The position numbers and the translations under genes were made by a program. Below, one piece after another: positions 1-64,000 of a DNA stretch of 64,000 nt. The notes beneath the pieces are model-generated. The model was not told where the DNA came from. It did no database searches and saw only the letters and a program-made list of their open reading frames with translations. Origin of the DNA: Platerodrilus igneus. Taxonomy: Eukaryota; Arthropoda; Insecta; Coleoptera; Lycidae. The DNA lies in assembly GCA_036346225.1 (NCBI GenBank), contig JARFIW010001177.1, forward strand, positions 280,501-344,500, given 5' to 3'. Within the stretch, counting starts at the first letter, position 1; the number at the start of each line of letters is the position of its first letter.

Positions 1-371
1 CAACCCCTTATTTTTAATGAAACGAATAAATTTTTATACTCCACGGTTTTAATAACGCGTATTATCTAATTAAATTCTACATTACTTTTTTCTACATGTT
101 GATTATGATTATATACAAACCCTACATTCTAATTGAATGATTTAAATCTACACGGTAGGCCTTTAATTAAGCGTTCTGTTCTCCACTGCTTTAATATACA
201 CGGTGTTTAACATTATCTAAACAATATAAACCCTATGTTTAGAAGAAAATGACGAATTTATTCAACATGCCTTTAAATGAAGTGTATTATTACCCAAAGC
301 GTCCTTATACACGGTGATTAAAATTATTTGATGTCGTTAATTAATTTTCTATCCTGGTCTAAATCTGAGTA
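1..371 (-). repeat. LTR-retroelement fragment related to element D
   Basis: The first ~80 bases (with ACGGTTTTAATAACGCGT) match the end of the D1 LTR near 11,345-11,415. Bases 306-371 match the piece just inside that LTR (near 11,423-11,490). About 230 bases not found in D1 separate the two blocks, so this is a third, diverged family member in minus orientation, cut off by the window edge and ending in a (TA)n tract. No coding capacity is left. Confidence 0.7.

Positions 372-416
<45 letters not shown>
372..416. repeat. (TA)n microsatellite
   Basis: A nearly pure TA tract at the junction between the LTR debris and the CAGGGTG-type transposon ends that follow. Confidence 0.95.
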
Positions 417-836
417 CAGGGTGAGTTTTTAGTGTGGCAACGGCCGATAACTCCGTTATTATAAAAGCTACGTAAACCAAATTTAGAGGCATATTAGACA
501 TACCTAAAGTGCACATTTTAAAAATATTTTGAAGCATACAGGGTGTTTCATAATTCCAGGGCATATTAAGCTTAAATTTTTTTAAATGGAACACTCCATA
601 TATTATTATATTTTTGGAAAGCCCATAAAAAGTGCTTTAATTTGATATCAAATTGTATCTATCTATTTTTTTTAGTTTTTGAGATATTCAACTGTTTTTA
701 GAAAAAATGACCCTGATTAGAGACATTGCCACTGCACTAATACACAACTTATGTTAATTTTCAAGATGCAGAAAGTTTTACTATATACTATAGTATATTT
801 GTAAATATCACACTTTTGAAATTTCTTCACAGTATA
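417..836. mobile_element. CAGGGTG-type DNA transposon end fragments
   Basis: Two successive starts with the motif ACAGGGTG (about 416 and 538) are followed by AT-rich sequence without a partner end. This motif is the outer end of the mariner-like elements seen complete at 6,577-9,307. These look like solo or truncated ends. No coding region is visible. Confidence 0.5.
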
Positions 837-1834
837 CAGGGTGTGTCAGGTTTCGCAAAATGCAATTTTTAAACCTTTTTTAAATGGTACCCTACCTATT
901 TTATTGCTATAATGGATAGATCATTAAGTGTCCTTTCATTTTTGTTAAGCATTCCCTATACCTAAATTCATTATTTTCTGAGATATTTTTGATTTTCTTC
1001 AAATTTTATGAATGTTTTTAATTTACATAACTAAAAATAACTTACTATTGGAGAATATTATAAAACAATTGATACATTTTGATTAACAATCAACTACACT
1101 TATCCAATAACAATTTTCACTAAAGATATTTTACCCTACAATAATACGCTATCAACAGAATTCTGCCAGATCAACAATATGCATTTTATAGAAAATATTC
1201 AAACACGAAATCAGGCAGGCTTTGAAAAAATAACAATTACAATTAAAATGTCATTTAGGTTTATTAATTTTAGTGTGTTGTCATTTAACACATTATCAGT
1301 CCTGTTTTAAATGTAATCTTTGAAGGAGTTTTCAAAATGAATTTTACCGTGGAAGAACAAATAGATATGATTTGGATATTGGGAGAAAGTTTAAGAAATT
1401 GCCTACTTGCATCAAGAATATAACAAGAGAGATATCCTGTTAAATGACAACACACTACAATTAATAAACCTAAATGACGTTATAATTGTAATTGTTATTT
1501 TTTCAAAGCCTGCCTGATTTCCTGCTTGAACATTTTCTATAAAATGCATATTGTTGATCTGATAGAATTCTGTTGATAGCGTATTATTGTAGGTTGTTAT
1601 ATCTTTAGTGAAAATTGTTATTGGATAAGTGTAGTTGATTGTTAATCAAAATGTATCAATTGTTTTATAATATTCTCCAATAGTAAGTTATTTTTAGTTA
1701 TGTAAATTAAAAACATTCTTAAAATTTGAAGAGTATCAAAATATCTCAGAAAGTAATAGATTTAGGTATAGGGAATGCTTAACAAAAATGAAAGAACATT
1801 TAATAAACCATCCATTGTAGCAATAAACAACTTT
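837..1834 (+). mobile_element. Palindromic remnant of DUF4817-type (mariner-like) transposon
   Basis: The element begins with CAGGGTGTGTC. Roughly 900-1,278 and 1,440-1,830 are long inverted repeats of each other, separated by ~160 bp. The centre holds the start of a transposase reading frame at 1,338 (residues MNFTVEEQIDMIWILGES), which resembles the N-terminal DUF4817 helix-turn-helix region. It runs into a frame break after ~30 residues. Everything downstream of the N-terminus has been deleted. The right end lacks the terminal CACCCTG and is truncated. The family call rests on the N-terminal motif and the similarity in plan to 6,577-9,307. Confidence 0.65.
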
Positions 1835-2339
1835 ACACAACAAAACAAAGCTTACCAGACACACACATACATAACAACACACACAAATATACAATATATA
1901 GACACTGCACATAGACAAACACATTCACCTGCAAACCAGATATCATTTACTAGTACACCCCACTCATAATCATTTACCATAAAGCATATTCATAATTTAT
2001 TTTTAGTTCCACTCTAGTTTAGTTTGCATGTTTATATACAAATGTTTTAATTTATATGTCAGAAACTGTCAATTTTATAATTGTTCGAAATAGTTTTTTA
2101 AAAATGTTTCCTGTTACACATGCCAGTAATTACACAATCTCAACTATTGTAAGTATAAATTCATTTGCAATAACTGTGTTTATACAACGTGTAATTTTTA
2201 GTAATCTGTGACCAAGAGTACAAATATACTCGAAAATTCAGATGGAATAAAAAGAGTACGCCTTTTATTATTTTTTTAAACAGGGCCTATAACCCATAAA
2301 AGAAAAAACTGAATAGTATTAAACCAGAGGTCGTTAATT

Positions 2340-2343
<4 letters not shown>
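1835..2343. other. Unassigned AT-rich spacer
   Basis: This stretch has a CA-rich patch at about 1,855-1,925 and otherwise AT-rich sequence. Short open frames here are low-complexity. I see no recognisable gene or repeat boundary. Confidence 0.5.

Positions 2344-2397
<54 letters not shown>
2344..2397. repeat. (TA)n microsatellite
   Basis: A TA tract of about 54 bp immediately outside the Penelope-like palindrome. Confidence 0.95.
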
Positions 2398-2400
<3 letters not shown>

Positions 2401-2845
2401 AGCTAATGACCTTGCTGTAGATTTATTTATAAGGATTTGTGGGTTTCAGGTCTGCTGGATTAAATAATACTCATGTTTATCACCTAAATTTTCGGATATA
2501 CATCAATCCTTTTTCAAAAGTGCTACAATAACAAAAACGCTATTACAATATTAATCACTAAGTACCTACTAAATTGAGGTTACTAATAAATTGGCGTTAT
2601 AGAAATATAAAAAGCAAGCACAATTCTACAAATAAAAGCATTAAAGACATAAGTATAACATTAAAAATTTAATATTTATGTATATAGCGACAATTTTTGA
2701 ATGTTTGATTTTGTATACAAAACTTTGTTTTCTAATAATGTGAGAAAGCTGTTGCTAGATTTTTTAAGTAATAAGTATGTACGTGTATGTGAGTGTAACA
2801 ATGTCAATTAAACCATTTGGTTGGAGTAGGATGTAATAAATATGC

Positions 2846-3240
2846 TTATCTTGGTATAGTACTTGTATCTGAATTATCATCAGACTGAAAACGTAATAAA
2901 TATGTGTATATAGTACTCAAATTATTTATATCTGTTCTTCTACTCACGGTGTTAGGGTATCTGTATATGTAGTACATTTCCTGAAATTTCCTTTTTTGTT
3001 TATTGCTTACAATATTTAGAATTACTGGTTCCGAAAAGTTAATCCTATGAGAATTGTTTAATTTTGCATGGATACTCAATGCACATGCATCAGGTTTAAC
3101 GCGGATGTCACTTCTGTGTTGAGTTATCTTTTGTTTTAGATTTTCTGAAGTTTGGCCAATGTATTCTTCATTGCAGTCTAAACAACTAATTTTGTAGATT
3201 ACGTTTCTCTGATTTAGTGGTGAAGTTTTGTCTTTAATTT
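2846..3240 (-). pseudogene. GIY-YIG endonuclease fragment of Penelope-like element
   Basis: Read on the minus strand, this arm encodes the C-terminal part of the GIY-YIG domain (residues such as LNNSHRINFSEPVILNIV). The GIY-type half, NVIYKISCLDCNEEYIGQT, lies further toward 3,240. Penelope-like elements fuse a reverse transcriptase to this nuclease, which nicks target DNA. Frame breaks and absence of any reverse-transcriptase core make it a non-functional fragment. A near-identical copy lies on the plus strand at 3,715-4,075. Confidence 0.75.
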
Positions 3241-3389
3241 TTAAAAGTAAATTACTTTCTAGATACCATACTCATTCATAATAGTAACAATAAAATAATC
3301 CTCGATTGGTATAAAAAACCAACATGTTTGGGTAGATATTTAAATTATAACTCATACCATAATTACAAAATTAAAATCAATTTTGTATT

Positions 3390-4080
3390 AGGTTTAAAAG
3401 ACAGAATAAATAAATTTGTCATCCTTCATTATATCAAAAAAAATTAAATAAATTACGAACAATTCTAAAAGATAACAATTATCCTTCAAAAATAGTAAAT
3501 AGAATATTATATTACCATCCAACTAATAATACAAATAATATTAATTTAAACAATGATGTTAACATTACTAATAATGACACTTTACAATACCATTCTCTTC
3601 CTTATATAAAAGAACTGACACCAAAGCTATATAATATTTTTAAAAGATTTAACATAAAAACTGCAACAAAAGAAATACTTACACTGAGTAATTTATTTTC
3701 AAAAATTAAAGACAAAACTTCACCACTAAATCAGAGAAACGTAATCTACAAAATTAGTTGTTTAGACTGCAATGAAGAATACATTGGCCAAACTACACAA
3801 AATCTAAAACAAAGGGTAACTCAACACAGAAGTGACATCCGCGCTAAACCTAATGCATGTGGATTGAGTATCCATACAAATTTAAAAAATTTTCATAGGA
3901 TTAATTTTCGGAACCAGTAATTCTAAATATTGTAAGCAATAAACAAAAAAGAGAATTTTAGGAAATATGCTACATTTACAGATACCCTAACACCATGAAT
4001 AGAAGAACAGATAAAAATAATTTGAGTACTATATACACATATTTATTACGTTTTCAGTCTGATGATAGATAATTCGGATA
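3390..4080 (+). pseudogene. Penelope-like element: RT C-terminal linker and GIY-YIG nuclease, broken
   Basis: Successive plus-strand frames spell a linker typical of Penelope-like proteins (LPYIKELTPKLYNIFKRF near 3,598) and then the GIY-YIG core (VIYKISCLDCNEEYIGQ near 3,742-3,795). The catalytic reverse-transcriptase motifs are absent, so the element is 5' truncated. Small indels break the frame near 3,900. The family assignment is from motif order: RT thumb/linker, Cys-containing GIY-YIG, basic tail. Confidence 0.8.
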
Positions 4081-4478
4081 CAAGTATTTTACCAAGATTA
4101 CATCCTACTCCAACCAAATGGTGTAATCGGAATTGATACACTAACATACGCGTACATACTTATTAATTTAAAAAATCTAGCAACACCTTTCTTACATTAT
4201 TAGAAAACAAAGTTTTGTATACAAAATCAAACATTCAAAAAATTGTCACTATATACAGAAATATGAAATTTTTAATGTTATACTCATGTTATTAATGTTT
4301 TTAATTTGTAGAATTGTGCTTGCCTTTTATATTTATACAACGCCAATTTATTGGTAACCTCAATTTAGTAGGTACTTTAGTGATTAATATTGTAATAGCG
4401 TTTTCTTACTGTAGCACCTTTGAAAAAGGATAGAAATATATCCGAAAATTTAGGTGATAAACAAGAGTATTCTTTAAT

Positions 4479-4480
<2 letters not shown>

Positions 4481-4520
<40 letters not shown>
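4481..4520. repeat. (TA)n microsatellite
   Basis: A pure TA tract separating Penelope copy A from solo LTR B. Its counterpart in the right arm is 40,950-40,979. Confidence 0.95.
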
Positions 4521-4522
<2 letters not shown>

Positions 4523-6573
4523 ATGTGGTATGTGTGGTAAGGGTTGTACATTGCCAGTGTCAACAGCCGATTTTAAAATTAAAAATAAAAATTTCAAACA
4601 CAAAAAAATTCTTACCCGCTTATTTTCTGCTTCAAAATATCTTCAGCAGCTTTGCTGGCTAGCTCAGCTGTGCCTCTTCTCGGATACCTAAATTTACAAT
4701 CATTCTTCCTTCCCACTCGCACACCTTTCAATAAAATCACCAAATAATACAACAATCATACAATCATTTATTTACCGCTATTTACAGCCAAAATATTCAC
4801 AGGTATAAACAGTTTGGTATATTAATTACAACTCAATAAGTTACATGTTTCAAAGTCCTTGTTTTAAGTTATTATTTGCAAACACATTTAGTAAAAATAT
4901 GAGTAGATGGGCCCCAAATAATACCCTAAATTTATTATTTACTGAAGTATGGTTTATTAATGTATGCCTTTTACTTTGCATAAATCTAATACAAAATTAA
5001 TAGACCCGTCTACCCTTAACAATCCAATTTATATTCATAATAAAATTTAGTAAGTTTTAAATACACCATCTTTCAATATTTTAAATCACCACAATAATTG
5101 TCCAGTACACGTAGTCTTTCCGATACGTTCATATAACCATAAATAACCCCAATATTTACTCACACATCACCAAATAATACAAAGTTTATCAGGTAACAGA
5201 AATTTCAAATAAGTTACCTGGATAATGCTTCAGGCCTCCATCCCTTCAACGATGATTACCAGAACCCCTTGGCTTCGTGACTATGCGCTCTGCTACTCCA
5301 CATATTTATAGATGATAACCCCAATATTTACCAAGCGCCTTGCTTCAAATTACCATTCCATAACAGCATATAAACTCACGTATATTATGCGTCTATTTAT
5401 TGATTTACTAAGCTTGGTCTGGTAGTAATTGGACCTCTGTTAATTTGATTTTCAATACACTACTCGTATCTTACGTTAATAACTAGTAGGCCACAACTAC
5501 CAAATTACTAGTACTAGCAGTACATTTACGGTATAATGAATGTATTTAATACTCACAAAAACTCTACTATCACGTCGGTCTATTGTTGTAAAATAGTATA
5601 AAGCGATGAGAATACCAAGAGTACAAAGAGCACTTTACTACTTTTGCTAGAGTATTTATATTTTTCAAAAAACTCCCTCCTGGCTACACTTCACGCGAAA
5701 AATTTATTTTCAAATAATAATTCTGCAAATTTTGATATAACCGATTTCAAAATTCCTGAAACTTGTTCCATGAACGCGCCGTATCTATCCGAAAATCGCT
5801 TCCACCTCTCGCATGTTCGTGCGTTTGTAAACTATCGATTCCCAACCAATGAGACTATTCTGTGTCGTCATAAAACTCCGCCTGTAATATTTTTATCTCT
5901 GTCTTATGCATATTTGATGTCGCGTTCCAAACCCCACTTGTGTTATAGAAAATCGATATTGCTGACAGCCCATCTCAACTCCACGTGGATTAGTACGTGC
6001 GATTGCAATATTAACGTTTTTCTATCTGTCTCTGTCTGTAGCATATTACCGATCGTGCTACTCCCTGCTCTTTAAGAATTTTGTTAGCTTGTTATTCGAA
6101 CCAACTGACGGTTGAAGACTATTTTCTATGAAGTCCGGCTTTATTATGCTAATACTTTCAAAGAATGTAACCTTTTAAAAATGCAGGTGCTCTTAATTAC
6201 AGACCGTTTAAAACAACAATTCTTGGAGCTTATACTTCGCCGTATCAGATAAAACTGACGTCTTTGTTTGTTACCAAGAAACCTTTTGCCTTGGGATTAT
6301 TGATTTTTCTTGCCCTAGTGGGTTTTTAATGCTTTTACACGTTGAATTACAAATAAATTAAATTAATTAGGCTTTTCTATTTGTTTTTTAAAAACTGTTT
6401 TTCTTTATATACTTTTAACCTTTCTATCATTAATTATAAAAATACGTCAATACTTGTCCTTTCTCCCTAAATAAATTAAATAAATGTTGCGCGTAAATAA
6501 TTTGTTCGTTTCACTATACAGGGTGGTTGAAATTGCAATGCCTACCCCAATTTAACCTTTTGAATCCATAACA
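4521..6573 (-). mobile_element. Solo LTR, family B (left copy)
   Basis: A 2.05 kb block with TG at 4,521 and CA at 6,573, lying directly in (TA)n. It is repeated in inverted orientation at 38,950-40,949. On the minus strand a TATA box is followed within ~35 bp by sequence like an initiator, as expected for U3-R of an LTR. No internal region, primer site or partner LTR in the same orientation is present. Short open frames inside it do not look like proteins. B' is ~50 bp shorter through small indels and has many substitutions. Confidence 0.7.
5653..5660 (-). promoter_or_regulatory. TATA box of LTR B
   Basis: On the minus strand the sequence reads TATAAATA. It is conserved in B' at 39,863. Position inside the LTR fits the core promoter at the U3/R boundary. 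Confidence 0.6.
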
Positions 6574-7331
6574 ATACAGGGTGTTTTTTTTAAGTGGGAG
6601 GTCACCTGTATATGGAAGACCAATGGTACAAGGAAGCTGAAAATTTGCACTAGGAGGTTATCCAATGTGCCCTACACGTCTAAAATAGTTTCGATACGTT
6701 ATCACTTTCGGTTATACCGGAAGTCGGTATTACTATCGTTATTTTAAATAGAACACCCTGTATATTTATGCATTTTTGAATTCCTTGTCGAATTTTATGT
6801 GAACCTTTATAACACAACCATACCTCTATCTAATGCAGGTTTCGAGATATTTTGATTTTTAGTAGATTTTTGACATTTGCACGCTGTCACATAAATTGGA
6901 ATAACTAGAAATTAAACGAACTTACAAAATTGTTTTTTTGCAATCACATTCATAATACTTGATATTATTTCTACGTGCAAAGAAAATTTAATTGCAATGT
7001 ACAGGGTGCTAGAAAATTCATTTTATAATTTGACTAATAAAATGTCAAATATTCCGTTTTTTTTAAATGGGACCTACCATATTTTGTTATATTAATCGAT
7101 TCTATGGAAAAAAATACCTTAGGTATGTAATTACAACAATCCATTTATTGTAAGCCGTTTTTGAGTTATTTGCATTAAAAGAGAAAATGCACTAGTTCAG
7201 TAACATAATAACATTTGCTACTATCAAGTAGCTTTTGTCCGATACATTAACAAAAGAATAATTGGTTATTTTACGAAACGTTAAATGTAGATAATTCTAC
7301 GCAGATTTCAATTCCCGTACTGTAGTTATTT

Positions 7332-8197
7332 ATGAGGGTTAATCGAAACTTTACAAATCAAGATTATCTCGATATGATAATTATTTATGGCGAATGCAAC
7401 AGAATTCTTCAAAGAACTTGCGATGTCTTTCATCAAAATTTCCTGAAAAGCCAGCGCCGAATGTTAGGCTTCTTGAAAACTGTGCGAATAATGAATTATT
7501 TATTACAAAGAAGAACAGGACCAGCACCGTGACGGAGGAAGTAATTGGAGTTACTAATGTATTGGCATATTTTCATGCAGCAGAGCTTAACTAAATAATG
7601 CTGTACAGGATATAGGAATGAGCCGTAGTTCCATATACAATATTTTGAAAGCAAATAATTTTAAAGTTGGTCACTTTATCCTGTTCAGCACCTTAAGGAA
7701 ACCGATTTCGAAAGAAGGATGTTGTTTTGCGAATTTGTATTACTTAGAACGCAAGAGGATAAACAGTTTTGAAAATATTATTTGGAGCGATGAAGCAAAG
7801 TTTACGAAAAACAGAGTGTTTAACCGACATAATTCACACCATTGTTCCACAGAAAATCCTCAACAAGCATACATAACAAATTTTCAGGAAAATGGTTTTT
7901 AACGTTTATTGTGCTATTAGAGATTCGCGAATTGTATGTGTAGTGTTTTACCAGGAAAATTTAAACGGTAAAGTACATATTGTTTTAGTAATTCTTTTCT
8001 TCTCGATGAATACTTTTACAGGGGAACGATATTTAGAAATTGGATTTTTTCTATGGGGTATGTAAAAGATACGGTCTTCTCCTACGCTCCTACTACTGAG
8101 GAAGATTGCAAAAGACGAGTATTAAATGCTCTAAATTCTTTAAGTCCAGAGCAAATACAAAAGGCAACAAATGAAGAGTTTAAAGACGCATTTTAAA
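7332..8197 (+). pseudogene. DUF4817/DDE-type transposase, decayed
   Basis: The N-terminus at 7,332 (MRVNRNFTNQDYLDMIIIYG) matches the DUF4817 DNA-binding region found in insect mariner-like transposases. A frameshift near 7,440 moves to a second frame. The catalytic part follows: IIWSDEAKFT (first Asp, near 7,780) and NSHHCSTENPQQA, then, after more frame breaks, FFLWGYVKDTVFSYAP near 8,046 and a C-terminal helix ending about 8,197. At least three frameshifts and a missing DDE middle segment make it inactive. Other Tc1/mariner subgroups are possible; the DUF4817 motif decides. Confidence 0.8.
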
Positions 8198-8325
8198 ATG
8201 CTTGGATCAAAATGGCCGCCAAATAGAACATTTATAAACAACCTCTTATATTTTTATTTATTTTTCTTTAGGTAAAATATTGTTAGATGAAATACTTTGT
8301 TCCATGTTTGTGTAGCTTTTATACA

Positions 8326-8550
8326 TTATTTTTCAAAAAATGTTCTTGCGCTGCCATTTTTGGCAACTAAAATGTGCAAAAGCATTTCCTGCTTTCTAAG
8401 TACTAAGATATTAATTCCATAGAATTGATTAATATAACAAAATATTTGATGAAAAATATCGCCAGTTCTTCGAAGAAATCTATTACATTCGCCATAAATA
8501 ATTATCATTTTGAGATAATCTTGATTTGTAAAGTTTCGATTAACCCTCAT
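8326..8550 (-). pseudogene. Inverted copy of the transposase N-terminus in the right TIR
   Basis: The minus strand starts with MRVNRNFTNQDYLKMIIIYG, nearly the same as 7,332 on the plus strand. This is the coding start carried inside the right inverted repeat, ending in unrelated frame. It shows the TIR includes coding sequence. Confidence 0.75.
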
Positions 8551-9305
8551 AAATAACTACAGTACGGGAATTGCAATCTGCGTAGAATTATCTACATTTG
8601 ACGTTTCGTAAAAATAACCAATTATTCTTTTGTTAATGTATCGGACAAAAGCTACTTGATAGTAGCAAATGTTATTATGTTACTGAACTAGCGCATTTTC
8701 TCTTTTAATGCAAATAACTCAAAAACGGCTTACAATAAATGGATTGTTGTAATTACATACCTAAGGTTTTTTTTTTCCATAGAATCGATTAATATAACAA
8801 AATATGGTAGGTTCCATTTAAAAAAAACGGAATATTTGACATTTGATTAGTCAAACTATAAAATGAATTGTCTAGCACCCTGTACATTGTAATCAGATTT
8901 TCTTTGCACGTAGAAATAATATCAAGTATTATGATTGTGATTGCAAAAAAACAATTTTGTAAGTTCGTTCAATTTCTAGTTATTCCAATTTATGTGACAG
9001 CGTGCAAATGTCAAAAATCTACTAAAAGTCAAAATATCTCGAAAACGGCATTAGATAGAGGTATGGTTGAGTTATAAAAGTTCACATAAAATTCGACAAG
9101 GAATTCGAAAATGCATAAATATACAGGGTGTTCTATTTAAAATAACGATAGTAATACCTACTTCCGGTATAACCGGAAGTGCTAACGTATCGAAACTATT
9201 TTAGACGTGTAGGGCACATTGGATAACCTCCTAGTGCAAATTTTCAGCTTTTTTCTACCATTGGTCTTCCATATACAGGTGACCTCCCACTTAAAAAAAA
9301 CACCC

Positions 9306-9307
<2 letters not shown>

Positions 9308-9344
<37 letters not shown>
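9308..9344. repeat. (TA)n microsatellite
   Basis: A TA tract between the transposon at 6,577-9,307 and the 3' LTR of D1. Confidence 0.95.
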
Positions 9345-9346
<2 letters not shown>

Positions 9347-11429
9347 CTGTGATATTCTCCTTTGAATGCGGGAACTAGGTCCTTTCAACAAAAAAATTCT
9401 AGTCCCACCGATTGGGCGTCATAAACTGCAGTGATCCTGGTTTCGCTTCAGCTGCTCACCTAATTTTATAAACCTCCTCATTCATAAAATTAAACAACAC
9501 ATTCCTACCACAAACATCAACGTTAACTCTATTTACATCAATATTCAGAATACATTAAATTTTCAAATTAAATTTCAGCATAAAATTCAGTTTTAAAAGA
9601 ATTTCAAGATTAATTTTATTATCACTTTAACGTGCATCCAGAATTAAAGTCCTTGTTGGATGCCTACTAATTAATATAACAATATAAGCAGACCGGAGTC
9701 TGAGTATAAAGGAGCATCTACCACCCTTTACGTTAATTAACCAGGTTCGTCTAATTGAGCTCAAAGACATACCCAAAGTTTCATCATAATTCAGAACATC
9801 AATACTAAATACCCTTTCTACTTAAACAAGCAAATTTCATCTTAAAATTAAAATTTTATGGTTAGTACAATTTCACTAATGTCCATTTAAAGTAAATCAA
9901 TTATAAAGTTATTCAACACACACAAAATGTCAAACAAAATAGTATAATTTACCTGAAGGTTACTGTCCTCGTAGCTTTAATGTACATCGTCCCTTTAGTT
10001 AATCACACCATTCCAACAGGATTATATTTACGGCTTCTAATTCTCAACGCTTTTAAAATTTTCTCCATCACCATTTATTTAAAGTTGTTTCTGGGCTTTT
10101 CCGGAACTCATCTGTGTATATCTGACCCTTGTTTCGTGGATCCAGACACGTATTTGAACCATTTAATTATTAACACCCCGAAAAATAGCAGAGAAATTCA
10201 TGCGTCTTTCACCAATATACGCCAAAACTGCCTACTTTTGTGTATACATTTGTCGTTGTAAATTTTGCTAATTGGTACAGTGATACTAAATTTTATTACC
10301 TTGTATCTAAGTGCACTGAAGTACATTCATGTTAGCACGTAAATAACAAACTATTTTGAATCACTAAAATATACGAGCAAAATTTTAAATTATTTTATCA
10401 AACTAAAATGCACTGTTTAACATCTTGAATCAAGTCGCGGATGTAAGAGCTTTTAACGCATCGAATAGTCAAAAGTCTAAGAGGCCGAAATTCATATTAC
10501 CACCGGTATATATAGCAAATAGCCGGCACGTCGCTTTTGTCCTCAAAACAGACAATTCTTAAGAATTTCTCATTCTATGTTCCCAGTCCGTCGCTCGCGC
10601 ATCGGTTTTACGAATTTTCACTCGCCCCATTTAAATCTCAGAAATTCTCACACGGCACGCAAACATGTCCGAGAAAAACTAATTAATTTTGTACAGAAAT
10701 TGTTGTTTCTACCTCTGATATTTGCATCCTATTTTCAACCAATTGTGACCCTCGTGACGTTGCTTAAATCACGCCTTTTACTATATGTGTCTTTGCTTGA
10801 CGCATTTTCTCTTTCCTTTTCTAACCTGTTCGTATTGGTGCAAATTGATATTCTTTATTATCGATTATATTTTAGTCCATGTGGACTATCTGGGTTTAAT
10901 AACCCCGTATCGCACCTTCTCGTGAATATTAAGCCCCGGTTTCTCCAAGATTCTTTGTAAACATTAATTATCTGCAAAATTTTCGCCGAATGAGCTTTTT
11001 AAATAAACCCCGTTTTGTATTTCGTGCTAAAGCATCTGACCGTTTCCAATATCCTTAGAATCGACATGTTTATCTAAACAAATTAAACTGAAATTGCCTT
11101 TTAAAATACGCAGGTGTGTTCAAACATCCTACTTCTAACTAACACTTCTAGGATTTGCATTTTATTGGGTTTTTACAAGTTTCTATAGATATTATCTGTA
11201 CGTTTTGTTCAATACCGGTTACTTGAAATAGAGTTAATTAAGATAAATTTTGCACGTAATTTCCATTTGTTTAGGAATTATTACATTACACGCAGAGATT
11301 TTTAATACTGTTTCTTTTGATATAAAGCGTCTTGTACATGGTTTAAATCTCTTATTTTTACTGAAACTAATAAATTTTTATGCTTCACGGTTTTAATAAC
11401 GCGTATTATCTAATAATATTCATTATACA
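9345..11429 (-). repeat. D1 3' LTR
   Basis: Direct repeat of 14,603-16,682. On the minus strand it begins TGTATAATG and ends ATCACAGCA. Its U3 differs from that of D2 over about 300 bp, so D1 and D2 belong to two LTR subfamilies. No clear TATA box: the position holding TATAAAAG in D2 reads GTACAAAA here. It abuts (TA)n at 9,344. Confidence 0.85.
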
Positions 11430-12034
11430 CGGTGATTAAAATTATTTGATGTGATTATTTAATTTTCTACCCTGGTCTAAATATGAGTATTTTCCCCCTA
11501 TTTGAATACAAATAATCCCACTTATTTGAATGCAAATATAAAACATTTAGACTGCCAAAAAAAAACATTTACAAAAAAACTTGCCTATCTCTCTCTGCCC
11601 TTAGCTATCTAACTTACCTAACTTATATCCGATCCAAAAAAAATATTTACACCTATCCTATATCCCTATCCTATTCCTAACTCCCACCTAATTTTATAAA
11701 CTGAAATTATCCCTAACTTCATCCTACTTATCCATCTAATCCTATATACATCCTATATACCTATCCTATTCCTAACTTTTAACTAATCTTCACTATACTT
11801 TACTTCATCCTACCTAATCCTATATACCTATCCTACTCTTACTCTATTCCTAACTCTCCACTAATCTTATATGAAATATCTATACTTAACCTATCTTATT
11901 TTCCTCCTACATTTACTCTTTATTCTCATCTTAAACCTATTTCTAACTATCTCCCATATTTATCCTATACCTAGCTTCATTTTCTATACACACTTACTTC
12001 TACTCTTCTATATACACCTATTCCTACTCCTATC
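11430..12034. repeat. Pyrimidine-rich low-complexity internal 3' region of D1
   Basis: On the plus strand this is a degenerate run of short units such as CCTATCCTA. On the minus (coding) strand it is purine-rich with TAGGATAGG-like units. The same region exists in D2 at 21,348-21,933. A purine run, AGGGGGAAAATA on the minus strand near 11,490, could be a polypurine tract but lies ~65 bp from the LTR. The open frames here are compositional artefacts. Confidence 0.65.
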
Positions 12035-12378
12035 CTATTTAAATCTAACTCTCTTCTTGACCCTCCAAGTCTTTCTTCTCACCAGCCTAATACTCTTCAT
12101 CCCTGTCTCTCCCCCTTCTATATCTATACTTAACATCCCTGTTATCTCACATAAAATAAACTTATCATCCCTATTATCCTGACTTTTAAATATTACTTCT
12201 TCTTCAGTCCCTATACTTGTCTGTTTCTCATTTACTATTCTTTTCTTCTCTGCCGACAAACCAAACGATACTACCTTACAATCATCGATTTTTCCCTCTA
12301 CGGAAAATCCTATGTACCTTCTAGAATTCTTATGTAATGGAATCCGCCAGAATGAATTCCTTTAATTAACTTTATTAA
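12035..12378 (-). pseudogene. Reverse-transcriptase fragment (D1 pol)
   Basis: Minus-strand residues FWRIPLHKDSRRYIGFSVEG and VVSFGLSAEKK match the Gypsy RT segment between motif A and the FGL motif before the YxDD box. Everything before it (fingers, first Asp) and after it (YxDD, thumb, RNase H, integrase) is absent. It is then followed by low-complexity sequence. The same truncated form is in D2, so the loss was already in the copied master element. Confidence 0.75.
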
Positions 12379-12958
12379 AAACAAACTTGCCAACTTTACT
12401 TAATTTCGCCTTCACCTGCTCCTGATATGCTGCTTCTACCCCCACTACTTCTGCATGTTTTTGTATTAAAGCTTGAACCTCTACTTTCCTTTCCTCTGGA
12501 CATCTTATCGTGTTGATCTGTTTACCTTCATCATCCTCTACCTCTACTACATTAATACTAAACCCCGTGTCATCCTCTGTGACTTCATAACTGCCCTTCC
12601 ATGGCACTACCCTATCCTTAATCCTTATTACCTTCCGTTCCATATCTATCAACACCCCTAACTTCATCATACAGTCAACACCTAAGATGCTCTGAAACTT
12701 CAGTCCAGGTACAATTACAAACTCCTGTTCACAGCTTAAATCTCCTATATCTATCCTAAGCACCACAACACTATTTATTACAGCAAACTTCTTTTTATTT
12801 GGAGCTACTAAATGGCTACGCTTTATAGGCATAATTCTATCACAAACCTTATCCCTAATTTTGCTGACGAATTCCTCCGATATTAAACTCGCCTCTGCCC
12901 CTGTATCAAGTAATACTTCTACATTATTCTCAAAAATTTCTAAATTAATAATTGGCAA
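12362..12958 (-). pseudogene. Retropepsin-type protease (D1 pol N-terminus)
   Basis: The frame (198 codons from 12,958, extending open upstream to about 13,019) contains the aspartic protease active site LLDTGAEASLI and the flap/C-terminal signature FQSILGVDCMMKLGVLID. It would cleave gag-pol polyprotein. It ends in KFVFNKVN and runs into the RT scrap. The frame is open, but as part of a truncated pol with no enzymatic RT it is best called a relic or a helper-dependent protein. Confidence 0.75.
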
Positions 12959-13022
12959 ACATAAATTTTCCTTAGTTTCTGGCTCTACTTCCTCCTCAAT
13001 TTTGAAAAATTCACGTGGATGT

Positions 13023-13978
13023 TCATATACATTTACACTGAAATCTAGTGGTCTGTCGCGTTCTAAAATCCTGTCCAGGTCTGTTTTCCCTACTCGGTCC
13101 TGGTCTAGCCGTCACCTCAGCGTATGTCCTAGGCGTTTCCACTCGTTCCGTGTCTGTATTAGCAGTCCCGCTCATGTCTGGTGAACTATTCATTCTGGTA
13201 GGTCCCGGTCTCGGTGCAGGTCCCCTTCCTAAACTATTACTCCTAACGTATGGTCGTCTCTGTTCCCAATTCTGTCGCTGGTATCCGTAATTATTCCCCC
13301 TTCTAGCATAGTTGTCCCGTCTATTGTCAAACCTAACTGTGTTGATCTGTCTTTCCCTGTTTTCCCGAGGTCGTCCACTACTTACGTCGTCGTACCTCTG
13401 CAGGTATTCCAAAACATTTCTCTGTCCACTATGTTCTGTAGTGCTACGTGCTGTCTTATGTCTACCTCGAAGTGTCGTGATAAATACTTAATAATTTGTC
13501 GGTCCGTCAGTGGTGGGTTCAGTTGATTTGCTATGCTATACTTGCGTATAGCATATTGCTCCTACTTCCTGAAAATTCTCCTTAAATTTCCCTGTGATTA
13601 AGTCGTCTCGTACCTGATCTTGTCTGTGGTCACTCCAGTAGTGCTTTAGAAATTTGTTTTCAAAGTCCTGATACGTGTCTATGTCCTGTCCTACTAAATT
13701 GTACCACGCTTCCGCATTGTCTTTTAATAAAGCCTTTATCGTATTTAGTTTAGTCTGTTCGTCAAATAAATTTCCCACTAGATTTCTTACACTATTAATA
13801 AAATTTGTGGATTTACCCTGTTATCGCCATAAAATTTCATGTGTTGGTCCAATGATACTCCACCTGTAGAAAATCTGGGACCATCCCCCGTTAAATTTGA
13901 CATGTTGTATTTAATACTACTAACTTCGCGTTCTACCCTGCCTAACTGATCCCTACATGAGTCCGTCACTTCAGTCAT
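13023..13978 (-). pseudogene. Gag (capsid and basic tail) of D1, frameshifted
   Basis: Minus-strand frames 13,978-13,787, 13,778-13,536 and 13,412-13,023 together cover a gag protein. It has a start MTEVTDSCRD, a capsid-like helix block with WYNLVGQD and FLKHYWSDHRQDQ, and an Arg/Asn-rich tail (RRGNNYGYQRQNWEQRRPY) in place of a CCHC zinc knuckle. Two or three frameshifts and a small deletion near 13,540 break it. The D2 copy at 19,391-20,311 is better preserved. Confidence 0.75.
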
Positions 13979-14097
13979 TTTACATTAATCTCTTCTTCAC
14001 AGAACATGCGTACTTCGGACTTTAAATGTCCCATTTCCTGTCGAAGACCTGTAATATCACGCTCATTTTTTCAACCCTATTTTCAACTTCCCCATCT

Positions 14098-14467
14098 TTA
14101 CGGTAAGACTATTTTAAATTCTGAAACTTCTTTATTCGTCTTATCTATTTTCTCACTTAGGGTTTCCCTAACTCCTGTTAATGTCTCATTCATTCGGTCA
14201 AATTTTCGATTTGAGTCCTCTCTCGCTCTATTCGATTCATCGCTTAGCAGTTCTAATTTTCTGTTAGACTCCTCCATCGCTCTATTCGATTCTTCACTCA
14301 TCCTCTCTAACATTCTCAATATCATCTCGTTTCCTTGATCCCTGATTCCGTCCTCGACTGATCTCTACTGCCTCCAGCTTCTTCCATTTTAGAATTTTTT
14401 CGCACAATGCACTATCGTCACTTCCAATTTCCACTCCTTGACTCCTTAACCACTCTTTTCTCTGCAT
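14098..14467 (-). pseudogene. Coiled-coil leader ORF upstream of gag (D1)
   Basis: Starts at ATG 14,467 (MQRKEWL...) and contains repeated units based on EESNRKLE / DESNRARE that should form a coiled coil. A one-base difference in an A run near 14,390 puts the two halves in different frames, unlike the intact D2 counterpart at 18,923-19,285. Function is unknown; it may be the gag N-terminal extension. Confidence 0.6.
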
Positions 14468-14567
14468 ACGTTCTACTCACTCACACACACTCAAAATACT
14501 CTTAAATTTATACACACAGAAACTCTCTCTCAGATCGCCAGTTTCCTGGAATAGTTAAACACTATCT

Positions 14568-14597
14568 GGAATTCGAGCCCTCACGTTGTGGTCGCCA
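14568..14597 (-). promoter_or_regulatory. Primer-binding site of D1 (tRNA-Lys-like)
   Basis: Directly inside the 5' LTR the minus strand reads TGGCGACC, then AACGTG and GGGCTCGAA. This aligns with the complement of a tRNA-Lys 3' end (TGGCGCCCAACGTG, GGGCTCGAA) with one mismatch and three inserted bases. It continues into the T-loop complement, farther than a standard 18-nt site. Primer identity is inferred from recalled tRNA-Lys sequence. Confidence 0.6.
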
Positions 14598-14602
14598 TAA
14601 AC

Positions 14603-16682
14603 TGCTGTGATATTCTCCTTTGAATGCGGGAACTGGGTCCTTTCAACAAAAATTCTAGTCCCACCGATTGGGCGTCATAAACTGCTGTGATCCTGGTTTC
14701 GCTTCAGCTGCTCACCTAATTTTATAAACCTCCTCATTCATAAAATTAAACAACACATTCCTACCACAAACATCAACGTTAACTCTATTTACATCAATAT
14801 TCAGAATACATTAAATTTTCAAATTAAATTTCAGCATAAAATTCAGTTTTAAAAAGAATTTCAAGATTAATTTTATTATCACTTTAACGTGCATCCAGAA
14901 TTAAAGTCCTTGTTGGATGCCTACTAATTAATATAACAATATTAGCAGACCGGAGTCTGAGTATAAAGGAGCATCTACCACCCTTTACGTTAATTAACCA
15001 GGTTCGTCTAATTGAGCTCAAAGACATACCCAAAGTTTCATCATAATTCAGAACATCAATACTAAATACCCTTTCTACTTAAACAAGCAAATTTCATCTT
15101 AAAATTAAAATTTTATGGTTAGTACAATTTCACTAATGTCCATTTAAAGTAAATCAATTATAAAGTTATTCAACACACACAAAATGTCAAACAAAATAGT
15201 ATAATTTACCTGAAGGTTACTGTCCTCGTAGCTTCAATGTACATCGTCCCTTTAGTTAATCACACCATTCTAACAGGATTATATTTACGGCTTCTAATTC
15301 TCAACGCTTTTAAAATTTTCTCCATCACCATTTATTTAAAGTTGTTTCTGGGCTTTTCCGGAACTCATCTGTGTATATCTGACCCTTGTTTCGTGGATCC
15401 AGACACGTATTTGAACCATTTAATTATTAACACCCCGAAAATAGTAGAAATTCATGCGTCTTTCGCCAATATACACCAAAACTGCCTACTTTTGTGTATA
15501 CATTTGTCGTTGTAAATTTTGCTAATTGGTACAGTGATACTAAATTTTATTACCTTGTATCTAAGTGCACTGAACTACATTCATGTTAGCACGTAAATAA
15601 CAAACTATTTTGAATCACTAAAATATACGAGCAAAATTTTAAATTATTTTATCAAACTAAAATGCACTGTTTAACATCTTGAATCAAGTCGCGGATGTAA
15701 GAGCTTTTAACGCATCGAATAGTCAAAAGTCTAAGAGGCCGAAATTCATATTACCACCGGTATATATAGCAAATAGCCGGCACGTCGCTTTTGTCCTCAA
15801 AACAGACAATTCTTAAGAATTTCTCATTCTATGTTCCCAGTCCGTCGCTCGCGCGTCGGTTTTACAATTTTCACTCGCCCCATTTAAAACTCAGAAATTC
15901 TCACACGGCACGCAAACATGTCCGAGAAAAACTAATTAATTTTGTACAGAAATTGTTGTTTCTACCTCTGATATTTGCATCCTATTTTCAACCAATTGTG
16001 ACCCTCGTGACGTTGCTTAAATCACGCCTTTTACTATATGTGTCTTTGCTTGACGCATTTTCTCTTTCCTTTTCTAACCTGTTCGTATTGGTGCAAATTG
16101 ATATTCTTTATTATCGATTATATTTTAGTCTATGTGGACTATCTGGGTTTAATAACCCCGTATCGCACCTTCTCGTAAATATTAAGCCCCGGTTTCTCCA
16201 AGATTCTTTGTAAACATTAATTATCTGCAAAATTTTCGCCGAATGAGCTTTTTAAATAAACCCTGTTTTGTATTTCGTGCTAAAGCATCTGACCGTTTCC
16301 AATATCCTTAGAATCGACATGTTTATCTAAACAAATTAAACTGAAATTGCCTTTTAAAATACGCAGGTGTGTTCAAACATCCTACTTCTAACTAACACTT
16401 CTAGGATTTGCATTTTATTGGGTTTTTACAAGTTTCTATAGATATTATCTGTACGTTTTGTTCAATACCGGTTACTTGAAATAGAGTTAATTAAGATAAA
16501 TTTTGCACGTAATTTCCATTTGTTTAGGAATAATTACATTACACGCAGAGTTTTTTAATACTGTTTCTTTTGATATAAAGCGTCTTGTACATGGTTTAAA
16601 TCTCTTATTTTTACTGAAACAAATAAATTTTTATGCTTCACGGTTTTAATAACGCGTATTATCTAATAATATTCATTATACA
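14603..16682 (-). repeat. D1 5' LTR
   Basis: Partner of 9,345-11,429 with very few substitutions. It contains, near its inner end (14,677 downward on the minus strand), a second primer-site-like module TGACGCCCAATCGG preceded by CACAGCA; see findings. Confidence 0.85.
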
Positions 16683-16725
16683 CTGTGATTAAAATTATTT
16701 GATGTGATTATTTAATTTTCTACCC
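16683..16725. repeat. 43-bp internal-region remnant between two LTRs
   Basis: The segment equals the stretch that precedes the 3' LTR inside both D elements (about 11,430-11,472 and 21,890-21,932), in minus orientation. It joins the D1 5' LTR to the D2 5' LTR at ACCCTG. Confidence 0.75.
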
Positions 16726-18823
16726 TGTAGAAGCTTTGGGAAGAGGTACGCTTTATTAAAACCGTGAAGCATAAAAAGGTTATTAGTTTCATTAAACATA
16801 AGAGATTTAAATCATGTACAAGACGCTTTATATCAAAAGAAACAGTATTAACAAGTTCTACGGGTAATGTAATTATTCTAAACAAATGGAAATTACGTGC
16901 AAAATTTATATTAATTAACCCTATTTTAAGTAACCGGTAGTAAAACAAAGTGTACACATAATAATTAATATTTAACTTGTATTCGCTAAAAATGAAAGGA
17001 TAGAAGTCAATTTTAATTGGAGTTAATTAAACCATTATTAATAATAAGCATAAAACTGTGATAATCCAAGATTATAATACCAGAAAATAAAGCTCTGAGA
17101 ATTAATATTATTTTGAACACCTGCGTAGTTTAAATATCACGTACGGCGAAAATTTTGCAGATAATTAATGGTTCAGAGAATCTTGTAGAAACCGTCGCAT
17201 AATAGTTACGAGAAATACTAAAGATGGGTTATTTCACACTCCACATGGACTAAAATATAATCGATAATAAAGAATATCGATTTGCACCAATACGAACAGG
17301 TTAGAAAAGGAAAGAGAAAATGCGTCAAGCAAAGACACATATAGTAAAAGGCGTGATTTAAGCAACGTCACGAGTGTCACAATTGGTTGAAAATAGGATG
17401 CAAATATGAGAGGTAAAAATAACAGTTCGGTATAAAAGTCAATTAGTTATTTCCAGTCTTTGCGTGCCGTGTTGAAATTTCTGAGATTTAAATGGGGCGA
17501 GTACAAAATTCGTAAAAACCGACGCGCGAGCGACGGACTGGGAACATGGCATGAGAAATTCTTTAGAATTACCCGTTTTGGGGAACAGACCGACAGACAG
17601 GCTTTTTGCTATATATACCGAGGTGAATATAAACAAGCTCTCTTAGACTTTTGACTATTCGATGCGTTAAAAGCTCTTACATCCGCGACTTGATTCAAGA
17701 TGTTAAACAGTGCATTTTAGTTTGATAAAATAATTTAAAGTTTGCTCGTATATTTTAGTGATTCAAAATAGTTTGTTATTTACGTGCTAACATGAATGTA
17801 CTTCAGTGCACTTAGATACAAGGTAATAAAATTTAGTATCACGGTACCAATTAGCAAAATTTACAACGACAAATGTATACACAAAAGTAGGCAGTTTTGG
17901 CGTATCTTGGTGAAAGAAGCATGAATTTCTTTGCTATTTTTCGGGGTGTTAATAATTAAATGGTTCAAATACGTGTCTGGATCCACGAAACAAGGGTCAG
18001 ATATACAGATGAGTTCCGGAAAAGCCCGAAACAACTTTAAATAAATGGTGATGGAGAAAATTTTAAAAGCGTTGAGAATTAGAAGCCGTAAATATAATCC
18101 TGTTGGAATGGTGTGATTAACTAAAGGGACGATGTACATTAAAGCTACGAGGACAGTAACCTTCAGGTAAATTATACTATTTTGTTTGACATTTTGGTGT
18201 GTGTTGAATAACTTTATTATACTATTTTGTTTGACATTTTGTGTGTGTTGAATTACTTGATAATTGATTTACTTTAAATGGACATTAGTGAAATTGTACT
18301 AACCATAAAATTTTAATTTTAAGATGAAATTTGCTTGTTTAAGTAGAAAGGAGTATTTAGTATTGATGTTCTGAATTATGATGAAAATTTAGGGTATGTC
18401 TTTGAGCTCAATTAGACGAACCTGGTTAATTAACGTAAAGGGGTAGTAGATGCTCCCTTTATACTCAGACTCCGGTCTGCTTATATTGTTATATTAATTA
18501 GTAGGCATCCAACAAGGACTTTAATTCTGGATGCACTTTAAGATGATAATAAATTGAATTTTGAAATTCTCTGATATTAAAATTTATGCTGAATTTTAAT
18601 TTTGAAATTTTAATGTATTGTGAATATTGATGTAAATAGAGTTGACGTTGATGTTTGTGGTAGGAATGTGTTGTTTAATTTTATGAATGAGGAGGTTTAT
18701 AAAATTAGGTGAGCAGCTGAAGCGAAACCAGGATCACAGCAGTTTATGACGCCCAATCGGTGGGACTAGAATTTTTTTGTGGAAAGGACCCAGTTCCCGC
18801 ATGCAAAGGAGTATATCACAGCA
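16726..18823 (+). repeat. D2 5' LTR
   Basis: Direct repeat of 21,934-24,036. It contains a TATA box at 17,431 and a fossil primer-site module at 18,739-18,770 (CACAGCA then TTTATGACGCCCAATCGG). Short open frames on both strands inside it are not coding. Confidence 0.85.
17431..17438 (+). promoter_or_regulatory. TATA box of D2 5' LTR
   Basis: TATAAAAG, preceded by CAGTTCGG. The same motif is at 22,639 in the 3' LTR. It is likely the core promoter for the genomic transcript. Confidence 0.6.
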
Positions 18824-18922
18824 GTTTAACTATTCCAGGAAACTGGCGATCTGAGAGAGAGAGAGTTTCTGTGTGTGTATAAATTTAAGAGTATTTTGAG
18901 TGTGTGTGAGTGAGTAGAACGT

Positions 18923-19285
18923 ATGCAGAGAAAAGAGTGGTTAAGGAGTCAAGGAGTGGAAATTGGAAGTGACGATAGTGCATTGTGCGAAAAAAATTCT
19001 AAAATGGAAGAAGCTGGAGGCAGTAGAGATCAGTCGAGGACGGAATCAGGGGATCAAGGAAATGAGTTAATGATGAGAATGTTAGAGGAAATGCGATTAG
19101 CTAGGGAGGAGTCCAACAGAAAATTAGAACAGCTAAGCGATGAATCTAATAGAGCTAGGGAAGAATCGAATAGAGCGAGGGAGGAGTCCAACCGAAAATT
19201 AGAGCAGATAAGCGGGAAAATTAAACAAAATACTAAAGAATTTACAGAATTTAAAGATAGTCTTACCGTGAAACTGGGGAAGTAG
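18923..19285 (+). CDS. Coiled-coil leader ORF of D2
   Basis: 120 codons from ATG (MQRKEWLRSQGVEIG...). The N-terminal 40 residues are polar. Then three to four heptad-like repeats of the type REESNRKLEQLSDESNRA predict a long coiled coil that could oligomerise gag. It stops 105 bp before the gag start, and the intervening frame still looks coding (LENRVEKM-like), so a frameshift may have separated it from gag. No known family recognised. Confidence 0.55.
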   Translation: MQRKEWLRSQGVEIGSDDSALCEKNSKMEEAGGSRDQSRTESGDQGNELMMRMLEEMRLAREESNRKLEQLSDESNRAREESNRAREESNRKLEQISGKIKQNTKEFTEFKDSLTVKLGK

Positions 19286-19390
19286 AAAATAGGGTTGAAA
19301 AAATGAGCGTGATATTACAGGTCTTCGACAGGAAATGGGACATTTAAAGTCCGAAGTACGCATGTTCTGTGAAGAAGAGATTAATGTAAA

Positions 19391-20311
19391 ATGACTGAAG
19401 TGACGGACTCATGTAGGGATCAGTTAGGCAGGGTAGAACGCGAAGTTAGTAGTATTAAATACAACATGTCAAATTTAACGGGGGATGGTCCCAGATTTTC
19501 TACAGGTGGAGTATCATTGGACCAACACATGAAATTTTATGGCGATAACAGGGTAAATCCACAAATTTTTATTAATAGTGTAAGAAATCTAGTGGGAAAT
19601 TTATTTGACGAACAGACTAAACTAAATACGATAAAGGCTTTATTAAAGGACAATGCGTAAGCGTGGTACAATTTAGTAGGACAGGACATAGACACGTATC
19701 AGGACTTTGAAAACAAATTTTTAAAGCACTACTGGAGTGACCACAGACAAGACCAGGTACGAGACGACTTAATCACAGGAAAATTTAAGGGAGAGTTTGC
19801 AGGTTCTAGGGAACAATATGCCATTCGAAAGTACAGTGTGGCCAAACAACTTCATCCACCATTGACGGACAGACAGATAATCAAATACTTATCACGACAT
19901 TTTGAACTAGAAATTAGACAACACGTGGCCTTACAAAACATCACAGAACGGGAGACATTTTTAGAGTATGTGCAGAGATATGACGATGTATGTGTAGGAC
20001 GGACAAGAGAAATACGGGAAAGACAGATCAACACAGTTAGGTTTGACAATAGACGGGACAAGTATGCTAGAAGGGGGAATAATTACGGATACCAGCGACA
20101 GAATTGGGAACAGAGACGACCATACGTTCGAAGTAATAGTTTAGGAAGGGGACCTGCACCGAGACCGGAACCTACCAGAAGGAATAGTTCACCGAACATG
20201 AGGGGGACTGCTAATACAGACACGGAACGAGTGGAAACGCCTAGGACATACGCTGAGGTGACGGCTAGACCAGGACCGAGTAGGGAAAACAGACCTGGAC
20301 AGGATTTTTAG
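19391..20311 (+). pseudogene. Gag of D2, one nonsense codon
   Basis: The frame runs from MTEVTDSCRD through capsid-like residues (HMKFYGDNRVNPQ, WYNLVGQD, FLKHYWSDHRQDQ, REQYAIRKYSVAKQL) to a basic, Arg/Asn-rich nucleocapsid-like tail and a Pro-rich end. No CCHC knuckle is present. It is interrupted only by a TAA at 19,658-19,660 where D1 has GAA, i.e. a single base change. It would package the element RNA. Confidence 0.8.
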
Positions 20312-20343
20312 AACGCGACAGACCACTAGATTTCAGTGTAAAT

Positions 20344-20961
20344 GTGTATGAACATCCACGTGAATTTTTCAAAATTGAGGAGGAAGTAGAGCCAGAAACT
20401 GAAGAAAAATTATGTTTGCCAATTATTAATTTAGAAATTTTTGAGAATAGTGTAGAAGTATTACTTGATACAGGGGCAGAGGCGAGTTTAATATCGGAGG
20501 AATTCGTCAGCAAAATTAGGGATAAGGTTTGTGATAGAATTATGCCTATAAAGCGTAGCCATTTAGTAGCTCCAAATAAAAAGAAGTTTGCTGTAGTAAA
20601 TAGTGTTGTGGTGCTTAGGATAGATATAGGAGGTTTAAGCTGTGAACAGGAGTTAGTAATTGTACCTGGACTGAAGTTTCAGAGCATTTTAGGTGTTGAC
20701 TGTATGATGAAGTTAGGGGTTTTGATAGATATGGAAAGGAAGGTAGTAAGGATTAAGGATAGGGTAGTGCCATGGAAGGGCAGTTATGAAGTCACAGAGG
20801 ATGACACAGGGTTGAATATTAATGTAGTAGAGGTAGAGGATGATGAAGTTAAGCAGATCAACACAATAAGATGTCCAGAGGATAGGAGAGTAGAGGTTCA
20901 AGCTTTAGTACAAAAACATACAGAAGTAGTGAGGGTAGAAGCAGCATATCGGAGCAGGTGA
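20344..20961 (+). CDS. Retropepsin-type protease ORF of D2
   Basis: 205 codons. The active-site motif LLDTGAEASLI lies at about residues 39-49, followed by ILGVDCMMKLGVLID near residue 115. The N-terminal stretch YEHPREFFKIEEEVEPE links from gag. The C-terminal part, after the protease fold, corresponds to the acidic linker toward RT and ends where a deletion joined it to the RT fragment. The open frame starts 32 bp after the gag stop in a different frame, suggesting gag-pol frameshifting in the ancestor. Confidence 0.75.
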   Translation: MYEHPREFFKIEEEVEPETEEKLCLPIINLEIFENSVEVLLDTGAEASLISEEFVSKIRDKVCDRIMPIKRSHLVAPNKKKFAVVNSVVVLRIDIGGLSCEQELVIVPGLKFQSILGVDCMMKLGVLIDMERKVVRIKDRVVPWKGSYEVTEDDTGLNINVVEVEDDEVKQINTIRCPEDRRVEVQALVQKHTEVVRVEAAYRSR

Positions 20962-21347
20962 AGGCAGAATTATTTTTGACGAGGTTAAGTGGCAAGTTTG
21001 TTTTTAATAAAGTAGATTTAAGGAATTCATTCTGGCGGATTCCATTACACAAAGATTCTAGAAGGTACATAGGATTTTCCGTAGAGGGAAAATTTGATAA
21101 TTTTAAAGTAGTATCGTTTGGTTTGTCGGCAGAAAAGAAAAAAATAGGAAATGAGAAACAGACATGTGTAGAGACTGAAGAAGAAGCAATATTTAAGAGT
21201 CAGGATAATAGGGATGATAAATTTATTGTATGTGAGATAATAGGGATGTTAAGTATAGATATAGAAGGGGGAGAGATAGGGATGAAGAGTATTAGGATAG
21301 TTAGAAGAAAGACTTGGAGGGTCAAGAAGAGAGTTAGATTTAAATAG
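20958..21347 (+). pseudogene. Reverse-transcriptase fragment (D2 pol)
   Basis: Contains VDLRNSFWRIPLHKDSRRY and FKVVSFGLSAEKK, the segment between RT motifs A and B/C of Gypsy polymerases, then non-RT sequence rich in K/E/R. The YxDD box, RNase H and integrase are missing. It shares the same internal joins with D1. Confidence 0.75.
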
Positions 21348-21933
21348 GATAGGGATAGATATAGGTGTATAGATAGAAGAGTAGAAGTAAGTGTTTATAG
21401 AAAATAAAGCTAGGTATAGGATAAATACGGGAGATAATTAGAAATAGGTTTAGGATGAGAATAAAGAGTAAATGTAGGAAGAAAATAAGATAGGTTAAGG
21501 ATAGATATTTCATATAAGATTAGTGGAGAGTGAGGAATAAAGTTAGGAATAGGATAGGTATATAGGATTAGGTAGGGGGAAGTAAAGTATAGCGAAGATT
21601 AGTTAAAAGTTAGGAATAGGATAGGTATATAGGATGTATATAGGATTAGATGGATAAGTAGGATAATTTCAGTTTATAGAATTAGGTGAGAGTTAGGAAT
21701 AGGATAGGGATATAGGATAGGTGTAAATATTTTTTTGAATTGGAGATAAGGTAGGTAAGTTAGATAGATAAGGGTAGAGAGTGATAGGCAATTTTTTTGT
21801 AATTTTTTTGGGCTAAATGCTTAATATTTGCATTCAAATGAGTGGGATTATTTGTATTCAAATAGGGGGAAAATACTCATATTTAGACCAGGGTAGAAAA
21901 TTAAATAATCACATCAAATAATTTTAATCACCG
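21348..21933 (+). repeat. Purine-rich low-complexity internal 3' region of D2
   Basis: Degenerate tandem units around ATAGGATAGGTATATAGGA, then AAATAGGGGGAAAATACTC (a candidate polypurine tract near 21,861) about 60 bp before the 3' LTR. Confidence 0.65.
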
Positions 21934-24034
21934 TGTAGAAGCTTTGGGAAGAGGTACGCTTTATTAAAACCGTGAAGCATAAAAAGGTTATTAGTTTCAT
22001 TAAACATAAGAGATTTAAATCATGTACAAGACGCTTTATATCAAAAGAAACAGTATTAACAAGTTCTACGGGTAATGTAATTATTCCTAAACAAATGGAA
22101 ATTACGTGCAAAATTTATATTAATTAACCCTATTTTAAGTAACCGGTAGTAAAACAAAGTGTACACATAATAATTAATATTTAACTTGTATTCGCTAAAA
22201 TGAAAGGATAGAAGTCAATTTTAATTGGAGTTAATTAAACCATTATTAATAATAAGCATAAAACTGTGAAAATCCAAGATTATAATACCAGAAAATAAAG
22301 CTCTGAGAATTAATATTATTTTGAACACCTGCGTAGTTTAAATATCACGTACGGCGAAAATTTTGCAGATAATTAATGGTTCAGAGAATCTTGTAGAAAC
22401 CGTCGCATAATAGTTACGAGAAATACTAAAGATGGGTTATTTCACACTCCACATGGACTAAAATATAATCGATAATAAAGAATATCAATTTGCACCAATA
22501 CGAACAGGTTAGAAAAGGAAAGAGAAAATGCGTCAAGCAAAGACACATATAGTAAAAGGCGTGATTTAAGCAACGTCACGAGGGTCACAATTGGTTGAAA
22601 ATAGGATGCAAATATGAGAGGTAAAAATAACAGTTCGGTATAAAAGTCAATTAGTTATTTCCAGACTTTGCGTGCCGTGTTGAAATTTCTGAGATTTAAA
22701 TGGGGCGAGTACAAAATTCGTAAAAACCGACGCGCGAGCGACGGACTGGGAACATGGCATGAGAAATTCTTTAGAATTACCCGTTTTGGGAAACAGACCG
22801 ACAGACAGGCTTTTTGCTATATATACCGAGGTGAATATAAACAAGCTCTCTTAGACTTTTGACTATTCGATGCGTTAAAAGCTCTTACATCCGCGACTTG
22901 ATTCAAGATGTTAAACAGTGCATTTTAGTTTGATAAAATAATTGAAAGTTTGCTCGTATATTTTAGTGATTCAAAATAGTTTGTTATTTACGTGCTAACA
23001 TGAATGTACTTCAGTGCACTTAGATACAAGGTAATAAAATTTAGTATCACGGTACCAATTAGCAAAATTTACAACGACAAATGTATACACAAAAGTAGGC
23101 AGTTTTGGCGTATCTTGGTGAAAGAAGCATGAATTTCTTTGCTATTTTTCGGGGGTGTTAATAATTAAATGGTTCAAATACGTGTCTGGATCCACGAAAC
23201 AAGGGTCAGATATACAGATGAGTTCCGGAAAAGCCCCGAAACAACTTTAAATAAATGGTGATGGAGAAAATTTTAAAAGCGTTGAGAATTAGAAGCCGTA
23301 AATATAATCCTGTTGGAATGGTGTGATTAACTAAAGGGACGATGTACATTAAAGCTACGAGGACAGTAACCTTCAGGTAAATTATACTATTTTGTTTGAC
23401 ATTTTGGTGTGTGTTGAATAACTTTATTATACTATTTTGTTTGACATTTTTGTGTGTGTGTTGAATTACTTGATAATTGATTTACTTTAAATGGACATTA
23501 GTGAAATTGTACTAACCATAAAATTTTAATTTTAAGATGAAATTTGCTTGTTTAAGTAGAAAGGAGTATTTAGTATTGATGTTCTGAATTATGATGAAAA
23601 TTTAGGGTATGTCTTTGAGCTCAATTAGACGAACCTGGTTAATTAACGTAAAGGGGTGGTAGATGCTCCCTTTATACTCAGACTCCGGTCTGCTTATATT
23701 GTTATATTAATTAGTAGGCATCCAACAAGGACTTTAATTCTGGATGCACTTTAAGATGATAATAAATTTAATTTTGAAATTCTCTGATATTAAAATTTAT
23801 GCTGAATTTTAATTTTGAAATTTTAATGTATTGTGAATATTGATGTAAATAGAGTTGACGTTGATGTTTGTGGTAGGAATGTGTTGTTTAATTTTATGAA
23901 TGAGGAGGTTTATAAAATTAGGTGAGCAGCTGAAGCGAAACCAGGATCACAGCAGTTTATGACGCCCAATCGGTGGAACTAGAATTTTTTTGTGGAAAGG
24001 ACCCAGTTCCCGCATGCAAAGGAGTATATCACAG

Positions 24035-24036
<2 letters not shown>
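21934..24036 (+). repeat. D2 3' LTR
   Basis: Partner of 16,726-18,823, with its TATA box at 22,639-22,646. The right end ATCACAGCA abuts (TA)n. It still includes the fossil primer module (about 23,950-23,985), proving that module is now part of the LTR. Confidence 0.85.

Positions 24037-24079
<43 letters not shown>
24037..24079. repeat. (TA)n microsatellite
   Basis: A TA tract between D2 and the hairpin segment before LTR E. Confidence 0.95.
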
Positions 24080-24081
<2 letters not shown>

Positions 24082-24154
24082 GACAAGTTATTTGCAGTCC
24101 GCAATAAGAAATAGTATATGAAGTAAGATACATCTTACTTCATATACTATTTCT
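24080..24154. repeat. Short segment with a perfect hairpin
   Basis: After ATGACAAGTTATTTGCAG comes an inverted repeat: AAGAAATAGTATATGAAG... (24,106) and its complement ending at 24,154, with a loop of about four bases. The same segment is in reverse at 38,853-38,917. It lies between (TA)n tracts. Confidence 0.8.
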
Positions 24155-24196
24155 TATATATTATTATATATTATATATATTATATATTATTATATC

Positions 24197-24227
<31 letters not shown>
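24155..24227. repeat. Complex TA/TTA-rich tract
   Basis: Interleaved TATTA and TA units leading into LTR E; the counterpart is 38,711-38,852, which is longer. Confidence 0.85.
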
Positions 24228-24234
<7 letters not shown>

Positions 24235-26816
24235 TTCTGTGGTATTTCATTAATAAATAGGGTTAGATAGCTTACTTCACAATTTATTTCAGGTTTCAAT
24301 ACGTAAAGACCAAAAAGCAACAATTTGTAACAGTTTGCAAATTACTAGTGCAGGATTTAATTTTAGAAAGAACTTTCAGAATGCATAAATTCAATGTAGC
24401 ATAAGGGTAGAATCACGAATACTAATTAAAGTAGTGTGTTACAATATAAATATTCTTTGGCGTATATTTAAGAATCATAAACATATTTAATCATTGTAGG
24501 TAATTAGTGTTGCTTAGGGTGTAAATATAAAGCTTCAACGATTTCTGTTTCATTTTTAAATTATTGTGTAAGATTTCTAAAGGCAAACGTTGACCATTAT
24601 AGTCGTCAAGTAGATATATAACCTTTAAAAGTTACGTTATAGTGAATAGGTGTATTTGCTAGAACGCTCTTCTAAGATTTCAAGCAAGGAGGTTGAGCAT
24701 TTTAAACCGTTGAAATTCTAAGGATTGTGTATAACGACAAACAGGCAGTTATAGTTTTAATAGTTTTCCAAGTATAATTTGTAGATAAAACAAAACAAAC
24801 AAACATCGAGTTCAAGGAAGAGGGATTTATTGTTGTCGGTTAGAAATGTAGGAACCCAAACATAACAACGAAGGATACCTATAGTATAAGCAAGAATAGG
24901 ATGGAAAAGTATCGTATCAAGTATTCATTTAACATGGGGGAAAACTGAAATAAGGATAGTAGATATTAATGCATATGGAAAGAAGAAAGTTGAACTTATT
25001 TGCATGTTATTTAAAGTAGGTATTTCATCAAGGACAGATGAAACTTGCCAACAGAGAAACAAAGTAAGACTATCAGACAAAGTAGGTATGGGACGGAGAC
25101 AAGTATAGTTTTGAATATTGTTTAGAGAGGCTGATGCTTGATTACTGCTACAGGTAGATAACAAGCGTAAAAAAGAACGGTTTTTTGGTTAAGTATGGAT
25201 AATAGTGAGAAAGAATACAAGGTGTTAATATAGACATACTTTGAGATGGGTTATTCTGTTGAATTGACATGTAAATGATTAACTGAACAAAGAGAGATTA
25301 ATTTGGCAGAAGGAGTAAGAGAAAGAAAAACATAATACAAAGTTAGTTAAATTTGGAGTTCAGACGAGGAAGTGGAATAAGAACAGATTGGGGTTAGACA
25401 AGGTAAGAAATAGTAGATTAAGAGAATATGTTGAAGGGAGATGGATATAATATAGGTATTATGGAAAGGGTGTTTTCAACATTAAATTGTTTTAGTAAGG
25501 ACTAAATTTCCGAGAAGTGAGTGTCCGTTGCAAGAGATATAAGGAAAATAACTACGGGAGAGGTTTTGTGCCGGGACAAAATTCTAGGATTTGGATGGCA
25601 GTTGATATTTTCTAAAGAAATTTCGGAGAAATGAGTGAACGTTTGCTTGTGGGATTTTAAGAATTGAGTAACCTTTGGAAGTTTACCAAGAAAGCTTTGT
25701 TTGTTTGTATTGACGGATTTTGAGAATTTAGGAGCTTTAGAGGGGCACAAAAGCCAATATAAAGACAAGGATTTGTTGGTAGGGCTCTCTTATCTTCACT
25801 TCTCTTTAAGCGCAACTACGTTAGTCTTCAAGTAACAACAGTCTTTGAGTTTAAAATATAACTAACACTAGTGGTGTTTAGTTTCGTCCAGCTGTCAGCA
25901 AAAGTATTATAAAAAATTCTAAAGAATGCAAATGGTAACAGACGGAAATAGGTAAGTACCGTCTACGTGATATTTGATTGGGTGCATAGTAGGCACTTTA
26001 AACGGAGTAGATGTTGATGGTAGACTGACGCGATTGTTCACCTACCGTAAATGGGACGTGTAGCTGCAGTAGAGAGATTTGAAAGTCTCTGGTAATTGAA
26101 AGGATATAGTCGCAGGTAGCAGTCACCGCTGGTGCAATCCTTATTAAGAGACATTCCTAAAGGCGCAGCTATTGATAAAAGCCGCAGACGTCAATGGTGT
26201 GAAAACAGATCCATGGGCAGTAGAATCCAGGGCACGGATGTTTCGAAAAATTTTAGCTTTTTGTGTTTAATTGATGTGCAATGACTTTTATACTTTATGG
26301 GTATGTACTGTGAAACTAAAAGTAACTGAATCAAAAACAGTTAGGCATTGAACGAACTTGTTTTTTGATATTATTTTTTTATATTTTGCTTAGGGGGAAT
26401 TTAGGTTATTGAAATGATTGCTGTACTATAGTATTGTGTGCAAGGTAAAAAGGATTTTTTGTAATTTGTTGTGCTGAAATTAGCACGAGTAATTAAAGGT
26501 TGTACTATGAGCTCGTACTAAACCAGAGTAATGTAAGGTTAGTGGTATAGTCCTGTTACTTTTTATGATTATTAATCTGGGAATATGTGATAAAATGTAT
26601 TATTTAAAAAGGGGATAACTTGTAATACAATAAATCTAAGAACTTGATTTTGCATGATGATTTTTGTATATAATTTTTCTATGAGTAAATCGAGGAGATT
26701 TACCGTTGCAGCGTCTTTCCTTTTTTGTGGCGTAGCTAGTTGTAATTTTTAGACAGGAGCAGAGCAGCCGTGGCAAACTACATTGTTTGAGTTTACTTTA
26801 CACAGGTAACTTTGCA
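24228..26816 (+). mobile_element. Solo LTR, family E (left copy)
   Basis: 2,589 bp, TGTATATTTC...AACTTTGCA. The inverted partner at 36,122-38,710 has exactly the same length with scattered substitutions. A TATA box (25,758) and downstream primer-site-like modules give plus orientation. The U3/R part carries residue-level similarity to LTR B on paper translation (RHKTSPVV vs RHKTPPV), hinting at common descent. Open frames inside are not convincing genes. Confidence 0.7.
25758..25764 (+). promoter_or_regulatory. TATA box of LTR E
   Basis: TATAAAG in the context GCCAATATAAAGACAAGG, with a CCAAT-like sequence just before it. Conserved in E' (minus strand, 37,174-37,180). Confidence 0.55.
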
Positions 26817-27003
26817 TTAATTTATGACACCCAATTTTTAGGGGCTTTTATAAAAGTAAACCACGCATTATTATAGCGACCAAAATCGGGACTCGAATTG
26901 TGGGGCTGTGGTACAAAGCGAACTTTGCAGCATTTATAACGCCCAAAAGTGGGCTTGGAATTAGCTTTAGGAATCAGACTACGCATTAATTTATGACGAA
27001 CCA
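26817..27003 (+). promoter_or_regulatory. Leader with four tandem primer-site-like modules
   Basis: Four units each begin with GCA followed by TTAATTTATGAC-like sequence: primer-like starts at about 26,825 (TGACACCCAA), 26,874 (TAGCGACCAA then GGACTCGAATT), 26,936 (TAACGCCCAA then GTGGG) and 26,994 (TGACGAACC). They resemble the complement of a tRNA-Lys 3' end with substitutions. The last unit runs into the first satellite monomer (CACGGAGGAG). Repeated in reverse at 35,939-36,121. Confidence 0.55.
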
Positions 27004-29152
27004 CGGAGGAGATCCGGCTCAACTGCCTTTTTCCATAGTATAATTTAAAAGAAAAGCAGGTTTAATGAGTTTTAAATTAATACAAAGTAAAAAAGGAATT
27101 GTTGGCAAGTGACATAAATTCAGCCACCAGGGCATCCTGTCGACGCGTTTTGCCCTAATTGGGGCTCATCAAGACAGGAGTAGCAAAGTTGTAGTAATTA
27201 ATACAAATACCTTATGGGTAGTAAAGCATAACCTAGCCCACAATTTGTGTCTTCGTGTCGTTTCACCTGACATCGCAGGCTCTACCAACAGTCGTCACGG
27301 AGGAGTTCCAGCTCAACTGCCGTCTTCCATAGCCAATAGGTATAATTAAAAAATAAGTAGGTTTAATGAGTATAAAATTAATACAAAGTAAAAAAGGAAC
27401 TATTGGCAAGTGACTCAAATTTAGCCACGAGGAAACCCTGTCGACGCGTTTCGCCCTAATTGAGGCTCATCAGGACAGGAGTAGCAAGGTTGTAGTATTT
27501 AATACAGACACTTTATGGATAGTACAGCATCACCTAGCGCACAATTTTTGTCTTCGTGTCGTTTCACCTGACATCGCAGGCTTTACCAACAGTCGGCACG
27601 GAGGAGATCCGGCTCAACTGCCTTTTTCCATAGTATAATTGAAAAGAAAAGTAGGTTTAATGAGTTTTAAATTAATACAAAGTAAAAAAGAAATTATTGG
27701 CAAGTGACATAAATTCAGCCACCAGGGCATCCTGTCGACGCGTTTTGCCCTAATTGGGGCTCATCAAGACAGGAGTAGCAAAGTTGTAGTAATTAATACA
27801 AATACCTTATGGGTAGTACAGCATAACCTAGCCCACAATTTGTGTCTTCGTGTCGTTTCACCTGACATCGCAGGCTCTACCAACAGTCGTCACGGAGGAG
27901 ATCCAGCTCAACTGCCGTCTTCCATAGCCAATAGGTATAATTAAAAAATAAGTAGGTTTAATGAGTATAAAATTAATACAAAGTAAAAAAGTAACTATTG
28001 GCAAGTGACTCAAATTTAGCCACGAGGAAACCCTGTTGACGCGTTTCGCCCTTATTGGGGCCCATCAGGACAGGAGTAGCAAGGTTGTAGTATTTAATAC
28101 AGACACCTTAAGGGTAGTACAGCATAACCTAGCCCACAATTTGTGTTTTCGTGTCGTTTCATCTAACATAGCAGGTTTTACCAACAGTCGGCACGGAGGA
28201 GATCCGGCTCAATTGCATTTTTCCATAGCCAAAAGGTATAATTTCAAAGAAAAGTAGGTTTAATGAGTCTTAAACTAATACAAAGTAAAAAGGGAATTAT
28301 TGGCAAGTGACTCAAATTCAACCACGAGGGCGGCCTATCGACGTGACTCGCCCTAATTGGGGCTCATCAAGAAAGGAGTAGCAAAGTTGTAGTATTTAAT
28401 ACAGACACCTTATGGGTAGCACAGCATAATCTAGCCCACAATTTGTGTCTTCGTGTCGTTTCACCTGACATTCCAGACTTTACCAACTGTTGGCACGAAG
28501 GAGATTCAGCTCAACTGCCTTTTTCCATAGCCAAAAAGTATATTTTAAAAGTAAAGTAGGTTTAATGAGTCTTAAATTAATACAAAGTAAAAAAGGAATT
28601 ATTGGCAAGTGACTCAAATTCAACCACGAGGGCGGCCTATCGACGTGACTCGCCCTAATTGGGGCTCATCAAGAAAGGAGTAGCAAAGTTGTAGTATTTA
28701 ATACAGACACCTTATGGGTAGCACAGCATAACCTAGCCCACAATTTGTGTCTTCGTGTCGTTTCACCTGACATCGCAGGTTCCACCAACAGTCGTCACAG
28801 AGGATTTCCAGCTCAACTGCCGTCTTCCATAGCCAAAAGGTATAATTAAAAAATAAGTAGGTTTAATGAGTATAAAATTAATACTATTGGCAAGTGACTC
28901 AAATTTAGCCACAAGGGCATCCTGTCGACGCGTTTCGCCGTAAATGGGGTACATCAAGCCAGGAGTAGCAAAGTTGTAGTATTAAATACAGACACCTTAT
29001 GGGTAGTACAGCATAATCTAGCCCACAATTTGTGTCTTCGTGTCGTTTCACCTGACATCGCAGGTTCCACCAACAGTCGTCACATCGGAGTTCCAGCTCA
29101 ACTGCCGTCTTCCATAGCCAAAAGGTATAATTAAAAAATAAGTAGGTTGGTA
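27000..29152 (-). repeat. Hammerhead-ribozyme satellite array, left arm
   Basis: About seven monomers of ~300 bp whose ribozyme strand is the minus strand. Ribozyme positions start near 27,135, 27,437, 27,730, 28,032, 28,335, 28,635 and 28,920. Monomers share the boxes GGTGAAACGACACGAAGACA and CCTAGCCCACAATTTGTG (opposite strands). Only the second keeps a fully plausible core; others carry the mutated CTTGATGA, CTGATGG or GAGT forms. The arm ends at an abrupt inversion point at about 29,152. Confidence 0.9.
27437..27480 (-). ncRNA. Type I hammerhead ribozyme, core intact (left arm)
   Basis: Minus strand: CTGATGA, stem II GCCT/GGGC with one T-G wobble and loop CAATTA, then GAAA, ACGCGT and cleavage-site C. 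Stem I pairs CCTGTC with GACAGG. Confidence 0.8.
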
Positions 29153-29255
29153 AAGCCTGCGATGTCAGGTGAAACGACACGAAGACAAAAATTGTGCGCT
29201 AGGTGATGCTGTACTATCCATAAGGTGTCTGTATTAAATACTGCAACCTTGCTAC

Positions 29256-29300
29256 TCCTGTCCTGATGAGCCCCAATTAGGGCGAAACGCGTCGACAGGA
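29256..29300 (+). ncRNA. Type I hammerhead ribozyme, intact core (reference copy)
   Basis: Stem I: TCCTGTC (29,256-29,262) pairs perfectly with GACAGGA (29,294-29,300). Core CTGATGA at 29,263-29,269. Stem II: GCCC (29,270-29,273) with GGGC (29,280-29,283), loop CAATTA. Then GAAA (29,284-29,287). Stem III is the self-complementary ACGCGT (29,287-29,292), which has no room for a loop in one molecule, so two ribozymes would pair as a dimer. The predicted cleavage is after C 29,293 (GUC). All core nucleotides match the hammerhead consensus. The known role is self-cleavage of tandem transcripts into monomers and religation to circles. Confidence 0.9.
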
Positions 29301-29556
29301 TTTCCTCGTGGCTAAATTTGAGTCACTTGCCAATAGTTTCTTTTTTACTGTGTATTAATTTTATACTCATTAAACCTACTTACCTTTTAATTATACCTTT
29401 TGGCTATGGAAGACGGCAGTTGAGCTGGAACTCCTCCGTGACGACTGTTGGTAGAACCTGCGATGTCAGCTGAAACGACACAAAGACACAAATTGTGGGC
29501 TAGGTTATGCTGTGCTACCCATAAGGTGTCTGTATTAAATACTACAACCTTGCTAC

Positions 29557-29601
29557 TCCTGTCCTGATGAGCCCCAGTTAGGACGAAACGCGTCGACAGG
29601 A
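29557..29601 (+). ncRNA. Hammerhead ribozyme, stem II mismatch
   Basis: Complete CTGATGA and GAAACGCGTC core and full stem I. Stem II has GGAC opposite GCCC (one C-A mismatch), loop CAGTTA. Confidence 0.8.
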
Positions 29602-30151
29602 TTTCTTCGTGGCTAAATTTGAGTCACTTGCCAATAGTTCCTTTTTACTTTGTATTAATTTTATGCTCATTAAACCGACTTATTTTTTAATTATACCTTT
29701 TGGCTATGGAAGACGGCAGTTGAGCTGGAACTCCTCTGTGACGACTGTTGGTGGAACCTGCGATGTCAGGTGAAACGACACGAAGACACAAATTGTGGGC
29801 TAGGTTATGCTGTACTACCCATAAGGTATTTGTATTAATTACTACAACTTTGCTACTCCTGTCTTGATGAGCCCCAATTAGGGCAAAACGCGTCGACAGG
29901 ATGCCCTGGTGGCTGAATTTATGTCACTTGCCAATAATTCCTTTTTTACTTTGTATTAATTTAAAACTCATTAAACCTACTTTTCTTTTAAATTATACTA
30001 TGGCAGTATGGCAGTTGAGCCGGATCTCCTCCGTGCCGACTGTTGGTAAAGCCTGCGATGTCAGGTGAAACGACACGAAGACAAAAATTGTGCGCTAGGT
30101 GATGCTGTACTATCCATAAGGTGTCTGTATTAAATACTGCAACCTTGCTAC

Positions 30152-30196
30152 TCCTGTCCTGATGAGCCCCAGTTAGGGCGAAACGCGTCGACAGGA
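30152..30196 (+). ncRNA. Hammerhead ribozyme, intact core
   Basis: All core bases present. Stem I 7 bp, stem II 4 bp with loop CAGTTA, palindromic stem III ACGCGT. Confidence 0.88.
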
Positions 30197-30746
30197 TTTC
30201 TTCGTGGCTAAATTTGAGTCACTTGCCAATAGTTCCTTTTTTACTTTGTATTAATTTTATACTCATTAAACCTACTTATTTTTTAGTTATACCTTTTGGC
30301 TATGGAAGACGGCAGTTGAGCTGGAACTCCTCTGTGACGAATGTTGGTGGAACCTGCGATGTCAGGTGAAACGACACGAAGACACAAATTGTGGGCTAGG
30401 TTATGCTGTACTACCCATAAGGTATTTGTATTAATTACTACAACTTTGCTACTCCTGTCTTGATGAGCCCCAATTAGGGCAAAACGCGTCGACAGGATGC
30501 CCTGGTGGCAGAATTTATGTCACTTGCCAATAATTCCTTTTTTACTTTGTATTAATTTAAAACTCATTAAACCTACTTTTCTTTTAAATTATACTATGGA
30601 AAAAGGCAGTTGAGCCGGATCTCCTCCGTGCCGACGGTTGGTAAAGCCTGCCATGTCAGGTGAAACGACACGAAGACACAAATTGTGGGCTAGGTTATGC
30701 TGTGCTACCCATAAGGGGTCTGTATTAAATACTACAACCTTGCTAC

Positions 30747-30791
30747 TCCTGTCCTGATGAGCCCCAGTTAGGGCGAAACGCGTCGACAGGA
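30747..30791 (+). ncRNA. Hammerhead ribozyme, intact core
   Basis: Same as 30,152-30,196: full stems I and II, loop CAGTTA, GAAACGCGTC. Confidence 0.88.
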
Positions 30792-31945
30792 TTTCTTCGT
30801 GGCTAAATTTGAGTCACTTGCCAATAGTTCCTTTTTTACTTTGTATTAATTTTATACTCATTAAACCTACTTATTTTTTAATTATACCTTTTGGCTACGG
30901 AAGAAGGCAGTTGAGTTGGAACTCCTCTGTGACGACTGTTGGTGGAACCTGCGATGTCAGGTGAAACGACACCAAGACACAAATTGTGGGCTAGGTTATG
31001 CTGTACTACCCATAAGGTATTTGTATTAATTACTACAACTTTGCTACTCCTGTCTTGATGAGCCCCAATTAGGGCAAAACGCGTCGACAGCATGCCCTGG
31101 TGGCTGAATTTATGTCACTTGCCAATAATTCCTTTTTTACTTTGTATTAATTTAAAACTCATTAAACCTACTTTCCTTTTAAATTATACTATGGAAAAAG
31201 GCAGTTGAGCCGAATCTCCTCCGTGTCGACGGTTGGTACAGCCTGCGATGTCAGGTAAAACGACACGAAGACACAAATTGTGGGCTAGGTTATGCTGTGC
31301 TACCCATAAGGTGTCTGTATTAAATACTACAACTGTGCTACTCCTGTCTTGATGAGCCCCAATTAAGGCGAGTCACGTCGATAGGCCGCCCTCGTGGTTG
31401 AATTTGAGTCACTTGCCAATAATTCCTTTTCTACTTTGTGTTAATTTAAGACTCATTAAACCTACTTTTCTTTTAAATTATACTTTTTGGCTATGGAAAA
31501 AGGCAGTTGAGCTGAATCTCCTTTGTGCCAACTATTGGTAAAGTCTGGAATGTCAGGTGAAACGACACGAAGACACAAATTGTGGGCTAGATTATGCTGT
31601 ACTACCCATAAGGTGTCTGTATTTAATACTACAACTTTGATACTCCTGGCTTGATGTGCCCCAATTACGGCGAAACGCGTCGACAGCATGCCCTTGTGGC
31701 TAAATTTGAGTCACTTACCAATAATTCCCTTTTTACTTTGTATTAGTTTAAGACTCATTAAGCCTACTTTTCTTTGAAATTATACCTTTTGGCTATGGAA
31801 AAAGGCAGTTGAGCCGGATCTCCTCCGTGCCGACTGTTGGTAAAACCTGCTACGTTAGGTGAAACGACACGAAAACACAAATTGTGGGATAGGTTATGCT
31901 GTACTATCCTTAAGGTGTCTGTATTAAATATTACAACCTTGCTAC

Positions 31946-31990
31946 TCCTGTCCTGATGAGCCCCAATTAGGGCGAAACGCGTCGACAGAG
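31946..31990 (+). ncRNA. Hammerhead ribozyme, intact core
   Basis: Core and stem II complete with loop CAATTA. Stem I is shortened at its outer end (GACAGAG). Confidence 0.85.
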
Positions 31991-32540
31991 TTTCCTCCTG
32001 GTTAAATTTGATTCACTTGCCAATAGTTCCTTTTTTACTTTGTATTAATTTTATACTCATTAAACCTACTTATTTTTTAATTATTCCTTTTGGCTATGGA
32101 AGACGGCAGTTGAGCTGGAACTCCTCCGTGACGACTGTTGGTAGAGCCTGCGATGTCAGGTGAAACGACACGAAGACACAAATTGTGGGCTAGGTTATGC
32201 TGTACTACCCATAAGGTATTTGTATTAATTACTACAACTTTGCTACTCCTGTCTTGATGAGTCCCAATTAGGGCAAAACGCGTCGACAGGATGCCCTGGT
32301 GGCTGAATTTATGTCACTTGCCAACAATTCCTTTTTTACTTTGTATTAATTTAAAACTCATTAAACCTACTTTTCTTTTAAATTATACTATGGAAAAAGG
32401 CAGTTGAGCCGGATCTTCTCCGTGCCGACTGTTGGTAAAGCCTGCGATGTCAGGTGAAACGACACGAAGACAAAAATTGTGCGCTAGGTGATGCTGTACT
32501 ATCCATAAGGTGTCTGTATTAAATACTGCAACCTTGCTAC

Positions 32541-32585
32541 TCCTGTCCTGATGAACCCCAATTAGGGCGAAACGCGTCGACAGGG
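32541..32585 (+). ncRNA. Hammerhead ribozyme, stem II first pair changed
   Basis: CTGATGA and GAAACGCGTC present. The first stem II base is A instead of G, giving an A-C mismatch next to the core, so activity is doubtful. Confidence 0.75.
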
Positions 32586-32841
32586 TTTCCTCGTGGCTAA
32601 ATTTGAGTCACTTGCCAATAGTTTCTTTTTTACTTTGTATTAATTTTATACTCATTAAACCTACTTATCTTTTAATTATACCTTTTGGCTATGGAAGACG
32701 GCAGTTGAGCTGGAACTCCTCCGTGACGACTGTTGGTAGAACCTGCGATGTCAGCTGAAACGACACAAAGACACAAATTGTGGGCTAGGTTATGCTGTGC
32801 TACCCATAAGGTGTCTGTATTAAATACTACAACCTTGCTAC

Positions 32842-32886
32842 TCCTGTCCTGATGAGCCCCAGTTAGGGCGAAACGCGTCGACAGGA
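32842..32886 (+). ncRNA. Hammerhead ribozyme, intact core
   Basis: Full stem I (7 bp), stem II with loop CAGTTA, GAAACGCGTC. Confidence 0.88.
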
Positions 32887-34211
32887 TTTCCTCGTGGCTA
32901 AATTTGAGTCACTTGCCAATAGTTCCTTTTTTACTTTGTATTAATTTTATACTCATAAACCTACTTATTTTTTAATTATACCTTTTGGCTATGGAAGACG
33001 GCAGTTGAGCTGGAACTCCTCTGTGACGACTGTTGGTGGAACCTGCGATGTCAGGTGAAACGACACGAAGACACAAATTGTGGGCTAGGTTATGCTGTAC
33101 TACCCATAAGGTATTTGTATTAATTACTACAACTTTGCTACTCCTGTCTTGATGAGCCCCAATTAGGGCAAAACGCGTCGACAGGATGCCCTGGTGGCTG
33201 AATTTATGTCACTTGCCAATAATTCCTTTTTTACTTTGTATTAATTTTATACTCATTAAACCTACTTATTTTTTAATTATACCTTTTGGCTACGGAAGAA
33301 GGCAGTTGAGCTGGAACTCCTCTGTGACGACTGTTGGTGGAACCTGCGATGTCAGGTGAAACGACACCAAGACACAAATTGTGGGCTAGGTTATGCTGTA
33401 CTACCCATAAGGTATTTGTATTAATTACTACAACTTTTCTACTCCTGTCTTGATGAGCCCCAATTAGGGCAAAACGCGTCGACAGCATGCCCTGGTGGCT
33501 GAATTTATGTCACTTGCCAATAATTCCTTTTTTACTTTGTATTAATTTAAAACTCATTAAACCTACTTTTCTTTTAAATTATACTATAGAAAAAGGCAGT
33601 TGAGCCGGATCTCCTCCGTGCCGACGGTTGGTAAAGCCTGCGATGTCAGGTGAAACGACACGAAGACACAAATTGTGGGCTAGGTTATGCTGTGCTACCC
33701 ATAAGGTGTCTGTATTAAATACTACAACTTTGCTACTCCTGTCTTGATGAGCCCCAATTAGGGCGAGTTACGTCGATAGGCCGCCCTCGTGGTTGAATTT
33801 GAGTCACTTGCCAATAATTCCTTTTCTACTTTGTATTAATTTAAGACTCATTAAACCTACTTTTCTTTTAAATTATACTTTTTGGCTATGGAAAAACGCA
33901 GTTGAGCTGAATCTCCTTCGTGCCAACTGTTGGTAAAGTCTGGAATGTCAGGTGAAACGACACGAAGACACAAATTGTGGGCTAGATTATGCTGTACTAC
34001 CCATAAGGTGTCTGTATTTAATACTACAACTTTGCTACTCCTGGCTTGATGTGCCCCAATTACGGCGAAACGCGTCGACAGCATGCCCTTGTGTGCCGAC
34101 TGTTGGTAAAACCTGCTATGTTAGGTGAAACGACACGAAAACACAAATTGTGGGATAGGTTATGCTGTACTACTCTTAAGGTGTCTGTATTAAATATTAC
34201 AACCTTGCTAC

Positions 34212-34255
34212 TCCTGTCCTGATGAGCCCCAATTAGGGCGAAACGCGTCGACAGG
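34212..34255 (+). ncRNA. Hammerhead ribozyme, intact core
   Basis: Core complete, loop CAATTA; stem I has 6 Watson-Crick pairs plus a T-G at the outer end. It follows the shortened 173-bp monomer. Confidence 0.87.
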
Positions 34256-34805
34256 GTTTCCTCGTGGTTAAATTTGAGTCACTTGCCAATAGTTCCTTTT
34301 TTACTTTGTATTAATTTTATACTCATTAAACCTACTTATTTTTTAATTATACCTTTTGGCTATGGAAGACGGCAGTTGAGCTGGAACTCCTCCGTGACGA
34401 CTGTTGGTAGAGCCTGCGATGTCAGGTGAAACGACACGAAGACACAAATTGTGGGCTAGGTTATGCTGTACTACCCATAAGGTATTTGTATTAATTACTA
34501 CAACTTTGCTACTCCTGTCTTGATGAGCCCAATTAGGGCAAAACACGTCGACAGGATGCCCTGGTGGCTGAATTTATGTCACTTGCCAACAATTCCTTTT
34601 TTACTTTGTATTAATTTAAAACTCATTAAACCTACTTTTCTTTTAAATTATACTATGGAAAAAGGCAGTTGAGCCGGATCTCCTCCGTGCCGACTGTTGG
34701 TAAAGCCTGCGATGTCAGGTGAAACGACACGAAGACAAAAATTGTGCGCTAGGTGATGCTGTACTATCCATAAGGTGTCTGTATTAAATACTGCAACCTT
34801 GCTAC

Positions 34806-34849
34806 TCCTGTCCTGATGAGCCCCAATTAGGGCGAAACGCGTCGACAGG
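34806..34849 (+). ncRNA. Hammerhead ribozyme, intact core
   Basis: Core complete, loop CAATTA, stem I 6 bp. Confidence 0.87.
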
Positions 34850-35106
34850 GTTTCCTCGTGGCTAAATTTGAGTCACTTGCCAATAGTTTCTTTTTTACTT
34901 TGTATTAATTTTATACTCATTAAACCTACTTATCTTTTAATTATACCTTTTGGCTATGGAAGACGGCAGTTGAGCTGGAACTCCTCCGTGACGACTGCTG
35001 GTAGAACCTGCGATGTCAGCTGAAACGACACAAAGACACAAATTGTGGGCTAGGTTATGCTGTGCTACCCATAAGGTGTGTGTATTAAATACTACAACCT
35101 TGCTAC

Positions 35107-35151
35107 TCCTGTCCTGATGAGCCCCAGTTAGGGCGAAACGCGTCGACAGGA
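35107..35151 (+). ncRNA. Hammerhead ribozyme, intact core
   Basis: Core complete, loop CAGTTA, stem I 7 bp. It is the last intact copy before degenerate monomers at 35,408 and 35,710. Confidence 0.88.
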
Positions 35152-35805
35152 TTTCCTCGTGGCTAAATTTGAGTCACTTGCCAATAGTTCCTTTTTTACT
35201 TTGTATTAATTTTATACTCATTAAACCTACTTATTTTTTAATTATACCTTTTGGCTATGGAAGACGGCAGTTGAGCTGGAACTCCTCTGTGACGACTGTT
35301 GGTGGAACCTGCGATGTCAGGTGAAACGACACGAAGACACAAATTGTGGGCTAGGTTATGCTGTACTACCCATAAGGTGTCTGTATTTAATACTACAACT
35401 TTGCTACTCCTGGCTTGATCTGCCCCAATTACGGCGAAACGCGTCGACAGGATGCCCTTGTGGCTAAATTTGAGTCACTTACCAATAATTCCCTTTTTAC
35501 TTTGTATTAGTTTAAGACTCATTAAACCTACTTTTCTTTGAAATTATACCTTTTGGCTATGGAAAAAGGCAGTTGAGCCGGATCTCCTCCGTGCCGACTG
35601 TTGGTAAAACCTGCTATGTTAGGTGAAACGACACGAAAACACAAATTGTGGGCTAGGTTATGCTGTACTACCCTTAAGGTGTCTGTATTAAATACTACAA
35701 CTTTGTTACTCCTGTACTGATGAGCCCCAATTAGAGGGAAACGCATCGGTAGGATGCCATTCGTGGCTGAATTTGAGTCACTTGCCAATAATTCCTTTTT
35801 TACTT

Positions 35806-35807
<2 letters not shown>

Positions 35808-35842
<35 letters not shown>
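35808..35842. repeat. (TA)n microsatellite
   Basis: A TA tract that cuts off the last satellite monomer. It is absent from the left junction, where the array joins the E leader directly. Confidence 0.95.
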
Positions 35843-35844
<2 letters not shown>

Positions 35845-35938
35845 TGCTACTGAGATGCGCTTTATATTTAAAACGCCCCACAACTTGTGTGCCATATATG
35901 CTTCGAGGTTTTCTTGGTACTAAGTCCTCACAATTGGT
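35843..35938. other. Unassigned 96-bp spacer
   Basis: Sequence between the (TA)n and the E' leader with no match elsewhere in the window; nothing recognised. Confidence 0.5.
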
Positions 35939-36121
35939 TCGTCATAAATTAATGCGTAGTCTGATTCCTAAAGCCAATTCCAAGCCCACTTTTGGGCGTT
36001 ATAAATGCTGCAAAGTTCGCTTTGTACCACAGCCCCACAATTCGAGTCCCGATTTTGGTCGCTATAATAATGCGTGGTTTACTTTTATAAAAGCCCCTAA
36101 AAATTGGGTGTCATAAATTAA
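35939..36121 (-). promoter_or_regulatory. Leader with primer-site-like modules (right copy)
   Basis: Reverse copy of 26,817-26,999, with the same four GCA-plus-TTTATGAC-type units on the minus strand. Confidence 0.55.
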
Positions 36122-38710
36122 TGCAAAATTACCTGTGTAAAGTAAACTCAAACAATGTAGTCTGCCACGGCTGCTCTGCTCCTGTCTGAAAATTACAACT
36201 AGCTACGCCACAAAAAAGGAAAGACGCTGCAACGGTAAATCTCCTCGATTTACTCATAGAAAAATTATATACAAAAATCATCATGCAAAATCAAGTTCTT
36301 AGATTTATTGTATTACAAGTTATCCCCTTTTTAAATAATACATTTTATCACATATTTCCAGATTAATAATCATAAAAAGTAACAGGACTATACCACTAAC
36401 CTTACATTACTCTGGTTTAGTACGAGCTCATAGTACAACCTTTAATTACTCGTGCTAATTTCAGCACAACAAATTACAAAAAATCCTTTTTACCTTGCAC
36501 ACAATACTATAGTACAGCAATCATTTCAATAACCTAAATTCCCCCTAAGCAAAATATAAAAAAATAATATCAAAAAACAAGTTCGTTCAATGCCTAACTG
36601 TTTTTGATTCAGTTACTTTTAGTTTCACAGTACATACCCATAAAGTATAAAAGTCATTGCACATCAATTAAACACAAAAAGCTAAAATTTTTCGAAACAT
36701 CCGTGCCCTGGATTCTACTGCCCATGGATCTGCTTTCACACCATTGACGTCTGCGGCTTTTATCAATAGCTGCGCCTTTAGGAATGTCTCTTAATAAGGA
36801 TTGCACCAGCGGTGACTGCTACCTGCGACTATATCCTTTCAATTACCAGAGACTTTCAAATCTCTCTACTGCAGCTACACGTCCCATTTACGGTAAGTGA
36901 ACAATCGCGTCGGTCTACCATCAACATCTACTCCGTTTAAAGTGCCTACTATGCACCCAATCAAATATCACGTAGACGGTACTTACCTATTTTCGTCTGT
37001 TACCATTTGCATTCTTTAGAATTTTTTATAATACTTTTGCTGACAGCTAGACGAAACTAAACACCACTGGTGTTAGTTATATTTTAAACTCAAAGACTGT
37101 TGTTACTTGAAGACTAACGTAGTTGCGCTTAAAGAGAAGTGAAGATAAAAGAGCCCTACCACCAAATCCTTGTCTTTATATTGGCTTTTGTGCCCCTCTA
37201 AAGCTCCTAAATTCTCAAAATCCGTCAATACAAACAAACAAAGCTTTCTTGGTAAACTTCCAAAGGTTACTCAATTCTTAAAATCCCACAAGCAAACGTT
37301 CACTCATTTCTCCGAAATTTCTTTAGAAAATATCAACTGCCATCCAAATCCTAGAATTTTGTCCCGGCACAAAACCTCTCCCGTAGTTATTTTCCTTATA
37401 TCTCTTGCAACGGACACTCACTTCTCGGAAATTTAGTCTTTACTAAAACAATTTAATGTTGAAAACACCCTTTCCATAATACCTATATTATATCCATCTC
37501 CCTTCAACATATTCTCTTAATCTACTATTTCTTACCTTGTCTAACCCCAATCTGTTCTTATTCCACTTCCTCGTCTGAACTCCAAATTTAACTAACTTTG
37601 TATTATGTTTTTTTTTCTCTTACTCCTTCTGCCAAATTAATCTCTCTTTGTTCAGTTAATCATTTACATGTCAATTCAACAGAATAACCCATCTCAAAGT
37701 ATGTCTATATTAACACCTTGTATTCTTTCTCACTATTATCCATACTTAACCAAAAAACCGTTCTTTTTTACGCTTGTTATCTACCTGTAGCAGTAATCAA
37801 ACATCAGCCTCTCTAAACAATATTCAAAACTATACTTGTCTCCGTCCCATACCTACTTTGTCTGATAGTCTTACTTTGTTTCTCTGTTGGCAAGTTTCAT
37901 CTGTCCTTGATGAAATACCTACTTTAAATAACATGCAAATAAGTTCAACTTTCTTCTTTCCATATGCATTAATATCTACTATCCTTATTTCAGTTTTCCC
38001 CCATGTTAAATGAATACTTGATACGATACTTTTTCATCCTATTCTTGCTTATACTATAGGTATCCTTCGTTGTTATGTTTGGGTTCCTACATTTCTAACC
38101 GACAACAATAAATCCCTCTTCCTTGAACTCGATGTTTGTTTGTTTTGTTTTATCTACAAATTATACTTGGAAAACTATTAAAACTATAACTGCCTGTTTG
38201 TCGTTATACACAATCCTTAGAATTTCAACGGTTTAAAATGCTCAACCTCCTTGCTTGAAATCTTAGAAGAGCGTTCTAGCAAATACACCTATTCACTATA
38301 ACGTAACTTTTAAAGGTTATATATCTACTTGACGACTATAATGGTCAACGTTTGCTTTTAGAAATCTTACACAATAATTTAAAAATGAAACAGAAATCGT
38401 TGAAGCTTTATATTTACACCCTAAGCAACACTAATTACCTACAATGATTAAATATGTTTATGATTCTTAAATATACGCCAAAGAATATTTATATTGTAAC
38501 ACACTACTTTAATTAGTATTCGTGATTCTACCCTTATGCTACATTGTGTTTATGCATTCTGGAAGTTCTTTCTAAAATTAAATCCTGCACTAGTAATTTG
38601 CAAAATGTTACAAATTGTTGCTTTTTGGTCTTTACGTATTGAAACCTGAAATAAATTGTGAAATAAGCTATCTAACCCCATTTATTAATGAAATACCACA
38701 GAAATATACA
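36122..38710 (-). mobile_element. Solo LTR, family E (right copy)
   Basis: Inverted partner of 24,228-26,816, same length of 2,589 bp. The TATA box lies on the minus strand at 37,174-37,180. It faces the array, so E and E' would both transcribe inward. Confidence 0.7.
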
Positions 38711-38852
38711 TATATATATATAATAGATATAATAATATATAATTATAATAATATATAATATATAATAATATATAATATAATTTTTATAATTAAATAATAA
38801 TATAATATAATAATATATAATATAAAATAAATATATATATAAGAAATAGTAT
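38711..38852. repeat. Complex TA/ATA-rich tract
   Basis: Interleaved TAATA units, longer and more varied than its left counterpart (24,155-24,227). Confidence 0.85.
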
Positions 38853-38914
38853 ATGAAGTAAGATGTATCTTACTTCATATACTATTTCTTATTGCGGACT
38901 GCAAATAACTTGTC

Positions 38915-38949
<35 letters not shown>
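38853..38949. repeat. Hairpin segment and (TA)n
   Basis: Reverse copy of 24,080-24,154 followed by (TA)n at 38,917-38,949. Here the tract joins directly to B', so it shows the state of this site before the 6,577-24,036 insertions of the left arm. Confidence 0.85.
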
Positions 38950-38951
<2 letters not shown>

Positions 38952-40947
38952 TTATGGATTCAAAAGGTTAAATTGGGGCAGGCATTGCAATTTCAACCAC
39001 CCTGTATAGTGAAACGAACAAATTATTTACGCGCAACATTTATTTAATTCATTTAGGGAGAAAGGACAAGTATTGACGTATTTTTATAATTAATGATAGA
39101 AAGGTTAAATGTATATAAAGAAAAACAGTTTTTAAAAAACAAATAGAAAAGCTTAATTAATTTAGTTTATTTGTAATTCAACGTGTAAAAGCATTAAAAA
39201 CCCACTAGGGCAAGAAAAATCAATAATCCTAAGGCAAAAGGTTTCTTGGTAACAAACAAAAACGTCAGTTTTATCTGATACGGCGAAGTATAAACTCTAA
39301 GAATTGTTGTTTTAAACGGTCTGTAATTAAGAACACCTGCATTTTTAAAAGGTTACATTCTTTGAAAGTTTCAGCATAACAAAGCCGGACTTCGTAGAAA
39401 ATAGTCTTCAACCGTCAGTTGGTTCGAATAACAAGCTAACAAAATTCTTAAAGGGCAGGGGAGTAGCACGATCGGTAATATGCTACAGACAGAGACAGAT
39501 AGAAAAACGTTAATATTGCAATTGCACGTGCTAATCCACGTGGAGTAGAGATGGGCTGTCAGCAATATCGATTTTCTACAACACAAGTGGGGTTTGGAAC
39601 GCGACATCAATTATGCATAAGACAGAGATAAAAATATTACAGGCGGAGTTTATGACGACACAGAATAGTCTCATTGGTTGGGAATGGATAGTTTACAAAC
39701 GTACGAACATGCGAGAGGTGGAAGCGATTTTCGGATAGATACGACGCGTTCACGGAGCGAGTTTCAGGAATCCTGAAGTCGGTTATATCAAAATTTGCAG
39801 AATTATTATTTGAAAATAAATTTTTCGCGTGAAGTGTGGCCAGGAGGGAGTTTTTTAAAAAATATAAATACTCCAGCAGAGGTAGTAGAGTGCTCTTTGT
39901 ATTAAATATATTCATTATACCGTAAATGTACTGCTAGCACTAGTAACTTGGTAGTTGTGGCCTGCTAGTTATTAACGTAAGATACGAGTAGTGTAGTGAA
40001 AATCAAATTAACACAGGTCCAATTACTACCAGACCAAGCTAGGTAATCAATAAATAGACGCATAATATACGTGAGTTTATATGCTGTTATGGAATGGTAA
40101 TTTGAAGCAAGGCGTTTGGTGAATATTGAGGTTATCATTTATAAATATGTGGAGTAGCAGAGCGCATAGTAACGAAGCCAAGGGGTTCTGGTAATCATCG
40201 TCGAAGGGTTGGAGGCCTGAAGCATTATCCAGGTAACTTATTTGAAATTTCTGTTACCTGATAAACTTTTGTATTATTTGGTGATGTGTGAGTGAATATT
40301 GAGGTTATTTATGGTTATATGAACGTATCGGAAAGACTACGTGTACTGGACAATTATTGTGGTGTTTTAAAATATTGAAAGATGGTGTATTTAAAACTTA
40401 CTAAATTTTATTATGAATATAAATTGGATTGTTAAGGGTATACGGGTCTATTAATTTTGTATTAGATTTATGCAAGGTAAAAGGCATACATTAATAAACT
40501 GGGTTATTACGAGCTCACCATACTCCAGTAAATAATAAATTTAGGGTATTATTTGGGGCCCATCTACTCATATTTTTACTAAATGTGATTGCAAATAATA
40601 ATTTAAAACAAGGACTTTGAAACATGTCACTTTTTGAGTTGTAATTATTGTACCAAACTGTTTATACCTGTGAATATTTTGGCTGTAAATAGCGGTAAAT
40701 AAATGATTGTATGATTGTTGTATCATTTGGTGATTTTATTGAAAGGTGTGCGAGTGGGAAGGAAGAATGATTGTAAACTTAGGTATCCGAGAAGAGGCAC
40801 AGCTGAGCTAGCCAGGGAAACTGCTAAAGATATTTTGAAGCAGAAAATAAGCGGGTAAGAATATTTTTGTGTTTGAAATTTTTATTTTTATTTTTAAAAT
40901 CGGTTGTTGACACTGGCGATGTACAACCCTTACCACACATACCACAT

Positions 40948-40949
<2 letters not shown>
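38950..40949 (+). mobile_element. Solo LTR, family B (right copy)
   Basis: Inverted partner of 4,521-6,573 (TGTTATGGATTC...ACCACATCA), about 2.0 kb, flanked by (TA)n on both sides. Plus orientation judged from the TATA box. The open frames inside mirror those of B but differ in length, which speaks against coding. Confidence 0.7.
39863..39870 (+). promoter_or_regulatory. TATA box of LTR B'
   Basis: TATAAATA followed after ~30 bp by AGAGTGCTCTTTG, the likely transcript start region. Confidence 0.6.

Positions 40950-40979
<30 letters not shown>
40950..40979. repeat. (TA)n microsatellite
   Basis: A TA tract between B' and Penelope copy A'; counterpart of 4,481-4,520. Confidence 0.95.
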
Positions 40980-40984
<5 letters not shown>

Positions 40985-41528
40985 AGGATTTGTGGGTTTC
41001 AGGTCTGCTTGATTAAAGAATACTCTTGTTTATCACCTAAATTGTCGGATATATTTCTATCCTTTTTCAAAGGTGCTACAATAAGGAAACGCTATTACAA
41101 TATTAATCACTAAAGTACCTACTAAATTGAGGTTACTAATAAATTGGCGTTGTATAAATATAAAAGGTAAGCACAATTCTACAAATTAAAAACATTAATA
41201 ACATGAGTATAACATTAAAAATTTCATATTTCTGTATATAGTGACAATTTTTTGAATGTTTGATTTTGTATACAAAACTTTGTTTTCTAATAATGTAAGA
41301 AAGGTGTTGCTAGATTTTTTAAAGTAATAAGCATGTACGTGTATGTGAGTGTATCAATGTCGATTACACCATTTGGTTGGAGTAGGATGTAATCTTGGTA
41401 TAGTACTTGTATCCGAATTATCTATCATCAGACTGAAAACGTAATAAATATGTGTATATAGTACTCAAATTATTTTTATCTGTTCTTTTATTCATGGTGT
41501 TAGGGTATCTGTAAATGTAGCTCCTTTC

Positions 41529-42170
41529 CTAAAATTCTCTTTTTTGTTTATTGCTTACAATATTTAGATTTACTGGTTCCGAAAAGTTAATCCTATGAGA
41601 ATTATTTAAATTTGCATGGATGCTCAATGCACATGCATTAGGTTTAGCGCGGATGTTACTTCTGTGTTGAGTTATTCTTTGTTTTAGATTTTGTGAAGTT
41701 TGGTCAATATATTCTTCATTGCAGTCTAAACAACTAATTTTGTAGATTACGTTTCTCTGATTTAGTGGTGAAGTTTTGTCTTTAATTTTTGTAAATAAAT
41801 TACTTAGTGTAAGTATTTTTTTTTGCAATTTTTATGTTAAATCTTTTAAAAATATTATATAGCTTTGGTGTCAGTTCTTTTATATAAGGAAGAGAATGGT
41901 ATTGTGAAGTGTCATTATTAGTAATGTTCACATCATTGTTTAAATTAATATTATTTGTATTATTAGTTGGATGGTTATATAATAATCTATTTACTATTTT
42001 TGAAAGATAATTGTTATCTTTTAGAATTGTTCGTAATTTATTTAAATTTTTTTGATATAATGAAGGATGACAAATTTATTTATACTGTTTTTTAAACCTA
42101 ATATAAAATTGATTTTAATTTTGTAATTATGGTACGAGTTATAATTTAAATATCTATCCGAACATGTTGG
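41529..42170 (-). pseudogene. Penelope-like RT linker and GIY-YIG nuclease (minus arm of A')
   Basis: On the minus strand, 41,828-41,529 reads IKDKTSPLNQRNVIYKISCL and continues through the nuclease domain to residues NIVSNKQKREF. A change of the usual GQT to DQT after the second tyrosine motif lies in the catalytic region. The RT linker (42,170-41,830) is in other frames. No RT core. Confidence 0.75.
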
Positions 42171-42185
42171 TTTTTAATACCAATC

Positions 42186-42740
42186 GAAGATTATCAACGA
42201 ACTTCGTTCGTTTATGAAATCTACTTGTCTGTGTGTCTGTCTGTCTGTGTGTCCGAGGCCTTTTTAATGGTCGGACATCAATGTGTGATACATCAATCGA
42301 TTCAGCTCGGTGTCCAGAGCTTAAGTTTTGATGTCAGTTAAAATCGGGCCACGGGGACGCCGAGCCCCCGGGAAAATCCACAGGGATAATTAAAATTTTA
42401 AATAAGTTTAAAATTAATATGCGACACATATTTGAACAATTTATGGCATTTCATGCCAATTATTCCAATATTATAGACATTGTTTAAACTTAAATTTTGA
42501 TTACCGAAAATAATTAGATTCTTATTAAAAAAAAAAAAAAATTCTTATCTTATTGATGAGAACTAATATATAGCTTTTAAAATATTTATTCAATAAAATA
42601 AAATATATTAAAATGTCTCTTTTGTTGTTTATAAATTTTTGTTTTTATCTGAATACTTATAATTATTACAACATAATAATTTTAATTTCTTTAATTTGTT
42701 TTAAAGTAAGTCTACATTTGGAAGTTCGTTGCGACAATGC
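42186..42740. other. Unidentified insert in Penelope copy A'
   Basis: It contains a CTGTCTGTCTGTGTGTCC patch, a GC-rich patch (GGGGACGCCGAGCCCCCGGG) and an A15 run (~42,531). Copy A lacks this block. The A run could be the tail of a short retroposon, but I cannot name it or set exact ends. Confidence 0.4.
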
Positions 42741-42819
42741 CTTGCATTTTCAACTTGTTTTATTGTTACTATTATGAACAAGTATGGTATCTAGAAAGTA
42801 ATTTATTAAAATTTATTAA

Positions 42820-43132
42820 AATTAAAGACAAAACTTTACCACTAAATCAGAGAAACGTAATCTACAAAATTAGTTGTTTAGACTGCAATGAAGAATACAT
42901 TGGCCAAACTTCACAAAATCTAAAACAAAAGATAACTCAACACAGAAGTGGCGTACGCGTTAAACCTAATGCATGTGCATTGAGTATCCATGCAAATTTA
43001 AACAATTCTCATAGGATTAACTTTTCAGAACCAGTAATTCTAAATATTGTAAGCAATAAACAAAAAAGAAAATTTCAGGAAATGTACTACATTTACAGAT
43101 ACTCTAACACCGTGAATGAAGAACAGATATAA
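42820..43132 (+). pseudogene. GIY-YIG endonuclease fragment (plus arm of A')
   Basis: Residues NVIYKISCLDCNEEYIGQTS and downstream NNSHRINFSEPVILNIVSN, ending in a frame break near the stop at 43,130. Upstream reading frame is unrelated, so no functional protein. Confidence 0.75.
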
Positions 43133-43436
43133 GTAATTTGAGTACTATATACACATATTTATTACGTTTTCAGTCTGATGATAATTTAGATACAAGTACT
43201 ATACCAAGATAAGCATATTTATTACATCTTTCTCCAACCAAATGGTGTAATCGACATTGATACACTCACATACACGTACATACTTATTACTTAAAAAAAT
43301 CTAGCAACACCTTTCTCACATTATTAGAAAACAAAGTTTTGTATACAAAATCAAACATTCAAAAAATTGTCACTATATACATAAATATTAAATTTTTAAT
43401 GTTATACTCATGTTTTTAATGCTTATAATTTGTAGA

Positions 43437-45000
43437 AACCAGGACAGAGACCTCCTAGGTTAGAGCTAGGAAGGGAGAAAATCCCGTTTAAAGATTGTAT
43501 TACCTACCTCGGCGCCAAGATCGACAATAAATTAAATTGGAAAGCGCACGTGCAATACGTAAAAAGTAAGGGCGGCGAAATATCAAATAAAATGATGGCG
43601 GTGGCTAAAATAAAGTGGGGTTTCAGGGGCGAATCGCTGAGGACGGTTTATGCCGGAGCAATTGAGCCGGCAATACTGTACGCAGCTTCTGTATGGGCAG
43701 AAGGTTGTAAAGTCCGGGAGATGCGTCAATTGACGAGCGTACAACGCATCACCGCGGTAAAAGCTGCGAGGGCGTACAGGACCACCTCCACGGAGGCTGT
43801 CCAGGTGATCAGTAGGACTCTCCCTATCGAATATGTCGTTAGGGAGATTAGAGATAGGCAATTAATAAATATAGGATAAGGGCGCGAAATTATCGAAGAT
43901 CTTAATCTTGGTAATAGGTAAATTGCAAGAAAGATCGTTGTATCTGAGTTGGGGCACCCGGCTGATATTAGAGGAATCGAGTTTGTCGAAGGTGATGAGG
44001 ACGCGATGGGTATCAGAATTTATACGGACGGTTCACGTATGGACGTTGGGCAAGCAGGCGCCGCGTTTCTTGTGTATAAGCAGGAAAGGGAGGTGTTTCG
44101 GTTTCAAACCAAACTCGCGAACTGGTGCACTATCTTCCAGTGCGAATTGGTAGCCATACGAGAGGCTATCGATTATGTAATAAACCATACGGGCAGAGAC
44201 GAGTATTATATAATCGGTGATAGTAAATCGGCGCTGACGGCTTTAACAAACATGAACACCTCGACAGACCTCCAAGCGGACGTCTGGAGGATAGCACGTA
44301 CGGCGCTCGAGTTTCGACGTTTAAAGTTCTGTTGGGTCAGGTCGCACAATGGTAACGCAGGAAACGATAGGGCTGATGAATTAGCCAAAGAAGCCGCGAC
44401 GGGAGACTTTCGAATATCACATTCGTCGATACCGAAGTATTTGATTAAAAGAAAGCTGCGCGAAAAATCAATTCTACAATGGGAAGAGAGGTGGAACAAC
44501 GCTGTCACGGGCAGATTGACCCACAAATTCATACCGAGCATAGAAGCTAGAAGTAGGATCAAGGTTAAGCTCGATCACAAAATGGTGCAGTTGATAACAG
44601 GGCACGGCGCCCTGAAGGCGTATTTTCAAAGGTTCGGGCTAACCAACAGCGACCGCTGCGAATGCGGTGAGGGCGCAGAAAGCGCAGAGCACGTGCTCTT
44701 AGACTACCCGCTTGAGGCGGGAAATCGAGGGTTGGCTGATAGCAAACTAGCTATCCTAGGTCTGGCATGGCCAAAGAGCCTAGAGGAAGTCGGGGAAATG
44801 GTTAACCAGAAGGCGTTCTGGACAGCCTTAAAAGAATTCGCAGGAAGGGTCGCGAGATTAGACAATGATAACCGCGTGTAAATTTTGGTGGGGTTGGTGG
44901 GAGGATTGGAAAATTTTAGATTGACTTGGCGTGAGTAGGGATACGAGCATAGGTATAACCAAAACCTGATATTAAAAAAAAAATAATAATAATAATAAAA
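43437..45000 (+). mobile_element. LINE 3' half with RNase H (I/R1-type group)
   Basis: 5'-truncated non-LTR element that starts abruptly after AATTTGTAG of the Penelope copy. It ends with a 3' UTR and an A/AAT-rich tail (44,972-45,000). It is GC-richer than its surroundings. Confidence 0.75.
43442..44881 (+). pseudogene. LINE ORF2 C-terminus: RT thumb, RNase H, zinc knuckle
   Basis: One continuous frame with only two in-frame stops (43,877 and 43,919). The RT C-terminal region has ITYLGAKIDNKLNWKAHV. The RNase H domain keeps its acidic residues: Asp in IYTDGSRMD, Glu in FQCELVAIREA, Asp in IIGDSKSAL, and a C-terminal His/Asp in HNGNAGNDRADELAKEA. A Cys-His motif CECGEGAESAEHVLLD follows near 44,655-44,705. 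Such a protein removes RNA from the cDNA hybrid during target-primed reverse transcription. Upstream RT and endonuclease are missing. The exact clade (I, R1 or LOA) is uncertain. Confidence 0.8.
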
Positions 45001-47127
45001 TAACATGATAATTATACCCAAATGTCCAATATGCACGAGAAACCCCCACACCATTAATACAATCACTGCCTATCTTCATAATTATGTGCGGAAATCGGGA
45101 AATCGGTAATAAATAATAACAAATAAACAATAACAAATAAATCAGAAACCCTCATTAAATTAAATCAATAAAATAAACAAAGATAATAAAATAGAGTGAA
45201 ACCGCGCATCCCCACAGGACTTGAAAGTGAAGTGATAGTGATAGTGATTGTGATCCCGCCCAAGAACATTTAGTGCATACCCACCAGGACTTTAGCAGTG
45301 CACCCGATCTTCCCCTTAGAAGTAAGTTACAGTTAGATGTAAGCAGACGACCAGATCTTTGGATGCTGGAGAATTTTATTATCGAGGTAAGACTTAAATT
45401 GTGGCGGCTGTAGTCGCACAAGCTTTGATTTACATTAATTAGTAGTTTTTGAAATAATTTAACAAGCACGTTTTGTGTGTAATGGCGCTAGCCGACATAT
45501 GCTTGTGGGAGTGCACCTGATAAATAGGGTGATGCTTTTGCTATTTTGTGCACTGCTATATGCTTAACGCTTATTAGACATTTATTTATATATTTATATA
45601 ATTATATTTATTTATATTTTATATTTACACTTTATATTTATTAGCATGTTTTGTAGTATTTTGTGGCATATTTGTTTTGTTTGACGTTCTGTCGCCATTT
45701 TGGCTGCAGTATATATTTGGGAAGGAAGAGCAGAATTGAGAAGATTGTAATCATAATATAAATCAGTTAGGGAATGATAGGGAAAGCTAGGGATAAATTT
45801 ACATTAGTTAGTTAGATTTGGATAGTTTTAAGACGACCCTTCAGGTCGCACTGGTAAGCAGAGCCTGCGTCTGCTATCCGGTATTACGGATCCCTCTCCC
45901 TCTCATTTTTGCTTGTGTCTTGTTGATCGGGTACACTCCAAAGTCAGCGCTAGGGATACCATTATTTACAACCCTGTTATTAGTTTTTGTTTTTAGTTTT
46001 TGTTTCAGTTTGTCAGATTTTTATGTTTGTTAGATTGCTAGAGCTTGTAGGTTTGTTAAATTTTTAGGTTTGTTAGATTTTTATTTAGTTTTTTTATTTA
46101 GGGTGGATTAACTATGAAGTTGGAATTAATTAGAAGCACGATTATTTTCGCGTTTAAACCCAATGTAGTACCTCCGGGTGGAGCATTGGGGACGTGGCCG
46201 CAAGTATAGCGGCCCTTATTCAAATTATAATGTATAACAAACAATCCTTAAATAATTTAAATTGCATTAACGATTTGTCTTTATTTTAATGTTTTAAAAC
46301 TTGAAAATGTAACATAGACATTTCGCAGACAATCCTAGCATTGGTTGCATGCTTTAGATATTCTAAAATTTGAAAAACCTTATTTCCATGTTCAGAAACT
46401 TATAATTCATTACGTTAATGAAGTAAAAAGCTTTTGTCTTACCACCTCATTTTTGACTGTGTGCAAATGTGACGTAAAGTTACAGAAAGTATAGAAACAT
46501 TATCAAATGTATTATCAGTCAAGCTTGGGTTGGATGTTTTAAACAGAATAATTTTTTTTGTCAAATTTCGAGGACTTTACAAAACTAATTAATTTCCTGC
46601 TTTTCTCCACATTAAAATCAGAAGCACAAATATCCTTTCGCTTGTCCGTTTTAAGCCATGAGGGTTGTCTAAAAGTGTACAGTTAGCTATATACAGATTT
46701 CTCTTTTACAATATATTCAGTATTTTTCGTACTACTATCACATATCTTTTAAAAGTGAATATATTAATTCTAGAATACCGATTGCAGACAGTTAGTTGGA
46801 AGAATATTAGGGATTGAACTGATTATTGTTACTGCAAAGCAATGTTTGCCTTTCTTAACTAGTTCACAGTAAGAAGATTCTACTATGTATATCATAGATT
46901 ATATATATGAATGTTCTCTAACGATAATTTTTTAGTATTGTACAATGGAAAACGTCAGACCATGCAGATAAGTATGGTGGATATGGAATCAGTTTGTAAT
47001 CTAATTGAAGTAATTTTGTTGAGACAATTCCGATTCCGATTCTAATTTAAAAATGTTTTCCAGTTCAGTAATCGTGACGATTCTTTTTAGTTCAAAGATT
47101 CAAACAATTTAACACTAATGAGTAACA
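45001..47127. other. No gene recognised
   Basis: AT-rich sequence. A GC-rich patch near 46,150-46,205 (CCTCCGGGTGGAGC, GTATAGCGGCCC) and runs of TTTGTTAGATTTTTA near 46,020-46,090 stand out but match nothing I know. Open frames at 45,155-45,469 and 45,818-46,033 have no protein-like signatures. Confidence 0.5.
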
Positions 47128-47135
47128 CCTGTAAG
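47128..47135. repeat. hAT target-site duplication, left
   Basis: CCTGTAAG, repeated exactly at 53,402-53,409 just outside the element. Confidence 0.9.
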
Positions 47136-50100
47136 CAGGGGCGACTGAATAATATTATAAACCCAGTCAAATAGTTTTCATATACTCAACCAGTGCTCCC
47201 GTGAAACTCCGATCATTTCAATTGCGTTTTTGCAATAAAAATGGAAAAACAGCAGCAGGCCATTTTGGTCTTACTATTCTAATGTAATTTAAAAATGCAG
47301 TCTAATAAATAAGTCAGACCACTGGTCTGCGTAATTGAAAAAAGAAAGGAAAACTTGATATGTAAAAGGCAGACGAATGTAGTGTTATTTGACTCCAGCC
47401 TATTTCCAATGTATCCATTTTCACATTATTTTGCATATAAGTCAGTCAGTAAATGCTAAATGCGTTTCCGCCACTTAGTACATTCCGTGGTCGATGTTGT
47501 TTTGTTTGCTTTTTCTTACATATTTATTTTCAATTACAAGGGTACAAACTATAAATAAGATAAAAGGAAATCAATTTTAAAAAGATTCCAATGTTTTCAA
47601 TAGGGTGCAAAGAAGGTTTAGAGTTAATTGTCTTTTACCGAGAAAAGACTGTAGTACCTGTTGTGTTGTTTATTTACAGATTAGTGGAACTAAAATACCG
47701 TTATACATAATCTCCTAAGAGATCCCTCTCTTTATCTTGCTTTTACGCTGTTTTGAGTTTTTTGGTTGATCATTCAGTCCCTTTTCGGAATGCGTGTAAA
47801 TTATATCGGAATCGAGAAATAAACATAAATGTTTTATTTTAAGATTGTTGATTTTTAGATTTAGTGCTGCTGTGCTAGTTTTGTGCATATGAAAGTTGGC
47901 GACCATTCTGTATATACTTGTTTATAAAATGTAAAAGTACTCATAATTATTGTTTATATTACTGTTGGTTTAAACAATTCAATAGACAATAACTGTATAA
48001 ATATGGAGCAACATACAGAAGCTAAAGAGGGCGCAAAGGAACCTCGCGAAAAGAAAAGAAAATCATTGGCGAAACAATCAAAAAAATGCGCAAACTTACA
48101 AAGTATTTTCAATAAACGATCGAACAGGCAAGCTTGGCAGAGATAAAGATGTCTACTTTCTTGTAATCATTATAATCATTGATCTACACTTCCTTGCAAT
48201 TGGCAGAAGTACCACAAACATTAGCATTGGAAGTTAAAAATACAGTATAGCAGTTAAACGTCCAATTTCGTCAACAATTATGGTAGCTGAAAAAGACTCA
48301 AATGAGGATGAAGCAGCCATGGAGTCGTCATTAGATGTATTTGTTAGGCCTTCTATGTCCGATATGTCTTTATTTTTCAAATTGCATTCCAAGCAACCTT
48401 CTTCATTCAGTGGTTAATCTTTTTTCAAAAAAATATTTCATAAGAAAAGTGCCAAAGCCGTTGTTGGCTCAGTTATAATAAGTTAAACAATAAATTGTAT
48501 TGCCCTGTTTGCCCAGTGATTGCAGAAACGAACAAAAGTAATTCGTTTATCGAAGGAATGAACGATTTGAAGCATATTCATCAAAAAACTTAGTAACACA
48601 AGGGTAGTAAAATGAATAGTTATTGTACAGAAGCTTATTTTTTACACTTGCACGAAAAAAATATTAACACCCTGTTGTTCTCAAGCCAAAAAACTATAAG
48701 AAATGAGCAAGTTAAAATGAAGCGAAAAATTCTAGAAAGAGTTGTAGAAGTAGCAAAACTTATAGGAAAACATGGTTTAACTTTCAGGGGCACTAAATTT
48801 GAGGCTGTATACACACTAGATAATCTTGCACTTGACCATGGCAATTTCTTGAACTTATTTTGTTAATAAGCAAGTATGACGTTGTTTTAAAAGAACATTT
48901 AAATATTATAATAAATAAAAGCAAGATTGCTTATGAACAACAGTCTGGTATAAGTAGAAAAGAACGAGGAAGTTTATTAACTTTGCTATCGAAAAATACG
49001 GTAGTTGTAGTAATACAGTCTATTGCGTCATTGATTAAAAAAGAAATTTCCAACCAAATTCTAAACGCAGGTATGTGTTCAGTACAAATTGATACAACCG
49101 AGGATGTTTCAGTAAGATATCAATGCAGTGTTGTTATAAGATGTGTTTCTGAAGAAAAAATCAATGAAAAACTAATTGCTGTAATAAGCTGTGAAAGTTC
49201 TACTAGTGAAAGTTTCCTAGAAATTTTTAAAAATGTATTACTTGTAAATAATTTAAATATTTAGCAGTGCATAGCAAATGCTAATGATGGTGCAGCGAAT
49301 ATGTCGGATCAGTTTAATGGTTTTCCTGCTTAGTTAAGTGGTATTTTACCTCAACAAATTCACGTATGGTGTTACAGCCATATTCTCAGTTTAGTACTTT
49401 GTGACTCAACAAAGGATCCAATTGCAGATGCGTGATTTTTTTCTTTATTAAATGCGTTGGCTGTGTTTTTTAAAGAATTTTATATATGGATGAATATTTG
49501 GTTTGATGTTGAAAAAAGGAAAAAATTACAAACTATAAGCGAAACAAGGGCTAAGGAAGTGGCTTAAAGGAGAACATTTGGTTCATTTAGGAATTATAGT
49601 AATTCCGATTCCCTATTTCTTGATATAGTTGTTGTACCTACCACAATTATAAATAAAAAGGAAATGAATTTTGAAGTTTGGACCAAAGTGCAAAATTTTA
49701 GGAATTCTCTCTTAAAATACGAAACAATATTGTTGACACATATTTACCTAAGAATCTTTGGTCACACTACACCATTATCAAATTATTTACAAACATGCGG
49801 GCTAAATGTTATCAATTGGTGTCAAAAACTTTAAAACAATTAAGGAATATACAAAGACATGTCGGCGCAATAACAACGGCTTCAAAGCCCTTCATAAAGC
49901 AGGTTTTCAATGAGTTGCAACAAAGAGATATACATGACATAGAATTTGAAGATGCGTTTCCAATTAAAAGAATTCGCTTTAAGAAAAGAATGGCTTCAGA
50001 CACAATGAGAGATACCCCGATTACTAATGCAAACGACAATTTTACAATAACTGTTTATAACGTGATTTTGGATAAAATATTCAAAGTATGGTAAATAGAT

Positions 50101-50594
50101 TTGAAAAGAATAGTCAACTATAAATGGATTTAATTTTTTTTATTTATTAATTTTAAACAAATTACTAAAAAAGGAATTCCTGAGATTATTGGTTTTGCTA
50201 GTAAATGGGACAGGTTAAAAGATTTAGTAGTTGAAGAATATTCATTACTTGAACGGAACATGGAGTTTGAAGAATCTGAGGAAGAACACGGACAAAAAGA
50301 AGAAAGTGAGGATAAACTAACAACGTGTAAAAATTATAGAAATTGTGCTATTTGCTGTTACCAGTTACTATACAAATTTAATTTATTTAGTGAATCGTAC
50401 CGTGTGTTGGCATTGGCATATAAATATTTTTTGACTATTACAGTTACCCAAGTTTCGTGTGAAAGATCTTTCTCTAAATTAAAATTTATCAAAAAACAAC
50501 TGAGAAGTATGAGGCGCCGTTTGTGTCTATAATAAATACTGAAATATATATATTTTTTCTAATATATATATAAAATATTTTGTAATATATATTT

Positions 50595-50633
<39 letters not shown>

Positions 50634-50720
50634 AAATATATATATATATGTATTTAAAAATATATATATTTAAAATATATATATATATATATATATTTAA
50701 AAATATATATATATATATTT

Positions 50721-50758
<38 letters not shown>

Positions 50759-50872
50759 AAATATATATATATATATATATATATATTTAAAATATATATA
50801 TATATATATATATATATTTAAAAATATATATATATATATTTAAAATATATATATATATATATATATATATTT

Positions 50873-50906
<34 letters not shown>

Positions 50907-50935
50907 AAAATATATATATATATATATATATATTT

Positions 50936-50973
<38 letters not shown>

Positions 50974-51190
50974 AAAATATATATATATTTAAAAATATAT
51001 ATATTGAATTAAGTAACAATGAAATATATATATAATTTTGCATTGGACTACCGCCCGATAGAGGCGCTGTTCTTATGAAACAAATATATAATTTTGCATT
51101 GGACTACCGCCCGATAGAGGCGCTGTTCTTATTCTGAACGTTTTACGTACAGTTTTATCGGAGAATAATCGTAGACAATCGCTGTCCAGA

Positions 51191-51690
51191 TGAATAAATT
51201 TACATGAATTATATATCTTGTTTACCTCGTCAGAGGACGTTACATTATTTTGTACTATTATTAATTTACTAAATACTGTGGCGCAAGGAAAGATTTATTT
51301 ACACGCTTGCTCCTGATCTAACAGAATTTCTTTTCAGTTGTGCTAGTACCGCACTCTTTTTATTAATAGTTTAACTAAATTGCCTCAACTTTTTGAAAGT
51401 TGAATTCTGTACATAATTACGCTAATGTTCAGCTATTAACCGTTAGATGTCGTCAAAAGCTACCCTTCTATATATTAAATACTTAGGTCATTTATTCTAA
51501 AAGAACGCCAAAATACACAAGCTTTCATAATTTTTATTATTTTATACAAATTCATTATAACAATACTTCGACTATTTTATAACGGATGTAGTTGTAAAGT
51601 ATTCGATCACAATAATCATACAGGAGTGTCGTTTCGATGCATAAATTTATGCGAAATATATGTCACGTTTATCTCGTCAGAGGACGCCAC
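51191..51690. repeat. Internal direct repeats of the foldback core
   Basis: Bases ~51,191-51,240 and ~51,636-51,690 share ATAAATTTA(C/T)(A/G)TG(A)A..TATAT.TC and CTCGTCAGAGGACG in the same order and direction, about 445 bp apart. Confidence 0.6.
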
Positions 51691-51930
51691 TTTGGTTTAA
51701 ACTTATCTATTCTAGATTAAGTAACCTAGTATATAGTAGGCGGCGTACGAAGAGATTAACTTACATGTTTACTTTAGGCCATAGAATATACCTTCCGGAA
51801 TAGAAGGGAATCATCCATAATAAAAATTATAACCTTAATACTGACTTGCCAGCTATGAGTCGAGGCTCGTTCTAACAAAAAACGTTTTTTGTAATTGTGC
51901 TGTCTACACTACTAACCGTCAATTTATACA

Positions 51931-51938
51931 AAAAAAAT
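51931..51938 (-). terminator. Pol III oligo-T terminator after 5S-like gene
   Basis: A run of A on the plus strand gives T7-T8 directly after the 5S 3' end. Confidence 0.7.
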
Positions 51939-52054
51939 GCCAACGGACACGCCATGTTCCCAAGCGGTCACCCATCCAAGTACTGACCGTGCCCAACGTT
52001 GCTTAACTTCGGTGATCGGACGAGAAGCAACACTGAACGGTAAGCCGCCACGGC
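51939..52054 (-). rRNA. 5S rRNA gene-like sequence
   Basis: On the minus strand the 3' two-thirds match insect 5S rRNA closely: CTCGTCCGATCACCGAAGTT, AAGCAACGTTGGGC (A-box region), GGTCAGTACTTGGATGGG, TGACCGCTTGGGAACA and GTTGGC at the end. The internal promoter (A box, intermediate element, C box) is therefore present. A run of eight T follows directly (51,931-51,938), a Pol III terminator. The first ~35 bases (GCCGTGGCGGCTTACCGTTC) diverge from the usual 5' end, so helix I pairing with the 3' end is imperfect. It may be a variant gene or a pseudogene; I favour a transcribable but non-ribosomal copy. Confidence 0.8.
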
Positions 52055-52718
52055 TACGGAAACTTTTATTATATCGCAAAATTTAAATCATTGTACAAAG
52101 TTTAATTGTACGTGATATTTTTCATGTTTGAGATTGTTATGTACATTTCCACTAACCTAAATTTTATAAATATATTTTGATTGGATTTGGTGCTTTTCAA
52201 CGTGGTATGGCGTTGTCTATATTAAAAATCGCGTTCCGGGTATGTAAAGTGCATATGCGAATGCACCTAGCAAATATTCGAACTCCGCGTTTTCTGAAAA
52301 TTACTCGAAAATTTAATAAACAACGGTCGAGAAGTGGACCGAAAGGCGTATAATCATTACATCATAGCAAGCACCCTCTTCTTATATGAAAATACAATTT
52401 GTATTTTATGTCAGTATTCTATATACATAGGATAGTATATATACTATCAGTGCTTCGCATAAGCTAACCTAACTAAAAGGATTTCCCTAAATTAACAATA
52501 ATGAATTAAAAACCTATTTGGTTCAGAATAAGAACAGCGCCTCTATCGGGCAAAATTTTATATTTGTTTCATAAGAACAACGCCTCTATCGGGCGGTAGT
52601 CCAATGCAAAATTATATATATATATATATTTCATTGTTACTTAATTCAATATATATATATTTTTAAATATATATATGTATTTTAAATATATATATATATT
52701 TTTAAATATATATATATA

Positions 52719-52750
<32 letters not shown>

Positions 52751-52899
52751 GATATATATATATATATTTTTAAATATATATATATATATATATATTTTAA
52801 ATATATATATATATATATTTTAAATATATATATATATATATATTTTAAATATATATATTTTTAAATATATATATATTTTTAAATATATATATTTTTTAA

Positions 52900-52938
<39 letters not shown>

Positions 52939-53401
52939 AAAAATATATATATTTGAAAAAATATATATTACAAAATATTTTATATATATATTAGAAAAAA
53001 TATATATTTCAGTATTTATTATAGACACAAACGGCGCCTCATAGAGAAGTACATTATCAAATGACAATGTAGAATCATTTATGTTAATGACATGTGAAAA
53101 AAACCTTTTAAATTGTATCGACTATGATTCTATTATTGAAAAGGTGGCTGAAACAAGTAGTATATTAAGAAAAAAGCTTTTAGTTTGATTTGCTACAATC
53201 ATTTACCATGTATATTCACTTTACTTCGTGTAAGTATAATAAAAATTTAGTTTTATGTTTCTACATTACCGATATTGTTAGTATGTTTAATACACTAGGT
53301 ATGCTTTATTTGTAATTACGCTCTATCTAAAAATAAAAAATTGACCGGGCTGCTAGATTTATTAATTTCCTGGTAGCATAAACGCTCCCTGTCCGCCCCT
53401 G

Positions 53402-53409
53402 CCTGTAAG
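53402..53409. repeat. hAT target-site duplication, right
   Basis: CCTGTAAG, identical to 47,128-47,135. Confidence 0.9.
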
Positions 53410-55229
53410 CCATTGCTTTTCCTTTCGCGAAAGGATTTATCAGTGTAATCAGATACGTTTCAAGCTAGGGTGTAAGGAGTCAAAAAATTGCGAACAGCTC
53501 TTAATAAAAAGTGCCATTATGATCCCAAACTAGGTCAGTAATATCAAGCTTTTAAAACACTGACGCCTACAAAGGGACAATCGGACTGTTGTCATCTACC
53601 CCCTCAACCTTCAGATTCACATATACAATAAATTATGTGCATCGTTTTAAACATTTTGACTGAAAAACACTTTTTTGCTTTTTTCTACTTTAATGTAAAA
53701 TTACTATTACAAATTGCGATTCTACTACTCAAACATCATTTTACTATGCTAGTTTAAAGTACTTATAACTAGTATCTCCCGGTTATTTTTTCAATGCATT
53801 GGCATTACAGTCTCATTGTTCTGTTTAAGTACCTCATAATATAATATATTCGATGTAATATAAAAACACATACTCGTACTATAATAAATTGATGTAGCAA
53901 AATTAAGTACAATTGTGCTGACCAGGCATATAATTTGCGCTATACGATTGAAATGTAATACAGTACCTATAGACATCTGTGGCGTAGCTACTGAACATAT
54001 ATGGCACCTTTCGTCACTAAAAGTACATTGATTTTTAACAAAGTGCCTAAGTTATAAGACAGTATAATGCCTCAAGCAAAAAAATTTATCTCAATTTTAC
54101 TTCACATTACCCTTTATCAGTGGCGGCTTATAGTCTAAGAGAGTGCTAAGGCAAGTAGTATATGAGAATTTTTTTAATTTATTCATTACAAAATACTAAG
54201 CACCTATAGAATGTTTAAACTTAATACAAATACAACCAAGTATGAAATACTTTTGGGATAATACCAATAGAACACAAAGAATTAAACATAAATAATACGT
54301 TCCCAAAATAAAATGTGAAAATATTGAATGCTGCACTTTTAACCTCGATTGAATTAATTTACACTATTTTAAAGTTTTCTAAACACTAACTGTATTTGTC
54401 TATTTTTCTGATTTGCAAAATAATCTATCACATTTTCAAAAACTCTTTATTACTACTTAAACTTCTAAGTAGTTGCTTCTCGATAGCAATTTGTGCTACA
54501 TTATAGAATAGTTATTATCCATTTTTTATTCGCTTTAGTGCAGAAAAGTTTCACTCTACAGAAGTAGACGCTATAGTTATAGTTAAATAAACACTAATAG
54601 TAGTAGTAACCCAGAACCTTTGTACCAAAATTTCCACCTACATAACACAGTGGGCAAGAGAAGGAAATTACGCTCATAAGCAATACTTGCGGATTTCCTC
54701 TAAATGGACTATATGTAAGTTGAAGAGAGATCGACGTACATTAATCTAATTACACGAGCTTGTTTGTTTTGCAAGCCTGAGGAAATTTTTTATTAGCTTG
54801 CTCTCTTAACACGTCATTTGTGTTTAACTCCTTGGTCCATCTATTACCTATACGGGACACGGCACATTTATGTTTTAATTACCTCTAGAAGTATCAATGT
54901 TACACAATATTAGCACAAAGTAGTCTTTCAAGCCTTCAAATAACATATACCGTTATTTTACAAATTAGATGCAAGATGTGTTGCTTATACGTATCAAAAA
55001 TATCTATTTTTATATGCTATACTTGCCAAAATTTAATTTTTATAGAAATGAGTTTCTGTTATTTAATGTCGAATTTTCTATACATATTTGAACATGAAGA
55101 ATTTTTAGAGATATTATTTTTAATTTATAAAAAGTAACAACACATGTCATAATACTGTTTGTTTTACACTTTTTAAATTCATTACATACAGTGAAAAATA
55201 TATTAACCAGCTAAATTTGCGGATGCCGG
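53410..55229. other. No gene recognised
   Basis: AT-rich sequence without convincing coding. A CAGTGGCGGCTT at 54,120 resembles a hAT-type terminal repeat, but I find no matching inverted end, so no element is called. Confidence 0.5.
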
Positions 55230-55276
55230 ACCATGTTAAATTATTGTAGAAAGCTTCCATTGGCGGTAAACTGTTG

Positions 55277-55789
55277 TCATCGAGCACGGAAATTTCTGTC
55301 ACAGTTATATGGAAAAATGCTCTTCTTAATCAACAGCGAACTATTCCGTTCGTTTGGGAAACGTCGACGTTTTTTGTTCGTTTTGCACCAACTTTGTGTT
55401 TGGGTTAGGGCGATGTTAGCTTTACGTTTGATTTCCCTTCTGGAATTGCCTTCAACCACCAGCAAGACGTCGTCGACGTATGCAATCGTCGACAACATTT
55501 CGTCACCGGTGTCCAGCTTTTCCAGGAGTTCATCAATTACAATATTCCATAATAGGGGTCCGCATATGGACCCTCGCGGGCAACCTTTGTTTATATGCTT
55601 AGTAATGCTCTCCGTGCATTGTAGGATTACGTATCTGTCCCTGCAGTAGCTCCTGAAGGAATGGCACAGTTGTGATAGACAGTTTATGGTCGTAAGTTTT
55701 GTAAAAAGTAAAGGCCACCAAAGGTTATTAAATGCGCTTTCTATCTCCACTAATATTAATAGGACGTATTGTTTGTGTGATTGCTTCAT
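55277..55789 (-). pseudogene. LINE reverse transcriptase (R1-type), partial
   Basis: Motif A region VEIESAFNNLWWPLL (normally VE-SAF), motif B GCPRGSICGPLLWNIVID, motif C IAYVDDVLLVVEG, then LTQTQSWCKTNK. This ordering and wording suit R1-clade elements. It lost the frame after ~155 residues. It catalysed cDNA synthesis at the nicked target. Confidence 0.8.
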
Positions 55790-56433
55790 GATTTATATTG
55801 ATTGGTTGCTGGCATCCTTGGTCGATTTGTTTTCTGTGACACCGTATTGTCTTAAGTGAACTCTTATGGTGTGACTGTGGTCCTGCATTCGTTTACATAG
55901 TAGTTTTTCATACGTTCTTCCTAGCGTGTTTGAAAGGCATATGGGTCGGTAAAAGCCTGGTTATTTGAGATCTTTACCTTTCCCTTTCGGGATAATCACG
56001 ACATTCGCCTGTTTCCAGATGTTTGGAAAACAGCTTGTAGTATGCATTCATTGTACAGTGCTGTTAGCGTCAGTGTTAATTTATCTTGTAGCGCTATGCC
56101 AATCTCCGCAAGGATTCAATCCTGTCCGGGTGCTTTCCTGCTCTTCGATTGGCATAGTGCGTATCTCACTTCGTCTTCTGTGAAGGGATCTAAATTGTCA
56201 TCTTGTCTGTTCCATGGTCGGTTACCTACGTAGTTTCTGTCGATTACTCCTTGTCCTCTGAGTCGTTGTTCGTTAGTGTCGCCTTAAACGTTATCAGGCA
56301 AAAGTGTTTATAATAGTAGTGTCGCAGTTTTACCCCAGTCTTTTGTGTATGTAACGTATTGTTTTATTAAAGTCGAATAAGACATCGGTGGTTTTATTTT
56401 ATTCCGAGTGATTTTATAGGGTATCTCCAGGTG

Positions 56434-57562
56434 TCACTTTGTAAGTGTCTTTCCACGAATAATTCCCATGACCTCATCTTCATCAGTCAGTTCTTTTTGG
56501 TATATGTCTTTTAATTGTCGGTAATTTGTTAGGTGGTGTGCTCTCTCAGCCGGTGTTATAGGAAGTTCTGGTAGCTTTTTCTCACTCGCTGTGCTTCGTT
56601 TTTTAGGTTTTGTAAGCGTCTTGTCCATTGAATTGTCTTTGTGTGTCGTGTTCTCTGTTGTTTTGGGAGAACCTGCTCCATTGTCCATCTAATTGTGTTG
56701 ATGAGTAGTTTTGTATACTCGTGTACGTTTTTATCAGGTCTGATGTCTTGTGGGTGTACAAATGTATCTCTCAGTTTGTTCCAATTTGCAAATCGTATTT
56801 TGTATCGTTGTACTTTGGTGAAGTTTTGTGGTGTGTCAAATGACCTGGTTGTAATGTCAATGTTAAACGTGATTAGGTTGTGGTCACTGAGAGGTTGTTG
56901 TTCAAATACCTGCCAGTCTTGTATGTAGTTGTACGCTAGCCCAATTGTCAGTGTTACGTCTATGTTTGTTTCTGTTCCTGCATGGGTGTTGTATGTGGAT
57001 GAGTTATTAGGTATGTTGATTGCTTCAAGCTGTAGTTCGTTAATCAAGTTTTCGACTTGTTCTCCTCGATCGTCCGTGAGGGAACTGTGCTACATCGAGG
57101 ATTTTTCATTTACGTCTGCCATAATAACTATTGGTTTGTTATTGTAAGTGTGTAATATGTTGCGTATGTTATTTATGTACGGCTCGGGGGGGGGGGGGTC
57201 CAGTCTGTACTGGAAGTAGCTCGCCACGAAGATCTATTTTCCAATCCGACCGTTTGAGACCTCCAGACATGTACAGTGTTTTCCGCTGTTTCGTTGGATT
57301 GTCGTCATTGTCAATGTGGAGTCAAAAATGACCACTGCCGTTTGTGGGTTTCTACCTGTATGTATTTGTCGTGCCCTGGCTGGCATGCTTGGAATCTTCC
57401 CATGCACCAGAAGAAGTTTCTGTATAAACAGTGCATGTAATCTCCTAAGGTTTTAGCCAATTGTCTAAGCTCTTTCATTACAGTTGCACAATGTATGGCA
57501 TTTATTTGGCCAATTCTGATCTTTTTGTCGTCCATTAGGGATAATAGGTGTGTGTGCTGCAT
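56434..57562 (-). pseudogene. LINE apurinic-like endonuclease and linker (R1-type)
   Basis: Starts near 57,562 with IRIGQINAIHCATVMKELRQ. Later frames contain PIVIMADVNEKSS (near 57,120) and the C-terminal SDHNLITFNI motif (near 56,880) with its catalytic Asp-His. The linker 56,688-56,434 is polar. Several frameshifts and an 11-C run on the minus strand at ~57,187-57,198 disrupt it. The enzyme nicks target DNA. Confidence 0.75.
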
Positions 57563-57930
57563 TCTGGTTGTAGCTTGTGTTTGTGTATGAGTGTTGTGTG
57601 TGAGTGTAGGTTCGTATTTCGTTTATGGGTGGGTTTCTATTTTGTCTGTGTGCATGTTCTCTAGGTAACGTGGTGGTTTCCCGTTGCCTTCCACATCGCG
57701 GTAGTGTATCTTAGACTGCCATACCGACCCCTATGGTCTCTGCCAATCTAGGTACCGAAAGAGCCGCTGCCCTCTTTCGGGGACCTGTCTTAGTCTGGTT
57801 CCTCACTAACGACCCTAATACTATGGTTGGACCTGTAGTTTGGCTCTTTAGCTCATTAGAACACGCAAGCCATTTCACCTGTTCTAGTAATCTAGAACTT
57901 CGGCAAGGTGCAGGTCCATTCGAAATGGGC

Positions 57931-57931
57931 A

Positions 57932-57998
<67 letters not shown>
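57931..57998. repeat. (AAT)n microsatellite / LINE tail
   Basis: Long AAT tract followed by ATTCAATTCAATTCAATTC, which is the 3' tail of the minus-strand LINE copy 1. Confidence 0.95.
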
Positions 57999-58469
57999 TC
58001 AATTCAATTCAATTCAATAAACTTTTATTCATATTTTATAACACAATTGCATATACATCATAAGCTAACCTATGAGGTTGCTTGACATGATGTTATTCTA
58101 CTTCTTGGTTCCCGTAATTTAGCGCTATATAATAAATTATCTACAATATTTTGTTTGACGCCTAAAAAATATAAACAATTTTTTTTATAAATATATACTA
58201 AACAAATTTTATCACTAAAAACTAAGTATCGCAATATTATGTGTAGGAATTGTATAAACTATATATATTGAATTTTTGTATATTTTTCTATGCTATATGT
58301 ACATTTATTTACATAGTTAATTTTCAGCGCCCTAAACTTATTACGGGAATTTATAAAGAGAAAATTAATGTGTGATCTATTTAAGTTTCTTTTGGCTCTA
58401 CTCTCTTTCATTAACGTGTACGTTTTAGCATAACTCTGCATTTATTTCTTTTTGTGCGGTTTTGGTGCT

Positions 58470-58967
58470 TTAATTAGTTTGTGTGTTTAAATATAATTTT
58501 ATGTTAGCCTTTAAAGTTTTCATATTAATATATTGTCTGCATTCTTGTGGCAGCTCATTAAACAAGGTTGGTACAGTGTAATTTAGACATTTTTTACCAT
58601 AATTATTTGCTACAAATGGAACTCTGTATTTAACTTCTCTTAAGTGGTACTTATTTTCGTCAATACTTAGATATTCCTCTTTAAAAAAATTGTCGATTAT
58701 CATGTTGTATTTGAATATTCCTTTTACTGTTAACAGATTGTTGTTGATTAATTTTTCTTGGAAAGTAGAATTCCAGTTTTCTTTATCCAGCAGCTTTAAG
58801 AATTTTTTTTGGATTATTTTGATTTTATTCAAGTGAATATCATTTGCATTTCCCCAAGCTGTCAATCCATATCTTATCACAGATTCTACTAACGCCGTGT
58901 ATATTATTTTCCTCATACGAGGTGGTAACATGTCAGATAGATAATAAAACTTTACCAAGATGGCCAA
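58470..58967 (-). pseudogene. LINE RT C-terminal domain (copy 1)
   Basis: Residues MRKIIYTALVESVIRYGLTAWGNA and ILQ-like IIQKKFLKLLDKENW, typical of the region after RT in CR1/Jockey proteins; no RNase H follows. Confidence 0.7.
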
Positions 58968-59055
58968 TAGCCTATTACATACCTTTTAATGTGAATATCC
59001 CACCGAAAGTAATTGTCCACGGTAATACCCAAATACTTATATTCCGTACAGTTCA

Positions 59056-59577
59056 TCACCACCTTACATAATGATTGGCACATTTCAGTCCCTTTTCTTT
59101 TGCTTGAAAGCATTTGCAGGAGTGTATTTTTATTACTGGGTCTTTTTTTGTATCTCTATAAGGGGTTGAAATATATAGTGTTTTGGTTTTATCGGGATTT
59201 ATAATTAGTGAATTATCGTGCGACCATTTAGCAAGTTGATTAGTGTCCTCTTGTAACATTTGTTCCGCTATAGTAAATGATTTATGATGCGACATTAAGA
59301 GAATATCGTCCGCAAACATAAATACAGTGCAATTTTTAATTACATTAGGTAAATCATTTATGTATAATGTAAATAATAAAGGACCAAGGACTGAACCTTG
59401 TGGCACGCCTACATCTAAAGATTTTTCTTGGCTTACTGTATTATTTATCTTTACCACAAATTTTCGTCTCTCGAGGTAATTCTTGAATAGTTCCAATGGT
59501 GGTCCATGAAACCCTAAGTCATTCATTTTGGCTATTAGGTTTTCATGATTAATTGTTTCAAAAGCTTTGGTGAAATC

Positions 59578-59578
<1 letters not shown>
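59056..59578 (-). pseudogene. LINE reverse transcriptase core (copy 1)
   Basis: From motif A (IDFTKAFETINHENLI, first codons at 59,578) through motif B GVPQGSVLGPLLFTLYINDL and motif C FMFADDILLM to NPDKTKTLYIS. A frameshift near 59,080 separates it from the C-terminal domain. All catalytic Asp residues are present. Confidence 0.8.

Positions 59579-59632
<54 letters not shown>
59577..59632. repeat. (AAT)n microsatellite / LINE tail
   Basis: The tail of LINE copy 2, into which copy 1 appears inserted. Confidence 0.95.
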
Positions 59633-59634
<2 letters not shown>

Positions 59635-60452
59635 TCAATTCAATTCAATTTCAATTTCAATTTATTTACAAGTTTGTTCTCTTTTCACCATAAGCTAACT
59701 CCATGAGTTGCTTGACATGGTGTTAAAACTATGTATATACATTCGTTATAATCTAGAATATTTCAAAAAGTATATAAAATAATTAATTAATAATACATAA
59801 TATATTTGTTATATGAACTAAATATCACCTAGTAAACGAATGGTCTTCTTTTATTATACAGTATGATTTTAGAACTTTCTGCGTATAGTCCTTGTTCTGA
59901 CTCAACTCTCTCTCCATTACAATTTTCCACATTCAGTTCTCCTGCATTACTTTGTTATTTATTATCCAATTCGCATACAAATTTACAATTGCTTTTTTAT
60001 AATTTTTAGTAGAAACATTTCAGGATTTTAATTTTGTGTAACTTGACAAGCTTCATATGCTTCGTTAAATTTGTTTATAATGCTATTGTACAATGTATTA
60101 GAATTTTATGTTCGCTTAGCTGTTGAACGTTTATATCGGATAATTTAACTTTAATTTGACGTTCGTTCAAAAAATTTTTCCTGTTTGTACATGTTGTTCT
60201 ATTAACTTCTGTTTGAAAAGTTAGTTGGGCTGCGGTCATGTAGTGATCTGATATTTTCGACTGTATTACAGCAGAATTTATGTGTTTGTACTTTCCTCGT
60301 ACATAAATATGATCAATACAAGAGGCTACCAATTTCCACACCAAACAATTCTTGACGTGTATAGTCCAAAATGCATTTATATAAACCGCTTGATGTTAAT
60401 AAAATTTGATATTCCGTTTCCGCGATATATAAGTTTTTACCAAGTAAATCTA
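59633..60452 (-). mobile_element. Jockey/CR1-type LINE copy 2, internally deleted
   Basis: Its 3' end (59,640-59,720) matches that of copy 1 (CATAAGCTAAC, GAGTTGCTTGACATG). Upstream, at 60,075-60,344, an endonuclease piece (SCIDHIYVRGKYKHINSAV and SDHYMTAAQL) lies without any RT, so the middle has been lost. Confidence 0.7.
60075..60420 (-). pseudogene. LINE apurinic-like endonuclease fragment (copy 2)
   Basis: C-terminal nuclease signatures CIDHIYV and SDHYMTAAQL; a frameshift near 60,330 separates these from ILDYTRQEL upstream. Confidence 0.7.
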
Positions 60453-60453
60453 T

Positions 60454-60490
<37 letters not shown>
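60453..60490. repeat. (TAA)n microsatellite
   Basis: TAA tract directly before the Dong-like element; its likely target. Confidence 0.95.
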
Positions 60491-60494
<4 letters not shown>

Positions 60495-60649
60495 GCCCTG
60501 CACCATATAAAACGCTGTAAGTCGTTGTAGCAGTAAAATAAATATTTAAATAAGTTACAACGTGCATAACAGAAAAATTTTGTATACAGATAGTTCACAG
60601 ACTTAAATTCTACGAACAGCAGTGTAGATATCTTTTTTAAATAGTGAAA

Positions 60650-61910
60650 ATGGCCGATATTTGTGATAGTGACAGTTTTGACAGTTCGATTTTTAAAAAT
60701 GAATCCGAAGCAGACAACCTAAAGAAGAATCTTTGTTACTTACCCTACAAATATCCAACTGACAACCGTTTGGCTACCTTCATTAAAAACACAGGCTGGA
60801 ATGTATCAACACAGGATAAAAATGAGGTAGGTCCTTGCTTACAAAATACTGATAGAACTAAGATTGTAGAGAATCGCGTACTTAGAAATAGAAATGATCA
60901 ATTTTTATCTGTAAAACATCTATATGAAGATAATTCACAGCCAAATGAAGTGATTAAATCGGAACAAGAGATTAATATCGAAACTGCTAGTTTGCAATCC
61001 ACTAGGAAAGCTGCTGGCAGAACGTTTAACAAACGGATAAAATGGAGTAAAGACATGAATACTGAAGTTATGCGCTCCTTTTATTTATTAAATAATTGCG
61101 AAGAAATACCACTTCCAGGCTGGAGAGCATTGTTTTACCAAAATTTTATTGTAAAGTTTCCACATTTATGTGTAAGTGAACAAAACCTTGTAGATAGAAA
61201 GAATGTAATCATTAGAAAGAAATACTTAAGTCCAACCGAACTCAGACAGTTAAAAGAAGAAATCACTATCAGTAGGTCTTTGCGCAATGATAAATTGGAA
61301 ACAGAAATCCAAAACCGAAATACCCCCTATTAAACATTTTAACTGTGTCAAACCAGTGGAATATATTGATGAAGGGGTTTATGATAATTTACTAAGCAGT
61401 ATAAAACTTTTTGAAAACTCCTACCCATTAGACCGACCTAAAATACCAATATTAATATTTAGAAGCACGACGAACGAATTAATAAACAAGATAGATGCAG
61501 CGCTGGCCAAATTTCTACAACCAGGTTATAATTTAGAAACTTTACACTTAGCAATTTATTCGGCTGCATATACCTGCATAAATCTAAACGGCCAACATGT
61601 AAGCGATAGTTTATATGCAGACAAATATAAAAATCAGATGGAACCAAAATGGAAAACCAGACTTTTACAACAAATTGATGGTTATCGCTCGAAAATCGAC
61701 ATCATCACAGAATATTTTAAAGGTATTAATACGAAAAAGGTTCAACGCAAAATTAAAAACATCATAACAGAAGCTAATTTACAAGTAAATAATAACTTAA
61801 GAGAAGTGCTTACTGAATATAGGGATTTCTTAATACAAAAACTCCATGTAAAAGCCTCCAGACTTCGGCGTTACAATGAATGCACAAAACCATCTGATGT
61901 TTATGGATGA
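60650..61910 (+). pseudogene. Dong-like ORF N-terminus with Myb-like DNA-binding domain
   Basis: Start chosen at ATG 60,650 (MADICDSDSF) after a short leader. The Myb-like block is TFNKRIKWSKDMNTEVMRSF and downstream (61,024-61,230). The pre-RT region follows in a second frame from ~61,310 after a single frameshift: LINKIDAALAKFLQPGYNL and VKASRLRRYNECT, the conserved element just before RT. Stops at 61,908 where the deletion join begins. Confidence 0.75.
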
Positions 61911-62790
61911 CTTGAAACTATATGCCGAAACACACGATCAACTCCACTCTCTAATAAAAACAACTAAACTATTTAATGATCAAATTGGAATGTCTTTTGG
62001 CACTGACAAATGTGCTACAATAAGTATAATTAAAGGTAATGTAGTTAAACAAACAAAATCAATCGAAAATTTCAAATCCATGGACACCACAGATGAATAC
62101 AAGTACCTTGGTTTTTATCAAAATAAAACTTTAGACCATACAAAACTAAAATCAAAATTAAAAGAAGAATATTCCAAACGTCTTACGAAATTACTTAATA
62201 CAAAGCTATATTCAAAAAAATTTAATCATTGCCATTAATACATGGGCAATATCTAGCCTTAATTATTCATTTGGTATTATAAAATGGAGTAATACAGATT
62301 TAGATGAGCTAGATAGACTGACACGTAGATTATTGAGAAAATTTAGATATCTTCATCCAAATTCAGCAATGGAAAGGTTGTACTTACCAAGAAGGCTAGG
62401 TGGACGGGGTTTGTGCAATATTTCAAATACATGCAAAGAACAAACAAATTCTATCAAAAACTATTTTTTAAATTCAGATAATGACAGACTCAAAATACTC
62501 AAAAGTACGACAAAACTTTTCTGCACTAAATCTTCAAAATTGCACCGAATCGGTTGTGTCCAATTTTTCAGATCAACTAGAAGCGTGGAAGGAAAAGACT
62601 TTACACGGAAAATACCTAAATCATTAGAAGAACCTGAAATAAACAAGAAACTATCACTTAAATGGACTACACTTGGGTACCTTTATAGTGAAACTGAAGG
62701 ATTCTTAATGGCTATTCAAGATGGAGTGATAAGAACGAAAAACTACGAAAACATATTCTTTGCATGGATGTTACTGACAAATGCCGCAAA
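61876..62790 (+). pseudogene. Dong-like RT, C-terminal part from motif C
   Basis: Begins at the catalytic HLMFMDDLKLYAETHDQL; motifs 0 to B are absent because of a deletion at about 61,880-61,895. Then YKYLGFYQNKTL, and in another frame from ~62,239 AINTWAISSLNYSFGIIKW, RLTRRLLRKFRYLHPNSA and YLPRRLGGRGLCNI, the typical thumb region. Two frameshifts. Confidence 0.8.
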
Positions 62791-63353
62791 TGTGATCAAG
62801 TGGGTGAAACAATTCAACACATTACTGCTGGATGCCCCAAACTAGCAAAAGCGCTTACCTAGGAAGACACAACCAATTTGCCAAAGTAATTCATCGACAG
62901 TTAGCCATCAACTATAATTTAATTCAAAGCCCTCCGCCATTTTATAAATATTCACCATGTGCAGTTCTTGAAGATGAAAAGACATTGTTATACTGGGATC
63001 GACCAATACTTACAGACCATACAATTGCTTTTAATAGACCTGACATACTATGTATTGATAAATTAAAAAGAACAGGTCACATAATTGATATTGCAACCCC
63101 TTTACCACATAATGTTATAAAAACCGAAAAACATAAAATTGAAAAATACACGGACTTGGCCATAGAAGTGAAACGCTTATGGAATTTAAATTCAGTGAAA
63201 ATAAGCCCTCTAGTAATTGCTGTCGATGGAGTAACCAGCAAAAACATGGAAAAATACTTACTTAACCTTTCACTACCTTCTGAGTTACATACTGTTTGCC
63301 AAAAGGCTACGATACTTCAGACATGCAACATCGTACGCAAGTTCTTAAATTAG
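62775..63353 (+). pseudogene. Dong-like CCHC finger and restriction-like endonuclease
   Basis: CRKCDQVGETIQHITAGC at ~62,790-62,843 is the CCHC motif, followed by RHNQFAKVIHRQL. The nuclease (PD-D/E-XK type) has RPDILCIDKLKRTGHIIDI and, about 20 residues later, KIEKYTDLAIEVKRLW, matching the R2/R4 active-site pattern PD...D...KY. Ends at TAG 63,351. It cut target DNA. Confidence 0.85.
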
Positions 63354-63423
63354 TGGGCCGGGTTAAATTATCCTTCCACTAATGAAGTTTACCATAGCTA
63401 CATGTAGTTATGAGAATGATTAG

Positions 63424-63449
63424 ATAATAATAATAATAATAATAATAAA
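63424..63449. repeat. (TAA)n microsatellite
   Basis: Right flank of the Dong-like element; could be its tail plus remaining target. Confidence 0.95.
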
Positions 63450-63699
63450 CCCAAGGAACTAAACTGCATGGGAAATATGAGTTTACTAATTAGCAAACCA
63501 CCATAAAACCAAAAATTTGATTGTGTCTTCAGATCTAAATACAAAGCAACAATATCTAAAACCAAACTTTCTGTTCCTTATTAACGAATCCAACTTGATT
63601 TGTCACCCCAAAATTTAAATCAACTTAAAGTAAAGAAAAAAGGTAAAGAGCAATTTTATCAAAAGATATGTAACGTAAATTACCGAACATTAAACTTAC
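63450..63699 (-). other. Presumed intron of the Ig-domain gene
   Basis: AT-rich non-coding sequence downstream (on the minus strand) of the splice donor at 63,699. The same intron or the 3' flank presumably contains the transposon stack to its left. Confidence 0.5.
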
Positions 63700-63861
63700 C
63701 TTTTTTGCGGCGCTCAATTGAAATGGCTTGACTGTCTTCTCTTTTCCACGCAATCTTCGGTGCAGGAAATCCATCCGCTTTGCATATTAAACTAATGTTT
63801 TGGTTTTCACGCACCGCAACCGTAGACTGTGTACTTTCGCTATCTAAGATGTTTGGTGGAA
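63700..63861 (-). CDS. Exon of Ig-domain cell-surface protein (lachesin/DIP-like), Ig2 N-terminal half
   Basis: 54 codons between a TTATAG acceptor (63,867-63,862) and a GTAAGT donor (63,699). It reads VPPNILDSESTQSTVAVREN, then ISLICKADGFPAPKIAWKRE, a C2-type Ig domain start with the first Cys and Trp of the fold and the VPP hinge found in lachesin, DIP and neurotrimin-like IgLON relatives. The exon is phase 1 at both ends, as usual for Ig half-domains. These GPI-anchored proteins bind Dpr partners in synapse matching. Which DIP or lachesin paralogue cannot be told from one and a half exons. Confidence 0.85.
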
Positions 63862-63915
63862 CTATAAGGAAATATCCGTAAAAGCACAACTCATATAATA
63901 CATATACGAACTTAC

Positions 63916-64000
63916 CAACCACCTGCAAGTATCCGACTTGACTTAACATAGGATTGGTGTTTATTTGGCACATGTAGTAACCACGATCTTCTTGTTGAAC
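63916..64000 (-). CDS. Exon of the same Ig-domain gene, Ig1 end (partial)
   Basis: Minus strand reads VQQEDRGYYMCQINTNPM and SQVGYLQVV, the DxGxYxCQ motif with the second Cys of the first Ig domain and its last strand. The donor GTAAGT is at 63,915, phase 1, and a short 54-bp intron (63,862-63,915) joins it to the next exon. The exon continues beyond the window. Confidence 0.85.

Follow-up and report, generated by a model that had tools for sequence, protein, structure and literature searches.

Array layout and its palindromic setting

Positions 27003-35807 of the window (the whole 64,000-nt stretch of DNA that was analysed) are occupied by a tandem array of ~300-bp units containing 30 type I hammerhead blocks. 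The first-pass annotation had proposed a satellite array at 27000..35807, and the repeats proved real: tandem repeats of ~301 bp were found at 27038-29148, 29146-34093 and 34093-35810. Strand was absent from that proposal, though 27003-29148 is on the minus strand. Orientation switches at ~29148, placing 7 blocks on the minus strand and 23 on the plus strand; 22 of the latter came from a fuzzy search, and the 34513 block, which has a 1-nt deletion, was added by eye. A large palindrome is centred on the array, and its parts are listed with those of the array.

27003..29148, minus strand: array section in inverted orientation, with 7 hammerhead blocks in units of ~300 bp
29146..35807, plus strand: bulk of the array, with 23 hammerhead blocks
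29140..29155: inversion junction within the array; GTT common to both sides, a microhomology noted by eye
35808..35844: (TA)n tract, (TA)18, at the right end of the array
24162..27003, plus strand: inner left palindrome arm, 98.9% identical to the right arm
35935..38777, minus strand: inner right palindrome arm
3295..6576, plus strand: outer left palindrome arm
38947..42194, minus strand: outer right palindrome arm, 94.4% and 96.0% identical to the left (two pieces)
2846..3268, minus strand: GIY-YIG fragment (PF01541) at the palindrome's outer edge
42710..43129, plus strand: GIY-YIG fragment (PF01541) that pairs with 2846-3268, likewise at the palindrome's outer edge

Twenty-seven units measure 285-302 bp and one more measures 173 bp, with a GC content of 0.38-0.42 over the array in 2-kb steps. 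Clustering divided the units into subfamilies A, B, C and D, which repeat in blocks such as A-B-A-A-B-B-C-D (order read by eye). No stop-to-stop ORF of at least 130 aa lies wholly within the array, no monomer copy was found elsewhere in the window, and an exact scan of viral contigs with a 24-base motif returned 0 matches. A MIR1023 match at 29009-29211 (40 bits, gathering score 90) was rejected as a foldback arising from the array's own inversion.

Nested elements at 6577-24047 separate the outer from the inner left arm, and a further palindrome match (2624-3298/42755-43437) lies beyond the outer arms. The left edge of the array directly adjoins the palindrome arm; on the right, 127 nt separate array and arm. 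Inspection of the array edges by eye revealed no target-site duplication; on the left, rearrangement of the edge would mask one. We take the two GIY-YIG fragments to be Penelope-like from their motif; neither Rfam nor our descriptor placed a hammerhead in the Penelope-like fragments of the window.

The hammerhead motif and its probable decay

The five block starts named in the first-pass annotation (29256, 30152, 30747, 32842 and 35107) were all exact; the block at 29256 is identical to the consensus, and the other four each differ from it by one loop base. A strict hammerhead descriptor found 9 sites in the window, all inside the array, versus 0 in 20 mononucleotide shuffles. A whole-window search with the Rfam model RF00163 (Hammerhead_1) gave 21 matches at E<=10, none of them outside the array; 11 had E<0.1 and the best three an E value of 1.6e-4. 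None reached the gathering score (>=34 bits), the top score being 33.5, so that the covariance check proposed in the first-pass annotation formally went against it by half a bit. Blocks, descriptor and E values nonetheless support type I hammerhead identity, just below the Rfam cut-off. TB10Cs4H4 snoRNA, mir-1277 and similar Rfam matches were below gathering and were read as chance or AT repeats.

Blocks were scored as competent on a CUGANGA...GAAA core, A15.1-U16.1, H17, stems I and II and an open stem I. Ten of the 30 passed, and in each of these the core and both stems are complete and GUC and ACGCGT are present; the remaining 20 failed, 18 by core mutations and 2 by stem II. Representative blocks are as follows.

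29256..29300, plus strand: type A hammerhead matching the consensus exactly, core intact, scoring 33.5 bits with RF00163
30152..30196, plus strand: type A hammerhead, core intact
30747..30791, plus strand: type A hammerhead, core intact
32842..32886, plus strand: type A hammerhead, core intact
34212..34256, plus strand: type A hammerhead, core intact, scoring 33.5 bits with RF00163
34806..34850, plus strand: type A hammerhead, core intact, scoring 33.5 bits with RF00163
35107..35151, plus strand: type A hammerhead, core intact
27436..27480, minus strand: type A hammerhead, core intact
29557..29601, plus strand: type A hammerhead, core intact, single stem II mismatch
31946..31990, plus strand: type A hammerhead, core intact, stem I weakened
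29857..29901, plus strand: type B example, C3>U and G12>A with stems intact, predicted catalytically dead

The C3>U change occurs in 17 of the 30 blocks and G12>A in 9; type B blocks, which combine the two with intact stems, number 9 in the array. U16.1 and C17 are kept in 30/30. The idea that each monomer carries a ribozyme thus holds for the anatomy of the motif, seen in 30 blocks, but not for competence (10/30) or for the CTGATGA core, which is unbroken in 12/30 (counted by eye). Similarly, the proposed palindromic stem III, ACGCGT, is present in 24/30 blocks and in 10/10 competent ones, but is not universal. Helix III consists of one A-U pair with a palindromic CGCG cap. An additional outer stem I of 5 bp (GCUAC/GUGGC), with a 3'-side bulge, is paired in 96.0% of cells, and both this bulge and a 6-nt loop II, between which a putative loop I-loop II tertiary contact would form, are present.

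The motif is not better conserved than its surroundings in the array as a whole. Diversity across 27 units was 0.107 in the motif versus 0.089 in the spacer, and across the 12 type A units 0.050 versus 0.037; only in type B (7 units) was the motif less diverse, at 0.024 versus 0.039. Among 303 windows ranked from the most conserved, the motif came 222nd for all units, 242nd for A and 108th for B. These counts used 27 of 28 intervals, the 173-bp unit 34039 being excluded; the A and B groups came from clustering, with assignment by us, and the other 8 units (types C and D, the hybrid 33142, 28964 and 28377) were counted for all units only. None of 18 stem pairs had changed on both sides among 25 distinct sequences. 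Core mutations are mostly common to subfamilies, which argues for a few amplified events and not many independent losses.

Folding, activity and alternative readings

Among homodimers of the ten competent copies, the double hammerhead was the cofold minimum in five and lay 5.4-16.8 kcal/mol above the minimum in the other five. The single hammerhead was the minimum in 0/10 and at least 6.7 kcal/mol above it in all ten; the energy model has no way to score a 2-nt loop or contacts within the core, which biases it against the single motif. For neighbouring pairs, the double hammerhead was not the minimum in 18 of 22 (in one case by merely 0.1), and it was the predicted minimum in four A-B pairs. 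Folding z-scores ranged from -2.13 to 0.87 for eight 73-nt blocks and reached 0.29 for a 602-nt two-unit stretch. Circular units compared with 60 shuffles each had no clear excess structure (z 0.12 and -0.38; two-unit circle -1.24), these being rough controls in which a failed shuffling returns the original sequence. The earlier prediction of action as a dimer is thus favoured by half of the homodimers and by the published amphibian (PMC7229834) and Aedes (PMC3088659) precedents for a palindromic helix III, and disfavoured by the other half and by most neighbouring pairs. Dimeric action, in which ACGCGT would pair between two motifs, is supported in part by these models.

We consider it probable that the locus is a partly decayed retrozyme-like array built on a type I hammerhead with a weak helix III and a dimer design. 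A transcript holding type A units would self-cleave after GUC, chiefly in double hammerheads formed when two motifs pair via ACGCGT. Most units in this copy of the array are predicted to be catalytically dead. The partly decayed array would persist as ordinary satellite DNA through unequal exchange, and would now belong to a palindromic rearrangement. In vivo cleavage of RNA from the array locus we hold to be possible but somewhat doubtful. Cleavage at competent plus-strand cores only is predicted to give fragments of 301, 595, 595, 1199, 896, 1370, 594 and 301 nt, mostly not of unit length, unlike those of a fully active array. Because U16.1 and C17 are kept throughout and the four A-B pairs favour the double fold, we also propose a division of labour in which type A cores would, in double hammerheads, cut neighbouring type B units, whose cores are dead but whose stems and cleavage sites are kept; this is highly improbable, and if true would cut transcripts mainly to ~600-nt two-unit RNAs.

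The first-pass reading of the satellite as active or recently active is weakly supported, and it faces a rival that we rate nearly even: a former retrozyme array, no longer transcribed or cleaved, whose ten cores have merely escaped mutation so far. Failure of two thirds of the units, mostly through the core, the lack of excess motif conservation in all or type A units and the absence of compensation all weigh towards such a dead satellite, as does the contrast with Dolichopoda pDo500, where 146/198 sequences fold as active and the motif is better conserved than its surroundings (PMC2837043). Against it, some of the ten intact cores are mutually identical across 45 nt, and core losses are mostly subfamily-wide, reflecting few amplified events. 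The dead-satellite reading shares the identity proposed in our preferred explanation and contradicts only the step of present activity.

The remaining alternatives concern how the array came to lie here. Inverted arrays and palindromes are common shapes of assembly artefacts, and both are found at this locus; a fold-back read or misjoin is nevertheless scarcely credible, as the arms diverge (inner about 1%, outer about 4%) and nested insertions occur in the left arm alone. The array could instead form the middle of a giant mobile element, palindromic and foldback-like, whose inverted arms measure about 7 kb, since the pairs 24162-27003/35935-38777 and 3295-6576/38947-42194 flank it. We regard this as improbable: neither element ends nor a target-site duplication were recognised by eye, no transposase was recognised in arm ORFs (the Pfam scan covered three GIY-YIG fragments only), the 127 nt at the right arm have no match on the left, and a single-locus inverted duplication explains the arms equally well. 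Somewhat unlikely, too, is a mobile non-autonomous retrozyme, for which Penelope-like enzymes would have inserted tandem cDNA from circular RNA beside (TA)n. The window does contain GIY-YIG fragments, the array terminates in (TA)18, and Penelope-like elements have been proposed as movers of metazoan retrozymes (PMC7229834); but the fragments sit in the outer palindrome arms, away from the array, the left edge lacks (TA)n, no target-site duplication was seen by eye and the window holds no further monomer copy (best E 0.23).

Relation to known hammerhead repeats

We class the array with the retrozyme-like ribozyme satellites of animals, as a new member that has decayed in part. It clearly exemplifies how such an array decays, a few subfamily mutations having destroyed cores in one and the same unit and then spread. 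It also appears to be an arthropod hammerhead satellite whose helix III is of the amphibian kind; for Aedes, a palindromic stem III had been proposed earlier. Our literature search found nothing joining hammerheads with satellitomes and, among the matches listed for palindromic or inverted arrays and higher-order repeats, one that mentions hammerheads; we do not claim that arrays of this sort are absent from print.

Metazoan retrozymes are described as tandem 150-450 bp units with GC below 50% and a type I hammerhead, and repeats of this type are reported from insects and crustaceans (PMC7229834). The label retrozyme-like is partly supported, in that the anatomy of our array fits these non-LTR elements (~300-bp low-GC tandem units, type I hammerhead); unlike theirs, most of its cores are broken, and its mobility and RNA products are putative. 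The same source attributes to newt and axolotl satellite hammerheads a one-pair helix III, a palindromic tetraloop and action as dimers (PMC7229834). Our motif shares the one-pair helix and palindromic tetraloop, a likeness drawn through the RF00163 model and that text, but a retroelement in the window indicates an arthropod host.

Minimal type I motifs in tandem are described for Penelope-like elements (PMC7761336), where they are thought to cleave as dimers and lack helix III or loop-loop contacts; stem I here is, unlike theirs, extended and bulged. An Aedes aegypti hammerhead of the repeat type is, like ours, an insect motif with a palindromic stem/loop III and a proposed dimer, whose cleavage its authors did not observe (PMC3088659); likened by description, its dimer stem is 10 bp versus 6 bp here. 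Dolichopoda pDo500 (PMC2837043) is likewise an insect satellite with a hammerhead per unit and a double-hammerhead model. Conservation there is higher in the motif than elsewhere in the repeat, which is not so in our array, and its stem III pairs within one strand, whereas here stem III would pair between strands.

Hammerhead blocks and their catalytic cores

Tandem Repeats Finder resolved units of ~301 bp at 27038-29148 and 29146-35810. A fuzzy search with the 45-nt hammerhead block located 22 plus-strand and seven minus-strand copies, and the five block positions given in the first-pass annotation proved correct; a thirtieth copy, the block starting at 34513, is shortened by one deleted nucleotide and was recognised by eye. 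The two orientations of the array join at ~29148, with a GTT (read by eye) common to both sides. The right edge is marked by (TA)18, and the left edge adjoins a palindrome arm directly.

On the plus strand, the block of type A, the subfamily with an intact core, reads TCCTGTC / CTGATGA / GCCC-CAATTA-GGGC / GAA / ACGCGT / C / GACAGGA. An extra 5-bp stem (GCUAC/GUGGC) flanks it, pairing in 96.0% of cells and bulged on the 3' side only. The first-pass annotation had called these blocks type I hammerheads; the Rfam type I model (RF00163) gave no match at its gathering score, the best score, reached by three copies, being 33.5 bits versus 34. The 64-kb scan contained 21 RF00163 matches with E<=10, 11 of them with E<0.1, and a single HH9 match. 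All lie inside the array, and together they account for 22 of the 30 blocks. A strict hammerhead descriptor found nine sites in the window, all inside the array, and none in 20 mononucleotide shuffles.

Ten of the 30 blocks are competent when core residues, GUC and stems are considered together, and nine of these pass the strict descriptor. C3>U is present in 17 blocks, combined with G12>A in type B (nine blocks), with A14>G and A15.1>U in type C (four) or with A9>U in type D (four). Three failing blocks lack C3>U:

28075: A9>G
32541: stem II, first pair broken
35710: stem II, two of four pairs

According to an excerpt of PMC2837043, C3 pairs with G8 in the hammerhead core, G12 contacts the cleavage site, and mutations in the core eliminate cleavage or lower it significantly. 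Because G12>A sits in a CpG, deamination could account for it; C3>U is not explained that way. U16.1 and C17 are kept in 30/30 blocks, which by itself says little since 33 of 76 alignment columns are invariant.

Energetics of the proposed dimer action

Helix III comprises one A-U pair plus CGCG without a stable loop, and the first-pass annotation had predicted action as a dimer from its palindromic ACGCGT. By energy calculation, the single hammerhead lies 6.7-13.0 kcal/mol above the minimum fold in the 10 competent copies. In most of the listed type A and B minimum folds the core GAUG pairs with CGUC, the exceptions being 27480 and 32541, which fold differently.

The prediction was supported in part. 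The double hammerhead is the cofold minimum in 5 of the 10 competent homodimers, which are near-identical sequences, but lies 5.4-16.8 kcal/mol above it in the other five and is not the minimum in most neighbouring pairs. Among the 22 neighbouring plus-strand pairs, the double-hammerhead gap was 0.0 in four A-B pairs, 0.1 in one A-A pair and 1.1 to 24.9 in the remaining 17. These energies support a double-hammerhead mechanism without proving it, because self-complementary short stems generally favour dimers and very short loops are scored too unfavourably by the energy model.

Array history and the surrounding palindrome

Units are 78-99% identical. Along the plus strand the subfamilies, ordered by eye, run A A B A B A B C D, A B A A B B C D, A B A A D, followed by a divergent last block. 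This order points to blocks duplicated through unequal exchange, as happens in ordinary satellites. Diversity was 0.107 in the motif versus 0.089 in the spacer across 27 units, 0.050 versus 0.037 in 12 type A units, and lower in the motif (0.024 versus 0.039) in seven type B units. There were no compensatory changes in stem pairs, none being altered on both sides. Selection on the ribozyme within this array is therefore not detectable.

The array sits inside a large palindrome, each of whose arms spans about 7 kb:

24162-27003 / 35935-38777: inner arms, 98.9% identical
3295-6576 / 38947-42194: outer arms, 94.4% and 96.0% identical in two pieces

In 250-bp steps, inner-arm identity is 98.4-99.6%, but 95.2% in the outermost, AT-rich step; outer-arm steps over 3687-6576 range from 93.3 to 98.4%. 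Only the left arm carries an interruption, at 6577-24047, and the identity shift (~99% inner, ~96% outer) roughly coincides with this insert. Gene conversion restricted to the inner arms would account for the shift.

Mobile-element fragments and other features lie in the arms and elsewhere in the window:

6577-9307: element in the left-arm insert, inverted ends of ~865 bp (95.7%) starting CAGGGTG, broken ORF
9339-16727 and 16713-24036: two LTR-like elements in the insert, in opposite orientation
2846-3268, 3414-3917 and 42710-43129: GIY-YIG fragments (Pfam)
41532-42075: fourth GIY-YIG fragment, by similarity to the other three only
50134-50529: hAT transposase C-terminal dimerisation domain
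43922-44878, 55277-55789, 56556-57086 and 59056-59631: non-LTR retrotransposon fragments
51939-52053, minus strand: 5S rRNA-like (37.2 bits versus gathering 38), then a T run

We take the first element to be Tc1/mariner-like from its TIR and broken ORF; Pfam found nothing above cut-off in two of its ORFs. Each LTR-like element has ~2.1-kb direct repeats, ~99% identical, and the two are ~91% alike. Pfam identified an aspartyl protease in 9339-16727, and its counterpart in 16713-24036 is known from DNA similarity alone. The GIY-YIG fragments, by their motif presumably Penelope-like, lie head to head (by eye) at the outer end of each arm. ORFs upstream of the hAT domain (48836-49261 and 49702-50091) had no Pfam match. 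The non-LTR fragments include RNase H, reverse transcriptase and endonuclease domains. Among 16 matches to a retroelement RNase H protein, the best had 37% identity; the five assigned to a named organism, from two butterflies and a spider, had 29-35%, which would point to an arthropod host. The 5S-like sequence may be a gene, a pseudogene or a 5S-derived element.

Comparison with known hammerhead systems

The array unit fits the size, GC and motif criteria of metazoan retrozymes, whose listed hosts already include insects and crustaceans (PMC7229834). An excerpt of the same paper describes helix III of the axolotl motif in terms almost identical to the A-U plus CGCG found here, and for Aedes a hammerhead whose stem III is palindromic has already been proposed to act as a dimer (PMC3088659, in excerpt). 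Given the unit criteria, the listed hosts and the Aedes precedent, the array belongs to an already known class. Less usual are the coexistence of intact with dead units and the inverted placement of the array at the centre of a palindrome.
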